From the NCBI RefSeq assembly GCF_900108065.1, contig NZ_FNVQ01000001.1, positions 868,001 to 932,000 of the forward strand: a stretch of DNA of 64,000 nucleotides, written 5' to 3'. Under the pieces are notes generated by a model that was given only the letters and a program-made list of their open reading frames with translations, searched no databases and was not told where the DNA came from. Below, piece after piece: positions 1-64,000 of this stretch. Each line of letters opens with the position of its first letter. The stretch's first letter is position 1. Origin of the DNA: Marinobacterium lutimaris. GTDB lineage: Bacteria > Pseudomonadota > Gammaproteobacteria > Pseudomonadales > Balneatricaceae. Both the position numbers and the translations under genes were made by a program.

Positions 1-145
1 CGGTAAGCTGTGTGAGGTTGGTCGCTGCGTGTTCTTCCTGTACCGGCTCGTCAGTGGCGATAACCACCTCCTGCGAGAGAACGGCAAACAGCACAGCAAA
101 AATAAACAGCGGTAGCAGACTGCTTTTGATAACGCGTTTGATCAT
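1..145 (-). CDS. N-terminus of an exported or membrane-anchored protein (partial)
   Basis: Only the first 48 codons lie in the window; the gene continues past base 1. Translation starts at the ATG at 145-143, which overlaps the TGA stop of the upstream binding-protein gene (ATGA), so the two are probably translationally coupled. The visible N-terminus has positively charged residues (MIKRVIK), then a hydrophobic stretch of about 20 residues, then an acidic polar segment. This fits a signal peptide or a signal anchor with the following part in the periplasm. The function cannot be told from this piece. A sensor kinase or diguanylate cyclase paired with a periplasmic binding protein is one possibility, but nothing here proves it. 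Confidence 0.6.
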   Translation of the reverse strand, partial: MIKRVIKSSLLPLFIFAVLFAVLSQEVVIATDEPVQEEHAATNLTQLT

Positions 146-927
146 TGCGCAGTCTCCGCTTGCGGTTTGAAGCCGTATTTACTCAGGATCAGGAGATACT
201 CAGGTGTGGTGATAAATCGTGCGACCTCACGCTCCAACTGGTCTCTGAACGCCTCGGCCCCCTGCATTCTGCGGGAAACGGCAAGGTTGACCGGAAGCAC
301 GTAAACAGAGGGAGTCAGCACCTTGAACGCGTTTTTAACCCCGAGCTTCTCGGCGCTGCTGAGAAAGTACTGCTGGTTGTTGATGGCGAGATCAAAGGTC
401 CCCGATAACAACCCTTTCAGCTGAGCCATCGAGTCGAGCACCGGGGCTTTGGTGAGGTAATGGGTTGAGTCGAACTCAGGGCCGTAGGTCCAGCCGTAGT
501 TTACGCCGATCTTGAACTGGGCGACGCTGAGCAGCCGACCATTATATTCAATGGGACTGTCTGCCCGTGCGATAAAATCCTGGGTTTCGTAGATGTGCGG
601 TGTGGAGGTAAACAGGGCCAGCTTGTCGCGATCGGGCGTTGAGGTGAGGTTGACCATTATGTCCTGGCTGCCCGCTGCCATAGACTGCAGTGCGCCGCGC
701 ATATCCGAATACTGGGTCACCTGCGGTTCATAGCCCAGCTTTTCAAGCACCGCTGCGGCTATCTCGTAGGAGGCCCCGGTGGGTGTACCGTCCCTTTCTA
801 CGGCGTAGAAAGGATAGAAGTCTTCCGGCATCGCGATCCGGATAAGCTGTTTATCAGCGGCGGAGAGGTGTAACGAGAACATCGCCAGTATTGAGGCGAG
901 GAATAACCTGACAGCTAATTGGGCCAT
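142..927 (-). CDS. Periplasmic solute-binding protein, family 3 (amino-acid type)
   Basis: The 261-residue protein has a clear signal peptide: a basic start, a hydrophobic core around residues 5-22, and a likely cleavage site after HLSA. The mature part opens with the family-3 pattern IRIAMPEDFYPFY, then a ligand-pocket stretch (GTPTGASYEIAAAVLEKLGY), SQDIMVNLTSTPDR and a C-terminal lobe with KIGVNYGWTYG. Length and layout match SBP_bac_3 proteins, which bind amino acids or related small molecules in the periplasm. No transporter permease is visible. The overlapping downstream gene encodes an exported or membrane protein, so it could serve signalling rather than uptake. The start is the ATG at 927, preceded by GGAG six bases upstream. 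The ligand is unknown. Confidence 0.8.
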   Translation of the reverse strand: MAQLAVRLFLASILAMFSLHLSAADKQLIRIAMPEDFYPFYAVERDGTPTGASYEIAAAVLEKLGYEPQVTQYSDMRGALQSMAAGSQDIMVNLTSTPDRDKLALFTSTPHIYETQDFIARADSPIEYNGRLLSVAQFKIGVNYGWTYGPEFDSTHYLTKAPVLDSMAQLKGLLSGTFDLAINNQQYFLSSAEKLGVKNAFKVLTPSVYVLPVNLAVSRRMQGAEAFRDQLEREVARFITTPEYLLILSKYGFKPQAETAQ

Positions 928-1051
928 TTGAGCTCCGTTACGGGGGGCTTGTCGGCCAATCAGAAAGGTTCTGCTGTCCGTTTTAAGCCACTGCCCGAGT
1001 TAGAAATGCACTGATACATCTATCCCGGATGCTCAACAGGGCATTTTCCCT

Positions 1052-1066
1052 GGTAGTCCTACTACC
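1052..1066. promoter_or_regulatory. Inverted repeat upstream of the binding-protein gene
   Basis: GGTAGT and ACTACC form a perfect 6-base inverted repeat around a CCT spacer, about 125 bases before the start of the binding-protein gene. A possible operator for a dimeric regulator. The regulator is not identified and no firm promoter boxes are seen beside it. Confidence 0.3.
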
Positions 1067-1131
1067 CTCATGGTCTTATAGCATTAGCCTGTTAAATCAA
1101 CAAGCTGCTGAAATCAGGCTCCCTTCTGACT

Positions 1132-1249
1132 GCGCTTTGCAGCGCTCCGCTGTGTGGAATCTTCCGGCTTCGAACTGAAGCCGGTTCTCCTTATAGGTAA
1201 GCCCCCGGAAAAGCCTTGATAGGATGACCTACCGGGCATATCCGGGGGC
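1132..1249 (-). terminator. Stem-loop cluster downstream of the giant gene, probable termination region
   Basis: The 342 bases between the giant gene and the binding-protein gene hold three inverted repeats. GCCCCCGGA at 1201-1209 pairs with TCCGGGGGC at 1241-1249 across a 31-base loop. CCGGCTTC at 1164-1171 pairs with GAAGCCGG at 1177-1184 across 5 bases. GCGCT at 1132-1136 pairs with AGCGC at 1141-1145. None is followed by a clear T-run on the minus strand, so this is not a textbook intrinsic terminator, but the position suggests transcript end formation or 3'-end protection. No gene is seen in 928-1269. Confidence 0.4.
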
Positions 1250-1269
1250 TGGGTTTATGCACCAGGTTT

Positions 1270-4200
1270 TCAGCTTTTGCCTGTCCAGCTCCTTAAGCCT
1301 GCAGAGATCGAAGAGTGGTTTTTCGATAGCCAGGCATCCAGCTGCTCCTCCACCATCGATTGCTCCAGGCTCTTGAGACTGACTTCTTCCCCGTCGCTAT
1401 CATCGAAAATCTGATAATCCCTCAGTGGAACAGCGCTGGCGCTCAGCAGATAGTTGTAGGCCAGCGAGTCATCCGCCTGCATACCGTTGCTTAATTGGAC
1501 GGTCTGATGGTCGCTCTCCAATGGTTGCGTATCGCCTTCCAGGGTTGCGGTGATCCTTACGCCGGCAGAGAGCGTTTCGGTCATCACTCCGCTGTCATGC
1601 TCAAAACCAAGCAGGTGTCCCAACTCATGGGTTAGTACACTGAGCAGGTCCATCTGGCCTTCGGCCTGCGGTGTAGAGGCAATGGCTACGATTCCATCGG
1701 AGAGCGCAAACTCGCTGTCATCGTCAGGGGTAGCGTCGACAAACCAGCCCCAGCCCGCTGCATTGGTGTCCAGCGTGATGGTGTTGGTTGCAGTGTCGGC
1801 GGTGCCCAGGGTCAAGCCAGACAGGTCGCTGATCTCGATGTTGACCTGCTTCAGAATCAGCCGGTACTTGGCGTCCAACTGCTGCTGATTCAACCAGTAC
1901 TCCTTGGCTTGAGCCAGGATGAGGTTCACATCTTCGATCTGCAGAATCGAGCCGGTGTCAGCTTCGCTCGGCGCAGCCTCCGCCATCATTGCGGATATCG
2001 CTTTATTCTCCGGGTGGGCCTGCTGATCGCCACGGGTCAGATTGCCGCTGACGAACAGCACGACCTTGCCAGCGCTGTCGATGATCTCGATCTGGGCAAA
2101 GTCGTTGAAGCCAGGCTCACCGGCATCGGTAAAGATAAAGCGTACGATGTAGCCATCCACGTTGTTAAAGCGACCTATGCCTTCACCAATCAGTGTATCC
2201 GCCGGGGCGCTGCGCGGCAGATGGTTGATGCTGGGGTCGTCGTAGGCAGTTATCGCCGTCAGCGTCTCAAGGTGGAAACTGTTCCCATCGAAGTTGACCT
2301 GCAGATTATTCGGCCCGATCAGGGGATCTGAATGTAGTTCAAAGCCATGGGTTACCCGCATGCCCGCGTCAGTGAAAATACTTCCGCCACCGGTCATGCG
2401 AACGCCGCCCTGTTCCGTTTCAGTGGCACGGTAATGAGCCGGATCACTGCTCCAGACCAGGTCTCCCGTTAACGGATCGGTGCCGTTCACCGTGGCCAGG
2501 TTGACGTGGAAACCAACCCGAACCGCATCGTTATATACGCCCTCTGAGGTGAAGACCCAGGTCTCGCCCGGATCGAGCAGCCCGTTACGGTTAACGTCGC
2601 CCTCAATGAACTTGCCCTGAGTCACTGCGATCGGGGTGAAATCATCACTCAGATCGTTGGTTGCCGCATCGTCCAGCAGTTGGATATCGGCCAGTGAGTC
2701 GGTACCGGTGTTGGTCACCAGGTAGGTGAATACCGGAATGCTACCCGCCTCGACCTGAGCCGGGTTGGCCGCATCGTTGGCGTCTTTACCGTTAATCAGT
2801 TTGACCAGTGATATACCCGGTTCGGTGCCGTAGTAATGCGCCAGATCCTCATCGCTGTGCTGCTCATCGAACTCGTCGATCGCCACAACTTCAACGGTGT
2901 TCATCTGCTGGCCCTGTTCAGCCTTGGCATCGATCACCGGCTCGGAGGTGTAAATCCACACCTCGTCAGGATCGAGCCGGCGATCGCCATCCTTATCACC
3001 GGATAGATAGACCGGGGTAAATCCATCTGAATCCTGAATACTGATGATTTCCAACTCAGTATCGCCCTGGTTGAACACCTGGTAGGTCCAGACGATATCG
3101 GTGCCGATCTGCAGTATCGGCCCAGTCGGCGTATCTGCATCCTCGGCACGGGTTGGATTCTCTTTGTCTACCGCATTGATCGCCTTTTCTACCCTGATGG
3201 CAGAAACCAGACCCTTGTAGCTGGCAGAATCGTTGTCTGCTGCGAATTGTCCGGTTTCCGGCTCGGTGGCGATAACACGCACCTGGTTGGTATGCAGGCC
3301 GGCCTTGGCTGTCGCACCCTCCAGCGGCGTTCCCTCAGTGGTGTATTGCCATACCTCATCCAGATCCAGCAGTCCGTCCTGGTTGAGGTCGCCGATATTA
3401 AAGCCGTCGACCGTTACCGCCGTGGGCGTGAAATCATCGCTGGGATCGTCCGGGGTATGAGCATCATCCACCAGAGAACTGACAACCAGTGCCATGTTGC
3501 CGGTATTGCGCACCAGGTAGGTCCAGGTCAGCTCGGCGCCTTCGCTCAGCTCCAAAGGAGCATTCGGATCGTCGGCATCTTCAGCAACGGTCGGCTGCAG
3601 CGGATCGACAGCGTTGATCGCCTTCTCCACATCGATACCGGCCACTGCGCCGAAGATATTAGCCGGGTCGTCGTCGTACAGCGTAACCCCGGTCCGGGTG
3701 TTGGTTGCACTGGCCAGCGCCCAGTTGGTGTAAGCGCCTGCGCTGACCACGTCGGTATACTGGAAGATCCAGGTCTCGTTATGATCCAGGCGGCCATCGC
3801 CGTTTCTATCACCACTGATGTAGATGGGTACGAAGTCATCCGAAGGATCACCCGGCGTACCGGCATCGTCGATGAGGCTCACATTATAAAGCGGGTCACG
3901 TCCGTTGGTGCTGAGCTCATAACTGAACACCACCTCGGAACCCACAGCCAATATAACCGGATCCCCGGGATCATTTGCATCTTCTGAGTTGGCGTACTTA
4001 ACCAGTTTAAGTCCATCAAAACTGCCGTAGTAGTGCGCCAGATCGGTATCGCTATCCGGGGTGCCGGTCAACTGGTCGCTGACCTCTACACTGGCCAGGT
4101 TAACGTACTGCCCCTCTACGACGATTCCTTCAGTGCTGAACAGCCAGACCTCGCCCGGATTGACCAGACCATCAGCATTCAGATCGCCAATGTTAATGCC

Positions 4201-7200
4201 GTCGATTTCCACGGCTATCGGTTCAAAGTCATCAGTTGTATCGGCATCGGTCCCGGCGTCATCCCAGAGTGCATCGATGACGAATGCCTGTTGACCTTCA
4301 TTGATTACACGGTAGGTCCAGGTGACCGTATCGCCGATGGTCAGAATGGGGCCTGTGGGTGAATCCGCATCCTCAGCGGCTGTTGGCGCCAGGGCATCGG
4401 CCGCATTGACCGCTTTCTCCAGACGAACTTCGGGGGGCACATCTATAGTGCTGTAGTAGCTCGCCGCGTCCCTGTCGGTATAGATTTCCCCGGTCACAAC
4501 GTCGGTCGCTTGCGCCATTACCCAGTTGGTGTAGTAGATCGGCTCGGCCACATAGTCATCGAACTCTGTACCTGCAGAGGTGAACATCCAGGTCTCGCCC
4601 GGATCGATCAGCTCATTCTGGTTGATATCGCCAATATTGAACCCGCTCAGATCCACCTGGGCATTAGGCGTGAAGTCGTCGCTGAGGTCGTTCGGGGTGC
4701 CTGCATCGTCAGTGATTGAGGTCAGCTCGAAGGCAGTATCACCGTCATTGATCACCTGGTAGGTCCAGGTGATCGGAGTCCCGGGCGCCAGGTAAATGCC
4801 CGGCTGTTGGTCGGCATCCTCACCATTTATCGCTTTCTCTACACGCAGTTTGGGATCCTGATCGATGATGCCGCCATAGTAGTAGGCCGGATCCTCGTCA
4901 CTGTAGGTTGTGCCGGTCTCCCGGTCGATCACCTCAACCCGGGCAATATTGACGTACTGTCCGGCGGTGGCGATGCCAACGGCGCGATAGACCCAGATCT
5001 CATTACTATCGATCAGGTGGTCGCGGTCGGTATCGCCGATGTTGTAATCGATGCCGTCAACGGTCAGGGTCACCGCCTCCGGTTCGAAATCGTCGCCGCT
5101 GAAACCGGCAGTACCCGCATCATCGATCAGCGACAGCAGCTCGACTTCCACATCGGAATTATTGGTTACCAGGTAGGTCCAGGTGACTTCAGTGCCTGGA
5201 TCCACGTTAACACCCGGAGCGGTATTAGCATCCTGCCCGTTGACCAGTTTCTGCAGCACCACACCGCTAATTGTCACCACATCACAGACGCAACCACAGT
5301 GTGGCGGATTGTCCATATCCTCTTTGCCACCTTGGGTATCACGCTGAACGCCGCCGATATTGCCCGGCTGAGGATCACGTGGGCCGCCGGTCTGGTCGTT
5401 CCACTCCGCATCGTCCTGGTCCACCAGACCGAGCTCGCCGTTTGGCTCAGTGAGGGTCGCATCCGCGCCCTCGCGAAGACCCAGGTCAGCTATAAATGCC
5501 TTGGTATCGGGCATCAACAGACGGTTCACGGTAGGTGCGCCAAAGGGACCGAAAGGCACGATGAAGGTGTTGAACTCGCCGGTCCAGTCAAACAGACGGT
5601 CCCCGCCGGTATTGGCCATCAATACATCCAGACCGGCACCGCCGTAGGCGAAGTCAGCATCGGCAAAGATCGGATCATCCGGGCGGTTGTTGAGACCTGC
5701 GTTGGTATCCATGTTGTCATCGGCGTTCAGGTAGTCATCACCACGACCACCAAACATGCGGTCTGCATTGGTACCTCCGACAATCCAGTCGTTGCCCAGG
5801 TCGCCGAATAGGCGGTCGATGCCGTCGTCACTTTTAACCGGGGCTCCGTCGACCAACAGGAGTTCTCCGGTGCTCTCGTCGACCCAGTAGCTGTCGAAGT
5901 TGAGCAGGAAGCCTTCGATGCGAGTGCGCGGATTGTCGGCGTCATAGGCGGCGAACTTGCGCGTTACGCTGTCATAACCCAGCGGGTTGGTTGGGTCATA
6001 TCCCAGTGCGACCTCGGTTTGAGGCGCCTCAGTGTAGAACTCGCGCAGAGCCTCAGCTCCGGAGATGGCATCATCACCGGCACCACCGTGAATGTAGTCA
6101 CAACCCAGACCGCCGTAGATGACATCGTTTCCGCCCTGATCAAAGGCGGTCAGGTCGACCGCCTTGAACAGCGTACCGGTTATATTCACAACGGCGCCGA
6201 TAAAGGGTCCGCGAGTTTCGAGCAGTGTCTGCTGGTTGGCCACGAACAGGCCGTTCAGCGACTCGGTCAGGCCGTTGCGACTGGTCAGAATCTTGCCATC
6301 GTCGCCGAGGATGCCGTCGTCGCCGGCACCGCCATAGAGACGGTCATGGCCGCTACCACCGTAGATGTCATCGTTCTGAGCTTCGCCGAAGATCACATCG
6401 TTACCGGTCATGCCGTGCAGGATGTCATCGCCGGATTCGCCGTGGATCAGATCGTCCTCACCCCGATCAGCGCTGGCGCGCTCTCCCTCGGTGTAATCCA
6501 GCAGGGTGAAAGCACGCGGGATCACCTTATGCCCCGCGCCGGAAAGGTCATAGTTGAAGATCAGGAATGCCGGCTCCGCAGCGGGCTCTCCGTTGGTACC
6601 GACGAGACGATAGATATTGCCGTTATCGCCAAGGATTACGTCCGCATCACGGGAGTGCGCATCATCACTGGGCATGCAGTCACACTTAACGAGCCCGGTA
6701 TTGTTACGATCCAGACGGCTGCCCGCCCCGCCAAACAGGGTATCGCTACCGGTAGGTCGCAGGGACGGGGCCACCAGACTGAACAGGTTTGAGCTGTCGC
6801 CAATCAGGTCGTCCTGACCCAGGTTGCCAAAGATCAGGTCGTTGCCACCGTTACCTTCGATGTAGTCGTCGCCATCGCTGCCGACACCGCCAAAATCCTC
6901 CACCGAGGCCCGTGTAGAGCGTGCATTGACGGTGAGGTTGCCGTAGATGTCGATGACAGAGCCATCACCCTGCAGATCGTCATCACCCAATTGGCCGAAG
7001 ATCACATCGTCACCTGCACCGCCGGCGATTGAGTCGTTGCCGAAGGTATTAATCAGCGGAGTATCGTTATGGTCATACAGGCGTATATAGCGCTCCACCG
7101 TACCGGTCGGGTTGACCTGCGCTTCGCCAGTAATCTGAGCGACGCCATCTCCGTTATAGATGATTTGGCCGGCGAGCACCTGCATACGCACGCTGATGGG

Positions 7201-10200
7201 TGCTCCTGTGCGCAGAATGTCGGCGTTGTCCCCGGCGATGGTATCGTTGCCGGTACCGCCCTCGATCAGGTCGTCGCCATCCTGGCCACCCAGGTTGTTG
7301 TCAGAGGTTGCGTCGGTTGCAGCCAGGTTGCCGTTATGACCGCCGATGATGTCATCGTCGCCTGCGCCGCCCAGGAGCTTGTCCCCCGCCTGGCCGCCAA
7401 GCAGGATGTCATCACCCTCGCCTCCGCGAATCAGGTCCACACCGCCACCATCAGTGTTCAGCGTATCGATGGAGGTCCAGGTGAACGGATGCAGCGGACG
7501 CACATTCGGGGTTAGAGACAGGGCGGAATCCAGATTCATGTCCAGCGGCAGCAGCGCCAGATCAAGCAGCCCTTCATTACCGTACTTGTCTCTGGCCTCA
7601 ATCTTGCCGTGATCACCGAAGATCAGGTCATTGCCGCTCAGGCCGTCAATCACATCGCCGGCAGTGCCGCCAAGCAGAATATCGTTGCCGCTGCCGCCGG
7701 AGATGCGATCGGCGCCACCGAGGTTTGGATCAGAGGTGCTGATGATGTCGATATCGCTACGATCCAGATCGCCGAAGGTCGTTGCCGGATCCCGCTTGGC
7801 CAGGACATAGTCGATAAAGCCATGGTCGCCGAGAACGATATCCAGACCATTGCCTGCACGGATCCTGTCACCGCCGTTACCGCCGAGGATGCGGTCGTTG
7901 CCGATACCGCCGTAGATGAGATCATCGGCACCGTTGGTTGGCGCGGCTGTTTCGATGCGCTCGATACGACCCACGGTCTGCAGGGTCTGTGGGCGGGAGT
8001 CAACGGCCGGTGGTGTGTTGAGCTGGCCGGGCGTCCAGGTGATACGGGCACCCGCCACGTCCTGGCTAATTACGCCGTGATCACCGAAGATCACGTCAGC
8101 AAAATCACTGATTTGGCTGCTGCTCAGACTACCCGCACCTTCGCCAATCAGGGTGTCTTCGCCAGCCAGTAGATGGTCGATCACATCGAAGGTGCCGACC
8201 GGAACAGCTCCCTGCTGGGTCACCATGCTCAGTTCGCGGGTGATTACATCAACATTGAAGCCCGAGTCGCCGTAGATCAGGTCGGCGCCGCGCTGTCCTT
8301 CAATGTGGTCATCCCCACTGCCGCCGGCAAGGCGATCGCCGGTCTGGCTGCCATAAATGGTATCGTCGCCGGCACCGCCGTAGGCGTTGATGCCAATGGT
8401 CTGCAGGCTTCCACTGGCATCAGTGCCGGACAGCAGGCGAGCATCGATAACATCATTACCGAACCAGTTGAAGAATCCTGCCAGCGGGAAGGTGTAGAAC
8501 GGCGTGCCATTGCCGACCAGCGTTCCCCAGGGCTTGGTACCGAAGTCGGCGGTAGACATCACGGTCGGATCGCCCTGATACCAGGTGCCGTCCTGGGATG
8601 TATCGCCATAAACCACCAGCGGAGAGTCTTCTCCGCCACCACCGGTAATGATGATGGTGTCACCACCCACACGGGTCATGTCGGTGTCGACAGTCTGTAT
8701 GCTGCTGTAGGGGTCGGGAACCTGGTTACGTGAATGTCCCTTGGGATCGTAAACGCCAAGCAAGTGCTCGTCTCCATCCGCAAGAGCTACGGAGGTGCCC
8801 GCCACCTTCATGACGTTGCCGCTGAGGTTGGTGATTTGACCGGCCTGCACGCCGTCATAAAGAATCGTCTGACCAACCTCGAATCCGTAATCGGACCATG
8901 AGAGGCCATCGGTACGGATAATCGTTGTGTTTGTTCCTCCATCGACGCGAGCCACCGCGAATGCGGCTTCAACCTGCAACAGGGAGTTACCGCCGCCGTG
9001 GATGGTGGTAATACCGCCATGCAGCGCCGCCACACCGGTGGACAGGTCGATACCCGGATTGAGGGTGCCGCTGACGGTAAAGGTATCGTTACCTTCGCCG
9101 AGCAGTACGTTGACCACCTCGATGGTGCTGTAGCCGCCATCGGTCACCACATTGCCGTCGTCATCGAGAGTGAGAGTACCGAAGGAGATACCGCCGTCTA
9201 CCTTCATCGGCTCGCCGAACGCTGTTTCAGCAAAACCCTGCTGGGTGAAGTCGAGACCCGCAGACATGTTCAGGCCGGTGATGCTGGTGGAGGTCATCTC
9301 ACCTACCAGGTTCTCAATGCTGGAATCCGCGTAGACGTTGAGCACATCGACCTGGGTCGCCTCGGATGGCTGTTGCGGAATGGCAAAGAACGGGCCGTTG
9401 GTTTCGCCCGGTAACATAAGCGCCGGCTGCAGCGACCGATCCGCACCGGTGGTGCCGCCTTCGACCTGTAGAGGTCCCTGCAAGCCACCCAGCAGGTGCG
9501 GCTGCTTGGCGAAGTTTATGACGCTCTCAGCTCCTTCCTGCAGCTGGTAATCCGGGTCCGCTGCCAGGTTGACGGTAACCGGCAGATACCAGTTATCGGC
9601 AGTAAAGGTCACCTGCGGTGCCCACTGGGTGACGGTGATCTGCCCGCTGGACAGGCTCGGAGTATAAGTAGCAGTGAGCGTGAGCTGGTCGAGCTTATCG
9701 CTGCTGGTCCCGTGGATCAGCTGAATCTTGTAGACAGCGCCCGTTGTCGCGTTGTTGAAACGCACCAGCTGCCCTTCCAGGAAACCATCATCGAGCCAGC
9801 TTGATCCATCCGTGCGGGTGAGAGTACGACTCGCGGCGTCCCAGCTGATGTTACCGGTGTACAGGCCGTGCAGCGGCGTACCGATAGCGGCCAGTTGAAC
9901 GCGGCTGTCGGTCAGAACATTAGTCTGGCCATCGGACAAAACGGAAATTTTTACTTCGGCTTTCGGCGCCTTGGTCAGGCGCAGGCTGTACTCATCGGTC
10001 TGTGAGGTATCACTGGCATTGACCAGGGTAGAGCCGTCTTTCGGAACAACCACCACACCGGCGGAATCGTTATCCAGCACTTTGACATAGAGACTTTCAG
10101 GTGTTGCTCCAGTACTGGCATCGTCGTAGCGGCTGTCGCTGGTCAGCGCGGCATTGATGCTGTGGGTGATAACCGTGGTGTGCGGGTCTTGTCGCGCTGA

Positions 10201-13200
10201 GTCATCAAAGGCGTTAAGGGTAATCAGGACATCGCTGGAGTCGGTCGCCGTGAAGGTCACGCGATACACACCGGGCGTGGTACCGCTCTGCGGTGTAACC
10301 GTGATAAAGCGCAAGTCTGTGCTCGACAGCCATACCCGCGCATTGCCGGTGCTGATATCCACCGTTACCGTTTGGCCGGCAGCAGGCGGGATCGCCAGGT
10401 GGATTTTGTATTGATCGGTAATGCCGGTGGTTGCATCACCCTCCAGCACAATCGACTGGTTATCTTCATTGCCGGTTGCCGGGTCCACCGCAATCAGGTT
10501 GATGGCGGCTTGATCGATATCGTACACATCAACCTCGACATTGCGCACGCTGGCGTTGTCGAAAATGGGATCCGCACTTATCACGCTGTGGCTTATGGCC
10601 ACCGTACGGTCGCCCTCAGGGAGGCCATCGGTCGGCGCCAGCACATAGACGGTCTTGGCTTCGGTTTCACCCGGCGCAAAGTGCAGCACTATGGCTCTTT
10701 TCTCAACCTGCGTCGGTTGCGTTCCCGGAACGTAGTTGTCGACGAAGTGCCGATAGAAATCGCTCGGGTCCTCCGATACCCAGATGGAATCCCCACCCAG
10801 GAGCTGTTCATCAAATGAAGACCGCCCAGCACTGATGGTCACGTAGACATCCTCGGAGGATGCCTGGGCCAGGGACACGGTGTAGGTATCGTAACCGACT
10901 CCCTCGGTGACCGAAGTAAAACCAGCACTTTCAGTGATGATCACGGCGCCCTGGGTCGGGCGTGCAACGCTCAGGTTGATGCCGTCGATGACCATGCCGT
11001 TGTAATCGAAATCGTCAGAGGTCACCAGGTGGTTGATGGCGCCGCTGGTACCTTCCACATCCTGGGCGAACACGCTGCCGATAACATCACCACCAACATT
11101 GATGGTGTCACTGCCCAGGCCACCGATTACGCGCGTTACCACACCCGCCGGTGTCGAAAGGACGTCGAAGGAGTCGTTACCCTCTAGTCCGTCGATCTCT
11201 ACGACCTCGATATTTTCGTAGCTCACATTCAGGCCGGCGCCGTAGATCGCTTCGTCAGTGATTACGATGTGATCGGCATACTCAGTACCGAGTACCACCA
11301 GCTTGTCGAAGCCCGACCCGCCATCGACGGAGACCGGCGCATTGATGTTGTACTGCACCTGGTTCTGGCCGGCGCCGGTACGGATATCGGTTTGTGCCGC
11401 AGTAGAGAAACTGCTGGTCAGTGCCGGCAGCGCGACATTGGTCTCTGGATGCCCGGCATCATAATTCTGCCACCAGATACCATCGTGGTAGGTGGCTATC
11501 TTGGTCTCACCGCCATCCTCATAAGTTTTTGTATCCCCTTCTTTGTCGTTGCCATCGCCGGTATCGGCCAGGGCCAGGGCACGGACGGTAAACAGGTCGT
11601 TGCCGGCATCGCCTTCCAGGCGAAGCACTGCCTGGTTGGAGTAGACGCTGAAAGAGTCGTTTCCTGAGCCGCCCTGGGCAACCAGGGCCGAGCTGTTGCC
11701 TTTGGAGAGCCAACCCCGGGTAGTCGCTACGGTGGCGAACACATCGTTTTCTGCCAGCTGCGCTGCGGTATCACGCTTGGTGCCATACAGCTGTCCAATC
11801 TGAAAGCTGTCATCACCGGCACCCCCGTCCAGCGTGGTGATAGCGCTGTTGTCGTCAGTGGCAAAGTAATCGTTGCCGCCCAGGCCAAATACGTTGAGGC
11901 GGCCGTTGATGGCCGAATCATAGTTGATGCGTTCAACGGCGCTGGATGATCCCGCCCGTGCATCTGCCACACTGCCGTGCAGCAGGGCAACAAACGCCGG
12001 CCGATCGGCAATCTCATCGCCACCCAGACCACCGATGGCGGTCAGCCCGCGCAACAGGAAAATATCGTCGGTGGCGTACGGCAGCCCCTGATTATCGGGG
12101 TCACTGCCATTCAGCGTGGAGTCAAAGCCATAGATCGACAGTTCATCCACCCCGTCATCGGGCGCACCGGTGTCCAGCACGTTGATGATGTAGTTGCGGT
12201 CTTCGTTCTGGCTACCCTGGGTTAGGATGATGTATTGGTCAGCAGCGGACTGGCCATCCAGGGTCAGAGTACCTACCGTCATGGATTGCAGTTTGTAGAC
12301 GGTGAAAATGTCTTCGCCGTCACCACTTGGCGCGGTAGTGTTGGCCGGTGTCTTGAGGTTGCTGCCGTAGACTCGCGTATAACCGCCGAGCGTGGTTTGA
12401 TCGAAGGTAATGCGGTCCACGTCGGTAAAACCGAAGATACTGGTAACCTTGCCGGTTCCTGGTGTCAGCGTGCCCACCAGGGTGGTGTTGGTGCCATAGC
12501 CAAAATCGCCATTGCCGGTACCGTTGTTCAGGTCATCCAGGTAGATATCGATGCTGCCACCGGCGCTGATGGTAGTGTTCACGTGGTCGATCAGGTCGTC
12601 ACCGATCCGCAATACCACCCAACCACCAGCGCGGATGTAACCGTCACTGACCGTGCGAGGGGAGTCCTCGGCAAACAGCACGCTGCCACTGGCCAGCAGA
12701 TCAAGATCCTCGTTCAGAGAGTTCGCATTTGTGCTCTCACGTACGGTGAGATGGATGTTGCCGCCCCCGAAAGTGGCTGGATGGATCGGAGTCCGTGCCT
12801 GCACCAGACGCAGGGTGCCAGCTACCTCGGTGACATAGATGTCGTTGCTAGCCTCCAGGCCCACATCACCGACACCTCTGCGGCGGGAGTTGATGTCGAT
12901 GTCACCACCGTTGCCGGATGCCTGACCGATGCTGCCGCCATTGGCCTGCATATCGATAGAGTTTGCGATCACCACTGCACCATCGGTCACCAGGCCCGCG
13001 CCAGCACGTGCGTCGATAATTGAACCCGAAAGCGTTACCAGCGCTGCATTGCCACGGCTGGAATCAACACGATTCAGACGCAGATCACTGCTGGTCTCGG
13101 TGAGGTAGATGCCACCATATGCGACTGCGGTCAAAGTGCCGTTGGTTGGGTTGGAGGAATCGATCTCGAGGAAGTTTTTCGATGTGCCGATGCTGCCGCC

Positions 13201-16200
13201 TATGCCTGTATTCTCCCCCTTGGCACTATCAATACTGATGATTTCGGTTGGGTCGACCGAGGTCACCAGGCTGTTTGGGTTCTTGGCCGCGAGCAAGACA
13301 AGGGTTTCACCCATCACGTCGTTGCCAATAGCGTCGTCACCGTCGAGGATGGAATCGGGCGCTACCAGCAATACATCGCCGGTACGCGAGCGAATCAAAC
13401 CAGAGCGCAGATCGCCGGAGGTCTCCAGCACGGCAACGTCGCCATCCACATTGACGTCGATATAGCCAGAGCCGTTGTTGGCCAGATTGGTGAAGGCCAA
13501 AAGTTCGATGCTCGGTGTACTGCCCTTATCGGCCGCGACGCTGGTCGTGTCGGCCTTTCCTTCGTCATCACGCACCAGGATGTTGCCACCGGCGATCAGA
13601 CCTGGCGCCACTGCGCTGAGAACTGCTCCTATACGTGTATCCCCATCCGCAAATACATCAAACCAGCTTGCATTAACCTGACGAAGGCCGGTTTCGTTCG
13701 GTGCGAACTCTCGGGTATTGGCAAATATATAGTTGCTGCTAAGGGTGGCATCATCGGTATTTGCGAAGGCGGCAGGGTCACGGCTGTCGTTATAGTAGCC
13801 AATAAACTCCCAATTACCGCCGGTAGCGTAGTTCTGGTTGTAGAGCACCAGCGTGGCGTCACTACCTATATAGCGGTACACGCCATTGGGTTCGCCGTTA
13901 CCGGTGAAGTCATCGGTCAGACTCACCAGGTCCCCGTTCGCCAGTTCAACGCCAGTGGTGGACGAATCACTGACGCTGGCCTGGATATCCCAGTTGTCGT
14001 TACGGAAATGGACTTCATGCTGACCGTCGTAGGGGGTGTTCGTCACATATACATGTACCTTACCAACACTGCCCGCCCCGCTCTGGTGCTTGCTATCGTG
14101 CAGCACGATATCCAGATCACCCCCGGCCTCGACAGACTGCACATGAATTTCGAGCGGGTCGGTGCTACGAATTACACGATCGAGGCCACGCAGGCCGAGA
14201 TAGATATCGTCGTCGGCGTCACTGCCAGCGAGCACAAGCAGCTCGATCTCGCGGATCGTTCCGGTGGACAGGTTGGTACTGCGTACCAGCTCGACTTCTA
14301 CGCGGGTATTGTCGCCGTCACCGATACCTCCCTCACTGGCTTCAATATCCAGCTGGTTGGTGCGGATTATCCCGTTGGTACTGCCGAAGATACTGCCTGA
14401 TTCAGAGTCCGGGTTGGATACCGTCTCGGCATTGATAATCCGTGTCCAGCCTCCCGGGTTATTGATCGTGCCGTCGATATAGATGTTTGCAGTGCTATCC
14501 AGCTTTTGCACATCGACGAGACTGCCGGTAGAGGATAGTTGGCGCGCGATGAAAAACTCAAATGTTGCATCGGCCACTGCAAAGAGTGAATTGCCGGACT
14601 CAAGCTGCACCAGTGGCTGATCGGATGGGGAGGCCTTCGAGTGGTCATAGATGACGTCGATGTCGACCAGGTGCAGTTGCTTGTTCGAATAGTCAAGGAT
14701 ACGTACATTCGGCAGGTCATCGTTGAAGGTAAAAATAGGTCCTTCCGACTTCGGCACGTTCTGGATAGAGTCACCCGCCCTGAACAGCACGTCCGCGTAA
14801 CCGTCGTTTTTCACTGTGACATAGTAGTCGCTGTCTGTGCTGCTACTCCCCTGCACAATTTCGTTACCGCTGGCGTCTGTTACCGAGATGTTCTTCTTGC
14901 GCAGGATGACGCCGTTCTCGTCGATCACAAGTTCAGGTGCTCCGCCCTGCCCCCCGAGGATCTCTACATCCGCATCCCAGTTGATATCAGCTCGATCGGT
15001 ATACGAACGAAGTCCGGTATCTGCGCCGGTGCGTGCCCAGCCATCAGCGGGTGGACTGCGGTGGTCCCAGTTCAGCTGCGCTGATCCGGTTGCGTTGGCA
15101 TAAAGTGCCAATGCCGGTGGCTGATCAACCAACCCCTGCGAGTCGCCATCGATCAGCCCCGTCTCTTCGCTGCGTCCGTTGTCGCGGGCGCCGGCCACGA
15201 TGGTAGCGCCATCACTGGTAACTACCTCAGTGATCAGTTCCACCTTTCCCTTGAGAAATGCATTCTGCGCAGGAATCGGGAAGGCAACCGCCAGGTGTCG
15301 GGCTGCACGATGTATGTCAACGTTCTCTGGTAGCTGTATCGCTTCCAGGTCGACACCTTCCCGCCCGATCACCAGGGTGCCGTTACCGGCGATAGTGACC
15401 TTGACGTTGGAGATCACATCGGTCTCTGCCTCAGCGAAGGCGAAGGCTGCACCGAACAGCACTGGGCTCCAGGCCTTGGCCTCGGCCAATGCATAGGCCT
15501 CGAGGCTGACAACCTCGGCTTTCAAGTCGACCGAGCGTGCATCGAGCAGCACACCAGTGCCGACATTTACCAGGGTATTGGCGATGATATCGATGCCGTC
15601 GTCACCGTTTTCACCCTGGGCCAGATCTGCTCCTACATTGCTATCCACATTGTCGGTCAGATCGCCGTCTACAGCGTCCGCCAGGGCGGTGACAACGACG
15701 GCGCCAGCTTCTGCGAAAGCGTCGCTCTTTACCTTCGCGGTCGTTGTGGCATGCGCCAGCAACGCATCCCCCACGATAAGGGTCGCACCGTCCTTGATGT
15801 CGACGATGGTGTCGTTGCCCAGGTCAACGCCGTTGCTGGCACGGGCACCGCCGATGATTCCGCCGCTGGCCGCCTTGGCTTTGGCTGTGGCGGTATGGTC
15901 AGCCCTGGCATCAAGATATAAGTCGTCACCGGCAGAAAGTACTGCCCCTTCACCGACCGCAGCCGTGGTGTGCGCCTTGTCCACATCGGTCAGCGCCAGT
16001 ACGACGCCTACCCGGATAACACCGCCACCACCCGAGTCCGCCTTGCTCGATACATCAGTGCTGGCGTCTGCTGCAATAATCAGGTCACGGGCAACGGTCA
16101 GTGTGGTTTGATCTCCACTGGTTGTTGCACTCTTCACTTCCGCCGTAACCAGAAACTCACCTTTCAACCTGGCCTCGGAGGCGTTGACGTCGATCAGTCC

Positions 16201-19200
16201 GCCGGAGCCGCCCAGGACAGTAGCGCTTGATTTTCCATCGCCTGTAAGGGTGAAACTCTCTGCCAGTGCTGCGCCGCCAACATCAACGAAACGGTGTTCC
16301 CCGGCAGGTTTGGAACCAAGGTCGAAGCGCAGGGCCTGAGTATTACCCGATGCGCCAGCAACCAGGTCCAGCCCCAGAGTACCAATTCGGTGGGTACCGC
16401 CACGAGTCATTACATCGATTGTTTCGACCAGTGCACCGTCACTCTGATAGGTCGATATGCTGTCGGTAGCGTAGATATTAATGGCCTCACCATCGCGCGT
16501 GGCGGCCAGACCAAAGGTGCCATTATCCTGGTCGGCATCGACCACGTAATAGGTCACACCATCGTTAAGTCCGCCAATCACTCTCGCCAAAGAGTGTGAA
16601 GTGGCCTGCTCTGCATCGACAAGTGAAGGTGTCAGATCGAGGGCTTCCTGGGCGATTGCCAGAATATCGTTGTCCGGATCCTCGTCTCCTCTATCGTCGA
16701 ACTCGCGTCCGACGGCCTTGATATAGCTCTCGGCAAGCTTGATCTGATTTTTATCTACCTTAATCACGTAGTAGGTAGCGCCATCGGTCAGATCGCCTAT
16801 GGCCTCGCCGTCACCCAGTTTGCGATACACCACCGCATCGCCGGTTTCAAATCCATGGTCAGCCAGATAAATATTGTTGTTGTCTGCATGGATAACCGGG
16901 CCGCTTTCGCCATCCCTTTTCACCGTCTTGATAGTCTGGGTTTTGCCCTTACCATCCTTGAACGTGTAATCCACCAGTGTCACATCCACCGACTCGGTCA
17001 GGAACTCGACACTCTCGGACGCTTTATAGGTGACCGCCTGGCCATTCTCAAAGTTGTGGCCATCGATATGGATAGTGCTGTTAGCGACATCCACCATCGC
17101 TGCATCGAAATCTGAGAGCAGATCATCATCACTCTGTATTGCCAGTAGCGGATCATCCACCAGGCGGATACTGTCCCGGTCATAGACCGGGTTGCCGTCC
17201 TCATCGACGGCCACTTCAATCAGGCGTACGTAAAGGGGGCTGGAAAGATCGGTATCCTGCCAGGGAGCGATAATGGAGGTTCCATCCTGACGGTCGTACA
17301 TCACCGCATCGCCGTTCTGGAAATTGTGAGCGCTGGCGAAGTTGATAATGTCGAATTCGCCGTCAACGCCCCCGCCAGCATCGAAAATATTGCCCAGTGC
17401 GATGACCAGCTCCCAGTCCCCGCTCTCGTAATTCTGGGTGCTCAGCGTAAGGTTTGCGGAGCTACCGGTGTAGCGATAAACCGAGTCGGTTGCCGGGACT
17501 CGAATCAGGTCCCCCTTCGCGACAGCGACGGCCTCTTCGGCCCACAGCTCCCAGTCGCCGTTGGTGTCGTTATAGTCCTCGGTTGTAAGCAGCAGGTCCG
17601 CATCAGCGCCGGTATAGCGGTAAACCTGTCCTGGTGTGCCCTTGCCACTGAAATCTCCGGCCAGACGGACAAGGAACCCCTCAGTGACTGCAACCGGCTG
17701 TTCATCCGCCAGTGCCCAGTCTCCGCTTGAGAAATCCTGGCCGCTGAGCAAAAGCTCAGTGTCTTCACCTGTATAGCGATACAGCACACCGTCCGTATCA
17801 CCTGGTTCGATGTAATCGCCCGCTATAGCAAAATCTCCGGCCAACCGAACCAGGTCGCCTTTTTTCACCGCCTGTTTATCGCCTTCTGCATCGGTAAAGA
17901 CGGTTACCCGTTCCCAGTCTCCGGTAGCGTCCTCATAGTCCTCAAGGCTAAGCTTTAAATCGGCCCCGGTTCCGGTGTAGCGATAGATACCACCGGCCTC
18001 GCCGTCTCCAGAAAAATCGTTGGCCAGACGCACCAGATCCCCTTCCGACAGGCTGGTCGCTGTTTCCTCTGTACCTGCAGGTACATTTTGTACAGTGGCC
18101 ACTAGCTCGACCGGTATGCGGTATAGCGTGAACTTCGGAGCTATCGCATTGCTCACCCTGGCATCCTCTGCCACGGTACCTACTGTGTAGGTTACCGGCA
18201 GCACGCCAGTGATGACGTTGTACTCCCTGCCGTCATCAAGCCCGCTAATATCGCTGCCGGAGCTTTCATACTGAAGGGTTGTGCCGTTGTAGACCGGGAA
18301 CTCAAAAGCCAGGGTGTCGGTATCTGCATCCACATCTCCTATGAGATCACTGGGCGGCTGTGCTGCCGTCCCCTTGTCGAGCAGAGCGTAAACCGCGAGA
18401 TTACCCCCGGCTGTGATAGTCGAGCCCTGCCCCACATAGGCATCGATGCTAGGTTTGACGGTGGATGTGGCATTTGGAACCCCTACACTGACACCGCCGC
18501 CTCCGGAGGCCTGTGCCAGGGAATCAGCCTCAGCCCGTCCTTCTGCACGCACCAGAACATCGCCGTCGAAAACACCATCGGGATCCGGCAGTTCGGCGGT
18601 CGGTGTCCCCGACCTGCCGATGGTGTTGACCGTTGCCGTAACGTCATCACCGATAAAAGCCTTAACCTTGGGCTCTGCCTTGGCGGTGACCTTGGTGACC
18701 CCGACCGAAACGATACCGCCCGTGCCAACAATGGCTTCACCACGGGCACGCGATTCATTCACTCTGGCGACTACCGACAGGTTGTTGGCAGAACGGATGT
18801 TGGTAGCGGCACCGACCAGTGCCGCCGTTGTACCCAGTGCCGCCGCATCAACAATGAGGTTCCCTCCCCCCGCGATGACTCCACCACCCCCGCCATCGAT
18901 GTCGGCATCGGCGACGTGGGTGGAGGTCGCTTCAACAACGACATCTCCGTCTACGTCCACTACTGTGGGGCTGGCCAAGCTGTTCGCATCACCTTCTGGA
19001 CCTATAAATGCCTTCACGTCCTGATCGGTTCGTGCGTTGCCCTTACCCTCAGCGCCGCCGCCCAGCAGGCTGAATCCAAAGGTGGACAGCGCCCCGCTGG
19101 CGCTGCTCTGTGAGTTGGCTTTGACTGAGAGACTAGCTGCTTTTACTGAGCTGCCTTCACCCAGGTAGGCCTGAATCCTGACATCCGAACCCGTATCAAC

Positions 19201-22200
19201 GGCACCGACCCGTGCTGACGCTTCGAGCAGAGAAACGGATATACCCAGACTACCGGCGCCGCCGTTAACCTCGGCATGGGCGTCTGCAGCAGACAGGGCA
19301 CTCAGGGTAACTGCGCCGGAAACAGTAATTTCAGCGCCTGTGCCGATGTAGGCCTCGATATCGCCTTCAATCGTCGCAAAGGCGTCGCCATTAACGCCGC
19401 TGCCAATGAGCCCCACACCACCAACGGTCATATAGGTCTCGGCTATACGATTAAGCGGCGAGTTGGTTCCAGCATTGGGGTTCAGAACATTGACGGAGAG
19501 TGATCCGGCAGTAACGGTAACCTTGGCATCGTTGCCGATATAGGCGCGGCCAGAGCTGCCCACATAGGCTTCACCGCGATACTCACCACCACCAATACCT
19601 ACGGCACCAAAACCACCGTCCAGATCGGCATACGCTTTGCCTTCGAGGGTACTCTCTACTGCCACATTACCTGTGGTATCGACAGTGATTTTTTCACCCA
19701 GATAGGATTCCACTTCCGCATCAACCCGCGCCAGGCCGGTGAGGTTGCCACCGCCGCCGAGCAGGCCGATGTCAACGCCCAGCATCTGGGTGCGGGCTTC
19801 ACTGCGGCCATCCGCTGTGACGGAAAGGCTGCCTGCATCCACATCGCTACTGGAGCCTACGTAGGCACGAGTGACGCCAAGGCCTGTGTCGTTCTCGCCG
19901 TTACCAACGGTCGCTTCTGTTTTGAACAGGCTTACCGCGATACCCACCGAGCCGTCACCACCATCGGACTTGGCGCGGGCGAATGAGCGCGCATCGGCGT
20001 CGACTTCGACCAGGCCCGTAGCATCAATATCGGCAGAACTGCCAATGTAGGCTTCAACGACGCCGGTGATCCTGGCAATGGTTTCAGCCGCGTCATCCTC
20101 TCCTGGCTCGCCGCCGGTACCACTACCCAACAACCCGACACCACCGACGGTCAGGTACGCCTTAGCCGTGCGTGTGTCGGCATCAACGCTGTTCTCAGGG
20201 TCTTTATCGCTGGTGTAACGGGTTGAGTTAAGCGCCTTGGCCTCAACGGTCAGATTAGCGGCGTTTACCGTTGTGTTATCACCAACGAAGGCACGCGTAT
20301 CTGCAGCGAGGGTTGCGGTGCTCTTCATCAGGTTGATGGCGATGAATATCGAGCCGGACCCGCCATCCACATCGCTAACGGCTCCATGGGCGGTACGTGA
20401 ACTGATGATTACGTCGCCGGAGGTTGCCTGCAAGTTGGCTGAGCCTTTCAGCCCCGCTTCGACGTGCCCCAGAATCTCCGATTTCGCGACCACCTGTGCT
20501 GCAGCGGCACTGATACCCACTGATACCGATGCCCCTACCGCCTTACTACTGATGAAGGCATCGGAATCGGCTTTGATCTCAATACCTCCCGTGGTGGATT
20601 CCACCCTTACATCAGTCACATAAGCATCGACGGTGTTCTGCGCCGTATTGGTTGCGTCTACGATTGCGACACTGGCCCCCAACAACCCGACCGACACAGC
20701 GACGCCGAAGATATCTGCTTCCAGTTCAGTCCGCGTATTCTCTGCTAACACCCTGACATCCCCGGCCGCATAAACGCTGCCACCGTCGATATAGGCGTTA
20801 AGACCTCCACTGATCGTATTGGCAACTGAGATCTCGGCCAGGGAGAAGGATATAGAGATAGGTTCCTTGGAGATTTGCAGCGCAACGGAGACCGAGACCG
20901 AGCCGCCTTGAGCAACGATGCTGCGATCGTTGAAGGCCTCGATCACCACATCCCCGCCAGACGATATAACGGTATCTTCGACAAAGGCACTGGTGGTGCC
21001 ATCGACCGTGTTTTCCGCCAACGCTATGGAGATTGCCGCGGAGGCTGCGGCCCCTTTACCTATGCCGATGGATACACCTAGAGCACCACTACCCCAGTCT
21101 GCGGTAACCGTGGTCTGATCGCTCGCTGTTACGCTGATCCCGCCGGCACCCGCTTCGGCAGCGTTTGTCGCTCCGGACGGGACTACCCCGTCACGGATAT
21201 AAGCATTGATCGTATTGGTGACCCTGTTCTTAGCCCCGGCATAGCCGATACCTACAGCACCATTGACGCCTTTGCCCACGGTGACTGTGATAGAGCCACC
21301 GATACCTAGCGAAAACGCCTCAATCTTGGTAAGTGAATCAGCGCTGACGCTGAGAGCGTCGCCCGCGATCGCCGTGGACCCGTCGATAACCGCTTCGGTG
21401 GTGTTCTGGACCCTGTTCTCCGCCACTGCTACGCCGGCACTGATTGCGGCCCCACTGCCGCCGCCGGCCCTAATCACAGCCACTATTGCAACACCACCCG
21501 CATCAGCGTGCACCAGTGAACGATCAACCGTTTCGACCTGTATGCTGCCGGAATCAGCCGTTACGGAGCCTGCACTTATCCCCGCCCGCACCGTGTTGGT
21601 GACAGTGTTGATTGATACGGCGACACCAGCGCCAAGATCCAGACCATTGCTTTCGCCCGAACTGATATTAATGCCCAGTGCGCCCCCTATGGCGAGGGCG
21701 TCTATGACAGCCGTCGAGTAGGCATCGACAACCACAGCATCGGCGGTGACAGTGCTTTGATCGACTAACGCCTGGACCAGATTACTGACATCGTTCAGAG
21801 ATACACCGACACCGATCGACAGGTTGAGACCAGAGCCTTCGCCAATCTTGATGCCAACTCCGACGCCGCCGGCATCCGCAACGATGGTCGAGGCGTCAGT
21901 TGCCAGCAGGGAAACCGTTCCGCTGCTGGAGTCCACTACGCTTTGATCAACAATTGCCGCCTGTACCACATTGTTGATCGTATTCCGTGTACCCGCGCCT
22001 CCGCCGGCGAGGTTCAGGCCGCTGGAATCACCAATCAGTGCATCCAGGGCGCCGCCAAAGGTGAGTGCGTCGATAGTGGCGAAGGAGCGCGCCTGCAATT
22101 CCACATCCTGAATGGAATTGATTGTTGAACCGTCGATACCGGCATAGTAGTGGTTACCGATTTCGTTAATCGCGACCCCGATGCCGACTGCACCTGTAAC

Positions 22201-25200
22201 GCCGTTGCCGGTACCAATCTTGGCGGTAAGACCGATGCCCCCTGCATCCGAAGTGATACGTGTAGTGGCCGAAACTTCAACGGTGTTGCCGTCAACAGCA
22301 AGGAGATAAGTACGACCGTTCCACTGGTCGTGCAGCAGCCATTCGTTATCGCCAGAAGCACGCACCTGAAGATCATCGGACAGGACAATGTTGTTACTGC
22401 TGAATGCATTGCGCAGGTCATCGGTGATGTCTGTGACGATCTTGGTTGTATCGGTGGAAAAGCCGAGCGAAGCCGACGTGGTATTAAAGCTGAACAGTGA
22501 ATGCGTATCGGAGGCGTGCACACGCACCGAATCCGCGTCGATGATACTGCCACTCCCGGTCGCATCGTAAATCCGCAACACACCGAGTTCGAACTCTGCG
22601 AGATAAATCTTGCCCCCAGAGAGCAGCGCCCAGCGCTCTCCTTCGGTCAAGGTCGCGATGAAAGTAGAGCCAAGCGCATATCCCGCTGCTTCAAAGGCGC
22701 TACGCAGCTCATCTGAAACCGTACCGGCATCAAGATCTGCCGTTAATCCCTCATCCGCCGAGAAAAGGTAACTGCGATCGACAAAAGCCTCGACGGTGTT
22801 ATGTACGTAGTTGCCGGTACCTGCGCCGGCTCCGGAGAAGGACAAACCACCCGAGTTTGAAATAGTGCCGGTGGCCGCAATACTGAGTGCAAAGGTGTCG
22901 ATCACCGATGGTGAGGTGGCCTGTACGCTAACCTCACCGCCTGCGGAAAGGTGGGAGTTCGCGATGAATGCACGTGTGGTATTGCTGATCTCGTTGACCG
23001 ATACCGCCACGCCAATCGAGCCGTTCAAACTTGCCCGATTGCCGAAAGCGAGGGCGATGCCCACGCCACCAGCATCGGCGATGATCGTGGTATCGTCGCT
23101 CGCCTCAACCCACAGGTGTCCATCCACCGCCACCACGCCGGCTTCATTGCCCAGGCGGCTGTCGCGCACGAACGCCTCAACGGTATTGGCTACGCCGTTA
23201 CCACTGCCCATTCCCGCCCCGCCAACACCGAGCGCGCCGCTGATCGAGAGCGCATCGATGGTCGCTTTAGAGGTCGCGAGAACCTCAACATCCTGTTGCG
23301 CCTTGACCGTCGCGCCATCGATGTAGGCCAGAGTTACATTGGCTACGTCGTTGCGCGATGCCGATACGCCGAAAGACAGGTTGGTGAACCCGCCGCTGCC
23401 CCAGGAGAGGGCGAAGCTGAAGCCGCCTGCATCCGCCTGAATACGGGCTTTATCCTCGGCGAGGACGCGAACCGAGCCTTCAACAGCCTGCACTGAGGGT
23501 TCGGATGAGCTTGTGTTGTCGTAAATACCGGCAATCGCAGAACTGCGGATTGAGTTACCCGATCCTGCCCCCGCACCGCTCAGGGTGAATGACCTGCCGA
23601 AACTGTAGCTGCCGCCACTGACCGAAATGGCACCGGCAAGCGTCAGGGCCTCTATCTTCGGCGATGAAGTGGCACTTACGACGATATCACCCTGCTCGGC
23701 CTTCAGCGTGGAGCGTTCCACAAGTGCGGATACGGTGCTGTCTATCTGGTTAACAGCAACGGAGGCGGCAACCGTTACGCTGACAGCTTTTTGCCCCTGT
23801 ACCTGGTCACCTTTGTTAAGGGCGAACGCCAGGCCGCCCGCATCGGCACGGATGTTGGAGTCGTCAGACGCCAGAATCGATACACCATTATCGCCGAGCG
23901 TGGTAATACCTGCATTGCGTACAAGCGCAGAAACCTCGTTGCCGGTGTAGTTAACCGCAACCGCACCGCCAACAGAGATCTCGATACTGCGGTTGCGCAA
24001 CTGAACGTTACCTGCAGAATTTGTCTGCGCGGCGAACGCTGCACCGATCATGATGGCGTGGATGTTCAGTTTGGAAATATCCGCCTGCACAACGACGCTG
24101 TCTGCCGTAATTTCGACCTCGTCTACCCATGCACTCACGTTGTTGTGCACATCGTTGACCGATACCGAGATACCGGCGGCGATACCCAGACCATTGCCGG
24201 AATTACCCGGCTGTCCGGCCGTCGGGGGTGGCTGGTCGTTGGCAATACCGCTGGTGGCGCCTCCAATACCCAGGGAAAACAGATCCCCCTCGGCCGTGGC
24301 GCTCACGGTCACTGGACCGCTGACATCGATAACGCCTCGGGCGGAGCCGTCCGCAGCCGCGTAAGGATCCGCATTACCGATATAGGCCAGGGTATCGCGG
24401 GTATTAATGACGTTAACCGCCACCGCGATACCCACACCGATCTGGTCACCCTTAACGTAGCCGCCGGCGATGGAGTAGCGGCCAAGTTTGTCTTCTGCCG
24501 ATACCGTTACCGCTCCGCCAGTGATATCTACATCATCGTCTATGCTGGCGCGCACAAGGGTGTCGTAACTGCTCCCCGTTGCACTGGCCGAAATGCCCAG
24601 GTCGGAGGCTTTACCGCCGGACTGGGCAATCGCTATGGAAAGTACATCCTGGCTCGCATGGACCTGGAGTCCATCGCCCTCTTCACCGGTATGAATCTTG
24701 GTTCGCTTAGTCGCACTGCCCTGTATCTCGGCAATTGAGTCGTTTGCAACCGTGGTCACCAGAACCACCGGGCCGATCGCATTCTGCCCCGAGATACCGA
24801 AGGGGTTGATAAAGCTGCGGAAGAAATCCTTGACGCCACTGCCAGCACTGGCGCCACGGCCGACGGACTCAAGCGCATCAGGCCCTGCTTCCAGCAATGT
24901 GGGAATATTGATGTTAAAGGCCGCAATCTGGCCCATATCCACCGTCTGCATGGTGATTGAGGAATCCACCCGAACGGATTGTTCGGGATCACGCCAGTCG
25001 GTGTCCTGGTTGATCTGCGCACCTGCGCCGATCCAGGACTTAGCCTCGTTATCGAATACGTTGACCCCAACTGCAGCACCAATAACAAAGGGATCGGCCC
25101 CGGACGATCCCGGGTCGCCGGCCAAGGCGCTCACCTGGGTGTTGAGCAGGCTGGCAGCCCCGAGGGTTCCGTCCATCAGGTACTCAAACCCTTCGAGGCC

Positions 25201-28200
25201 GTTGTCCGCCATGGTGTTAGCAGGGTTGTAGATTGCATCGGCGCTATCTTTCAGCAGCGGATAGTCGACCCCGGACTCCACCGCGATCTCGCCGAGGGCA
25301 TCGACCTCTGCGTCTCCGGCGATCGAGGCATGAGCAGTATTCGTATACAAACCAAGAGCGAACCCAATGGCGACCTCGACATCACCAGGGTCCTGGCCCA
25401 ACGGCGGCTGCACATTGCTGGCATCGGCGGCATCGAAGCCGTTACGTGTTGCCTCAGCGGCAGCACCAAGTTTCACCTGATCCTCGATGGTGGCGGAGAC
25501 AACAATATCCTTGGCGGACTTCAATACTGCCGTTGATCCGACAGTGGCTTTGACGGTGTGTTTCTGCGCGTTAATCGACACCGTGGCAGCCAACTCGAAC
25601 GGCACGTGGGTGTCGTTGGGATTATCTGCAGGCTGGGGTTGAGGCCCATACATGGGAGTCAGGCCAAACCGGGTGGTTATCTGCTCGCGCAGAGCTGACA
25701 CCAACCCCCTCGCGTTAACAGCCCCCGCCGCGAGCGAAAGTGCATCGCCCTGCAGGCCGTTAAGCACCACGTCAGATAGCGGCTGTTCGCCGTCGCTGAG
25801 CTCCACCCCCGTGGCCACCTTGTTCCCGGCGGAGAGTTCGGCGGTGATACTGATTCCCGTCGTGTCGTCAGGTGGCAAAAGACTCTGAGTACCGCTTCCC
25901 ACACTGGTAAGATCGATCACCTCGGCACTGCGGGCTGCAACGGGATTTTCGGTGAGAAGAATATGGTTAGCGTCCAAACGGGTCACAAAGTAGGCATTAC
26001 CGCTGGCCAAACCATCTATGGGCGCATCAGGCATCGATACCGTGCCCATGTTGATGGCCACAGTCGGAGCGCTGCTTTGGAAACCAGTGAGCTGGAGATT
26101 CTGTTGCTGGCTGTGATCAGTTGAATAGGTAAGCAGGTCACCGGTCTGCAAGCCGTGGTTTGTCAGCCTGATGGCATCGGCATCAGAGTCGACAGCGGTT
26201 GCCGGCGCAAACTCGAAGGGAGCGCTACTGTGCCATACCGCAAATCCCTGCAAGCCTGCTCCACCGTCGATAAAACTGACATAGACGCCGGTTTGCGCAT
26301 CCTTGAGCTGAATCCCTCCGCCGGATAATACAACGACCTCATATTCCCTGGTCTGATCAAGTCCGCCGATAAGGGCGGGGGCAACCGGATCGCTGACCGA
26401 GAAACCCTGTACAGATTCTGTGGCTACGGTCTCGGCTACAATCAGCGTTGAGTCGTCATCCTTGAACCCCTGGATGGTAAATACGTTGTTGTTTTGTGCC
26501 GTTCCGCTAAGTTGTATTCTCTGTCCGACATGGAGCCCAAGAACCTCCCAGGCGCCATCATCGGTTCGCTGGATCTGGTTCTCGCCGTTCACCCTGGCAA
26601 AGTCGGCAGCCACTTCACCGATGTCGATCGGAGCAGCAGGCCCCAGATAGCGAACGATGTCACCATCTGACAGCCCGGTGAGGTTAATCTTCAGCCTGCC
26701 TGCGTCATTGGAAACGGCACTGGAATCAAAAGTCTGAAGGTCTACCTGAGTCAAGCTATGGGTCGAAGCGGAGTTGGTCTGAGCGGCGTCCAGCTCAAGA
26801 GACATGGATTGAGAGAGCTTGATGCGGTATTTACCGCCGCCGAGATCTTCTGCGCCTGCAACTTTGTAGCTTTGTCCGTCGACAAGGCCGCCAATCTCCG
26901 TACCGCCCTGAGCCTGGTAAACCAGATCGTCGCCACGCTGAATCGGCGAGCTGATCCCAGTCAGCGTAATCGTATTATTAACGATATCCACTGCGGCAAC
27001 TGACGCAGCATCGAAGTCATAGCTCAGGGATGATGGGTCGGAAGCGATGATCGTACCGTCAACAGTGGTAGTGACGTTGGCTGTATTGACCGAAACAGCG
27101 ACGGCAATGCCGGCAATTCCGTCCTGAAAAAGTACGGTTTCCGCTTCTACTTCACTTTCGGACTCGCCAGCCGCAGCAACCACCACATTGCCACTGGCGC
27201 TTTCTATACGGGCATTTTCGCCCATCTTCACATGTGATTCCTGGTTCGTGACCGAGATGGCAAGAGAGACTGCGAAATCTACGCTATCGCTATTAGATAA
27301 CAGAGAGTTACCGGTAGAACCTGAACTGATTTCTGCACCTGATGCGACACTGGTTGTTACCTCGACATTACCCTCGGCAATGAGTGAAGCCGAGCCATTC
27401 AGATTGACGTTGGCCGAAGCCAGTGTCTCGCCATAACCGATAGAGGCGAGAAATCTCTGTATGGTCGGGTTGGGCAGCATGTTATTGATGGCTATCGTCG
27501 AGAATGACGCATCCGCTTCCGACTCCGCACCCACGCTGATATCGCCAGCACTGTTGATTCGGGTATCGGTCAGGGTGATGTTGGAGGTGGCCTTCTGAAT
27601 CTTTACCTGCCCGGTAATCGGACTGATCAGGCTGAGCAGAAGGTCTGGAAACTCCGTAAGCGATGAAAAAAGCCCGTTGATGATACCGTCTGCCACATCC
27701 CCCAACTCATCCCAGCGTGTCTGAGTAGCCGATTGGCTCGACAGCGTCACGTTGCCGCCACTCAGCTCAGCGGCTCCTGCCGTGATGCTGGCCTTGTTGT
27801 CTGCGACAAGTACGGGAGATAGAAGGTCCCCAACTATCGACTCCGCCGCAGTAGGCGCTTTGACCGCGGTAAGCTCGATATCACCGGACTGATAGCCGGA
27901 GCCGGCAAGGGCCAGCAGCTTGGAACCCGAATTGAGGGTGATGTTTTCGGCGTTAAACGCGATTGCGCCCGCATCTCCACCGCTATTGCTCGTAGAAACG
28001 GTGACGCCTGAGTTGACAGTTACCGTCTCTGCGTCAATTGAAATATCGCCGCCATAGGTCGCTATGTCACCGGCGAAATTCAGGCTATCTTTACCGCCCT
28101 CACCTTTGACCGTCAGCTTTGCAGAAAAGCCTGTGCCGAGCGCATTAATGTTGGCTGTATCATCGCCCGCGCCCAGATCGATGACCAACTCGTCGATCGG

Positions 28201-29106
28201 GTTTATAAATTCGGTGTTCTGACCGGCGCCATTGATTTTGGTGCGGCCAGCGGTAGACCCGGCCGAGACGTTAATAGTGTCCGCGCTGGACGTGCCGGAA
28301 AAGGTTGTAGTGCCGGCGCCTGCGTCGATAAACCCGCTGATACTTCCAGAGGTGATACTGTAGGCATCATCAGCCTGGCCACCGACCAGGTACTCCACGT
28401 CAGTGAACAGATTGCCGTTAAGAGTCCCGGAGTTTGCGCCGTTCACTTGCCAGGTGTTGTCGATATTGTCGCCGTGTAGAGCGTCACTCCCCCCCCTGCC
28501 GTCAAAACTGAAGCTACCGCTCCAATCGGTAAGCACCAGTGAGTTATCTGAAGCTCCACCTTCGACCAGTGCATTTTCGAAACTCTTCTGGCTGGCGGAG
28601 GGATCCAGCAGAGAGAACATCTGATCGCCGGCACTGATGCCTGAGTCTGAAAGCTGGAAATTGGTATCACCAACCAGCTTGACCGTATCAGATCCCCCGC
28701 CCAAAAAGGTCAGGGTCAGTGAATCGAGGCTGCTCAGATCAATTTCGAGGACATCATCCGCGGTGGTACCGGTAACGACAACACCCCCGAGCTCTGCACC
28801 ACCGGCCGCGGCGGCGGAAACGATGTTATTGCCGCTATCAAGCAGGCGGTATTCAGCGGCAACGGCGTCGTAGGTGAGTAACAGGGAATCTTCGGTATTA
28901 CCGTTGTCGAGGTAGGAAAGGTCTGCCGAGAGCAGCAGCCGCGGCTCCATATGCTCGAAGGTGATCCGGGATCTATCCCGCGCAATGGCATCGGTTCTTG
29001 CCATATCCCGCAGGACACCGAGGACACGTCGCCAGAGCGTTGTTGGCGGGGATACTTCCTTAGCTGCTGAGATATTCTGTTTCGAGAACCCGAACGGAAC
29101 GGCCAT
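1270..29106 (-). CDS. Giant LEPR-type RTX surface/secreted protein with C-terminal metalloprotease domain (9,278 aa)
   Basis: One uninterrupted frame of 9,278 codons, with ATG at 29106 preceded by GAGGGAG. Residues 53-62 read MEPRLLLSAD, the short motif of LEPR-XLL proteins, a group of very large bacterial exoproteins. There is no ordinary Sec signal peptide. In order: Gly/Ala/Asp-rich beta repeats (about residues 430-3400), four tandem VYRYTG units (about 3680-3900), more beta-rich and hemolysin-like segments, Calx-beta-like stretches (about 6050-6520), an RTX block of GGxGxD nonapeptides (about 6900-7840), and seven Ig-like repeats of 120-145 residues (about 7945-8900). The C-terminal domain has HELGHLLGFEH at 9160-9170 and a Met-turn-like SGVMTE, as in matrixin/metzincin zinc proteases. 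The likely role is calcium-stabilised adhesion or matrix binding with proteolysis, exported by a type I-like route. No export genes are in the window, so the route is inferred. Confidence 0.85.
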   Translation of the reverse strand: MAVPFGFSKQNISAAKEVSPPTTLWRRVLGVLRDMARTDAIARDRSRITFEHMEPRLLLSADLSYLDNGNTEDSLLLTYDAVAAEYRLLDSGNNIVSAAAAGGAELGGVVVTGTTADDVLEIDLSSLDSLTLTFLGGGSDTVKLVGDTNFQLSDSGISAGDQMFSLLDPSASQKSFENALVEGGASDNSLVLTDWSGSFSFDGRGGSDALHGDNIDNTWQVNGANSGTLNGNLFTDVEYLVGGQADDAYSITSGSISGFIDAGAGTTTFSGTSSADTINVSAGSTAGRTKINGAGQNTEFINPIDELVIDLGAGDDTANINALGTGFSAKLTVKGEGGKDSLNFAGDIATYGGDISIDAETVTVNSGVTVSTSNSGGDAGAIAFNAENITLNSGSKLLALAGSGYQSGDIELTAVKAPTAAESIVGDLLSPVLVADNKASITAGAAELSGGNVTLSSQSATQTRWDELGDVADGIINGLFSSLTEFPDLLLSLISPITGQVKIQKATSNITLTDTRINSAGDISVGAESEADASFSTIAINNMLPNPTIQRFLASIGYGETLASANVNLNGSASLIAEGNVEVTTSVASGAEISSGSTGNSLLSNSDSVDFAVSLAISVTNQESHVKMGENARIESASGNVVVAAAGESESEVEAETVLFQDGIAGIAVAVSVNTANVTTTVDGTIIASDPSSLSYDFDAASVAAVDIVNNTITLTGISSPIQRGDDLVYQAQGGTEIGGLVDGQSYKVAGAEDLGGGKYRIKLSQSMSLELDAAQTNSASTHSLTQVDLQTFDSSAVSNDAGRLKINLTGLSDGDIVRYLGPAAPIDIGEVAADFARVNGENQIQRTDDGAWEVLGLHVGQRIQLSGTAQNNNVFTIQGFKDDDSTLIVAETVATESVQGFSVSDPVAPALIGGLDQTREYEVVVLSGGGIQLKDAQTGVYVSFIDGGAGLQGFAVWHSSAPFEFAPATAVDSDADAIRLTNHGLQTGDLLTYSTDHSQQQNLQLTGFQSSAPTVAINMGTVSMPDAPIDGLASGNAYFVTRLDANHILLTENPVAARSAEVIDLTSVGSGTQSLLPPDDTTGISITAELSAGNKVATGVELSDGEQPLSDVVLNGLQGDALSLAAGAVNARGLVSALREQITTRFGLTPMYGPQPQPADNPNDTHVPFELAATVSINAQKHTVKATVGSTAVLKSAKDIVVSATIEDQVKLGAAAEATRNGFDAADASNVQPPLGQDPGDVEVAIGFALGLYTNTAHASIAGDAEVDALGEIAVESGVDYPLLKDSADAIYNPANTMADNGLEGFEYLMDGTLGAASLLNTQVSALAGDPGSSGADPFVIGAAVGVNVFDNEAKSWIGAGAQINQDTDWRDPEQSVRVDSSITMQTVDMGQIAAFNINIPTLLEAGPDALESVGRGASAGSGVKDFFRSFINPFGISGQNAIGPVVLVTTVANDSIAEIQGSATKRTKIHTGEEGDGLQVHASQDVLSIAIAQSGGKASDLGISASATGSSYDTLVRASIDDDVDITGGAVTVSAEDKLGRYSIAGGYVKGDQIGVGIAVAVNVINTRDTLAYIGNADPYAAADGSARGVIDVSGPVTVSATAEGDLFSLGIGGATSGIANDQPPPTAGQPGNSGNGLGIAAGISVSVNDVHNNVSAWVDEVEITADSVVVQADISKLNIHAIMIGAAFAAQTNSAGNVQLRNRSIEISVGGAVAVNYTGNEVSALVRNAGITTLGDNGVSILASDDSNIRADAGGLAFALNKGDQVQGQKAVSVTVAASVAVNQIDSTVSALVERSTLKAEQGDIVVSATSSPKIEALTLAGAISVSGGSYSFGRSFTLSGAGAGSGNSIRSSAIAGIYDNTSSSEPSVQAVEGSVRVLAEDKARIQADAGGFSFALSWGSGGFTNLSFGVSASRNDVANVTLAYIDGATVKAQQDVEVLATSKATIDALSISGALGVGGAGMGSGNGVANTVEAFVRDSRLGNEAGVVAVDGHLWVEASDDTTIIADAGGVGIALAFGNRASLNGSIGVAVSVNEISNTTRAFIANSHLSAGGEVSVQATSPSVIDTFALSIAATGTISNSGGLSFSGAGAGTGNYVHNTVEAFVDRSYLFSADEGLTADLDAGTVSDELRSAFEAAGYALGSTFIATLTEGERWALLSGGKIYLAEFELGVLRIYDATGSGSIIDADSVRVHASDTHSLFSFNTTSASLGFSTDTTKIVTDITDDLRNAFSSNNIVLSDDLQVRASGDNEWLLHDQWNGRTYLLAVDGNTVEVSATTRITSDAGGIGLTAKIGTGNGVTGAVGIGVAINEIGNHYYAGIDGSTINSIQDVELQARSFATIDALTFGGALDALIGDSSGLNLAGGGAGTRNTINNVVQAAIVDQSVVDSSSGTVSLLATDASTIVADAGGVGVGIKIGEGSGLNLSIGVGVSLNDVSNLVQALVDQSTVTADAVVVDAYSTAVIDALAIGGALGINISSGESNGLDLGAGVAVSINTVTNTVRAGISAGSVTADSGSIQVETVDRSLVHADAGGVAIVAVIRAGGGSGAAISAGVAVAENRVQNTTEAVIDGSTAIAGDALSVSADSLTKIEAFSLGIGGSITVTVGKGVNGAVGIGYAGAKNRVTNTINAYIRDGVVPSGATNAAEAGAGGISVTASDQTTVTADWGSGALGVSIGIGKGAAASAAISIALAENTVDGTTSAFVEDTVISSGGDVVIEAFNDRSIVAQGGSVSVSVALQISKEPISISFSLAEISVANTISGGLNAYIDGGSVYAAGDVRVLAENTRTELEADIFGVAVSVGLLGASVAIVDATNTAQNTVDAYVTDVRVESTTGGIEIKADSDAFISSKAVGASVSVGISAAAAQVVAKSEILGHVEAGLKGSANLQATSGDVIISSRTAHGAVSDVDGGSGSIFIAINLMKSTATLAADTRAFVGDNTTVNAANLTVEAKALNSTRYTSDKDPENSVDADTRTAKAYLTVGGVGLLGSGTGGEPGEDDAAETIARITGVVEAYIGSSADIDATGLVEVDADARSFARAKSDGGDGSVGIAVSLFKTEATVGNGENDTGLGVTRAYVGSSSDVDAGSLSVTADGRSEARTQMLGVDIGLLGGGGNLTGLARVDAEVESYLGEKITVDTTGNVAVESTLEGKAYADLDGGFGAVGIGGGEYRGEAYVGSSGRAYIGNDAKVTVTAGSLSVNVLNPNAGTNSPLNRIAETYMTVGGVGLIGSGVNGDAFATIEGDIEAYIGTGAEITVSGAVTLSALSAADAHAEVNGGAGSLGISVSLLEASARVGAVDTGSDVRIQAYLGEGSSVKAASLSVKANSQSSASGALSTFGFSLLGGGAEGKGNARTDQDVKAFIGPEGDANSLASPTVVDVDGDVVVEATSTHVADADIDGGGGGVIAGGGNLIVDAAALGTTAALVGAATNIRSANNLSVVARVNESRARGEAIVGTGGIVSVGVTKVTAKAEPKVKAFIGDDVTATVNTIGRSGTPTAELPDPDGVFDGDVLVRAEGRAEADSLAQASGGGGVSVGVPNATSTVKPSIDAYVGQGSTITAGGNLAVYALLDKGTAAQPPSDLIGDVDADTDTLAFEFPVYNGTTLQYESSGSDISGLDDGREYNVITGVLPVTYTVGTVAEDARVSNAIAPKFTLYRIPVELVATVQNVPAGTEETATSLSEGDLVRLANDFSGDGEAGGIYRYTGTGADLKLSLEDYEDATGDWERVTVFTDAEGDKQAVKKGDLVRLAGDFAIAGDYIEPGDTDGVLYRYTGEDTELLLSGQDFSSGDWALADEQPVAVTEGFLVRLAGDFSGKGTPGQVYRYTGADADLLLTTEDYNDTNGDWELWAEEAVAVAKGDLIRVPATDSVYRYTGSSANLTLSTQNYESGDWELVIALGNIFDAGGGVDGEFDIINFASAHNFQNGDAVMYDRQDGTSIIAPWQDTDLSSPLYVRLIEVAVDEDGNPVYDRDSIRLVDDPLLAIQSDDDLLSDFDAAMVDVANSTIHIDGHNFENGQAVTYKASESVEFLTESVDVTLVDYTFKDGKGKTQTIKTVKRDGESGPVIHADNNNIYLADHGFETGDAVVYRKLGDGEAIGDLTDGATYYVIKVDKNQIKLAESYIKAVGREFDDRGDEDPDNDILAIAQEALDLTPSLVDAEQATSHSLARVIGGLNDGVTYYVVDADQDNGTFGLAATRDGEAINIYATDSISTYQSDGALVETIDVMTRGGTHRIGTLGLDLVAGASGNTQALRFDLGSKPAGEHRFVDVGGAALAESFTLTGDGKSSATVLGGSGGLIDVNASEARLKGEFLVTAEVKSATTSGDQTTLTVARDLIIAADASTDVSSKADSGGGGVIRVGVVLALTDVDKAHTTAAVGEGAVLSAGDDLYLDARADHTATAKAKAASGGIIGGARASNGVDLGNDTIVDIKDGATLIVGDALLAHATTTAKVKSDAFAEAGAVVVTALADAVDGDLTDNVDSNVGADLAQGENGDDGIDIIANTLVNVGTGVLLDARSVDLKAEVVSLEAYALAEAKAWSPVLFGAAFAFAEAETDVISNVKVTIAGNGTLVIGREGVDLEAIQLPENVDIHRAARHLAVAFPIPAQNAFLKGKVELITEVVTSDGATIVAGARDNGRSEETGLIDGDSQGLVDQPPALALYANATGSAQLNWDHRSPPADGWARTGADTGLRSYTDRADINWDADVEILGGQGGAPELVIDENGVILRKKNISVTDASGNEIVQGSSSTDSDYYVTVKNDGYADVLFRAGDSIQNVPKSEGPIFTFNDDLPNVRILDYSNKQLHLVDIDVIYDHSKASPSDQPLVQLESGNSLFAVADATFEFFIARQLSSTGSLVDVQKLDSTANIYIDGTINNPGGWTRIINAETVSNPDSESGSIFGSTNGIIRTNQLDIEASEGGIGDGDNTRVEVELVRSTNLSTGTIREIELLVLAGSDADDDIYLGLRGLDRVIRSTDPLEIHVQSVEAGGDLDIVLHDSKHQSGAGSVGKVHVYVTNTPYDGQHEVHFRNDNWDIQASVSDSSTTGVELANGDLVSLTDDFTGNGEPNGVYRYIGSDATLVLYNQNYATGGNWEFIGYYNDSRDPAAFANTDDATLSSNYIFANTREFAPNETGLRQVNASWFDVFADGDTRIGAVLSAVAPGLIAGGNILVRDDEGKADTTSVAADKGSTPSIELLAFTNLANNGSGYIDVNVDGDVAVLETSGDLRSGLIRSRTGDVLLVAPDSILDGDDAIGNDVMGETLVLLAAKNPNSLVTSVDPTEIISIDSAKGENTGIGGSIGTSKNFLEIDSSNPTNGTLTAVAYGGIYLTETSSDLRLNRVDSSRGNAALVTLSGSIIDARAGAGLVTDGAVVIANSIDMQANGGSIGQASGNGGDIDINSRRRGVGDVGLEASNDIYVTEVAGTLRLVQARTPIHPATFGGGNIHLTVRESTNANSLNEDLDLLASGSVLFAEDSPRTVSDGYIRAGGWVVLRIGDDLIDHVNTTISAGGSIDIYLDDLNNGTGNGDFGYGTNTTLVGTLTPGTGKVTSIFGFTDVDRITFDQTTLGGYTRVYGSNLKTPANTTAPSGDGEDIFTVYKLQSMTVGTLTLDGQSAADQYIILTQGSQNEDRNYIINVLDTGAPDDGVDELSIYGFDSTLNGSDPDNQGLPYATDDIFLLRGLTAIGGLGGDEIADRPAFVALLHGSVADARAGSSSAVERINYDSAINGRLNVFGLGGNDYFATDDNSAITTLDGGAGDDSFQIGQLYGTKRDTAAQLAENDVFATVATTRGWLSKGNSSALVAQGGSGNDSFSVYSNQAVLRLEGDAGNDLFTVRALALADTGDGNDKEGDTKTYEDGGETKIATYHDGIWWQNYDAGHPETNVALPALTSSFSTAAQTDIRTGAGQNQVQYNINAPVSVDGGSGFDKLVVLGTEYADHIVITDEAIYGAGLNVSYENIEVVEIDGLEGNDSFDVLSTPAGVVTRVIGGLGSDTINVGGDVIGSVFAQDVEGTSGAINHLVTSDDFDYNGMVIDGINLSVARPTQGAVIITESAGFTSVTEGVGYDTYTVSLAQASSEDVYVTISAGRSSFDEQLLGGDSIWVSEDPSDFYRHFVDNYVPGTQPTQVEKRAIVLHFAPGETEAKTVYVLAPTDGLPEGDRTVAISHSVISADPIFDNASVRNVEVDVYDIDQAAINLIAVDPATGNEDNQSIVLEGDATTGITDQYKIHLAIPPAAGQTVTVDISTGNARVWLSSTDLRFITVTPQSGTTPGVYRVTFTATDSSDVLITLNAFDDSARQDPHTTVITHSINAALTSDSRYDDASTGATPESLYVKVLDNDSAGVVVVPKDGSTLVNASDTSQTDEYSLRLTKAPKAEVKISVLSDGQTNVLTDSRVQLAAIGTPLHGLYTGNISWDAASRTLTRTDGSSWLDDGFLEGQLVRFNNATTGAVYKIQLIHGTSSDKLDQLTLTATYTPSLSSGQITVTQWAPQVTFTADNWYLPVTVNLAADPDYQLQEGAESVINFAKQPHLLGGLQGPLQVEGGTTGADRSLQPALMLPGETNGPFFAIPQQPSEATQVDVLNVYADSSIENLVGEMTSTSITGLNMSAGLDFTQQGFAETAFGEPMKVDGGISFGTLTLDDDGNVVTDGGYSTIEVVNVLLGEGNDTFTVSGTLNPGIDLSTGVAALHGGITTIHGGGNSLLQVEAAFAVARVDGGTNTTIIRTDGLSWSDYGFEVGQTILYDGVQAGQITNLSGNVMKVAGTSVALADGDEHLLGVYDPKGHSRNQVPDPYSSIQTVDTDMTRVGGDTIIITGGGGEDSPLVVYGDTSQDGTWYQGDPTVMSTADFGTKPWGTLVGNGTPFYTFPLAGFFNWFGNDVIDARLLSGTDASGSLQTIGINAYGGAGDDTIYGSQTGDRLAGGSGDDHIEGQRGADLIYGDSGFNVDVITRELSMVTQQGAVPVGTFDVIDHLLAGEDTLIGEGAGSLSSSQISDFADVIFGDHGVISQDVAGARITWTPGQLNTPPAVDSRPQTLQTVGRIERIETAAPTNGADDLIYGGIGNDRILGGNGGDRIRAGNGLDIVLGDHGFIDYVLAKRDPATTFGDLDRSDIDIISTSDPNLGGADRISGGSGNDILLGGTAGDVIDGLSGNDLIFGDHGKIEARDKYGNEGLLDLALLPLDMNLDSALSLTPNVRPLHPFTWTSIDTLNTDGGGVDLIRGGEGDDILLGGQAGDKLLGGAGDDDIIGGHNGNLAATDATSDNNLGGQDGDDLIEGGTGNDTIAGDNADILRTGAPISVRMQVLAGQIIYNGDGVAQITGEAQVNPTGTVERYIRLYDHNDTPLINTFGNDSIAGGAGDDVIFGQLGDDDLQGDGSVIDIYGNLTVNARSTRASVEDFGGVGSDGDDYIEGNGGNDLIFGNLGQDDLIGDSSNLFSLVAPSLRPTGSDTLFGGAGSRLDRNNTGLVKCDCMPSDDAHSRDADVILGDNGNIYRLVGTNGEPAAEPAFLIFNYDLSGAGHKVIPRAFTLLDYTEGERASADRGEDDLIHGESGDDILHGMTGNDVIFGEAQNDDIYGGSGHDRLYGGAGDDGILGDDGKILTSRNGLTESLNGLFVANQQTLLETRGPFIGAVVNITGTLFKAVDLTAFDQGGNDVIYGGLGCDYIHGGAGDDAISGAEALREFYTEAPQTEVALGYDPTNPLGYDSVTRKFAAYDADNPRTRIEGFLLNFDSYWVDESTGELLLVDGAPVKSDDGIDRLFGDLGNDWIVGGTNADRMFGGRGDDYLNADDNMDTNAGLNNRPDDPIFADADFAYGGAGLDVLMANTGGDRLFDWTGEFNTFIVPFGPFGAPTVNRLLMPDTKAFIADLGLREGADATLTEPNGELGLVDQDDAEWNDQTGGPRDPQPGNIGGVQRDTQGGKEDMDNPPHCGCVCDVVTISGVVLQKLVNGQDANTAPGVNVDPGTEVTWTYLVTNNSDVEVELLSLIDDAGTAGFSGDDFEPEAVTLTVDGIDYNIGDTDRDHLIDSNEIWVYRAVGIATAGQYVNIARVEVIDRETGTTYSDEDPAYYYGGIIDQDPKLRVEKAINGEDADQQPGIYLAPGTPITWTYQVINDGDTAFELTSITDDAGTPNDLSDDFTPNAQVDLSGFNIGDINQNELIDPGETWMFTSAGTEFDDYVAEPIYYTNWVMAQATDVVTGEIYTDRDAASYYSTIDVPPEVRLEKAVNAADALAPTAAEDADSPTGPILTIGDTVTWTYRVINEGQQAFVIDALWDDAGTDADTTDDFEPIAVEIDGINIGDLNADGLVNPGEVWLFSTEGIVVEGQYVNLASVEVSDQLTGTPDSDTDLAHYYGSFDGLKLVKYANSEDANDPGDPVILAVGSEVVFSYELSTNGRDPLYNVSLIDDAGTPGDPSDDFVPIYISGDRNGDGRLDHNETWIFQYTDVVSAGAYTNWALASATNTRTGVTLYDDDPANIFGAVAGIDVEKAINAVDPLQPTVAEDADDPNAPLELSEGAELTWTYLVRNTGNMALVVSSLVDDAHTPDDPSDDFTPTAVTVDGFNIGDLNQDGLLDLDEVWQYTTEGTPLEGATAKAGLHTNQVRVIATEPETGQFAADNDSASYKGLVSAIRVEKAINAVDKENPTRAEDADTPTGPILQIGTDIVWTYQVFNQGDTELEIISIQDSDGFTPVYLSGDKDGDRRLDPDEVWIYTSEPVIDAKAEQGQQMNTVEVVAIDEFDEQHSDEDLAHYYGTEPGISLVKLINGKDANDAANPAQVEAGSIPVFTYLVTNTGTDSLADIQLLDDAATNDLSDDFTPIAVTQGKFIEGDVNRNGLLDPGETWVFTSEGVYNDAVRVGFHVNLATVNGTDPLTGDLVWSSDPAHYRATETEQGGVRMTGGGSIFTDAGMRVTHGFELHSDPLIGPNNLQVNFDGNSFHLETLTAITAYDDPSINHLPRSAPADTLIGEGIGRFNNVDGYIVRFIFTDAGEPGFNDFAQIEIIDSAGKVVLFVSGNLTRGDQQAHPENKAISAMMAEAAPSEADTGSILQIEDVNLILAQAKEYWLNQQQLDAKYRLILKQVNIEISDLSGLTLGTADTATNTITLDTNAAGWGWFVDATPDDDSEFALSDGIVAIASTPQAEGQMDLLSVLTHELGHLLGFEHDSGVMTETLSAGVRITATLEGDTQPLESDHQTVQLSNGMQADDSLAYNYLLSASAVPLRDYQIFDDSDGEEVSLKSLEQSMVEEQLDAWLSKNHSSISAGLRSWTGKS
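2420..5260 (-). repeat. Seven tandem Ig-like (DUF11-like) repeats with calcium-type loops
   Basis: Within the giant protein. Seven units of roughly 120-145 residues each begin with a pattern such as RVEKAINGEDA, continue with VTWTYxVxNxG and IDDAGTxxDxSDDFxP, and then GDxNxDGLLDPGExW. They end with an S/TDxDxAxYY stretch. The third motif resembles an EF-hand or dockerin-like calcium loop. Such Ig-like units usually form stalks in surface proteins. Units differ enough in sequence to be old duplications rather than recent copies. Confidence 0.75.
5590..8390 (-). repeat. RTX calcium-binding nonapeptide repeat block
   Basis: Within the giant protein. Many GGxGxD-type nonapeptides occur, for example GGAGDDTIYG, GGSGDDHIEG, GGIGNDRILG and GGSGNDILLGG, spaced by aspartate-rich linkers with IFGDHG or VLGDHG. 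This is the classic parallel beta-roll of RTX proteins, which folds on binding extracellular calcium after type I secretion. The arrays are broken by longer inserts, so the block is several beta-rolls rather than one. Confidence 0.9.
9540..10950 (-). repeat. Calx-beta-like segments of the giant protein
   Basis: Three successive segments contain patterns such as TEGVGYDTYTVSL, LEGDATTGITDQYKIHL and SQTDEYSLRLTKAP, followed by valine/isoleucine-rich beta strands. This resembles Calx-beta domains, calcium-binding beta-sandwiches common in large adhesins. The match is by eye and the domain ends are approximate. Confidence 0.5.
17395..18055 (-). repeat. Four tandem VYRYTG repeats in the giant protein
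   Basis: Four consecutive units of about 40-55 residues share the order GDLVRLAxDF, a Gly/Asp insert, V/IYRYTG, a short spacer with LxLSxxxY, then GDWE. A fifth, isolated unit (VYRYIG) lies at about 13795-13945. The units differ mainly in the length of the insert before YRYTG. I do not know a function for this repeat. Confidence 0.7.
20600..24400 (-). repeat. Long glycine-rich beta repeats of the giant protein
   Basis: Half-units of about 100-120 residues alternate. One type carries ADAGGVxxxxxxG, SIGVxVSxN and NTxxAxIxxSxVxA. The other carries xxxIDAxxxGGALG, GAGAGxxNxxxNTVEAFV and a short glycine-rich run. The regular Asn-Thr and Ala-Asp-Ala-Gly-Gly positions suggest a repetitive beta-helix or beta-solenoid. 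Related units extend on both sides, so the ends given are only the most regular part. Confidence 0.6.
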
Positions 29107-29505
29107 AAATCTCCCTCGCCAACATCATCATTGTTGTTTTATTGCAGTATCCGGTTGCAACACGAGGACTCGATCAGCGACAGCAAAACGTGCCGGGCCG
29201 CTCGGTTTAATTGGTTAATAAAAGACCATTAGGAGAAGGACAGCAAGACAAAGATGCAAGAGAGTTGCTGATTTTAAACATTAGTATGAAAAGCCGGCAC
29301 ACAAGGCGGCTCAGGATTAATTAGAAAGTCTGCAAGAATGAGTTTTGACGGTTAACGCAGGTTGGTTCAGGGGTGAGTAGCGAAGGGAATACCAACTCAA
29401 GGTGCCACCCTATCGTCTGTCTAAATCACAGCGTATCGAGTAGAAATCTGGAAAGCGAAAGAAGCGAACGGAAAGGAAGCTGAAAACGTTGGAGTGTTGC
29501 GGAAG
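29107..29505. other. Intergenic region upstream of the giant gene
   Basis: No gene is seen. The giant gene's ribosome binding site (GAGGGAG) sits five bases before its ATG. A weak minus-strand promoter candidate is TTGCTG, a 17-base spacer, then TTTTAT, at roughly 29205-29235, but the boxes match the consensus poorly. A long untranslated leader of more than 100 bases is likely. The segment ends where the tRNA-like attachment sequence begins. Confidence 0.5.
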
Positions 29506-29525
29506 TGGTGCCCCGGACCGGAATC
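29506..29525 (-). other. Attachment-site remnant: 3' end of a tRNA gene
   Basis: Read on the minus strand, the bases are GATTCCGGTCCGGGGCACCA. They split as GATT (last four of the TTCGATT T-loop), CCGGT (T-stem 3' strand), CCGGGGC (acceptor 3' strand), the discriminator A, and CCA. The match stops abruptly after these 20 bases, with no T-stem 5' strand or anticodon arm, as expected for an attL/attR copy left by a tyrosine integrase. The isotype is uncertain: Leu fits best, and Phe is also similar. Confidence 0.65.
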
Positions 29526-29583
29526 TTAAACCAATAGTATTGTTTTGTTTTTAATAAGTTTTCCATCTTGTGCATTTCAAATA

Positions 29584-29604
29584 TACCCCATTAGGTACCC
29601 CCAT
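29584..29604. repeat. Direct repeats TACCCCAT / TACCCCCAT near the attachment site
   Basis: Two near-identical copies start 12 bases apart (29584 and 29596), about 60-80 bases inside the attachment core. The spacing and position fit arm-type binding sites for an integrase or excisionase. Two copies alone could also be chance. Confidence 0.3.
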
Positions 29605-29688
29605 AGGAAATTGGCTTAGGTTTTTGACATTTTTCTATGTTTCGGTTCTTACTGTCGTCGATTCATCTGTGCTTATCCTCTCCTCGTG

Positions 29689-30633
29689 CTACATGGAACC
29701 CTTACCCGACGAGTCGCGGTGAACGACCACCCAACCCCCCGCTCTTGTTGAGCCATTTCTAACGAGAACACCCAGGGATTGAAGCCTTTGTGCGCACCGC
29801 TGGGATCCTCGCTCACTCTTTCCAAGCCGCGAGCCCAATTCCTTGTGCGTCATCCGAGGATTCTCTTTCAGAAGCTCCAGCATACGTTGTTCATCGCTGG
29901 ACAGATGGCTTGGTGTACCCTCATTCCTTTCGGCTGGTAAACCTTGAGCCGCGCTCAGCTCTCCGGCTTGTCTTATTCCATCCGCTATCAATGCACCAAG
30001 CATAAACCGCCCCACTTGCATATATACCCGGTCATTCTGATAACCGATGTGAATTGTATGAAGCTCTTTGGCCTTGCTGAAGAACTCTTCCTCAAAACAG
30101 CCTCCACTCAAAAACCAGTCATCGCGGACCAAGATTCTCACACCCAACACAGACAATAGCAGTCGCGTTTCTATAGGAATGGATGGCACGGCCCAGATGC
30201 AACTGAACCAATAAACACATTGCAACGACTCACACTGACTGAATTCAGGAACTGTCCTCCATAAATTGGACAACTGACCGTTTACTCCTGGGGGGAGTGT
30301 AACCTTACAATTTGACTGGAAATTCTTCGTCTCGTATGGGGCACCGCTATAAAATAAATCGAGTGGCGTTTGTGAACCGCCGTTGTAGATCAACGCGTAA
30401 TATTCCTTTAACAGCTCACGCATTCCCGTTTCCTGCGAACCTTGCATATCTGCAAGCAGCTTTATCAACCAGCTGACGCATTGCTCCTGCATTTGGACAT
30501 TGGTTTCTCCCAACCTGTGGTCAGTAATTGAAGCTGAAATCACGCCTTTCAAGGTCGCGAGCTGTGTCAGTTCAGGGAGTAAGTAATGAGTCAGTCTCTC
30601 GGCTTCTTCCTGACGCCAGCCGTATTCATTCAT
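29689..30633 (-). CDS. Winged-helix/HTH protein of unknown function
   Basis: A 314-residue protein not recognised over its first 230 residues, which are helical and contain several Trp and Cys residues (for example QCESLQCVYWFSCIW). The C-terminal part, about residues 243-300, has a helix-turn-helix layout: DEQRMLELLKENPRMTHKEL, GSRLGKSERGSQRCAQRLQ, then a wing (GVLVRNGS, GGWVVVHR), as in ArsR/Lrp-type or FIC-associated winged helices. The ATG at 30633 is preceded by a G-rich stretch. It is the outermost island gene at this end and is transcribed toward the attachment site. Divergent from the recombination operon, with repeated TACCGCC sites between them, it could be the local regulator. That role is inferred. 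Confidence 0.6.
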   Translation of the reverse strand: MNEYGWRQEEAERLTHYLLPELTQLATLKGVISASITDHRLGETNVQMQEQCVSWLIKLLADMQGSQETGMRELLKEYYALIYNGGSQTPLDLFYSGAPYETKNFQSNCKVTLPPGVNGQLSNLWRTVPEFSQCESLQCVYWFSCIWAVPSIPIETRLLLSVLGVRILVRDDWFLSGGCFEEEFFSKAKELHTIHIGYQNDRVYMQVGRFMLGALIADGIRQAGELSAAQGLPAERNEGTPSHLSSDEQRMLELLKENPRMTHKELGSRLGKSERGSQRCAQRLQSLGVLVRNGSTRAGGWVVVHRDSSGKGSM

Positions 30634-30647
30634 ACACTATCCCCCAA

Positions 30648-30721
30648 TACCGCCGTCCAATACCGCCAACCTTACATGGCGGCATTTACACCACTCAAAA
30701 AAATACCGCCACATTACCGCC
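30648..30721. promoter_or_regulatory. TACCGCC repeat cluster in the divergent promoter region
   Basis: Four direct TACCGCC copies occur at 30648-30654, 30661-30667, 30704-30710 and 30715-30721, most followed by A. One inverted, one-mismatch copy (GGCGGCA) sits at 30678-30684. Spacings are 13 and 11 bases within the two pairs, about one helical turn. The cluster is immediately upstream of the minus-strand HTH gene and about 130 bases before the first plus-strand gene, followed by an AT-rich stretch (30722-30775) that could hold the plus-strand promoter. This fits an operator array, with iteron-like replication sites as the alternative. Confidence 0.5.
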
Positions 30722-30803
30722 AAATCAAATGTAATTATCTGTTTTTAAATAAACATATTTCAGATATATATCACCTACCTGAGAACAGCCAGCAGTTGTC
30801 CTT

Positions 30804-30819
30804 CCAGGCGCAAGCCTGG
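30804..30819 (+). other. Hairpin before the ribosome binding site of the zinc-ribbon gene
   Basis: CCAGGC and GCCTGG form a 6-base-pair stem closed by GCAA, a GNRA-type tetraloop. The stem ends 16 bases before AGGAG. Confidence 0.5.
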
Positions 30820-30848
30820 TTCTTTGCTTACTCTCAGGAGAATTACCA

Positions 30849-31181
30849 ATGCCTTATTCATGTCCAGCCTGTGGGGCTGAATCGATCATTACCCGTCATG
30901 TTGGCCGCAACGTTGGCGGGGTAGCCGGAGGTGTCGCAGGGACAGCCAGCGGCGTCGCTGGCGCCAGCTCAGGTGCCAGTGCAGGCATGGCTATCGGTGC
31001 CGTGGGTGGTCCTGTTGGTATCGCTATCGGAGGACTTGCCGGCGCGCTGCTTGGCGGGCTCGTTGGTGGCGTTACCGGCACAGTCGCTGGTTCGAAAATC
31101 GGAGAAAAGCTGGACGAAGAAGTCCTGGATGATCTCGAGTGTGCCGAATGTGGCCACACCTTCCGCAGCGACGATATCTGA
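30849..31181 (+). CDS. Split zinc-ribbon / glycine-zipper protein
   Basis: A 110-residue protein starting at the ATG at 30849, with AGGAG eight bases upstream. CPACG at residues 5-9 and CAECG near residues 98-102 look like the two knuckles of one zinc ribbon. Between them is a hydrophobic Gly/Ala region of about 65 residues with repeated GxxxG spacing, a glycine zipper that can insert into or pack against membranes. The tail is acidic (KLDEEVLDDLE). It is first in the plus-strand operon. It may be a small membrane-associated, zinc-stabilised protein, but its role in the island is unknown. Confidence 0.7.
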   Translation: MPYSCPACGAESIITRHVGRNVGGVAGGVAGTASGVAGASSGASAGMAIGAVGGPVGIAIGGLAGALLGGLVGGVTGTVAGSKIGEKLDEEVLDDLECAECGHTFRSDDI

Positions 31182-31266
31182 CTACTCCCCAGCATCTATT
31201 CACCACTGTTGACGAAGTTCAGCAGCCTACCTTCCTTTGCCTTACAACACCCACCTGTATCAGCAG

Positions 31267-31283
31267 CCCGGCTTTTGGCCGGG
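31267..31283 (+). other. Hairpin before the ribosome binding site of the YqaJ gene
   Basis: CCCGGC and GCCGGG form a 6-base-pair stem with a TTTTG loop, followed by TTTATG. It ends 20 bases before AAGGAG. It could act as a weak attenuator or an RNA-processing site. Confidence 0.45.
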
Positions 31284-31315
31284 TTTATGCCGGTCTGTTG
31301 GGTAAGGAGCTGATC

Positions 31316-32368
31316 ATGGCTACACCTATGCGTATTCCACCTGTTGAGACAGGTCGCCCGATTAAACGAGTGCCGCAGTCACAGCACCGCAACCGACGTC
31401 ACGGCCAGGCCCATCGATTGGCAGACACGCGTCCTTTGGATCGAGCATCCTGGCTCTCGGTACGTCAGTCCGGTATCGGCAGTTCAGACGCTGCGGCAGC
31501 CGTTGGCCTTAACCCCTACAAGTCTCGACTGGAACTCTGGATGGAAAATACCGGACGGGGCATAGAGACAGAGGATCCTCTGGCCTCTGCCAGTGACAGC
31601 CCGATTTACTGGGGTACCGTCTTGGAGCCGATCGTGGCGGCGTACTACGCTAAACGCACAGGCCACCAGGTGCGTCGTGTGAACGCTGTGCTGCAGCATC
31701 CCGAGCATCCCTGGATGCTGGCCAACCTGGACCGTGAGGTTCGGGGAGCCGATGAGGTCCAAGTACTCGAGTGTAAAACCGCCGGAATCAATGGCGCCAA
31801 GCTCTGGCGAGACGGTGTACCGGAATACGTGCAACTGCAGGTGATGCACCAACTGGCAGTGACTGGTCTGCAAGTGGCAGATGTCGCGGTACTGGTGGGC
31901 GGACAGGAGCTGCGCATTTTCCGGTTGGATCGCGATGATGAACTGATAGAACAACTCATCACTTTAGAACGGGAGTTTTGGCAGTTCGTTGAGGAAAACA
32001 CTCCGCCCCCGGCGGATGAATCAGACTCGGCCGACCGCGCCCTGCGTGCACTCTACCCAAAGGATAACCATGAGACTCTCGATTTTACAGAGGATAGCGA
32101 ACGGTCAGATCAGTTTGTTCAGCTGCAGGAGGTACGCTCAGCGCTGGATCAGGCCAAGAAAAACGAGGCCAGACTGAAGCACCACCTCCAGCAAGCCATG
32201 GGTGAATACGGCGAAGCCGTCTTTCGAACAGGCCGTCTGACCTGGAAGAAAAGCACCGATACCCGCGTAGTTGACCTCAACCGGCTTAAGGCCGAGCAAC
32301 CCGACCCGGTACAGCAGTACCTCACCATCAAACCCGGTAGCCGCCGGCTTCTGGTGCATCAAAGCTAA
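31316..32368 (+). CDS. YqaJ-family exonuclease/recombinase (lambda Exo-like)
   Basis: I place the start at the ATG at 31316 because AAGGAG lies six bases upstream. The frame is open further back, but that stretch has no ribosome binding site and reads as leader. The 350-residue product carries the YqaJ pattern: GIGSSDAAAAVGLNPYKS (residues 53-70, with D58), WGTVLEP (E104), HPWMLANLDREV (D139) and VLECKTA (E152, K154). These form the acidic metal-binding site of PD-(D/E)XK exonucleases such as lambda Exo. The C-terminal third is a helical extension. In phages and mobile elements these enzymes resect double-stranded ends for single-strand annealing. No Bet/RecT partner is seen among the neighbours. 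Confidence 0.85.
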   Translation: MATPMRIPPVETGRPIKRVPQSQHRNRRHGQAHRLADTRPLDRASWLSVRQSGIGSSDAAAAVGLNPYKSRLELWMENTGRGIETEDPLASASDSPIYWGTVLEPIVAAYYAKRTGHQVRRVNAVLQHPEHPWMLANLDREVRGADEVQVLECKTAGINGAKLWRDGVPEYVQLQVMHQLAVTGLQVADVAVLVGGQELRIFRLDRDDELIEQLITLEREFWQFVEENTPPPADESDSADRALRALYPKDNHETLDFTEDSERSDQFVQLQEVRSALDQAKKNEARLKHHLQQAMGEYGEAVFRTGRLTWKKSTDTRVVDLNRLKAEQPDPVQQYLTIKPGSRRLLVHQS

Positions 32369-32419
32369 GCCCTTCGGCTGCACTTCGATTGCCCGCCACA
32401 ACCGGGCTCTTCCTCACGC

Positions 32420-32455
32420 GCCCTGGCTCGCCGCGACTACGACGGTGAGCAGGGC
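32420..32455 (+). terminator. Possible intrinsic terminator/attenuator after the YqaJ gene
   Basis: GCCCTG (32420-32425) pairs with CAGGGC (32450-32455), extended inward by GCTC/GAG pairing, and is followed by ATTTTTA. The stem plus short T-run fits a Rho-independent terminator that may partly separate the YqaJ gene from the next gene. Confidence 0.55.
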
Positions 32456-32482
32456 ATTTTTATTCCGCTGATCCCTGGTCCG

Positions 32483-32495
32483 CCACTAGAAGTGG
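32483..32495 (+). other. Hairpin before the ribosome binding site of the Cys-rich protein gene
   Basis: CCACT and AGTGG form a 5-base-pair stem around AGA. It ends ten bases before AAGGAG. Confidence 0.4.
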
Positions 32496-32518
32496 TCATA
32501 CCGGGAAGGAGTAGCATC

Positions 32519-33502
32519 ATGTTAAAAGGTTTAGCGATCACGCCACCGATCTTGGGTCGTATAGCGATCGGCAAAGTCGTCGAGCGCGAGGGTAAGCGCC
32601 TCCCGCAGAAAGACGATCAATTCACTATCACGACCCAGATCCAGTCGAAACAGGGCTGGCTGGTGCATCCGTTGGATGAGGAGTTCCGACAGGCACAGGG
32701 TGGCAAGCTAAGACGCATACCTGTCAGGTTGCTGTTCAATGATCCGGCGTTGAACCTGCGCGCAGAGTACGCACTGTTCGACCGGGATACGGCACGTCCA
32801 ATCTGTGTCGGGGACGGAGAGCAGTGCAGACGGCGCTCACGGGACGGGATGGCCACACACACCTGCCCTTCACCCGATAGCTGCGCATTAGCAGAAGGTG
32901 GACGCTGTAAACCCTATGGCCGGCTCAATGTGATCATTGGCGACGATGATCCATTAGGCAGTTTTATCTTCCGCACTACCGGCTTCAACAGCATCCGAAC
33001 ACTAGCCGCACGGCTCGAGTATTTCCGGGCGATCTCAGGTGATCGCCTGGCTTATCTGCCACTGGAACTGCGCTTACGGGGCAAATCCACCCGGCAAAGC
33101 CGCGGAGCGCCAATCTACTACGTGGACCTGACCTTACGTGACGGGATGTCTCTGCCAGAGACCTTGGCCGAGGCCCTGGCGATTGAAGAGGCTTGGAACA
33201 ACGCCGGTCTGGATCAGGCGGAATTGGATCAAGCGGCAAGGCAAGGTTTTGCCAATGGGGCCTTCGAAGATCAGGAGGAGGATAGCATCGACATTGTCGA
33301 GGAGTTTTATCCACCCGAACCCAACGAGCCGGCCCCGGCTGTTGCCGATCAAACGCTCAGTGAAAAGTTGGCAAACCAAAGCAGCCGTCAGCAACGGCGC
33401 AAACTAGCGCAAGCCACAGAGCTGCCACAACAACCCACTAACTCAGCAACAACCGTACCTTCACCCAGTCAAGCCTCCACAGCAGCTAATCACAGCCACT
33501 AA
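32519..33502 (+). CDS. Cys-rich phage/plasmid protein resembling recombination directionality factors
   Basis: The start is the ATG at 32519 (AAGGAG seven bases upstream), giving 327 residues. Residues 1-95 form a beta-rich domain. Five cysteines follow at 96, 103, 116, 122 and 130, a likely zinc site. Then comes LGSFIFRTTGFNSIRTLAAR, a pattern I associate with gp3-like recombination directionality factors and with proteins often labelled hydrolase or metal-binding protein on mobile elements. The last 80 residues are acidic and then Pro/Thr/Gln-rich, probably disordered. Lying between the YqaJ and DUF932 genes, it probably supports element recombination or excision. The family assignment is from memory of motifs, so moderate. 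Confidence 0.6.
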   Translation: MLKGLAITPPILGRIAIGKVVEREGKRLPQKDDQFTITTQIQSKQGWLVHPLDEEFRQAQGGKLRRIPVRLLFNDPALNLRAEYALFDRDTARPICVGDGEQCRRRSRDGMATHTCPSPDSCALAEGGRCKPYGRLNVIIGDDDPLGSFIFRTTGFNSIRTLAARLEYFRAISGDRLAYLPLELRLRGKSTRQSRGAPIYYVDLTLRDGMSLPETLAEALAIEEAWNNAGLDQAELDQAARQGFANGAFEDQEEDSIDIVEEFYPPEPNEPAPAVADQTLSEKLANQSSRQQRRKLAQATELPQQPTNSATTVPSPSQASTAANHSH

Positions 33503-33538
33503 CCAAACCACTTTCGATGTCATGGCCCGCCAGGGAAA

Positions 33539-33555
33539 CGCCCCTTGCCGGGGCG
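33539..33555 (+). other. Hairpin before the ribosome binding site of the DUF932 gene
   Basis: CGCCCC and GGGGCG form a perfect 6-base-pair stem around TTGCC. It ends 18 bases before AGGAG. Confidence 0.45.
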
Positions 33556-33585
33556 CCCCTGTGGCCAGTATTCAGGAGCACTTTC

Positions 33586-34401
33586 ATGACTATGCAAATA
33601 CTTTCTCAGGATCAACTTTATCGCCAGGCACCCGCTATCTTCGCCGACATGCCTGATAGCAACGTGTCAGACCGTTACGGCTTCGTTCCCACCATCGACG
33701 TTGTGAACGCTCTTCAGGCTGAGGGATGGCACCCCGTCCGAGCACAGCAGACACAAAGTCGTTTACCGGAACGTCGATCTGTTGCACGCCATATGGTGCG
33801 CTTTCGTCAGGATCCTGACCGTCAAATCCAGGTCGGTGATTCAGTAGCCGAGCTGGTGTTGTGTAACAGCCATGACCGGACCAGTGCCTACCAGCTGGAT
33901 CTGGGCTTATTCCGGCTGGTGTGCAGTAACGGGATGGTCACGCCGGTCGGTGACGTTGGCGGTATCCGTGTTCGCCATGGTCGTCACGTAGTGGACGAGA
34001 TACTGGAAGGCTCAATCGCATTGATCGATGAAGCGCCGGAGATCGCGTCTGCTGTAGATCGTTTTCGTTCGTTGCGGCTATCACCGGATGAGGCAAAGCT
34101 ATTTGCCCAATCCGCCCTCACTCTTCGGTACGGAGAAGACTGGGTCAATACGAGCCCCGTTCCTCCAGACAGGCTGCTCCACGCCCGACGTCGAGAAGAC
34201 CTGGAAACAGATCTCTGGCACGTCTTCAATCGCACCCAGGAAAACCTGCTTAAAGGTGGGCTGCGCGGACGCTCTGCCAAAGGCCGCCATACCCAAACCC
34301 GCCCTATCCGTTCTGTCACCGAAGATGTCCGACTCAACCGAGCCCTCTGGCAACTGACTGAACACTTCGCCGCCCTCAAGGGCGATAGCATCGCGGCATA
34401 A
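33586..34401 (+). CDS. DUF932 phage/plasmid-like protein
   Basis: The start is the ATG at 33586, with AGGAG seven bases upstream, giving 271 residues. The sequence has DUF932 hallmarks: an N-terminal SDRYGFVPTIDVVNALQAEGW, then RHMVRFRQD, ELVLCNSHDRTSAYQLDLG and FRLVCSNGMV. DUF932 proteins are common on plasmids, phages and integrative elements, typically beside recombination or anti-restriction genes, and their biochemical role is not established. The operon context is typical, with YqaJ and the Cys-rich protein upstream and RadC downstream. Confidence 0.85.
   Translation: MTMQILSQDQLYRQAPAIFADMPDSNVSDRYGFVPTIDVVNALQAEGWHPVRAQQTQSRLPERRSVARHMVRFRQDPDRQIQVGDSVAELVLCNSHDRTSAYQLDLGLFRLVCSNGMVTPVGDVGGIRVRHGRHVVDEILEGSIALIDEAPEIASAVDRFRSLRLSPDEAKLFAQSALTLRYGEDWVNTSPVPPDRLLHARRREDLETDLWHVFNRTQENLLKGGLRGRSAKGRHTQTRPIRSVTEDVRLNRALWQLTEHFAALKGDSIAA
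34382..34394 (+). other. Hairpin before the ribosome binding site of radC
   Basis: GCGAT and ATCGC form a 5-base-pair stem around AGC, inside the last codons of the DUF932 gene. It ends about nine bases before GGAG. Confidence 0.4.
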
Positions 34402-34414
34402 AAGGAGAAAAAAC

Positions 34415-34912
34415 ATGGCAACCGCTAAATTGATAGCGGGTGAGGAACCAGGTACCTACGTGGTACCCGATGCCGTCACTGAGGCGGATCTCCTGCACCT
34501 GGCAAAGATGATCGCTCGCCGTCGCCTCGCCAAGGGGCGCCCACTAAGCAACCCGGAGGAAGTTCGCAGGGCACTGCAAACCTTACTCATCGACTATCAG
34601 CATGAAGTGTTCGGAATCCTGATGCTGGATAACCGGCACAGGATCCTAAAGTTTGTAGAGCTGTTCAGGGGAACCATTAATGGAGCTACCGTCTACCCTA
34701 GAGAGGTAGTCAAAGAATCCCTGGCGCTGAATGCTGCAGCAGTCGTTCTAGTCCATAACCACCCATCCGGTGAGCTGGAACCCAGTCAAGCTGACAAGAC
34801 CATTACCCAACGTCTATGCCATGCGCTAAGCACAGTGGAAATTCGGGTGCTGGATCACCTGATCGTCGGCACAGATGGCTATTGTTCGATGGCAGAACTG
34901 GGGTTGATTTGA
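34415..34912 (+). CDS. radC: RadC-family JAMM protein
   Basis: A 165-residue protein that starts at the ATG at 34415 behind AAAAGGAG. The JAB/MPN metalloprotease-type motif is complete: E64, then HNHPSGELEPSQAD with H114, H116 and D127. It lacks the N-terminal helix-hairpin-helix region of the long chromosomal RadC, the usual form on mobile elements. RadC proteins are widely attached to genomic islands. A role in DNA repair has been questioned and the substrate is unknown. Last gene of the plus-strand operon, convergent with drmC across a terminator. Confidence 0.85.
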   Translation: MATAKLIAGEEPGTYVVPDAVTEADLLHLAKMIARRRLAKGRPLSNPEEVRRALQTLLIDYQHEVFGILMLDNRHRILKFVELFRGTINGATVYPREVVKESLALNAAAVVLVHNHPSGELEPSQADKTITQRLCHALSTVEIRVLDHLIVGTDGYCSMAELGLI

Positions 34913-34940
34913 GGGGCCCATTGAGTAACAGGCGATATAA

Positions 34941-34969
34941 CCACGCAGTCACCTTCGGGCGCTGCGTGG
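34941..34969. terminator. Terminator hairpin between convergent radC and drmC
   Basis: CCACGCAG (34941-34948) pairs perfectly with CTGCGTGG (34962-34969) across a 13-base loop, followed by TTT on the plus strand and flanked by AT-rich bases on the other side. Position and symmetry fit a bidirectional terminator serving both operons. Confidence 0.65.
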
Positions 34970-35057
34970 TTTCAAATTGCTACCGATATTTTTTCTTTGA
35001 CTACAAGGGAGCTGCAATCCATTAAGATCAGCCACCCGCCAAATGAATGTCCTTTTA

Positions 35058-35819
35058 TTAAACTTGCGATACCAGCTTTGTATCTACCAAAGAACGCAAA
35101 TGGGCTGCTAGCAGCTTAGGAATATGCCCACCAGTGATGAGCACACCAGCTTCCATGTTTTTCTCCATCGCATAGCCGGTAAGGTTCGCGCTGGTTATAA
35201 AACAAACCTTGCTATCGGCGACAGCAACTTTGGCATGTACCCGTCCATCAGTAAACGGATCAGCCTTGTCACGCCAAGCATAAAGGGTTGATGCGGGAAC
35301 CAATGTACTCATCTTGCCGATCGCATCCATCGTGATACTGCCGCCTTCCTCCTGGGATAACTCGAGCAACATTGATATAGCCACTCCACGATCACTCGCC
35401 GCATTCAGAGCATTGACGACAGACGAGACGTCATACGCCACGAAACTAGTTATGAACAGCGTCCGCTCGGCCGCGTTGATAACCTGTAGCAGAGCTTGCT
35501 CGGTTCTACGAGTCGAGACAAAGGGGGTCGTTGGCCCCGTCCAAACAAGTTCGGTTGATTGCTGACCGTTACTCTTGGCAATGACATGGCCTGCAGCAAT
35601 CAGCATTGATGCGAGTTCCTCAGCGCTGACGGAAGTCGCTCGCCATGCATCGATGAGCTGCCCAACGACACCATTGGCTGCAGGTGTACCGACCACGCCC
35701 GAAAGTACTGCTGACGCTTTGATGGGATCTGTCTGGCGAATCCGGCGGGCTATCGCTTGAACCTTCTCAGGAGAAACCAAACAGACCACTGCTGCAACGG
35801 CATCTAGGATCTTCTCCAT
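35058..35819 (-). CDS. drmC: DISARM protein DrmC (phospholipase D-like)
   Basis: I take the ATG at 35819, one base after the drmB stop, giving 253 residues. The open frame extends upstream inside drmB, but only with weaker starts. A single phospholipase D-type HKD motif is present: GRVHAKVAVADSK with H195, K197 and D202, followed by FITSANLTG and a conserved NMEAGVLI strand. Such proteins work as dimers to form a full active site, either nuclease or lipase. DrmC is the last gene of known DISARM operons, and it was reported as not essential in the first system studied. It sits at the 3' end of the operon, directly after drmB. Confidence 0.85.
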   Translation of the reverse strand: MEKILDAVAAVVCLVSPEKVQAIARRIRQTDPIKASAVLSGVVGTPAANGVVGQLIDAWRATSVSAEELASMLIAAGHVIAKSNGQQSTELVWTGPTTPFVSTRRTEQALLQVINAAERTLFITSFVAYDVSSVVNALNAASDRGVAISMLLELSQEEGGSITMDAIGKMSTLVPASTLYAWRDKADPFTDGRVHAKVAVADSKVCFITSANLTGYAMEKNMEAGVLITGGHIPKLLAAHLRSLVDTKLVSQV

Positions 35820-35820
35820 G

Positions 35821-37683
35821 TCACAAACCCTTGAAGAACGCAGCATCGGCACGTTCCAGGGTCGGCACTAGCAATGAACGATCCAGATATCGATTGCCCC
35901 GTTCACAGGAAGTCTCGGCGACCAGACTACACGCATGACAGGCTGCAGCATGAAGAGAGCGATCATCCTCGGGATCATGTTCAGAGCAGAGAGGGTCTGA
36001 GGAACAAACCTTCGAGCGATTCAATGCTTGCTCCAACAGGCGACCAAGGTTCTCTGGTTTGCCGAGATCGACGAGGCCACCCAACGTCCCGTCAGAGTCC
36101 GCGGCAGCCGTGTAAATGAGGATGCCCGCCTGCGAACTCTCGCCCGAGGTATCCGCATAGATTCGCTCGCGAATACTTGCGGCGTTGTATCCACACTCAA
36201 GCGCCAATTCACGAATCAACAGATGTGAAAGCGTGTGGAGCATAGCGTAGCGAATGCCGGGATATCCCTCACTGGGGTCGAGATGCCGCGAATTACGCCA
36301 TCCTTTATGGCCTCCCTGGAGCATCTTGTCGACCAGTGCGACGGCAGGTAATGCTTCCCAAGTGACAAGAGTCTGTTCATCGAATTGGATAAAGATACCC
36401 TCACCATGCACTTGGTTAGCAGGAACCCAGTCTGGTTTACCTCGAGAGAGACTAGCCATCTGAGGCCGTTCATCTGGGTCGCCTGATTCTTCGGGCGCTT
36501 CTACCCGAGTAAATCCCAGCAAGGCATTAACCTCGCGCAGTCGTTCAAGAAGTAGAACTCTGCAGATGTGCCTTGAAAATCCTTTCGGCGTTCCGACCTT
36601 CTTACTCATAAAGTGCGGGTAGTCCGTGGGGGGATTCGCCTCTGTCAGCACCTCCCACTCGGGCCCCTTGATATCAGCCTCTCCGACATCCTCTTGTCCC
36701 TCGCCCTTCCGGTGCGCTTCAATGGCCGCCCAGACAGCCTTTGGCTCATGCTTTTCTATACCCTGAGCTTCGCCCCTTTTCTTGAGCGCCTTAAGCGTTC
36801 CTTTCAGCTCGGATACATCCTCGACATCAGAGAAGTCATCCCAATAATCGATAATGATCTGATGTAAAGGTGAGATATTCTTCTGGGGAATCGCAAGCGC
36901 CGAGAGTGTGATCGGGAACCAGCTATTTGTAGCCCCTAGCAGAACCGCGCGAGCCTCCTCGTCACATTCCTTCTCGAAATGATCAAGGTGCGGATGGCGT
37001 CCTCGACAAGCCGGCAAGTTCTCTTTTCCAGCCTTACCAAAGGCGTGCGCCATGCTCCTTGATGCTTCGCAAGCATCACACTTGACCCACAAATTTTCAG
37101 TTTGTAACGACGCCCCACTTTCAAAGAAACGTAGCGTTCCTTTACATGTACTGTTGCCACCGTGGACGAAGTAGTGCCAAGGGAAGTCATCCAAGTGTCC
37201 ATCGCGGCAAGCCAATAGGAAACGTGCTGGGACAGCATCAGCATCCTTAGGCGGTTGATCACCTTTGGACCCCCGACATCCCGTATGAACGAACCTCGTT
37301 CGTTCGGGCCTGTAGCGGTTTTCCTTGATGTCGAAAAGTCCCGCGTCGAATGGGGATAGGAGCCCGCATTTCACACATCGCATCCATCGCGGAAATGGCC
37401 TAACGGGAACTCCAATGTTTGCCTCGGCAGACCAAACATCGAAGAGTTCACTTTTCTGGAACGGAGGCATCCTCAGGTTCTCAACCTGAGCTCCCAAAAC
37501 TTTCCTCACAGCAGCCAGCAGCCGAGCTTCCTGGATTGGTTGACAACGATCCTGTTCCCAACGGTCAATACCAAGCGTCACTACAGAAAGGCTCGGCAAA
37601 TCGATCAATGCCCCTGGCCCATAGGTCCAGAGTAACTGACTGGGTCTCACTTCTCCGACTGGAGTCTTGTTACTCATCGTCAT
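35821..37683 (-). CDS. drmB: DISARM protein DrmB (DUF1998)
   Basis: The ATG at 37683 follows GAGG at seven bases and lies two bases after the drmA stop; a TTG two codons upstream is possible but less likely. The 620 residues open with VRPSQLLWTYGPGALIDLPSLSV, typical of DrmB. A first Cys pair (CVKCGLLSPFDAG) and further Cys/His residues (TGCRGSKGD, CDACEAS) suggest zinc binding. The C-terminal DUF1998 part has HTLSHLLIRELALECGYN and a Cys-rich end (SSDPLCSEHDPE, AACHACSLVAETSCERG). DrmB partners the DrmA helicase; the DrmAB complex engages incoming DNA. Confidence 0.9.
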   Translation of the reverse strand: MTMSNKTPVGEVRPSQLLWTYGPGALIDLPSLSVVTLGIDRWEQDRCQPIQEARLLAAVRKVLGAQVENLRMPPFQKSELFDVWSAEANIGVPVRPFPRWMRCVKCGLLSPFDAGLFDIKENRYRPERTRFVHTGCRGSKGDQPPKDADAVPARFLLACRDGHLDDFPWHYFVHGGNSTCKGTLRFFESGASLQTENLWVKCDACEASRSMAHAFGKAGKENLPACRGRHPHLDHFEKECDEEARAVLLGATNSWFPITLSALAIPQKNISPLHQIIIDYWDDFSDVEDVSELKGTLKALKKRGEAQGIEKHEPKAVWAAIEAHRKGEGQEDVGEADIKGPEWEVLTEANPPTDYPHFMSKKVGTPKGFSRHICRVLLLERLREVNALLGFTRVEAPEESGDPDERPQMASLSRGKPDWVPANQVHGEGIFIQFDEQTLVTWEALPAVALVDKMLQGGHKGWRNSRHLDPSEGYPGIRYAMLHTLSHLLIRELALECGYNAASIRERIYADTSGESSQAGILIYTAAADSDGTLGGLVDLGKPENLGRLLEQALNRSKVCSSDPLCSEHDPEDDRSLHAAACHACSLVAETSCERGNRYLDRSLLVPTLERADAAFFKGL

Positions 37684-37685
37684 AT

Positions 37686-40600
37686 TCAATCCTCACCCTT
37701 CGTCGCAGGACGAGGCTTCCAGTCATAGTCGTCCGTGATATGGCTAGTATTCATGATCAAGCGCACACCTGGTTCCACCTCACGCATGGACATAGGCACA
37801 GTCCAGTTATCCCAAGCCTGTATGCCCGGTGACCTGATCAATGCAACTGTTTTATCTTTTTCGGGGCCACGTTTCTCATAGCCCAGGATACGACCACCTT
37901 TGCTAACTTCTTTCGCCCATTCATCTGCACGCTCCTTGAGCTCCTGTTCAGCAAGATCTCTCGTAGTGGGCAATTCGCTTACATTCCATGCACGCTTGAC
38001 CAACATATCGATAGCATCGGTCATCTCGCTCTGGTTCGACTTGTCCAACTGACCGGCACCCTCATTAGGGCTGAAAACATCGTTCTCCAGTCGCATCAGA
38101 CTCAGAAGCGATCCGGTCAAACCTCGGTCCATCGCGCGTGGTGAGAAAGGCGTCACCGATTGCGCTTCGACGTGCTTATAGAAAGTGGCGTGATAGTGCT
38201 CAAATGTCTCGTAGTGTGAGAGGTCTCTAGGGCGTGCCCAGGTGAGCACGGTGCAGACCAAACCGGGGAACGAACGGCCCACTCGGCTGGTAGCCTGGAT
38301 GTACTCAGCCGTGCCTTTAGGTTGGCCGTTCACGGCCATCAACCCTAGCCGATTGACGTCCACCCCCACTGACAGCATATTGGTGGCCAAAACCACGTCG
38401 ATCGCCCGAGCGTCTCCATCTTGCCATTTGGTCACGTACTTGCCGGTGGGCACGTCAAACGCGGCCTTGAACTTCACCTCGAGGTTATCGAGATACTTAG
38501 GAATATCCTGGCTAGAAACGCGTGAAGTCAGCTCACGGATGTTGCTTACGCTACGTTGCGCCAACGCGGGGCGCTCGACCATGCTCATCTGCACCCGATA
38601 AGAACGAGTCTGTACATCGTCCTCAGCCAACCGTTTCATACCTCCAAGCTCTCGCAAAGAGTTGAAATAGCCCACCATGGTCATATACGGATCCGCGGGC
38701 TCACCAAAACGATCGAACAGCGCCTGTGCAGCGGTCAAGAATGCCGTATAGACACGAATCAACATCGCCGGCCGCGAACTCCCTGGGGAACAAACCCCTA
38801 AGTAACGACGTCCTGGCTTTTCCTCGATCTGTCGTTGAACTGAGAAATAGTTGTCCTCGACATCCAAACCATGCGGCGGGAATACAGATACACGGCGCAT
38901 GAAGACATTATTCACCTGCTCTCGAGCCTTGCGCACCGTAGCGGTCGACGCAACGATCTTTGGCTTGACCCTATGTTCACCGAGCTTCCAACTGCATAGC
39001 TCATCCACAGCCGTCTCATACAGGCCAACCATAGTACCAAGGGGGCCACTGATCAGGTGAAACTCATCCTGGATGATCAGATCCGGAGGCCGAATCGGGC
39101 TGATATTCTTGACCTTAGTCGCATCAAGCCCCTTTCCTTTTGAGTGATTGCCATTGCAGTCTGCCCCCTGCCATAGGAAGCCATGTCGCTCGCACTCCTG
39201 ACCAACTCGACCAAATAATGTACGTACTTGGCCACGCCACGCCATCATGGCGAACTTATCCACGGTAGCAATCATCATCGTCGGAGGGCGGTGGTAGATC
39301 TCCTCGTCCACGACAAGAACCGGTATGCCCGCGTGGGGAAGCTTGCTTGTCTTGCCTTTAGAGAAGTCGCAGCGGCCCTTCTTATCACCGCAGTAGACGA
39401 AGGTACGCCCTCGGACTTTGTCGACCTCCACATCACGCCCTGGCGCCACCTCAGATCCACACCAGGGGCAACTGGTCAGCTGCGCAGGAGACGCAGCGCC
39501 GGCGTTGTACTTCCCTGGGTTACGGATATCCTCGATGGCTCGGTGACTTTCTTCAGTCGTACCGGGCGTCACCTTATTACCCACCCACAACCCTATGGTG
39601 AAGGGTTCCGTACCAAGCGACTCATCCCCTTTGGCTGCTGCCTCGCGCCGCAGGACCTCCATCGCACAGATCAGTGCCGTAGCACGCTGAAACTGCTGAA
39701 GCGTGAGGAGACGTAGTGTGTAACGCATGATGACCGCCAAACCGCGCGAACCGTCGTATCCACCCAGTTTGCCTTGCATGCGTCGAATAGCCATGGTGAA
39801 GGCCGCAACACCTAAGTAAGCCTCAGTCTTACCACCGCCAGTAGGGAACCAAAGCAAGTCGGCGTAGGCTTCAACGGGCTGTACACGATCCGGATGCATG
39901 GGATCAGCTAGGGATGGGATCGACAGCAGGAGAAACGCCAACTGGAACGGGCGCCAACTGCGGTTCTTCAAAACATCGAACTGCTCAACGTTGACGTCCT
40001 TACCCCGGCGGACTTCAAGGGCGTACTGACTTCGCACGCGCTGCGTAGCCATCGCCCGGTTGGCGAAGCGGAAAGCCGCTAGGGCTTTGTCATCACTCTT
40101 CAGCGTGTCGATACCCTGCTGCAGACGCGTCTGAATCTCTTCGCACTGATCCATCGACTGCTGAGCCTGTATATCGTAGCCGACTACGTCGACACCGACC
40201 CGCTCACGCTGCTCCTCGATCCACGCAGCATAATCTTTCGTAAGAAGACTTAGAGCATCGACCAGTTGATCCACCTCTAGGGTAGCCAGTCGCTGCATAT
40301 CCAGCAGTCCACTGCTCACCATTTCCTTCATCGCTTTACGGTCTTCGCGGTCCAATCCGGGCGTCTCCGTGACCGGCACCTCGAACTGCGGCATAACGAC
40401 CGTGCGTACCTCAGTGGCGAGTGTCTTGTCCTCCGATGTTTCAGCGTGTATAGCAACGCCATGACCCACCGCGAACTCCACTCGGTTGCGGTAGATCATC
40501 TCCAGGGATTCTCGCTCCGGGTCCATACCGTCAGCATCCAGTACGGGTCGCCGACGGAAGATGGCGCGTTTGGGAGCATCGGCTTCCGATCGAACGATCA

Positions 40601-41705
40601 ACTCAGGCTGGAAAACCCAGGCAGTATCGCGGTTTGTGTCAGGCTCCTCCTGCGCATTAACCAAGAATAGGGTTACCAAGCGATCACCATTTGCATTCTT
40701 GGCGCGAACAGAACCTTGCACCCTGACGTCGGGATAGCTTTTATCCGGTGCCCGATGAGAAATTACGCCTTCTGTGAGCGGCAGAACCAACTTGCCGCCA
40801 CAGGGTATACGCTGCCATACCTTGGCCTTGACCTGCTCTTCAGCGCCGGTTTCCCTATTGATACGGGTGCGGTAAATCTCATGCTCGTTATTGCGCTCGT
40901 AGCGCCCCCAGGACACCTCGATTTCAATCCGCTCAGCATCGCCCTCAACACAGAAGGTCATACCAAGGCTGCTGGGTACCAATGATTGATTACTCGCGGT
41001 GTCGATCTCATCGGAAGAATCAGATTCGGGCTCTACACGCCCCGTCGCAGTACCAAATTCCGCACCTGGCTCGTGCTGGCCAGGCGCTTTGGGATCACTC
41101 GGTTCCTCGGACTGATCGTCTGCCAACGGCCCCTTTAATCCTTCGATACCACCTTGTGCCGTATCGCATGGAGCAAGTTTTCCCACCAGATAACGATCTC
41201 GCACACCCATGTCGACGATACGCTCGTAAGGACCGGCGGCTGGACCGAGCAAATCATCCATCACAGCTAGTTGCAGTAGTTCACGAATGTAGGAGAGTTC
41301 CTGCTGATAGCGAGGTGATTTGGCGTCAGCCCCTATGGAAGGAATGTCGGCAATGGTTTTGTTCAATGCCTTTGGTAGGGCTTCTACAAAATCAGCCCAC
41401 TGAACGCGACCGACCGTGCCTGAAGAGGGCGGCCGGAGGGAGGTGCTACCTACAGAAACCGCTTCTGCGATCGGCAGCATCCGGTCTAAATAGAGCGTGG
41501 TGCAGTCAAGATCAGAGCGAACCCTCACGATACGACCGACGCGGGTGATGGTTCCTGCGGGACTCAGGACCAATAGCCAGTCGTCCTCCTGAATTGCATG
41601 GTAGAGTGCCCCCTCCCCCTTCAGGACCAGGATGTAAGGTGCAAGCCGGTGGTCGGTACCTAAACCATGATCAATGGCAATCCATGCGTTAGAACTCTTC
41701 GTCAT
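37686..41705 (-). CDS. drmA: DISARM helicase DrmA
   Basis: A 1,339-residue protein with ATG at 41705 behind GGAGG. The helicase core is clear: FPTGGGKTEAYLG with the Walker A lysine at residue 626, IIQDEFHLISG (DEFH at 880-883), ASTATVRKA as motif III, TNMLSVGVDVNRLG as motif V, and QATSRVGRSFPG as motif VI. Several Cys pairs between motifs (TSCPWCGSE, VYCGDKKGRCD) form a likely zinc insert. Long N-terminal and mid regions carry beta-rich and helical extensions. Size and motifs match DrmA, the DUF1998-associated superfamily 2 helicase of DISARM, which acts with DrmB in recognising and blocking unmethylated foreign DNA. It lies between the accessory ATPase-nuclease gene and drmB. Confidence 0.92.
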   Translation of the reverse strand: MTKSSNAWIAIDHGLGTDHRLAPYILVLKGEGALYHAIQEDDWLLVLSPAGTITRVGRIVRVRSDLDCTTLYLDRMLPIAEAVSVGSTSLRPPSSGTVGRVQWADFVEALPKALNKTIADIPSIGADAKSPRYQQELSYIRELLQLAVMDDLLGPAAGPYERIVDMGVRDRYLVGKLAPCDTAQGGIEGLKGPLADDQSEEPSDPKAPGQHEPGAEFGTATGRVEPESDSSDEIDTASNQSLVPSSLGMTFCVEGDAERIEIEVSWGRYERNNEHEIYRTRINRETGAEEQVKAKVWQRIPCGGKLVLPLTEGVISHRAPDKSYPDVRVQGSVRAKNANGDRLVTLFLVNAQEEPDTNRDTAWVFQPELIVRSEADAPKRAIFRRRPVLDADGMDPERESLEMIYRNRVEFAVGHGVAIHAETSEDKTLATEVRTVVMPQFEVPVTETPGLDREDRKAMKEMVSSGLLDMQRLATLEVDQLVDALSLLTKDYAAWIEEQRERVGVDVVGYDIQAQQSMDQCEEIQTRLQQGIDTLKSDDKALAAFRFANRAMATQRVRSQYALEVRRGKDVNVEQFDVLKNRSWRPFQLAFLLLSIPSLADPMHPDRVQPVEAYADLLWFPTGGGKTEAYLGVAAFTMAIRRMQGKLGGYDGSRGLAVIMRYTLRLLTLQQFQRATALICAMEVLRREAAAKGDESLGTEPFTIGLWVGNKVTPGTTEESHRAIEDIRNPGKYNAGAASPAQLTSCPWCGSEVAPGRDVEVDKVRGRTFVYCGDKKGRCDFSKGKTSKLPHAGIPVLVVDEEIYHRPPTMMIATVDKFAMMAWRGQVRTLFGRVGQECERHGFLWQGADCNGNHSKGKGLDATKVKNISPIRPPDLIIQDEFHLISGPLGTMVGLYETAVDELCSWKLGEHRVKPKIVASTATVRKAREQVNNVFMRRVSVFPPHGLDVEDNYFSVQRQIEEKPGRRYLGVCSPGSSRPAMLIRVYTAFLTAAQALFDRFGEPADPYMTMVGYFNSLRELGGMKRLAEDDVQTRSYRVQMSMVERPALAQRSVSNIRELTSRVSSQDIPKYLDNLEVKFKAAFDVPTGKYVTKWQDGDARAIDVVLATNMLSVGVDVNRLGLMAVNGQPKGTAEYIQATSRVGRSFPGLVCTVLTWARPRDLSHYETFEHYHATFYKHVEAQSVTPFSPRAMDRGLTGSLLSLMRLENDVFSPNEGAGQLDKSNQSEMTDAIDMLVKRAWNVSELPTTRDLAEQELKERADEWAKEVSKGGRILGYEKRGPEKDKTVALIRSPGIQAWDNWTVPMSMREVEPGVRLIMNTSHITDDYDWKPRPATKGED

Positions 41706-41717
41706 ACCTCGGCCTCC

Positions 41718-43673
41718 TCAAATCCTATCCACGATTTTTTCGAGTTTATCGAGTACTGCGCTCTTTTCGATGTATGCCGAATACGCTTCCTCTGCGCCTC
41801 GAATAAGAGTGTCGTAATGGACGATGCGGCTTCCCGGCGAGATTGAGGCCATTGATGATTTAAGGCGATCTGGATTCGACGCTTCTTCGTCGACTGTCTT
41901 ACCTAGGACGAAAATCACCTCGATATCAGGGTTAGGCTCGTTTTGTTCACGCAAGATTTTCGTCAGTTTGTCTACATAGGTCTGCCCTTGCTCGACCAAT
42001 TCGAGCAGGCTCATCTTGCGACCGACCTTCTTCAATTCGACGATAACGTGCCGACCTGCATTTGTCCGATAGGCAATGTCCACGCGGCCCAGACGCTCCT
42101 TCTCGGTCATGTCATCTATTAGTACGCCGGCCTTCATCAGCCGCGACTCCATGATCGGGCTGCCTGTGGCACGTTCCCACGCTGGATCCAGCAGCCAAAG
42201 GTGGTCAAACAGATACTTCTGGAGTACCCGCTCTTTGGCGTCTTCATCGATGATGGTCTGGAAGTCACGGATCGCGTCCAGACGCGATTTCACGATGTCC
42301 CGGTAGAGTGACGCTTCCAGCGAATCCCGGTCAGCGAGCACAGCCAGCAGCCGGTCGGCGCTCTCCAAGTTCGTCACAAACTCATCTATCGACCCACGTA
42401 GTTTCATGCGTTCGAAGGCCAAAATGCCATGCCGGTACATAAGTTTTCGATCCTCTTCCTCATCAACCGGCAGTGCGCTCAGCTTGGCAATCAGTGTTTC
42501 CGCGCTCTTCTTGTATCCTTCGGCCAGGGTATCGAGCCATTCCGCCAAGGCGGGTGAGGTCTCTTTCGCCTTTTCGACCTCATGTTTCTTGCGCCACTCT
42601 GTCCAGCGCTTCTCGACCTGGGTCAAACGCGCCTTCAAAAATGCTATGAGCTGACCATAGCGCGGATCATCTTCCTGAACACGTTGCCGGTCGCTAGTTG
42701 CGATATCAGCCGCATCGTCCGCATCAAGGAAATCAGCTTCGATCTGCCCCGTGAGGTACTTCGTGTAGAGCCGACCGTCATTCAGCTGATCAAGGATGTT
42801 TTCTTGAAAAAGCCGGCCCCGAGCGAATACGACGATACCATTAAGGTTGCCGGCATCCTCGCTGTCGAGCTGCTTAGGAAGCCTGGCAGTGCCAATCCAA
42901 CCGCTGACCTTCCAGCGGGGCTCCCATGCATCAAAGCGATTCGGCAGTGCTTCCTGCTCCAAAAGCTGTGTGGCAGGCGTCAAGTCGAGTGCATCGTCAC
43001 CGAACTGCCAAAGGAACTGTACCGTTGGTAGATCCCCACGGTCGGAGGGGGTTATAGACTGACCGTCCAGTTCGATCTTGAATCCATAAGCCTCGCCAAT
43101 CACAGAAAAGCGACGGGCCAGGCGCTTACGTAGGGCCAACGCTCCGCGACCAAGCCGCTGGCGCTTGATCCCTCGTAAGACGATTCGGGTACCCTTGGTG
43201 ACCGTGATTCGATCGGAAGACAGTGCCTCGGGGCTGTAGAAGGGCTCACGTTTTTCAACGGATTCGTTGATCCCGTCCACAGTCATACGAAGGCCATGAG
43301 CTGAACCATCCTTGGCCGACTCCACTTCAATGACATTAGCAATTGAGAACAGGGAAAGTTTACCAAGCCCTTTACGACCCATCACCGCTCTCCCTTTAGC
43401 AGTGATCTTGCCATGCTCAGAATCTTCATTGCGTCTCCGATAACCAACCCGGAGATACTTTTCGTTCATGTCTTCGACCGACATACCGATACCGTCATCA
43501 ACGATTTCGATCCAATTGCCTTCCGGATCAATCTTGATGTCGACAATTTGTGCATCTGCATCCCACGCATTCGCGACGGCTTCGGTAAGGACGGCAGCAA
43601 TGTTGCTGTAGAGGTTGATCCCAAGGTGATCTAACACATTTAGGTCGACTGTCATTCTGTATTTGTCGCTCAC
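41718..43673 (-). CDS. Bergerat-fold ATPase fused to a PD-(D/E)XK nuclease-like domain
   Basis: The GTG start at 43673 overlaps the drmMI stop (GTGA). The 651 residues begin with a GHKL/MutL-like ATPase: N-box LTEAVANAWDADA (E31, N35), G1 box DDGIGM (59-64) and G2 box GRKGLGKLSLF (99-109). A coiled-coil-like helical middle follows (about 330-450). The C-terminal part has LGRVDIAYRTNAGRHVIVEL then KK, with D532, E546 and K548 in the spacing of a PD-(D/E)XK nuclease. The preceding LQKYLFDHLWLLDP resembles Shedu-like (DUF4263) domains. The gene lies inside the DISARM operon but is not one of the five class 1 core genes I know. It may be an ATP-gated nuclease assisting DISARM; activity is inferred from motifs only. 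Confidence 0.75.
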   Translation of the reverse strand: MSDKYRMTVDLNVLDHLGINLYSNIAAVLTEAVANAWDADAQIVDIKIDPEGNWIEIVDDGIGMSVEDMNEKYLRVGYRRRNEDSEHGKITAKGRAVMGRKGLGKLSLFSIANVIEVESAKDGSAHGLRMTVDGINESVEKREPFYSPEALSSDRITVTKGTRIVLRGIKRQRLGRGALALRKRLARRFSVIGEAYGFKIELDGQSITPSDRGDLPTVQFLWQFGDDALDLTPATQLLEQEALPNRFDAWEPRWKVSGWIGTARLPKQLDSEDAGNLNGIVVFARGRLFQENILDQLNDGRLYTKYLTGQIEADFLDADDAADIATSDRQRVQEDDPRYGQLIAFLKARLTQVEKRWTEWRKKHEVEKAKETSPALAEWLDTLAEGYKKSAETLIAKLSALPVDEEEDRKLMYRHGILAFERMKLRGSIDEFVTNLESADRLLAVLADRDSLEASLYRDIVKSRLDAIRDFQTIIDEDAKERVLQKYLFDHLWLLDPAWERATGSPIMESRLMKAGVLIDDMTEKERLGRVDIAYRTNAGRHVIVELKKVGRKMSLLELVEQGQTYVDKLTKILREQNEPNPDIEVIFVLGKTVDEEASNPDRLKSSMASISPGSRIVHYDTLIRGAEEAYSAYIEKSAVLDKLEKIVDRI

Positions 43674-46600
43674 AGCTCCCCCTCATCGAACAGCCCTTTG
43701 GTGATGATGGAAGAAGTAACCTTCGAGCGACGCCCGTGTTTACCCCTCTTTGCTGTGGGTATTTTGCTGCTTTTACTTGAAGCTTCTTCTATTCGTTTGC
43801 GATTAAGCGAAGATAGCCTTTCTAATAGGTCACTCACGACATCATCTGATAATGCCCACCGCCAAGGATCATTAGCTGAAGCACTATCAAACTCCCGAAA
43901 GTCGTACGCGACTTCAATGTCATTCCACCCATACGCGGCGATTAACTCAGTATCGATATCTGACATCAGTTGTCGCAGTTCAATGATTGTCGTATTGACC
44001 GAAGACGGCGAATGAATAGCGTTCATGATGTCAGTCAACCCAACATCGTTTGCAGAACTGAATTCAACGACCAAATCGTTGAACCGATTTGCGGCATTGA
44101 TTCCATCCTGGGAGACACTCTGCACTGGAACTGGATAACGGGAAAGTGACTTCGAAATAGAAATATTCAAGCCGGCTCCGAGTTTTCCACCGCTATAAAG
44201 CTCAATCCAAGCACGAAACCCAGAACTTAGCGTAATTGCATAAAGGTCCTTTCTGGTCATTCCGATCAAGAGAACCTTATTCGTGTAAATCCAACCGGAA
44301 GGGGCGAGCATGCCAACTGGGTGCTTGGTATTTTTGGAAAATCCGATGAATTTTTCACTCTGCCGTATTTTCCGCATCATGTCAGCTCGAGGTCTCCAGA
44401 ACTGCCACCAGCGATCAATCAACCCTTCGTAGCTTTTGAGAGTAGAGACCGTACGAGTTGGTCGCACCTCCTCCATGAGGAATCGGTAGGCAATAGGCCA
44501 ATGTCTGGCTACATCTTCCAAATCATGGTCGCCGATATCCAATGCCCATCGACCGATGCGATTTAGTGCCGAACCTGTAATATCATCTCCAGAAATGTAA
44601 GGGCGAAGAAGGCTATCTCGCTCTTGTTGGAGTTGCCCGAACCAGTGGCTATCGGGGGCGATAACGAAAGCTAAGCCCTTACTATTATTCACGCCCTCAA
44701 AAGCAAATAGTGCGTCGGGCAAGATTTGCGGTATCCAGACACCCGATGCCTCAGGCTCTAATCGCGGCCCAATACGAACACATTTGCGACTATCGGCAAT
44801 ACAATCAGCTCGCCATTCGCCTTTGATGAAACCAACGATGGCAACCACTACAGCTGCCTTTCCTGGCCAATGCATGCCTTTTTTTGCGAAATAAATGGTG
44901 CCACTCTGAACCACTACACCAAGACCTACCTCAATCGCACTACCCTCGGCGATATTACTAGTAGCAAGCAGGCCATAGCATCCTCCGCGTCTCAGGAGAT
45001 CAACAGCGCGTCGATGAAAGACTACGCACAAATCTACTTTCCCAGGAGAAGAACCCAGCACCATTTGACACTGCCATTGAAATTTATCGCCCATGGCGTT
45101 TTTCCACAGCCGGTTACCGAGAAATGGTGGGTTACCAACAACTGCGTCGAACCCACAGCGATTCCGGGAAAAAATCTCTGGAAATTCAAGAGGCCAGTGA
45201 AACGGCTTGCGCTGACGTTTATCAGCAGCCAAGTCTACTGACAAGCTCATCTGCGCTCGCCTATTGACGATTTCGATCGCATCACTCTCGCCATCAATGG
45301 CCAGTCCTGCCTGGATGGCAAGGGATGTAGTCGCATTATCCAAATCGCTACTGCTTCTCCCAGACGCGAAGACCTCCCCAATAAACGCGTCGGCGATGCG
45401 TTCGGGTACTTCGAGCTTGCGACGCACACTGGAATCAAGCCGTTCCATGGCGTGGACATCATAGATATCTCGGATCGGCATCTCGCGTAACTGCTGACGT
45501 AACTCAATCGCATCAAGAACTGCCTGCTCAATATTCTGACCGAACAAACATTTTTGTCCCTGATCCGAGGGATTCATTGAAAGCTGGGTCAGTTGGTCCA
45601 AGCGATGAATTCCCAACAAGCTGTCGCCACAGCGCAAGTTATGGTCGAGGAAGCCAAATGGACGTCCTTTGGCCAACGTCACCAGCCAGATGGAGAGCTT
45701 GGCGAGCTCGACCGCCAGAGGGTTCAGATCAATCCCATAAAGACAGCGCTCAGCTATGAGGCGGCGTGCTATCACCTTACGTGCTTCGCTGTCGCTGGGT
45801 AGAGGTTCTTTAACTATTTCAGCACCTAGAAGTTCACCATCCACACTCAACTGATGTCCATTATTCTCAGCCAGAGACCAGGACTCCTCTAAGCGATCCG
45901 CCAGCCAGCGGCATACCTGGACAAGAAAGGCTCCTGAACCCATTGCCGGGTCGCAAACCTTGAGATCCAGCAGTTCGGCAGGCGACTTCAACGTCCACTG
46001 TTCTCGTGGTTTCCCCTCTGCAGGCCCCACGTAAGCAATCGGTGTGAGTATCTCGGTGACGATTGTTTCCGTGAGCGATTTCGGGGTGTAGTGTGTACCC
46101 GTCTCACGGCGGTCGGAGCCGGTAGTGACGATAAACGCACGGGCCGGATAGACCAGCGGATAGCCCCATGGATCAGTGCGCAGCAGATGGGCATAGGGCC
46201 TGATGCGATCACGCAGTTTTGTGTCACCCAGACATGCGGTTAACAGGCGGTCAGCAAGGGTGTCGTCTATGGGTTTGACTAAAGCTGTTTTGATTTTGCT
46301 TGCTTTACTTCCTGAGCGTTCTTGCAGCAACTCAGCGAGTCTCTTTCCACCATCCAAACGTGCTGAATCCAGCTCAGCAAGCTTGACCCATGGTGTTTTG
46401 GCGTTCTTGGTTGCATCCAGCTCCAACGTGACTTCATCAGTGCGCTTGACGGTGCGCTCTAGCAAGCCTTCGTAGACATGGCCGATCTGTTCGACGTCTA
46501 GTGCGCGATAGGAAAGTGTGCGCCCTTGATATTGCTGAATGGCCTCCAGCAACAGCAGCACGGTGCGGTTGTCGATGGGTAACGGCTTGGCGGCATCGTG

Positions 46601-47743
46601 CCGCCAGTTCGAGCCCTTGTCCCGACCTTCGAGGAAAGGGAATCGATCCGGATCGAATAGTGACCCGCCCAGCGCCGGTAGTCGCAGATTTTCGTGCTCA
46701 ATGCCGCCAAACACCGCGCGGAAAATCGCTAGCAGACGCGACCAAGCATCCCAGCGGCGCTCCAAAATCTCCTCAGACTCCTTGCGCAACTGCATGCGCA
46801 AGGTAGAAAGCGCGTAGTTGGCCTCATAGCGCTCGTCGCCCATCAACAGCAGGCCGCGCTCCTCGGCAGAGAGCAGGAACACCAAGCGCATCATCACCGT
46901 CAGCGCGGCCTCATACAACTCGGGCTCCTTGACGTCGTGCAGGAGTTCTCGGCTGCGATCCTGGTCGGCTTTGTCGAGGGCTTGAATCAAGACTTCGACG
47001 GCGCGGCGAACCTGTTCGCCAAGCGCATCGGTAACTTCATCCTGAAATTTCAGGGAGCGATCAAACAGCGCAGGCAGTTGTTCAGATTCATCAACAAAGT
47101 AACGACGAATGCCGAGCAAGTGCACGAAGGCCTGCAGAGTGGTGGGCTCTTGGCTCCAGATTCGCGCATACCAACTCGCAAAGGTGGTCACCGCACCAAC
47201 AGGTGCATCCACTAGCATCCAGCGCTCACCATTGGTAACTAGCCCGAGGCGACACCCTACAGAGCGGCACAGCTGCACCATGCTATCTGCGGGTGTGGTG
47301 GCCCAGCGGTCTTGCTTTTGCGTGGCCTCCAGATCAACACTCTGAGGATAGGTCTGAATCATCAGCAGTGGCTTATTGGCACTCTGTTCATCAACAACGG
47401 CAAAATCGGGTATCAGTGTTACACCGTGTTCGGGCAAGCTTGCTTTTAGATTGGATGCGCACCAATCCGCACGTTTGAGCACGTCGCCTTTATCATCTTC
47501 ATCAAGATCAAGGCAACGCGATAGCACCTCATCAATCCAGGCAGCGTGTAACTCAGGGAACTGTGGGTCGTCCAACTCCTGTGCCTCATGCCATTCGTCA
47601 TAGGCTTGGCGCAGACGTTTGCGCTTGATGCCATCAAGCTCTTCCAGCCCTTGAGGAAAGGCCTCTTTCAGAACAGGAACCGCAAGGAAAGGACCAGAGA
47701 TTTCGATCAGCGATAGCCATTCGTGATGGTTGTCGTAACTCAT
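43670..47743 (-). CDS. drmMI: DISARM adenine methyltransferase DrmMI
   Basis: A 1,357-residue protein whose ATG overlaps the drmD stop (ATGA). The N-terminal third resembles the helical and nuclease-like lead region of Eco57I-type enzymes. The methyltransferase core has motif I DPAMGSGAFLVQV (D598), CLYGIDLNPLAVELAKLSIW, and motif IV NPPFLGN (N871), the N6-adenine (gamma/Eco57I) class. The C-terminal part is a target-recognition-like region with a basic tail. In class 1 DISARM this enzyme methylates host sites so that self DNA is spared. Its place directly after drmD is the class 1 order. The target sequence cannot be read from the gene. Confidence 0.9.
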   Translation of the reverse strand: MSYDNHHEWLSLIEISGPFLAVPVLKEAFPQGLEELDGIKRKRLRQAYDEWHEAQELDDPQFPELHAAWIDEVLSRCLDLDEDDKGDVLKRADWCASNLKASLPEHGVTLIPDFAVVDEQSANKPLLMIQTYPQSVDLEATQKQDRWATTPADSMVQLCRSVGCRLGLVTNGERWMLVDAPVGAVTTFASWYARIWSQEPTTLQAFVHLLGIRRYFVDESEQLPALFDRSLKFQDEVTDALGEQVRRAVEVLIQALDKADQDRSRELLHDVKEPELYEAALTVMMRLVFLLSAEERGLLLMGDERYEANYALSTLRMQLRKESEEILERRWDAWSRLLAIFRAVFGGIEHENLRLPALGGSLFDPDRFPFLEGRDKGSNWRHDAAKPLPIDNRTVLLLLEAIQQYQGRTLSYRALDVEQIGHVYEGLLERTVKRTDEVTLELDATKNAKTPWVKLAELDSARLDGGKRLAELLQERSGSKASKIKTALVKPIDDTLADRLLTACLGDTKLRDRIRPYAHLLRTDPWGYPLVYPARAFIVTTGSDRRETGTHYTPKSLTETIVTEILTPIAYVGPAEGKPREQWTLKSPAELLDLKVCDPAMGSGAFLVQVCRWLADRLEESWSLAENNGHQLSVDGELLGAEIVKEPLPSDSEARKVIARRLIAERCLYGIDLNPLAVELAKLSIWLVTLAKGRPFGFLDHNLRCGDSLLGIHRLDQLTQLSMNPSDQGQKCLFGQNIEQAVLDAIELRQQLREMPIRDIYDVHAMERLDSSVRRKLEVPERIADAFIGEVFASGRSSSDLDNATTSLAIQAGLAIDGESDAIEIVNRRAQMSLSVDLAADKRQRKPFHWPLEFPEIFSRNRCGFDAVVGNPPFLGNRLWKNAMGDKFQWQCQMVLGSSPGKVDLCVVFHRRAVDLLRRGGCYGLLATSNIAEGSAIEVGLGVVVQSGTIYFAKKGMHWPGKAAVVVAIVGFIKGEWRADCIADSRKCVRIGPRLEPEASGVWIPQILPDALFAFEGVNNSKGLAFVIAPDSHWFGQLQQERDSLLRPYISGDDITGSALNRIGRWALDIGDHDLEDVARHWPIAYRFLMEEVRPTRTVSTLKSYEGLIDRWWQFWRPRADMMRKIRQSEKFIGFSKNTKHPVGMLAPSGWIYTNKVLLIGMTRKDLYAITLSSGFRAWIELYSGGKLGAGLNISISKSLSRYPVPVQSVSQDGINAANRFNDLVVEFSSANDVGLTDIMNAIHSPSSVNTTIIELRQLMSDIDTELIAAYGWNDIEVAYDFREFDSASANDPWRWALSDDVVSDLLERLSSLNRKRIEEASSKSSKIPTAKRGKHGRRSKVTSSIITKGLFDEGEL

Positions 47744-50700
47744 GCGGCACCTCCCTGAGCAGAAGATTCTGGTACCAGAAAAATCACAGCAACCGGGAAA
47801 GTACGATCATTGAGTTTGGCGTAGCGGGTTTCGATGGCTTCAGCCTCCTGCTGGCGCTCAGATGGTATGCGAGCTAGACGCGCCTCCAATGCAGCGGTGT
47901 CTCGTCTGAGCTGAATTCGTTCGTCTTCCGTAAACAACGATAGCTGTGACGGCTCTTGGTCTTTTTTAAGCTCTGCCTCAATGGCGCGTTCAAGTTCATC
48001 CAGAACAGTATTGATATCTTCTACTTCTTGCTGCTTTCGTGACTGTAAAGTATTGGCCAGAAACTTAAGACGCTCTTTAGATCGAGCATCGACCGTTTGC
48101 AGGACCGCGTTTTGCGCGTGATCGAAACGCACTCGAATGGCATCAAGTAAAGAATCTGTAGCTGTAATTGGCTGGGCCTGATTCAGCCACTGCTGAACTT
48201 TGGTGACGCCTTCTTCTCGGCGGAAAGATTTGTCACCCAGGTAGCCACCAGCGTACGTCAGCTCTTCGTGAAGGCGATGATGGTTGCCACCAGTGACGAC
48301 TAGACGTGAGATGACGACCACAGCAGGGCCGTCGAGTAGACCATCTGGCACCGCTCGCACAGTGACACGATGCAACTTCTTAACATCGTCCTGCGCCCAG
48401 ACCTCGGCGCGGAGCAATCGCAGACACATCTGTACCAACCGGTGGTTCAGGTGAACCAGCACCACGTCGTCACGACCGGTAGCGACAGCGTGATCAAAGG
48501 TGATGGGTCGAATTTGCTGTGTATAAGGGTGGCGCAGCCCTTCAAGGCATCGAGCCCACGAACCCGACAAGGCGGGCATCTTGAAGACAGTACCCGCCGG
48601 GGCATCAGCCAATGCAAAGGGCTCAAGTGGCGGACGGCTTGCCAGCAAAAGACCTGTCTTCACCGCCATGAGGATGTGCTCTGGCGTAAGGTGGAAATCC
48701 TGCTGCGTGGTCAGGAGCCGCTCGTGCAGTTTGGCGACTCGATCTTTTAGCTGGCGCTCGGCACGCACAAACCGTCTGGCCTTGGCGATTTTGGCTTCCG
48801 CGAGGCGGGTGTCGAGGTCTTTGAGTGAACCCTCAATCAGCCCCGACATCTGCGGCGCGATAACTGGGTTGACGCTGCCCATGTCAGCCCGCATTGATTC
48901 GAGCTTGCGCAACGCGCGGATGATGTCGTCGCCGTGGCCGCCAATGGTGGCTTTGCCTGGTTCACCGCCATCGACGGGGTGCCAGATCAACACCTCCTTC
49001 TGACGCTGACCGTGTCGGTCGATACGACCGTTGCGCTGCTCCATCACATTAGGATTGTACGGTATCTCCAGGTGGATGAGGTAGTTACAGTAGTTCTGCA
49101 AGTCGATACCTTCAGATGCAGCATCAGTGGCTAACAGGATGCGCACCGCTGAATCCTTGGGAGCAGTTTGGAAGGCCGCTTTGACCTTCTCGCGGTCTTC
49201 CTGCTGCATGCCGCCATGAAGGATGGCTAGTCGATCACCACCGAAGCCGTGGCTGGCAAGGATCTCGTGCATCCACTGATGGGTGGTGCGGTATTCAGTG
49301 AATAAGATGACCCGGCGATCATTCCACTGACCATTAGACTTGAGATTAGACGTGAGCCAATCGAGGACTGACTTGGCTTTGGCATCGACCTGGTTCTTGG
49401 CTGTCTGTGCCCAAGAACGCAGTTCGTTCAGTATCTGTCGCTGCTCTACCGTCAGCGGTTGTACGTGACGTGAGGCCTCTTCGACGGCCTCGGACTGTGC
49501 GTTTTCGACCTCCTGATCATCAGCGTAATCCTCTTCGACTCGAAGAATGGCCTTGCGCAAAATGCGGTCGGCCATGCCATGTTTTTCCTTGCGAGGACTG
49601 CCATTGGTCAGGCTGTCGATGTGCTTCTCAAGCGTGGATGCGAATGCGGCAGGAGATGAGAATAAACGCTTCTTGAGCAATTGGTTTACGAACGTTGTAC
49701 CAAATGTAACACCGCTCTTTTCGGCATCCTTCTCACGGCTCTCGCAGTAATCGTTCAGCATTTGGTGAATGGCGCGCTCGTGTGCTGAATATGGTGCAGC
49801 CAGCGCTTGTAGCTTGCGCTGCGCATAAAGCGGCTTGCCTTCCGCATCTACTAGGTCGCTCTTGAGGCGACGAATCATCACCTGACTCAACTGCTTTTCA
49901 TCTGGCAGGATGTTTCGGGCGAACCGCTGGTCATCAAGTAACTCCAGCAGCGATGTGAAGGATTCGGTGTAACCGTTGTGGGGTGTGGCCGTCAGGAACA
50001 AACGATGCTGGAAGTGGGGGCTGATGGAACGAATGAAGCGCGTCCGCTGACTCTCGAGGGCGTAGTGTGCGCCGGCAGCAGGGGCGATATTGTGCGCCTC
50101 GTCGACGACGAGCATATCGAACTTGCGTGGATAATTGGTGTGCGCAGGGAGAACATCACGCATGGCACGCAATCCTTCACCGCTTTTAACCCAATCCATC
50201 GAGGCAATCAGCCTTGGATGTGATGTCCAAGGATTGGCGTGGATTCCACGCTCTCGACGCAACTGCTTGATATAGGCTGTATCGACGATACGAAAATCAA
50301 GGCCAAACTTCTCCAGCATTTCTACGCGCCACTTTTCTTGCAGTGATGCCGGGCAAATAATCAGGACGGTACGGGCACGGTGTCGCAGAAGCATCTCCTG
50401 AACGACTAGACCAGCCTCAATGGTCTTACCCAAGCCGACGTCATCAGCAATGAGTAGATTCACACGAGCCATATCAATGGCCCGCACTAGAGGGTCGAGC
50501 TGAAAATCCTCGATGCTGACGCCGCTGCGGAACGGCGCTTGCAGAAAGCCTCTGTCCGCATTGGTAGCGGCTCCCCAGCGTACTGCGTCAAGGAAGGCTT
50601 CTAGTGTATCTGAGTCATCCTGCCCGGTGATGGAAGGCAAACCCGCACGCTCGATGATTTGGGCACCAGGTTCAATTTCCCAAATGACCTCCAACTCTTC

Positions 50701-50880
50701 GCCAAGACCATCCTCATCTATGGATGAAAGCGTCACGTAGTGTTGTAAGGCTGAAGCTGATTCTAGTTTTGAGGAGGCGACGTCTGCGACGATCCATTGT
50801 CGCCGGCGAACTTCGACCAGTTGGCCCGGCTCTGGACGAGCGCTATAGGTATGGTTTTGCTGTTCGTTTGAAATTTCCAT
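47740..50880 (-). CDS. drmD: DISARM SNF2-type helicase DrmD
   Basis: A 1,046-residue protein with ATG at 50880; the ribosome binding site is weak (GAGAA only). SNF2 family motifs: DDVGLGKTIEAGLVV with the Walker A lysine at residue 152, VVDEAHNIAP (DEAH at 260-263), LTATPHNGYTESF as motif III, ATDAASEGIDLQ as motif V and QRNGRIDRHGQRQ as motif VI. A coiled-coil region lies near the C-terminus (about 930-1030). DrmD is the signature of class 1 DISARM, as opposed to drmE in class 2. It lies 48 bases after vsr and overlaps drmMI, so it heads the core DISARM block. Confidence 0.9.
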   Translation of the reverse strand: MEISNEQQNHTYSARPEPGQLVEVRRRQWIVADVASSKLESASALQHYVTLSSIDEDGLGEELEVIWEIEPGAQIIERAGLPSITGQDDSDTLEAFLDAVRWGAATNADRGFLQAPFRSGVSIEDFQLDPLVRAIDMARVNLLIADDVGLGKTIEAGLVVQEMLLRHRARTVLIICPASLQEKWRVEMLEKFGLDFRIVDTAYIKQLRRERGIHANPWTSHPRLIASMDWVKSGEGLRAMRDVLPAHTNYPRKFDMLVVDEAHNIAPAAGAHYALESQRTRFIRSISPHFQHRLFLTATPHNGYTESFTSLLELLDDQRFARNILPDEKQLSQVMIRRLKSDLVDAEGKPLYAQRKLQALAAPYSAHERAIHQMLNDYCESREKDAEKSGVTFGTTFVNQLLKKRLFSSPAAFASTLEKHIDSLTNGSPRKEKHGMADRILRKAILRVEEDYADDQEVENAQSEAVEEASRHVQPLTVEQRQILNELRSWAQTAKNQVDAKAKSVLDWLTSNLKSNGQWNDRRVILFTEYRTTHQWMHEILASHGFGGDRLAILHGGMQQEDREKVKAAFQTAPKDSAVRILLATDAASEGIDLQNYCNYLIHLEIPYNPNVMEQRNGRIDRHGQRQKEVLIWHPVDGGEPGKATIGGHGDDIIRALRKLESMRADMGSVNPVIAPQMSGLIEGSLKDLDTRLAEAKIAKARRFVRAERQLKDRVAKLHERLLTTQQDFHLTPEHILMAVKTGLLLASRPPLEPFALADAPAGTVFKMPALSGSWARCLEGLRHPYTQQIRPITFDHAVATGRDDVVLVHLNHRLVQMCLRLLRAEVWAQDDVKKLHRVTVRAVPDGLLDGPAVVVISRLVVTGGNHHRLHEELTYAGGYLGDKSFRREEGVTKVQQWLNQAQPITATDSLLDAIRVRFDHAQNAVLQTVDARSKERLKFLANTLQSRKQQEVEDINTVLDELERAIEAELKKDQEPSQLSLFTEDERIQLRRDTAALEARLARIPSERQQEAEAIETRYAKLNDRTFPVAVIFLVPESSAQGGAA

Positions 50881-50928
50881 TTCTCAGCCATAATCCTGTT
50901 ATTTTCTTTTTCCAGCGCCAGGCAAAGC

Positions 50929-51354
50929 TTAGCGCTTCGACCTGGCCAGTGCGACCGCCCGCATGACAGTTTCAGCAGCATCGATGGGCGACTCATGTGC
51001 CCAAAATCTCAGGACGGTCCATCCCATCTGGCGGAGGCGTTCGTTCGTATCTGCGTCCCTGAGGCGGTTCGTCTCGATTTTTTGTCGCCAGAACTCTGCA
51101 TTCTGCTTCGGCCATGACGCATGCTCAGGACAACCGTGCCAAAAGCATCCATCGACGAAAATCGCGATTCTGAGTCCCGGAAATACCACGTCTGCGACGC
51201 GCCGAGGTTTCTTGATAACCTCATGGTCGACCCGGTAACGCAAACCTCTTCGGTAGAGTTCTTTCCGCAAAGCAATCTCGGCATCAGTCCCTTTATGCCT
51301 CACCTTCGCCATTCGGCGACTAGCCGCTGATGACGAAGGCTGAATGGGCGACAT
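50929..51354 (-). CDS. vsr: Very short patch repair endonuclease (Vsr)
   Basis: The frame opens upstream inside the methyltransferase gene, but the ATG at 51354, ten bases after that gene's stop, gives a normal 141-residue Vsr. Motifs: RMAKVRHKGTDAE and LRKELYRRGLRYRV at the start, VADVVF with the catalytic Asp (D55), and VDGCFWHGCPEH (68-78) with the zinc and catalytic His/Cys residues. RQMGWTVLRFWAHE closes the fold. Vsr nicks at T:G mismatches produced when 5-methylcytosine deaminates, so it is a natural companion of the adjacent cytosine methyltransferase. It sits in the same operon ahead of drmD. Confidence 0.92.
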   Translation of the reverse strand: MSPIQPSSSAASRRMAKVRHKGTDAEIALRKELYRRGLRYRVDHEVIKKPRRVADVVFPGLRIAIFVDGCFWHGCPEHASWPKQNAEFWRQKIETNRLRDADTNERLRQMGWTVLRFWAHESPIDAAETVMRAVALARSKR

Positions 51355-51364
51355 TACCCGCTCA

Positions 51365-52408
51365 TCATTGGGCAGAAAACGATGCGATATGTACGCTGAT
51401 GCTGCGCGCGATGGCGCGGCCAAGATCGACGGGAACTGCATTGCCTATGAGTCGTCCTAAAACCTTGAAGCTCACCTCTCCATCTTTTGGCACGAAGGCA
51501 TAGTCACGGGGGAAGCTCTGGAGAATCGCCGCCTCTCTCAAGGATATGGCTCTATTTTGCTCTGGGTGCCCGAAACGACCATTACCGAAGCCATAGCACT
51601 GCGTTGTCATGGTTGGGGCTGGTTTGTCCCACTCCATACGGCCATACACGCCCGGATAGGTTCGTCCACTCTCGGCACGGTGACAGTCTGCAACGAGGTA
51701 TTCCGGCCAATCACGCCAAGTACCACCTGGTTTCGAGACCTTGATCCGTTGAAGATTTTTCTCTGACAGCTTTGAGGTTACGTGTAATTTGTCCCTAGGA
51801 GCCGACTCGCCGGCAGACAGTGGGCGTAAACGACCAATGGCTTGGCGAACCGACTTCGGCTTCTCAATGGTGGGCTCAATCATTTTGATATCGCCGTGCC
51901 TGGATGCCAGTAGCACCATACGTCGCCGAGTTTGAGGTACACCGTAACGGGAGCTATCGACCACATCAAACCAAACCTTGTAACCAAGCCGCTTTAACGT
52001 ATCCACGAAATCATGGAACACCGCGTGTTTCGCGACTGTAGGCACGTTCTCCATCGTGATGACATCTGGTCTGGCGCCTTTAGCTAGTCGAGCAAACTCG
52101 TATAACAGCCCCCATTTCCCATCCTTGCCATCAAGCTCGTAACGCTGGGCATAGGTCGAAAACGGCTGACATGGAGCGCAACCTGCAAGAATCGTTAGAT
52201 CAGCGTCACCGAACAGTGCTTTGAGTTCATCCGTGGTAATTTTGCTTACGTCACGCTCAATGAATCGTGCATTGTTATTGGCTTCGTAGGGAAAACGGCA
52301 GGCCGGGTCCAGATCTATACCCGCCACCACCGGCAGCCCTTCCAAGACAAAGCCATGCGTCAGTCCGCCCGCGCCACAGAATAAATCCACACATGACATT
52401 GTTGTCAC
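51365..52408 (-). CDS. DNA cytosine-5 methyltransferase
   Basis: All main motifs are present: DLFCGAGG (I), AGCAPCQPFS with the catalytic Cys (IV), MENVPTV (VI), QTRRRMVLLAS (VIII) and LIGNAVPVDLG (X). I prefer the GTG at 52408 because AGGAG lies six bases before it; that AGGAG would be inside the gene if the ATG at 52423 were used, and the ATG at 52399 is also possible. The product is about 347 residues, a normal size for a Dcm-like enzyme with a short target-recognition region between motifs VIII and X. No partner restriction enzyme is next to it apart from Vsr. It may be an orphan protective methylase or part of the extended DISARM operon. Confidence 0.9.
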   Translation of the reverse strand: MTTMSCVDLFCGAGGLTHGFVLEGLPVVAGIDLDPACRFPYEANNNARFIERDVSKITTDELKALFGDADLTILAGCAPCQPFSTYAQRYELDGKDGKWGLLYEFARLAKGARPDVITMENVPTVAKHAVFHDFVDTLKRLGYKVWFDVVDSSRYGVPQTRRRMVLLASRHGDIKMIEPTIEKPKSVRQAIGRLRPLSAGESAPRDKLHVTSKLSEKNLQRIKVSKPGGTWRDWPEYLVADCHRAESGRTYPGVYGRMEWDKPAPTMTTQCYGFGNGRFGHPEQNRAISLREAAILQSFPRDYAFVPKDGEVSFKVLGRLIGNAVPVDLGRAIARSISVHIASFSAQ

Positions 52409-52474
52409 GCTACATCTCCTCATTAAAGCTTCAAGCGTAGGTAGGCGAAAACAATCCTGCCTCTGGTAAACCGA

Positions 52475-52687
52475 TCACTGGTCACCTCGACTTTCGTCTT
52501 CTGCAGCCCCACCTGACCGCACCCATGTATCGACATCCACTGTTTTGAACTTCCATAGCCTGCCGATTCGATGAGCGGGCATGCTTCTCTTGTTTATCCA
52601 AGCGTAAACAGTGTCCTTGCTCACGCCGAGGTACTCGGCGATCTCCTCTACCGACAACCAGCGCTCAGACATAACATCGATATCCAT
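52475..52687 (-). CDS. Excisionase-family helix-turn-helix protein
   Basis: A 70-residue protein if started at the ATG at 52687. An ATG at 52672 and a TTG at 52729 are alternatives; none has a strong ribosome binding site. RWLSVEEIAEYLGVSKDTVY, AWINKRSMPAHRIGRLWKF and VDVDTWV are the pattern of the HTH_17/excisionase family. Such small proteins act as recombination directionality factors or as transcription regulators. It is first in the operon leading to the methyltransferase, vsr and DISARM genes, with 66 bases to the next start, so regulation of the defence operon or of island excision are both plausible. Confidence 0.8.
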   Translation of the reverse strand: MDIDVMSERWLSVEEIAEYLGVSKDTVYAWINKRSMPAHRIGRLWKFKTVDVDTWVRSGGAAEDESRGDQ

Positions 52688-52710
52688 TGAAGAAGTCGAA
52701 TTACGGGTAA

Positions 52711-52784
52711 TTTGGAGATAATCGCACAAATCACCACTCTTAATAAATCACAATTAATAGGATTAAAGCTGATTTGGAGGGAAT
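52711..52784. promoter_or_regulatory. Direct repeats TTTGGAGATAAT / TTTGGAGGGAAT upstream of the HTH gene
   Basis: Two 12-base copies (10 of 12 identical) lie at 52711-52722 and 52773-52784, in the AT-rich leader of the excisionase-type gene. The 62-base offset is close to six helical turns. They could be binding sites for the HTH protein and so control the long defence operon. The rest of the 52730-52982 gap holds no convincing gene or terminator. Confidence 0.3.
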
Positions 52785-52982
52785 TAAGCGAATTGCACAG
52801 GAACAGCAGAGCCCTGAGCCGAGCCCTGTCCCCATCGTGAGCCCAGTCAAAACACATAGAACGAGTGACCGATCCTTGAGTCATGCCGCATGTATAGATG
52901 AGCCGTGCCTTCCAAAAGAATCCAGCGACGGAGTATCCCTTGGTTCTGCATAACAACAACAGTCACTCACACTAAACTGTTT

Positions 52983-55658
52983 TCAAACAGAAATTATTGC
53001 TGCAATTGCACGATAGGTTGGCACCCTAAACGGTAAATTTGCTGTCTTAATCCAATCATCAACGCAACTGAAGGCAAGACCCAGTTGGCTTTTCGCTGTT
53101 TCGTTTACAACGCTTAACTCGGCCGTGTCAGCGTCTACCAGCTCTATACCGTTAAGTCGTTCGAGAACCTTCCAATCTCGAATAACCTCACACTTTCCGG
53201 ATTTAAAGCATTCAGCACCTATGATCGATCGTCTTATATGCCCCGACTGATCAGTGATACTGTCCATTACCTGAAAAACGATTAAAGAGTGTTCAATGCT
53301 CTTACTGCCCGCCAAGCTCACTGGGTATTCAGCGGCCATCTTCAATGCTTTGTCGAATACTTTATGACCTACACCAAGAACCTTTTCAGCGTTGCCAGTC
53401 GGTACATTGCGATCAAAAACCATCTCATCGTACTTCCGCCGTATTCCTGGCTCATCAAGCCATTCTTCAGGCGTCTTGAAGGTTAGACCGTTATTTACCC
53501 GCGCCACCCGGCGCCGACAGGCTATCAACATAGCTTCAAAGAACGGCTGCAGGTGGGGCAAGTCGACATTGGGGACCTCTTTCAAACCGCTCAAATCGAA
53601 CTTGTCTGCATTACCCACCATGGATTTCACCGCATCGATGACTGACTCTCCTCCAAGCGTTTCTGTTTTTTCGTCAAACCATTGATCTAAACGCACGCCG
53701 TTTTGTAGCGCAGCATCACTAAAGACTTCGGTCAGGATGTTCGTTGACGACATCCCTAGCACGAGTTGGAGGAGATCCTCTGGGTCATCCATGGCAACAG
53801 ATAAGGCTGATGTAATGCGCTCCAGTTTGGCGTTTAAAAGATCCCATATTCGCGACTCCACCGTCTCTGGATTACGCAAAGTAATAACCTCAACCGGATG
53901 TTTCTGTCCGTATCGGTTCAGACGCCCAACCCGTTGATGAAGCCTCATCGGATTCCAGGGTAGATCGACATGAATTAGGGAGTGGCATCGGTGCTGCAGG
54001 TCGATGCCTTCACCACCAGCCTCAGTAGAGATCAGAAAACGCACTTTGCCACTGTTGAACAAGTCCGCCGCGTCTTCTCTCCGTATCCGCCGAGTAACTA
54101 ATGAACCGTCCGGCAACAGCAAGTCTTGAAGGCCCTCGTCTCCGTTGATGAAAGTAACGGAGTATTCTCCATATTGGTTCATCAACGCAGTCATGAGCAG
54201 CGATTGGGTTGCCTTGTACTCAGTGAAGAAAAGAACCTGTCGCTCCTTGTAAGGGCCCTCAAGCACATCAAGAATTTTTTCGATTTTTGTTTCAGACTCA
54301 ACTTGAGAAGCCGCTTGAACCAATGACTCAAGATTGGGGATCTCCTCCTCCATGAGGGTCAACGTTGCTTCCACCAGCATCAGGTCCAAATCACCTTCCT
54401 GATCAGCCAATAGAGATGAACTGTCTTCCGCAGCAGAAAGAGCTCTTTTGTCTATTGCCGATAATCTAATCGCCTCCTGCAGTTCTGTTCTTGTCTTAAT
54501 CAGTCGTCCTAAACGTCCCTGCAATGCCTTTCGAATAGCGGCAACTGAGCTAGACGCCAACTTCTGCATCGCGATGAGTACCAACATCACCTGCCTCCCT
54601 TCCTTGGCAGAAAGAGATGAAGCGTAAGCTTTACCGCCAGCGATGAATTCGGTCAAAAGCTTATAAAAATATTCCTCCTCGGGTTTATAACGGTATGTTT
54701 CAGAGCGCACCGAGACTGGCTTAAATAGCTTTTCCCCTTTCATGTTCGTAACAAGGCTTTTGTTGTTTCTGATCATCACCTCTTTCAGAGCTGCAATCTG
54801 CTTATGATCAGGCTGTTTTGGGTCAAAGAGGTCGGGTCTCAGCAGTTTCATAAGTGACCAAAACCCATAGGCCTTTCCACGGTGTGGGGTTCCCGAGAAG
54901 AACACACAAGATTCGACTTTCTTTTTCTCCAGCAGGTCTTCGACGAACTTGTAACCGAGAGTAGAGCCTGAGGACTCATCTGCGTTTAGGTGGTGAGCTT
55001 CATCGACGATTAGCAGATCCCAAGGTTCGGCATCCAGCATTCGATCGTGGCGACCATTTCGATCGGATCGTAGGGTGGGTAGCGAAGCAACAACCTGATG
55101 ATGAGTGTTCCAAAAATCTCCTTTATTACTGTCTAACTCTGTCGAATATCGAGATAGCCGGATGTCAAACATCTCACGAAGTCGATACTGCCATTGCTCG
55201 ACCAGCGATGCTGGGCATAAAACCAACAATCGACGAACCAGCCCTTTAGACAATAGGGGCCAGAGAATAAGCCCTGCTTCTATGGTTTTACCTAAGCCAA
55301 CATCGTCAGCTACCAAATACCGAACTGGCCACCTATGGGAGACTCGGTGGCATACCCATAACTGGTGAGGCAAAAGAGCAATTCGAGACCGCGAAAAAAC
55401 TCCCCAAGAATCATTAACAGATTGGATAGCCGCCGCTTGACACTTACTTACTACCTCCCGAATCGAGTGCCAGTCGTTTGAGCTAAGTGCTGATTCAAGT
55501 CCGACTAGTTTTTTAAGCACCTGTGCATCGCACTCCTCAAGCCCATGCTCAAAGCGCACAATAGCTGTCGTTCCCTTAGGAAACTCGATTACCCCGGGAC
55601 CAAACCGTTGATGAATGACTTCATCACCGGGGCTGAGAGGTGCCTGGTTCCTAGTCAT
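52983..55658 (-). CDS. RapA/SNF2-like helicase with N-terminal Tudor-like domain
   Basis: An 891-residue protein; the ATG at 55658 is three bases after the upstream stop and behind GGAGG. Residues 8-45 (SPGDEVIHQRFGPGVIEF, VRFEHGLEEC) resemble the Tudor-like domain at the C-terminus of UvrD/PcrA and in CarD-type proteins. The helicase core has ADDVGLGKTIEAGLIL (lysine 124), LIVDEAHHLN (DEAH at 219-222), FFSGTPHRGK, TEAGGEGIDLQ and HQRVGRLNRYGQ. This is SNF2/RapA type, distinct in sequence from the DrmD protein here. The C-terminal 250 residues are not recognised. It is coupled to the giant sacsin-like gene, so the two probably act together, most likely in defence. I do not know a named system with this pair. 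Confidence 0.8.
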   Translation of the reverse strand: MTRNQAPLSPGDEVIHQRFGPGVIEFPKGTTAIVRFEHGLEECDAQVLKKLVGLESALSSNDWHSIREVVSKCQAAAIQSVNDSWGVFSRSRIALLPHQLWVCHRVSHRWPVRYLVADDVGLGKTIEAGLILWPLLSKGLVRRLLVLCPASLVEQWQYRLREMFDIRLSRYSTELDSNKGDFWNTHHQVVASLPTLRSDRNGRHDRMLDAEPWDLLIVDEAHHLNADESSGSTLGYKFVEDLLEKKKVESCVFFSGTPHRGKAYGFWSLMKLLRPDLFDPKQPDHKQIAALKEVMIRNNKSLVTNMKGEKLFKPVSVRSETYRYKPEEEYFYKLLTEFIAGGKAYASSLSAKEGRQVMLVLIAMQKLASSSVAAIRKALQGRLGRLIKTRTELQEAIRLSAIDKRALSAAEDSSSLLADQEGDLDLMLVEATLTLMEEEIPNLESLVQAASQVESETKIEKILDVLEGPYKERQVLFFTEYKATQSLLMTALMNQYGEYSVTFINGDEGLQDLLLPDGSLVTRRIRREDAADLFNSGKVRFLISTEAGGEGIDLQHRCHSLIHVDLPWNPMRLHQRVGRLNRYGQKHPVEVITLRNPETVESRIWDLLNAKLERITSALSVAMDDPEDLLQLVLGMSSTNILTEVFSDAALQNGVRLDQWFDEKTETLGGESVIDAVKSMVGNADKFDLSGLKEVPNVDLPHLQPFFEAMLIACRRRVARVNNGLTFKTPEEWLDEPGIRRKYDEMVFDRNVPTGNAEKVLGVGHKVFDKALKMAAEYPVSLAGSKSIEHSLIVFQVMDSITDQSGHIRRSIIGAECFKSGKCEVIRDWKVLERLNGIELVDADTAELSVVNETAKSQLGLAFSCVDDWIKTANLPFRVPTYRAIAAIISV

Positions 55659-55661
55659 TTA

Positions 55662-58600
55662 TTAATCCTCCACTGACTTCAGTTCGCGCCCCAACAATTC
55701 TTGTTGTAGTTGCCAGTCCTCTGCAACGTGCCGTAGCGGGATGTCAAAGTCCCCGCAAAAACACGATTTTTCCTCACCAAGATACCCTACTAAAAAGGAC
55801 GATATTGTGGGTGAAGTCTTTAGCTGAGACTCAAACTCAGGTTCACTCCAGCCTAGCTCAGTTAACAGTTGTCTAACCTTTAGCGTTGGCACATAGGCGT
55901 GTTTCCTTAAGTACTGACTATCAATAAGGCCAAATCTAATCAGCTCTCGAACGACGAAATTCGCGCCAATCCCAAGGCTTCTTGCTAAAGCAGGTGCAGA
56001 AATTCCGCCCCCCTGCTGAGCGGAATCAGCCTTCGAGTTCAGCGTATTCGCCAAGTCAAAGTCAGCTGAATACCGTTCGAGTCCCACAAACAGTTCAGCA
56101 TAGTCTTCAAGATAGCGAGAAAGTTTGTAGATGATAGGGAAGCGAAGCATCCATTGCTCGTACTCCTGTTGATCAACTTGCTTATCTAGGTACTGGTCTA
56201 GGACCTTCATCCAGTCATCAAACCGTTGTGAGTGGTTGGGATCAGTGAACACATCCCACCATCCCTGTCGATAGCAGGTCTCAACAAATTGCCGGTGTTG
56301 AACAGACTTCGTCCTACCCATCGTATGGAAGCCACCCAGTAACAAAAGTGTTAGCCAAGATGAACGATCAATGCGGCCAAATTCATCTTCGTGCAAAATT
56401 AAAGTTCGTCCGTCGGGATAGGTATCACGGCCGTACTTTTCAAGCTTTTCTTCTCTAGCCTTCAACCACCACTTATGGATGTTTTGCAGGGCTTTCAATG
56501 GGTCGATAGGAACAGTCTCCGGGCGGGCGTCGGTTGTAAAATGTAGCCACGCTCCCCTACTTTGATCTGGGGTTTTCAATACCTGGTATACGAGCTTTGA
56601 ACGCTGCGTCTCACTCCAGCCATGTAAGTACGCCGATTCCTCATCTACTGCAGCTAACCAAGTCCCTCCTATACCAGACTTGAGTAGAGAGTCAGTTACT
56701 TCACGCGCCAACTCCCCTTCCACTAGGTAGTGGAGTGCGGCAATACGCTTATTGGTATCCTCTGCTAACAGCACCCACTCTCTAAGCTTTTCTGAAGGCG
56801 CGTCCATCTTGTCACGACACCAATAGAAAAACTCAACCCCACTTCCCTGGTATTCACCTCCTAATCGATAACGGCTGGGAGCAAAGCCCCAGCGAAGAGA
56901 CTCTTCGTCACTACCACCGCACGAAAGGAGCACTTTTGCTCTTTCTTCAGTTCCGCATTCAGAGATGAATTTCAATGAGTTTGCGTGAGAGGCCGCGGAC
57001 TTAAGATCAGCGATGTAGTCAGATGGGGTCTCTTCATTGCTCTGCTCCCATCGTTTAAAGACATTTTGATTGAAGGTGCCTCCCAGCAGTGCAGCGTCGT
57101 TAGCCACGATCGCTTTCTGATGGTCCAGTTTTGCAAACAGTGATGAAAGGCTCTCTGATTGCCACTGTGTTTTGCTAGAAGTAAATGCCGGGACAAGAAT
57201 CTTAAGCCATGTAGATACCTCAGAGGTCACAGCAGCCCGTGCATTTATTAGATCCTGAAAGCATCTAGCCTCTGACACTGCTTTTAATATTTCTGGGTCA
57301 TGCAATGCGCTTCTAAGTACAGTCTTGATCTCCGCGCTAGAAAGCAGTTGACTTAGGTGACCTCTAAGACCGTTGGGTATAAGCGCATGCTTACACGACA
57401 ACTCTTTCAATCCTTCGCAGAGCAACGCTTCAGCGATAATCCTAGTACCTGACTCACGCGGTAAACCAGGCAAACGCCCCATAAGAGTCTGCCAGAGTGA
57501 TGACCAAAAACTGTAAGGAGACGCAGAAGGCCCTAACTGCATTAGTTCTACTAGCGCATCCCAATGAATCTCTACTGCGGTTTTCAGCTCTCCAAGCGCT
57601 CGTGCTAACTGCCTACCTAGCTCTTGGGCCAGATGGGGGTTTTCGTTTAAAGAGGCTGATAACCGGGATCGACCGGCATCCACTTCAAACATCGCATTGA
57701 CCGCGAAGCCTAACCTCTCCTGCTCCCGAATAGGTGCGGTAACCCAAATACTGGGGATGTCTTTGGGCAATAGCATAAAGCCTTCTGGTCCAACTCCAAT
57801 CAACATAGCACCTGACGGGAGCGTTATTTTCATAATCAGAAGATCGGTTTTCTCATGGCGCATTCCTCCGATGCGTATAGTGTCACTTCCAGGAACCTTC
57901 TCCTCAGACCAACTTACAGAGAGCGGCGGACAAGCCTTGCGAACGATATCGATCCTTCGCAGATGTCTGGAAAACGCGACCATCACCCCCGCAACACCTG
58001 AAAAAGAGTCGAGTATCTCGTTTTCAGTAACTCCAACGAGTGGAAGCGCTATTGCAGTCCCGGGCCAGTGGCTATCTGGCAGTAATGACTTCATGCGCTG
58101 CCGCAAAGGTTTTACGTCTGTGCTTGATGCAGGAACTGGGAGTAGCCCCCCTACTATTTCGGTTTGCAATCGACCACTGACAAGCACAGGACGATTAGTC
58201 GCCAACCACACACTCTTGAACCCCAAACCAAACTTACCAGTTACATCATCAGTTTTGTCTGATGCAGACAGAATCAAGATATTCTCAAGGTCTCTATCGT
58301 AGCCGCGTTCTCGTCCAGGGAATCCGTTGTTCCCAAACTGATTAATAGCCCGTCCCCAATGCATAAACACCACACGGTGCCTATCAGCCTCAATACTGAA
58401 TCTACAGATCGAAGCAGGTAACGGTTCGACATCAAGCCCGCCAGGCTCAGAAGGGTATGCATCAATTAGTGCGAGGTGTTGGACGGCATCATCAGCGTTT
58501 TGAAATAACTCAAACGGTATGCTGCCCGCCTGATATTGGAAGTCCTGTATTTTGCGACGAACTGATTCAAGGATCGCCTCTTGTACACTGTTGTCAGTTT

Positions 58601-61600
58601 CTATTGTCCTTTGCAGTTCTTTGAGAGCGCCCTCTTTCTGTTTGCGATAACGATCCTCCTTTGAAGTCCCCTTATGTTCTTGCTCTTTCCGTTCTTCGTC
58701 ACGAAATCGATTTAATCCCGAGATCAAACTAGGGTGTTTGTGTGCCCCGAGCTGTTTTAGATAGAAAGGGATGTTGCGCAGAATTAACGAACGCGCAAGC
58801 TCAATATCTACTTGATCAGCAGTATCCAACTCGCCCCAAAGCCCATCAAGCCCCGCCCCTTTTTGTCCATAAACCTCTGTCAACAGGTAGGTCATTGATG
58901 ACTTAAGTAGATCGGAAAGCACTTTATCTGAGCATTGGTCTACATCGAGTTTTCGAAGTACCAAATCGACACGATAACCTCGGTTGCCGCCAAATGAGTA
59001 GTAACTTGGCTTCCCTATAAAGATTGAATCCAACTCCTTTTCCACTTCTACAGAAGCAGGCGTTCCAATGATCGAGCAGACTGTGAGCCTCTCCGTATCA
59101 TGGATACGGACAGTCATACTGAAGTAGTCTAATGCGCGCTCAAGAGTGAAACCGTTAAGCCAAGTGAGGGCACCGCCTTGATCTACTCCCTGCGCTATCC
59201 GCCATGGCAGCTTCTCTATCAACCACTCTCGAGAATGCTGCCCCAGTAGATCCTGACAAAATGATTTAACTGAATCTTCACCTCCACATAACAACACCAA
59301 AGCGCCGGTAAGTGCTGGCGCCACCCTCCCAGACCAATCCTGAAAATAATCTCTCAATATCCCTGCAGCAGCCGACGGCTCAGCAGCAACATCTGTTAAA
59401 CGAGAGGATTCAGTCGCGACGATAGAGTCGTTTCTATTCTCAAATAGGTGTCTAAGAATGTCAGCTTGTCGCTTATGTAAAACGTAAGGCTTAGCTATAC
59501 CAACGACATCACTAACCAGTTTTCCGCTTTCGGCCCAGTCCTCGTTTTTACTCAAAAGCTTTAGTCGGGGTAATTCACCTGCAGCCCCGTTGGAATCGGC
59601 AAATTGTTTAAGGTAGCGATTAAATGTGGAAACGGCCTCTTCGTCTGTAGCCCCTCTATCCGCAATCCAAATCAGTAATTTGGTGATTGCCTCCAATTGC
59701 ATCGGATGACGCATACTCGAAACCATTGGTAACAAGTCGATTTCCGGGCCCATGAGCCCATCCAGACTAGCCAGTACACGCCAACCCAGGTGCGGAGCGG
59801 AGGAAAGAGATCTGGCGACCGCAGCCACGTCAGCGCTGCTATTAAAGTTACTGTTACCTATCTGGTAATTTTCTAGGTCCTCGACGGCAAGTGCTAGCCG
59901 ATCAACTCCAGCTTGACCTATTGAAAAGTAGCCTTTACCAAATTCAGCAAAGAACGGGTGCTGTCGCAGTTCAATTTCAAGATGTTCAACGGTTACAAAA
60001 GCCCCAGGTGACTGAGCTAGTATCCGGCCCAAACCGACATCCCCATCGAAATCGATTACATCTTCTGGGCTAAACAGCGTTCCAGTTTCCGACGTTAACC
60101 ACCTTGTGCTTCTCAGCCGTTTTGCGACATTTAGGCTGAGCTCTTCCCCCTCTTGGGTAAGAGACTGGAGTCGATCTAGTATCTCTCGCCAAATACCAGG
60201 GCTTGATGGCTGCTCCAAAGCCAGCTCAATGAATGCTCCATGATCCAATATGGGCAACAACTTGTTTTGCCGTAAGCGGTTTTCCGCACGGTTGCTCGGC
60301 ACTATCAGCGTTACGCCGCTTAAGAGAAGCTCATCAAGCGCGTAATCATCAGGCACTTGAAATACATGACTCGACTGAGCCGAAACAGGCAGGTCGTCTA
60401 CAGTCCAATGAAATGGCAAGATGCGCCATAGTTCATCATCCTGGACTTCACTCAATATTTCTTCGCACTCTTCTTGATCGAATCCGTTGGGATCAATCGA
60501 TTGCACACCTCTCCTGATTAATTCCTCAATCACCGAGTCCGATCGAATTCCCTTGACACTGATAGTACGTAAAACCCCTCGTGATATATGGTCAGCTATC
60601 TCTTCTTGTACTAAATTCCATGGATCCTCATCCACCAATTGGGCCCATAACTTGAGCCATACCGGATGCTGATCGTCGCCCAGAATCCAGAGTGGATCTG
60701 ATGCATCAAAGTGAGTATCCCGTGCGTGGAGCAAATATCTCAGTCCTCTAACCGCTATCTGATCCGCTGGTTTTCCTAACTGACCAGCCAGCCTCATTCT
60801 TTCAGCAGAGTCGGCAAGCACCCTTGCCTTTAGCCCTAACGCGTGTAAAGCACGATGCCCATCACAGGGAGGCTGTGAGCGCTCTATACCGAGAGCAAGT
60901 TTTGAGGTGTCTGCGCTTATGATAAGAATTCGATCATGGGGAAGAACACGCTGTAACAGAGGAGCCAACGCTAGTCGATCATTAAGTTTGGTTCCTTGTG
61001 CATAGCCAAACAAAAGACCCTCTATACGTGCAGCATCTATCTCTTTAGGAGAAGCCGCTCGTACCCTATCTGCCTGGCAATCGTAGGAGCGCAAAACGTA
61101 AAGCTCTGAACAACGGCGCAATAACGATGACCTCGAATCCGGGGCTACACTCTTAATTAAAAGTTCTGCGATTTTAAGGGCGCCTTCGTAAAGTGCTTTT
61201 CCTGCTTTACTCTGAGGTGAAAGGGGTTGCTGTAATGCCTTCAATAGTGGGACAGCTTCGTCAACGGATACACCGGTATCCTGTTTCCATTCTCTGGGCC
61301 AAAAGCGAGTGGGAATGACCAAGATGTTGGAGCTGGCGCTGAGGAGCTCTTGGAGCAAAGTTACAGGGAGCTGATTGTCGACTGGTAAGCAACGACTCTG
61401 TTCTAAATAACTAACAACTTGTCGAACACGTGATTCATTTTGACCAAGCAAGGCCTCACCAACACTACTCAAACCTTCTCGAACAAGGCGTTCCAGCGAC
61501 TGTTTTACGGTTCCTATATTCAAAAATGGCCTAACTGTATCTCGTAAAAAAGTCAGGAAATAATCAAGTAGGGTTGTTTCTACAAATAGCGATTTTGCTT

Positions 61601-63281
61601 CTACAGAGCCGAGCAACTGATTGAGACTTTGCTCATCCCAATCAGTGTTTCGCTTTACGCTAAGTATATTCGGAGCACCATCGACCACTAGCAAAACTTG
61701 TTGGGCTAATTGGCTAAGCGATGGGAAGAGTCTCCAAGGTCGGCCAGAATCGGATTCTGGCGTCGAGGGCAACCGAAGTACTTTTTTATCATTGGGTTTA
61801 AGTACCCAACGAGCACCATCAACAGTGATTTCTCGAATCCAACTGTGGGATTGAGTGATCTCGTGACGGAACTGCTTAAATAGATCCGTTTCGGTTAGTG
61901 CCTGAGTGAGATTTGATTTAACCTTATCTGCTAGTTTGAGATCGGAGCAAAAGCTATTAAGTGCTGGCAGCACCAACGGTAATACCACTGACTGCAGCAG
62001 TTCATGATTCCAAGCTCTGCGAAGTGCTTCTTCGCTTTCAAATGAGTCTCGCTGATGCTCGTGCATCTCCTTCATTCCATGCACACCCTGCCGACCTGCA
62101 TCCACAAAGAAATAGCCATGGAGAGTTAATCTGAAGTCGAAGTTGCCATCACATCGAATAGTCTGGGATGCGCTATTTTCGTCTAGTGGCAAGAATACGG
62201 ACCAGTTGGTGATCAGCCGGCCCGAGCCCGGCGCTCGAGAGAAGAACACCGCCCCATGCGGTTGCGCTTTATCCTTGGCTTCTCTCGAGTGGCCCAACTC
62301 ATCCCGTATATAACTGCTTGGCCAAAGATCATGAGCATGCAGTGCGTTAAGCCTTGGGTTCCAGTCTAAATATTCGAGCCCGGTAAATTCTAACTTTGAC
62401 CGCCCATCACCTTTTTCCACCTGAGTCCGACCACTCAATATCTGAGGTGCCTCTCGCCTCCCACTTCGTTCTTCGGGTTCAGCTCCGATCAAAGAAGTCC
62501 GCCGTCCCCCCGCCGTTAACTGCACATCAAAGACTGGAGCAAGCTTTTCCTGGGCGTCATTTAACGTCCAAAAAGAGACTCTCTGGAGGTGCCTTAACAT
62601 AGGCATTAGAGCTGCGATTCGAATGCCCAGTTCGGCCTCGTACATGAAAGAGAGCAGATCTGTATCATCACCAGGGAATTCGGAAACAATCGCTCCGGTT
62701 TGCTCACCAAAGGGTTGTTTTAAGTGGGCCTTTTGCCGCAATGGCAACCAGAGAATAAAACATTGATCAGCTTCTGAGGAAAGCGAGGATGTTACTGCTT
62801 CCAAATGGTTTCGAATTAGCGCTGCGTCCTCAACACCAAAACTGTTCCAGTCAACATGGAGAGTCTGATCGGGATCCGGCCCACTCCAGGGGTTAAGGAT
62901 TTCCGAATATTCCCGCTCTCCATCATGAGCAAGGAAAAAAAACGCCTCACAAAAGTGGAAAACGCTTTTCATTCCCAGGCCGAACTTTCCAATACTTCCC
63001 TGGTCTGCGGCCTTTGAGTTCTGTCCGAAAGAACGAATACCACGCGCATCAGATGATTTAAATGCACCGTTGTTAATGAGGAAGATCCCTGGCCCCTTCA
63101 GCAAGGGATGAATTGCGCCGACCAAGCCTGGTGACAAGCCATAGTGAAGCTCCGTTGCAGGAGCATCGTCGCTATTCTGAATTAACTCCTTCAGTACCGG
63201 GAAACCAGTTTGATACCGATCACGCAAGTTGTCAGCGATCAGATTGATGAATTGAATCGGGTCTTGCGTGAATCCGAACAT
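55662..63281 (-). CDS. Giant sacsin-like protein with two HSP90-type ATPase modules (2,539 aa)
   Basis: The ATG at 63281 has GGGAG nine bases upstream. Two sacsin-type Bergerat ATPase modules are present. The first has N-box KELIQNSDDA (31-40) and G2 box IGKFGLGMKSVFHF (97-110). The second has ELFQNADDA (from E1591) and TGKFGLGFKSVW (from about 1681). The phrase QNSDDA/QNADDA plus GKFGLGxKSV is the sacsin and HSP90-like signature. About 1,100 residues between them and 700 after are mostly helical and not recognised; the tail has a winged-helix-like segment (ALARSLGIGANFVVRELIRFG). It overlaps functionally with the helicase gene three bases downstream. It may be an ATP-driven clamp or sensor in a defence complex; that role is inferred. 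Confidence 0.8.
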   Translation of the reverse strand: MFGFTQDPIQFINLIADNLRDRYQTGFPVLKELIQNSDDAPATELHYGLSPGLVGAIHPLLKGPGIFLINNGAFKSSDARGIRSFGQNSKAADQGSIGKFGLGMKSVFHFCEAFFFLAHDGEREYSEILNPWSGPDPDQTLHVDWNSFGVEDAALIRNHLEAVTSSLSSEADQCFILWLPLRQKAHLKQPFGEQTGAIVSEFPGDDTDLLSFMYEAELGIRIAALMPMLRHLQRVSFWTLNDAQEKLAPVFDVQLTAGGRRTSLIGAEPEERSGRREAPQILSGRTQVEKGDGRSKLEFTGLEYLDWNPRLNALHAHDLWPSSYIRDELGHSREAKDKAQPHGAVFFSRAPGSGRLITNWSVFLPLDENSASQTIRCDGNFDFRLTLHGYFFVDAGRQGVHGMKEMHEHQRDSFESEEALRRAWNHELLQSVVLPLVLPALNSFCSDLKLADKVKSNLTQALTETDLFKQFRHEITQSHSWIREITVDGARWVLKPNDKKVLRLPSTPESDSGRPWRLFPSLSQLAQQVLLVVDGAPNILSVKRNTDWDEQSLNQLLGSVEAKSLFVETTLLDYFLTFLRDTVRPFLNIGTVKQSLERLVREGLSSVGEALLGQNESRVRQVVSYLEQSRCLPVDNQLPVTLLQELLSASSNILVIPTRFWPREWKQDTGVSVDEAVPLLKALQQPLSPQSKAGKALYEGALKIAELLIKSVAPDSRSSLLRRCSELYVLRSYDCQADRVRAASPKEIDAARIEGLLFGYAQGTKLNDRLALAPLLQRVLPHDRILIISADTSKLALGIERSQPPCDGHRALHALGLKARVLADSAERMRLAGQLGKPADQIAVRGLRYLLHARDTHFDASDPLWILGDDQHPVWLKLWAQLVDEDPWNLVQEEIADHISRGVLRTISVKGIRSDSVIEELIRRGVQSIDPNGFDQEECEEILSEVQDDELWRILPFHWTVDDLPVSAQSSHVFQVPDDYALDELLLSGVTLIVPSNRAENRLRQNKLLPILDHGAFIELALEQPSSPGIWREILDRLQSLTQEGEELSLNVAKRLRSTRWLTSETGTLFSPEDVIDFDGDVGLGRILAQSPGAFVTVEHLEIELRQHPFFAEFGKGYFSIGQAGVDRLALAVEDLENYQIGNSNFNSSADVAAVARSLSSAPHLGWRVLASLDGLMGPEIDLLPMVSSMRHPMQLEAITKLLIWIADRGATDEEAVSTFNRYLKQFADSNGAAGELPRLKLLSKNEDWAESGKLVSDVVGIAKPYVLHKRQADILRHLFENRNDSIVATESSRLTDVAAEPSAAAGILRDYFQDWSGRVAPALTGALVLLCGGEDSVKSFCQDLLGQHSREWLIEKLPWRIAQGVDQGGALTWLNGFTLERALDYFSMTVRIHDTERLTVCSIIGTPASVEVEKELDSIFIGKPSYYSFGGNRGYRVDLVLRKLDVDQCSDKVLSDLLKSSMTYLLTEVYGQKGAGLDGLWGELDTADQVDIELARSLILRNIPFYLKQLGAHKHPSLISGLNRFRDEERKEQEHKGTSKEDRYRKQKEGALKELQRTIETDNSVQEAILESVRRKIQDFQYQAGSIPFELFQNADDAVQHLALIDAYPSEPGGLDVEPLPASICRFSIEADRHRVVFMHWGRAINQFGNNGFPGRERGYDRDLENILILSASDKTDDVTGKFGLGFKSVWLATNRPVLVSGRLQTEIVGGLLPVPASSTDVKPLRQRMKSLLPDSHWPGTAIALPLVGVTENEILDSFSGVAGVMVAFSRHLRRIDIVRKACPPLSVSWSEEKVPGSDTIRIGGMRHEKTDLLIMKITLPSGAMLIGVGPEGFMLLPKDIPSIWVTAPIREQERLGFAVNAMFEVDAGRSRLSASLNENPHLAQELGRQLARALGELKTAVEIHWDALVELMQLGPSASPYSFWSSLWQTLMGRLPGLPRESGTRIIAEALLCEGLKELSCKHALIPNGLRGHLSQLLSSAEIKTVLRSALHDPEILKAVSEARCFQDLINARAAVTSEVSTWLKILVPAFTSSKTQWQSESLSSLFAKLDHQKAIVANDAALLGGTFNQNVFKRWEQSNEETPSDYIADLKSAASHANSLKFISECGTEERAKVLLSCGGSDEESLRWGFAPSRYRLGGEYQGSGVEFFYWCRDKMDAPSEKLREWVLLAEDTNKRIAALHYLVEGELAREVTDSLLKSGIGGTWLAAVDEESAYLHGWSETQRSKLVYQVLKTPDQSRGAWLHFTTDARPETVPIDPLKALQNIHKWWLKAREEKLEKYGRDTYPDGRTLILHEDEFGRIDRSSWLTLLLLGGFHTMGRTKSVQHRQFVETCYRQGWWDVFTDPNHSQRFDDWMKVLDQYLDKQVDQQEYEQWMLRFPIIYKLSRYLEDYAELFVGLERYSADFDLANTLNSKADSAQQGGGISAPALARSLGIGANFVVRELIRFGLIDSQYLRKHAYVPTLKVRQLLTELGWSEPEFESQLKTSPTISSFLVGYLGEEKSCFCGDFDIPLRHVAEDWQLQQELLGRELKSVED

Positions 63282-63362
63282 CTATAACTTCTCCCTGTAT
63301 GCTAGATGCTAGCAAACTTGTCTTTCTTTATCTCAGGTGCCAACTGTAAGAAATACCGCAGC

Positions 63363-64000
63363 CTATCCGTTCACATAGTCATTCCAACCGGTCTCCAAAA
63401 GATCATCAGCAACCTCACCGATACTAGGTGAAGCGTTACCAGGTTTTGCAAGCCAAGAAAGGAACGCTGCAACCTCATCATCTTTAATTGTGTTGACGTC
63501 CCGCCATCGGTTAACTACTTGGCGAGGTAAAACAAAAATTCCGTTATGCCAGCTCATGCTGTTACCAATATGAGTCCACATGAGATTGGCAGCATAAGCA
63601 CAGATCAGCCCTTCTTTGCCATCACCGCTTCGGCACACCATCGCTCGATAGCTGGCTAACAATGCACTACTGCCTCTTTTGAGGGGGTATTTTTGATTGG
63701 GAGCAGCATGTGAGAAGATCTCATTTTCATCAAGTTGCGGTAATGATGCCCCTGCACTCGGTAATAGAGGTTTATTATCCTGCAGACTGTCTTCCGATTG
63801 ACTGACATTTTGATGACTCGCGTAAGCGGCTTTTGCTGCTCGAAGAACTGCGGAATCTACTTCTGCTGCATCTAGCCAAATCTCCCAAGCCCAATTCCTT
63901 ACCGAACAATAGGCGTCTGATCCCTCGGGAATAAAAGTACCAGCTTCCAGGTTGCCTTCTTCGTCGTTTATACAAAGACCATTAGTGGAGAAGTTAGCAG
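63363..64000 (-). CDS. Unrecognised protein, C-terminal part (partial)
   Basis: The reading frame is open from the window edge at 64000 to the TAA/TAG-type stop at 63363, giving at least 212 residues; the start lies outside. Apparent internal starts give a shorter protein but are probably not real, because the upstream frame stays open with sensible composition. Visible features are a Trp-rich helix (VRNWAWEIWLDAAEVDSA), a low-complexity acidic linker, and a C-terminal domain with YRAMVCRSGDGKEG and a final LETGWNDYVNG. I do not recognise the family. It precedes the sacsin-like gene by 81 bases on the same strand and is probably in its operon. Confidence 0.55.
   Translation of the reverse strand, partial: ANFSTNGLCINDEEGNLEAGTFIPEGSDAYCSVRNWAWEIWLDAAEVDSAVLRAAKAAYASHQNVSQSEDSLQDNKPLLPSAGASLPQLDENEIFSHAAPNQKYPLKRGSSALLASYRAMVCRSGDGKEGLICAYAANLMWTHIGNSMSWHNGIFVLPRQVVNRWRDVNTIKDDEVAAFLSWLAKPGNASPSIGEVADDLLETGWNDYVNG

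Follow-up and report, generated by a model that had tools for sequence, protein, structure and literature searches.

The adjacent genes SAC and HEL are probably the two components that form the core of a single mobile, stand-alone anti-invader module independent of DISARM, and we put the probability of this reading at about 0.6. The reading is based on the adjacency of the two genes across phyla, their correlated divergence, their defence surroundings, the intact ATPase sites combined with a motor, and the lack of a recurrent third gene. We infer an anti-phage defence activity of the pair and a physical complex of the two proteins.

The SAC-HEL pair and its element

In the window, i.e. the whole stretch of 64,000 nucleotides that was analysed, SAC (55662..63281, minus strand) encodes a 2,539-aa double-sacsin GHKL ATPase, and HEL (52983..55658, minus strand) encodes an 891-aa RapA-like SNF2 helicase of the PADLOC 'DrmD' PDLC02634 family. 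Both open reading frames are intact and run in the same direction with a gap of 3 nt, as the first-pass annotation of this DNA had described. A GGAGG is found within the last SAC codons, 8 nt ahead of the HEL ATG, a placement that, judged from the sequence, fits translational coupling of HEL.

Directly downstream of the pair are Vsr and C5 methylase genes. Directly upstream is a phospholipase-D-like (PLD-like) gene, which we regard as accessory and of which the 3' part lies at 63363..63998 (minus strand). This gene had been described as partial and unknown. It is indeed truncated in the window, but in the host contig it is complete (L011:363-1304) and encodes a protein of 313 aa. By our own reading of the sequence this protein has a single HKD motif of the phospholipase-D type; its Pfam PLDc_2 match of 6e-4 is under the family cut-off, and its PADLOC DrmC match (1.4e-5) is weak. 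The genomic island suspected earlier was also recovered: SAC and HEL are held by a 51-kb tRNA-Leu element that has an integrase ORF and is bounded by an att-like repeat. The left 20-bp copy (29506..29525, unstranded) is identical to the tRNA-Leu 3' end at L011:17623-17642 (20/20, E 2.5e-5).

The Pfam SACS profile PF25794 matches SAC with 97.3 bits in two stretches. The first sacsin/Hsp90-type ATPase domain (residues 19-246, the best SACS stretch; 62544..63227, minus strand) has the GHKL N-box/G-box residues E32/N36/D39/G98-K105, and the putative catalytic R397 comes after it. The second unit (approximately residues 1568-1875 by our own delimitation; 57657..58580, minus strand) has E1591/N1595/D1598/G1682-K1689 and includes R1871. 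These positions agree with the two ATPase signatures that the first-pass annotation had placed in the protein. Moreover, E32, N36, D39 and R397 are kept in 40/40 rows of the unit 1 alignment, and E1591, N1595, D1598 and R1871 in 42/42 rows of the unit 2 alignment. We infer, by way of an excerpt of PMC9880540, that R397 and R1871 are the counterparts of sacsin R474 and Hsp90 R380.

The predicted structures of SAC have a mean pLDDT of 85, and their fold matches are, overall, sacsin, Hsp90, GyrB and MORC2. In Foldseek, the first domain matched sacsin SR1 5v44 (E 7.5e-9) and the model of residues 1340-2539 matched the Hsp90 family (E 2e-7). The second ATPase unit aligned with the first domain at 97% in hhalign. 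A duplication of the whole protein was rejected, as the two parts of 1,200 aa, compared by hhalign, aligned in the ATPase cores alone (10-112 with 1569-1696).

HEL matches the PADLOC 'DrmD' model PDLC02634 end to end with 1036 bits, and so do 7/7 of the HEL relatives tested (759-1051 bits). The PADLOC BrxHI and BrxHII models match HEL too, and its best PDB match by sequence is RapA (7e-36). The Walker A/B and motif VI residues are identical in 51/51 rows. No nuclease domain was found in SAC or HEL by Pfam. The earlier statement that no catalogued system could be named for this composition is correct for SAC, which has just local PADLOC TmtA matches, but not for HEL alone, given its 'DrmD' match.

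Recurrence and co-divergence of the pair

The adjacency of SAC and HEL recurs far beyond chance. HEL lies downstream of SAC in 46 of the 50 eligible genome loci, i.e. those with a near-complete SAC and enough downstream DNA, and the gap is at most 100 nt in 43 of the 46. An intact HEL is missing at the other four loci, and a HEL remnant persists at one of them. The count left out 24 of the 74 loci because the SAC sum was below 2,300 aa or the downstream DNA was shorter than 2.7 kb. The 74 loci, which come from a scan by two peptide patterns, are a lower bound. In genome searches, two candidates per genome were scored as a rule. On the plasmid side, a threshold of 1e-60 gave 13 records with a HEL match. 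Five have 45-54% identity and all of these adjoin SAC, while the other eight have 29-34%. Two of the seven plasmid records with SAC are without HEL.

The distances among SAC proteins follow those among HEL proteins: the mirror-tree correlation over 44 pairs was r 0.778, and the maximum over 1,000 permutations was 0.244. In the helicase tree the pair helicases form one clade (support 0.77), separate from the window DISARM helicase and from the other neighbouring helicases. The fixed pairing together with the correlated divergence argues for a conserved SAC-HEL unit. Judged by record titles, the bearers of the pair span about ten bacterial phyla. Counting against the module, the system is rare: its own genome was the sole positive among the 398 of a phylum sample.

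Defence neighbours, known systems and rival readings

The pairs are enriched beside other defence genes, as estimated from PADLOC counts in the flanks. The flank sample consisted of at most two genes per side, each of at least 150 aa, around 46 genome pairs (161 genes). It gave 366 PADLOC families in 92 and 191 in 69 flanking genes versus 16 in 92 control genes, where the control is rough in that it compares family counts and uses other genomes and shorter genes. The defence genes near the pairs were varied and included Gabija, type I RM, Argonaute, Hma and BREX. In ten loci a gene was hand-picked by size from the two that lie closest upstream; eight of these ten were known or candidate defence components by PADLOC, and the other two had no PADLOC match. 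Co-occurrence of the pair elsewhere and its nearness to defence genes had been named at the outset as the check on a joint defence module, and neither point refuted the proposal. A third obligate gene was rejected, as in the all-against-all blastp no neighbour family besides SAC and HEL occurred in more than six loci, and the PLD-like protein had no blastp relative at 1e-4 among the other fetched loci. Nor was a conserved nuclease or methylase accompanying the pair found among the neighbour families.

These neighbours bear on an alternative that we consider unlikely, namely that SAC and HEL make up an ATP-dependent restriction system of the MORC/paraMORC type that draws its nuclease from varying neighbours, e.g. 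the PLD gene and Vsr in the window. Part of the text of Iyer 2008 (PMC2292703) describes RM operons in which MORC and paraMORC GHKL proteins are accompanied by SNF2 helicases, Vsr and methylases. The pair is similar in its GHKL ATPase, whose motifs are intact and are followed by a putative catalytic Arg, in its SWI2/SNF2 operon partner, in its mobile setting and, in the window, in the Vsr and C5 methylase close by. An operon nuclease was not found across the loci, although the window itself has the PLD-like gene upstream and Vsr downstream. Against this reading are also the limit of six loci for any neighbour family, the isolation of the PLD-like protein, and the fact that Pfam gives SACS and no other domain of SAC at 1e-3. 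SAC further differs from MORC/paraMORC in that it is of the sacsin type and holds two ATPase units within its 2,500 aa.

It is improbable, in our view, that the pair is a DISARM accessory, with HEL serving as an alternative DrmD and SAC as an additional subunit. The first-pass annotation had placed DISARM beside the pair, and PADLOC finds the operon next door (35058..50880, minus strand; context outside the module), with DrmC, DrmB, DrmA, a REase_II-like ORF, DrmMI and its own 1,046-aa SNF2 helicase. In accordance with an accessory role, PADLOC labels the HEL family DrmD, blastp relatives of the window DrmA/DrmB/DrmC are found near L005, L016 and L047 among 51 pairs, a DrmB-like fragment of 136 aa is found in L006, and DrmB is present in four of 26 pair genomes. 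But DrmB had no match at E 1e-10 in the other 22 of these genomes, which were hand-chosen from the 46 genome pairs and include some incomplete MAGs, and for this reason the accessory role was dropped as the main reading. Moreover, the window DISARM already owns a helicase (PDLC02621 'DrmD' 1554 bits; top label 'DrmA' PDLC02572, 1751 bits), and the fetched flanks of two Deinococcus pairs contain no annotated DISARM gene. HEL fits the DrmD model PDLC02634, but its partner is SAC and not the drmA/drmB/drmC core. The DISARM operon beside the window pair looks incidental.

Hsp90 is a chaperone, and RapA recycles RNA polymerase. Sacsin also acts as a chaperone (PMC3710099, in part). We give little credence to a proteostasis or DNA-repair machine (a sacsin chaperone plus a RapA-like RNA-polymerase recycler) riding on islands: the SAC and HEL sequences and the SAC folds do match sacsin, Hsp90 and RapA, but the patchy distribution, the mobile context and the defence neighbours do not suggest a housekeeping role.

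In the SIRPT repeats of human sacsin a conserved Arg lies in a middle-like region that comes after an Hsp90-like ATPase domain (excerpt of PMC9880540). SAC shares this order with human sacsin (PDB 5v44) but has two units instead of three and a DNA motor as partner, and DnaJ, HEPN and ubiquitin-like domains were not found in it by Pfam at 1e-3. SAC has a local GHKL match to Tiamat TmtA of PADLOC (best 7e-27, residues 20-114), but this is far from full length, as roughly 70-100 of the 1,300-1,650 profile positions match. We know of no obligate helicase partner of TmtA. VcSduA is a GHKL-Shedu nuclease of anti-phage defence whose GHKL ATPase has been proposed to control a clamp; unlike SAC it bears its own PD-(D/E)xK nuclease, and the available part of the source does not mention a helicase (PMC12137116). 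HEL has the SNF2 core of RapA and BrxHII (PMC12839542, in part), but it falls in its own clade, and its close relatives adjoin SAC. HATPase is listed among the domains of predicted systems in a figure legend on DefensePredictor (PMC13092281). The sacsin-SNF2 pair was absent from the titles and abstracts of the open-licence literature, among the matches listed.

A possible mode of action

Most likely the pair is a stand-alone defence module that combines an ATP-gated clamp with a dsDNA translocase, a further variant on the MORC/GHKL-SNF2 theme. The two GHKL sites of SAC could open and close a large clamp, by analogy with GyrB, MORC and Hsp90. Such a clamp would check or encircle the DNA of an invader, or a complex of phage protein and DNA, and would license the SNF2 motor of HEL, which might then move along double-stranded DNA and strip or stall the phage replication or transcription machinery. 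Since a conserved nuclease was not found, the likely output would be less a self-contained restriction than a physical block or remodelling of the invader DNA, or its transfer to resident nucleases. More tentatively, and at slightly less than even odds, the pair may be an unnamed nuclease-free immune system in which two non-equivalent Hsp90-type gates on one polypeptide form a clamp, clocked by ATP, around the DNA of the invader or its replication complex and drive a dedicated RapA-type translocase. SAC would then be, among bacterial sacsin-type proteins, the first whose partner is defined, as far as the literature searched shows, and PDLC02634 'DrmD' would be the hidden half of the system.

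If SAC and HEL do form a stand-alone module, a defence system of about ten phyla is partly filed under DISARM. Since HEL is filed as DISARM 'DrmD', surveys using PDLC02634 may mislabel the system and miss its 2,500-aa partner. Bacterial sacsin-type proteins would gain a defined partner and a function open to testing, and the range of Hsp90/MORC-like ATP clamps in immunity would extend to a system that has two gates in a single chain and lacks its own nuclease. As for the MORC signature GhXhhpXXRhl of the S5 domain, which was compared by eye (the profiles used being those of Pfam), SAC residues 398-399 do not fit hl, while residues 389-397 fit GhXhhpXXR.

A phage-borne system was considered and rejected, as SAC had no match in 50,697 phage records and the pair was found in just one (L088) of three viral-contig loci. 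The L088 pair adjoins a relative of the integrase of the window element, and nearby is a protein whose cluster also contains a type I restriction subunit.

A near-obligate gene pair

The double-sacsin GHKL ATPase (SAC; 55662-63281, minus strand, 2,539 aa) and the RapA-like SNF2 helicase (HEL; 52983-55658, minus strand, 891 aa) are intact open reading frames spaced by 3 nt on the same strand, with a GGAGG motif within the last SAC codons, 8 nt ahead of the HEL start. Pfam finds SACS in SAC as two stretches, and assigns HEL the domains SNF2 and Helicase_C, in agreement with the first-pass annotation, which had described a protein with two sacsin-type signatures three bases upstream of an SNF2 helicase. 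Among solved structures, SAC is nearest by sequence to the sacsin SR1 domain (9e-12) and HEL to RapA (7e-36). The partial gene upstream of SAC encodes a 313-aa PLD-like protein and is complete in the host contig.

SAC was matched at 74 loci in a profile scan of 84,980 species genomes, a lower bound as the scan relied on two peptide patterns. Fifty loci were eligible for the pairing count, i.e. their SAC reached 2,300 aa or more and was followed by 2.7 kb or more of DNA, and in 46 of these a HEL orthologue (blastp >400 bits) lies downstream on the same strand. This count bears out the co-occurrence expected in the first-pass annotation: the pairing is near-obligate, and SAC-HEL is a real, conserved two-gene module. 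The gap is at most 100 nt in 43 of the 46 paired loci, nine of which overlap by 4 nt, and 677-819 nt in the remaining three. The four exceptions without an intact downstream HEL are the cyanobacterial loci L057, L064 and L070, the last with a HEL remnant directly downstream of SAC, and L085. We note that the SAC of these three cyanobacterial loci is split near residue 800-1000 and that the matches reach about residue 2200.

According to the record titles, the paired loci belong to Gamma- and Betaproteobacteria, Desulfobacterota-type lineages, Planctomycetota, Chloroflexota, Vicinamibacteria, Neomarinimicrobiota, Kiritimatiellia, Bacteroidales, a Bacillota MAG and Cyanobacteria. Closer to the window, a strong SAC was found in its own genome only (293 genomes sampled from the order and 398 from the phylum); the order sample gave three further weak, GHKL-only matches, and the HEL search of the phylum sample returned the own copy and two 33% paralogues. 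Two divergent copies of the pair are present in Thiocystis minor (L019, L035) and in Caballeronia megalochromosomata (L028, L036).

Seven plasmid records contain SAC. SAC and HEL lie side by side in the records from Deinococcus (two), Sphingomonas (one) and Trichormus (two, the second as judged from the match coordinates of SAC and HEL), the Synechocystis copy is broken and HEL is absent, and the Haematobacter SAC has no HEL. At 1e-60, HEL matched 13 plasmid records; SAC adjoins HEL in every one of the five at 45-54% identity, and the other eight are at 29-34%. At the Haematobacter locus (L009:2168-16294), the sacsin protein is divergent, 2,103 aa long and preceded by a 1,405-aa protein with a weak SACS match and a TM0106-type RecB-like nuclease; these genes are possibly a separate sacsin-based system.

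The SAC and HEL distances are correlated (r 0.778, 44 pairs; maximum over 1,000 permutations 0.244). Since shared descent contributes to r, this is a sign of joint inheritance or transfer rather than of contact. In a tree of 64 helicases, the 51 pair helicases fall into one clade (support 0.77), whose sole extra leaf is from L084, a fragmented MAG contig that also bears the start of a SAC gene.

Active sites and a possible mechanism

In SAC, all 40 rows of the first-part alignment share E32, N36, D39, the G-box and R397, and all 42 rows of the second-part alignment share E1591, N1595, D1598, the G-box and R1871. These alignments omit the two plasmid rows and any row covering less than 85% of the part, which removed 2 of 43 rows from the first and none from the second. 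Across all 44 rows of the full alignment, conservation is 0.98 for E32, N36 and D39 and 1.00 for R397. HEL K124, D219-E220 and R576/R579 are kept in 51 of 51 rows. In human sacsin, the arginine at the corresponding place was proposed as the equivalent of Hsp90 R380 (PMC9880540); we infer that R397 and R1871 are arginines of this type. An invariant R-x3-H (residues 848 and 852, 60726-60740) lies outside the ATP sites.

The AlphaFold models of SAC residues 1-1200 and 1340-2539 have mean pLDDT values of 85.5 and 85.1, respectively. Foldseek matched the former to sacsin SR1 (7.5e-9), Hsp90, GyrB, MORC2 and SMCHD1, and the latter to Hsp90-family chains (best 2e-7); whole-model TM-scores are low because the ATPase part alone matches, and the relative positions of the domains are uncertain, with pTM at 0.57-0.58. 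Pfam found no nuclease domain in SAC or HEL. SAC is encoded as two genes with a break near residue 800-1000 in five cyanobacterial loci (one a plasmid) and L051, and near 1600-1850 in L010, L029, L035 and L062, where some breaks may be frameshifts. A start artefact may account for the 73-aa SAC piece in L032.

The ATP sites and motor motifs are intact and the pairing near-obligate. In the proposed model, an ATP-gated SAC clamp would license HEL translocation on invader dsDNA; clamp closure on DNA, the trigger and the output are putative. The closest published idea that we found is that of the MORC/paraMORC-SFII helicase restriction-modification operons, for which GHKL-driven DNA looping is proposed (PMC2292703); SAC differs from these in family, size and the absence of a conserved nuclease.

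Relation to DISARM

The PADLOC model PDLC02634, labelled 'DrmD' (the DISARM helicase), spans HEL end to end (1036 bits), as it does 7 of 7 HEL relatives (759-1051 bits), including those of two Deinococcus pairs whose fetched flanks contain no annotated DISARM gene; the one trace there is a 136-aa DrmB-like ORF in L006. DrmB is present in 4 of 26 pair-bearing genomes searched, some of them incomplete, and adjoins the pair in two of the four. The DISARM operon of the window has a separate SNF2 helicase, scoring 1554 bits to 'DrmD' PDLC02621 and 1751 to a 'DrmA'-labelled model, which we take to be DrmD, given the presence of a distinct DrmA (37686-41705) in the operon. Because 22 of the 26 genomes gave no DrmB match, DISARM membership was rejected as the leading interpretation of the pair, and PDLC02634, given that the HEL family fits it and DrmB is so infrequent, appears to hold the helicase of a different system. 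The module is apparently unnamed so far, as was first suggested, except that HEL alone is matched, so PADLOC half-covers the module under another system's name. A 651-aa REase_II-like gene (41718-43673, minus strand) lies between DrmMI and DrmA of the DISARM operon.

Defence surroundings and the tRNA-Leu element

The flanks of the 46 pairs (up to two genes per side, at least 150 aa; 161 genes) were run against PADLOC at 1e-10 as sets of 92 and 69. The suggested enrichment near defence genes is reflected in the 366 and 191 families matched by these sets, against 16 by 92 control genes from 15 hand-placed stretches in eight genomes from the same order as the window. This difference is strong without being a calibrated enrichment, since families rather than genes are counted and the controls are shorter genes, with 36,108 residues in total against 47,801 for the equal-sized set. 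Among ten upstream neighbours chosen by size, eight have a known or candidate role in defence (GajB, PDC-S68, HsdR twice, Argonaute twice, HmaC and BrxL), and two had no PADLOC match. That the defence neighbours vary argues that the pair is a unit in its own right rather than a subunit of any single neighbour. Judged by this context, the module is probably defensive.

A 20-bp stretch from the 3' end of a tRNA-Leu gene in the host contig upstream of SAC (L011:17623-17642) is repeated exactly at 29506-29525 of the window. The 51 kb between the repeats hold both DISARM and the pair. The best reading of this element, where the first-pass annotation suspected a genomic island, is an integrated mobile defence island. 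It also carries genes for a Gp3-like recombination directionality factor, YqaJ, DUF932 and RadC, a C5 methylase with Vsr, the PLD gene, a WYL protein and, adjoining the tRNA-Leu, a tyrosine integrase named from reading of the sequence rather than a profile match. A Wadjet-like SMC operon within the element (L011:1953-8379, minus strand) encodes a 1,230-aa DUF3584 protein, a 212-aa protein with a weak, below-threshold MksE match, a 410-aa protein and a DUF7281 protein; none of the four matched a PADLOC model at 1e-3. Directly outside the left repeat lies a single ORF of 9,278 aa (1270-29106, minus strand).
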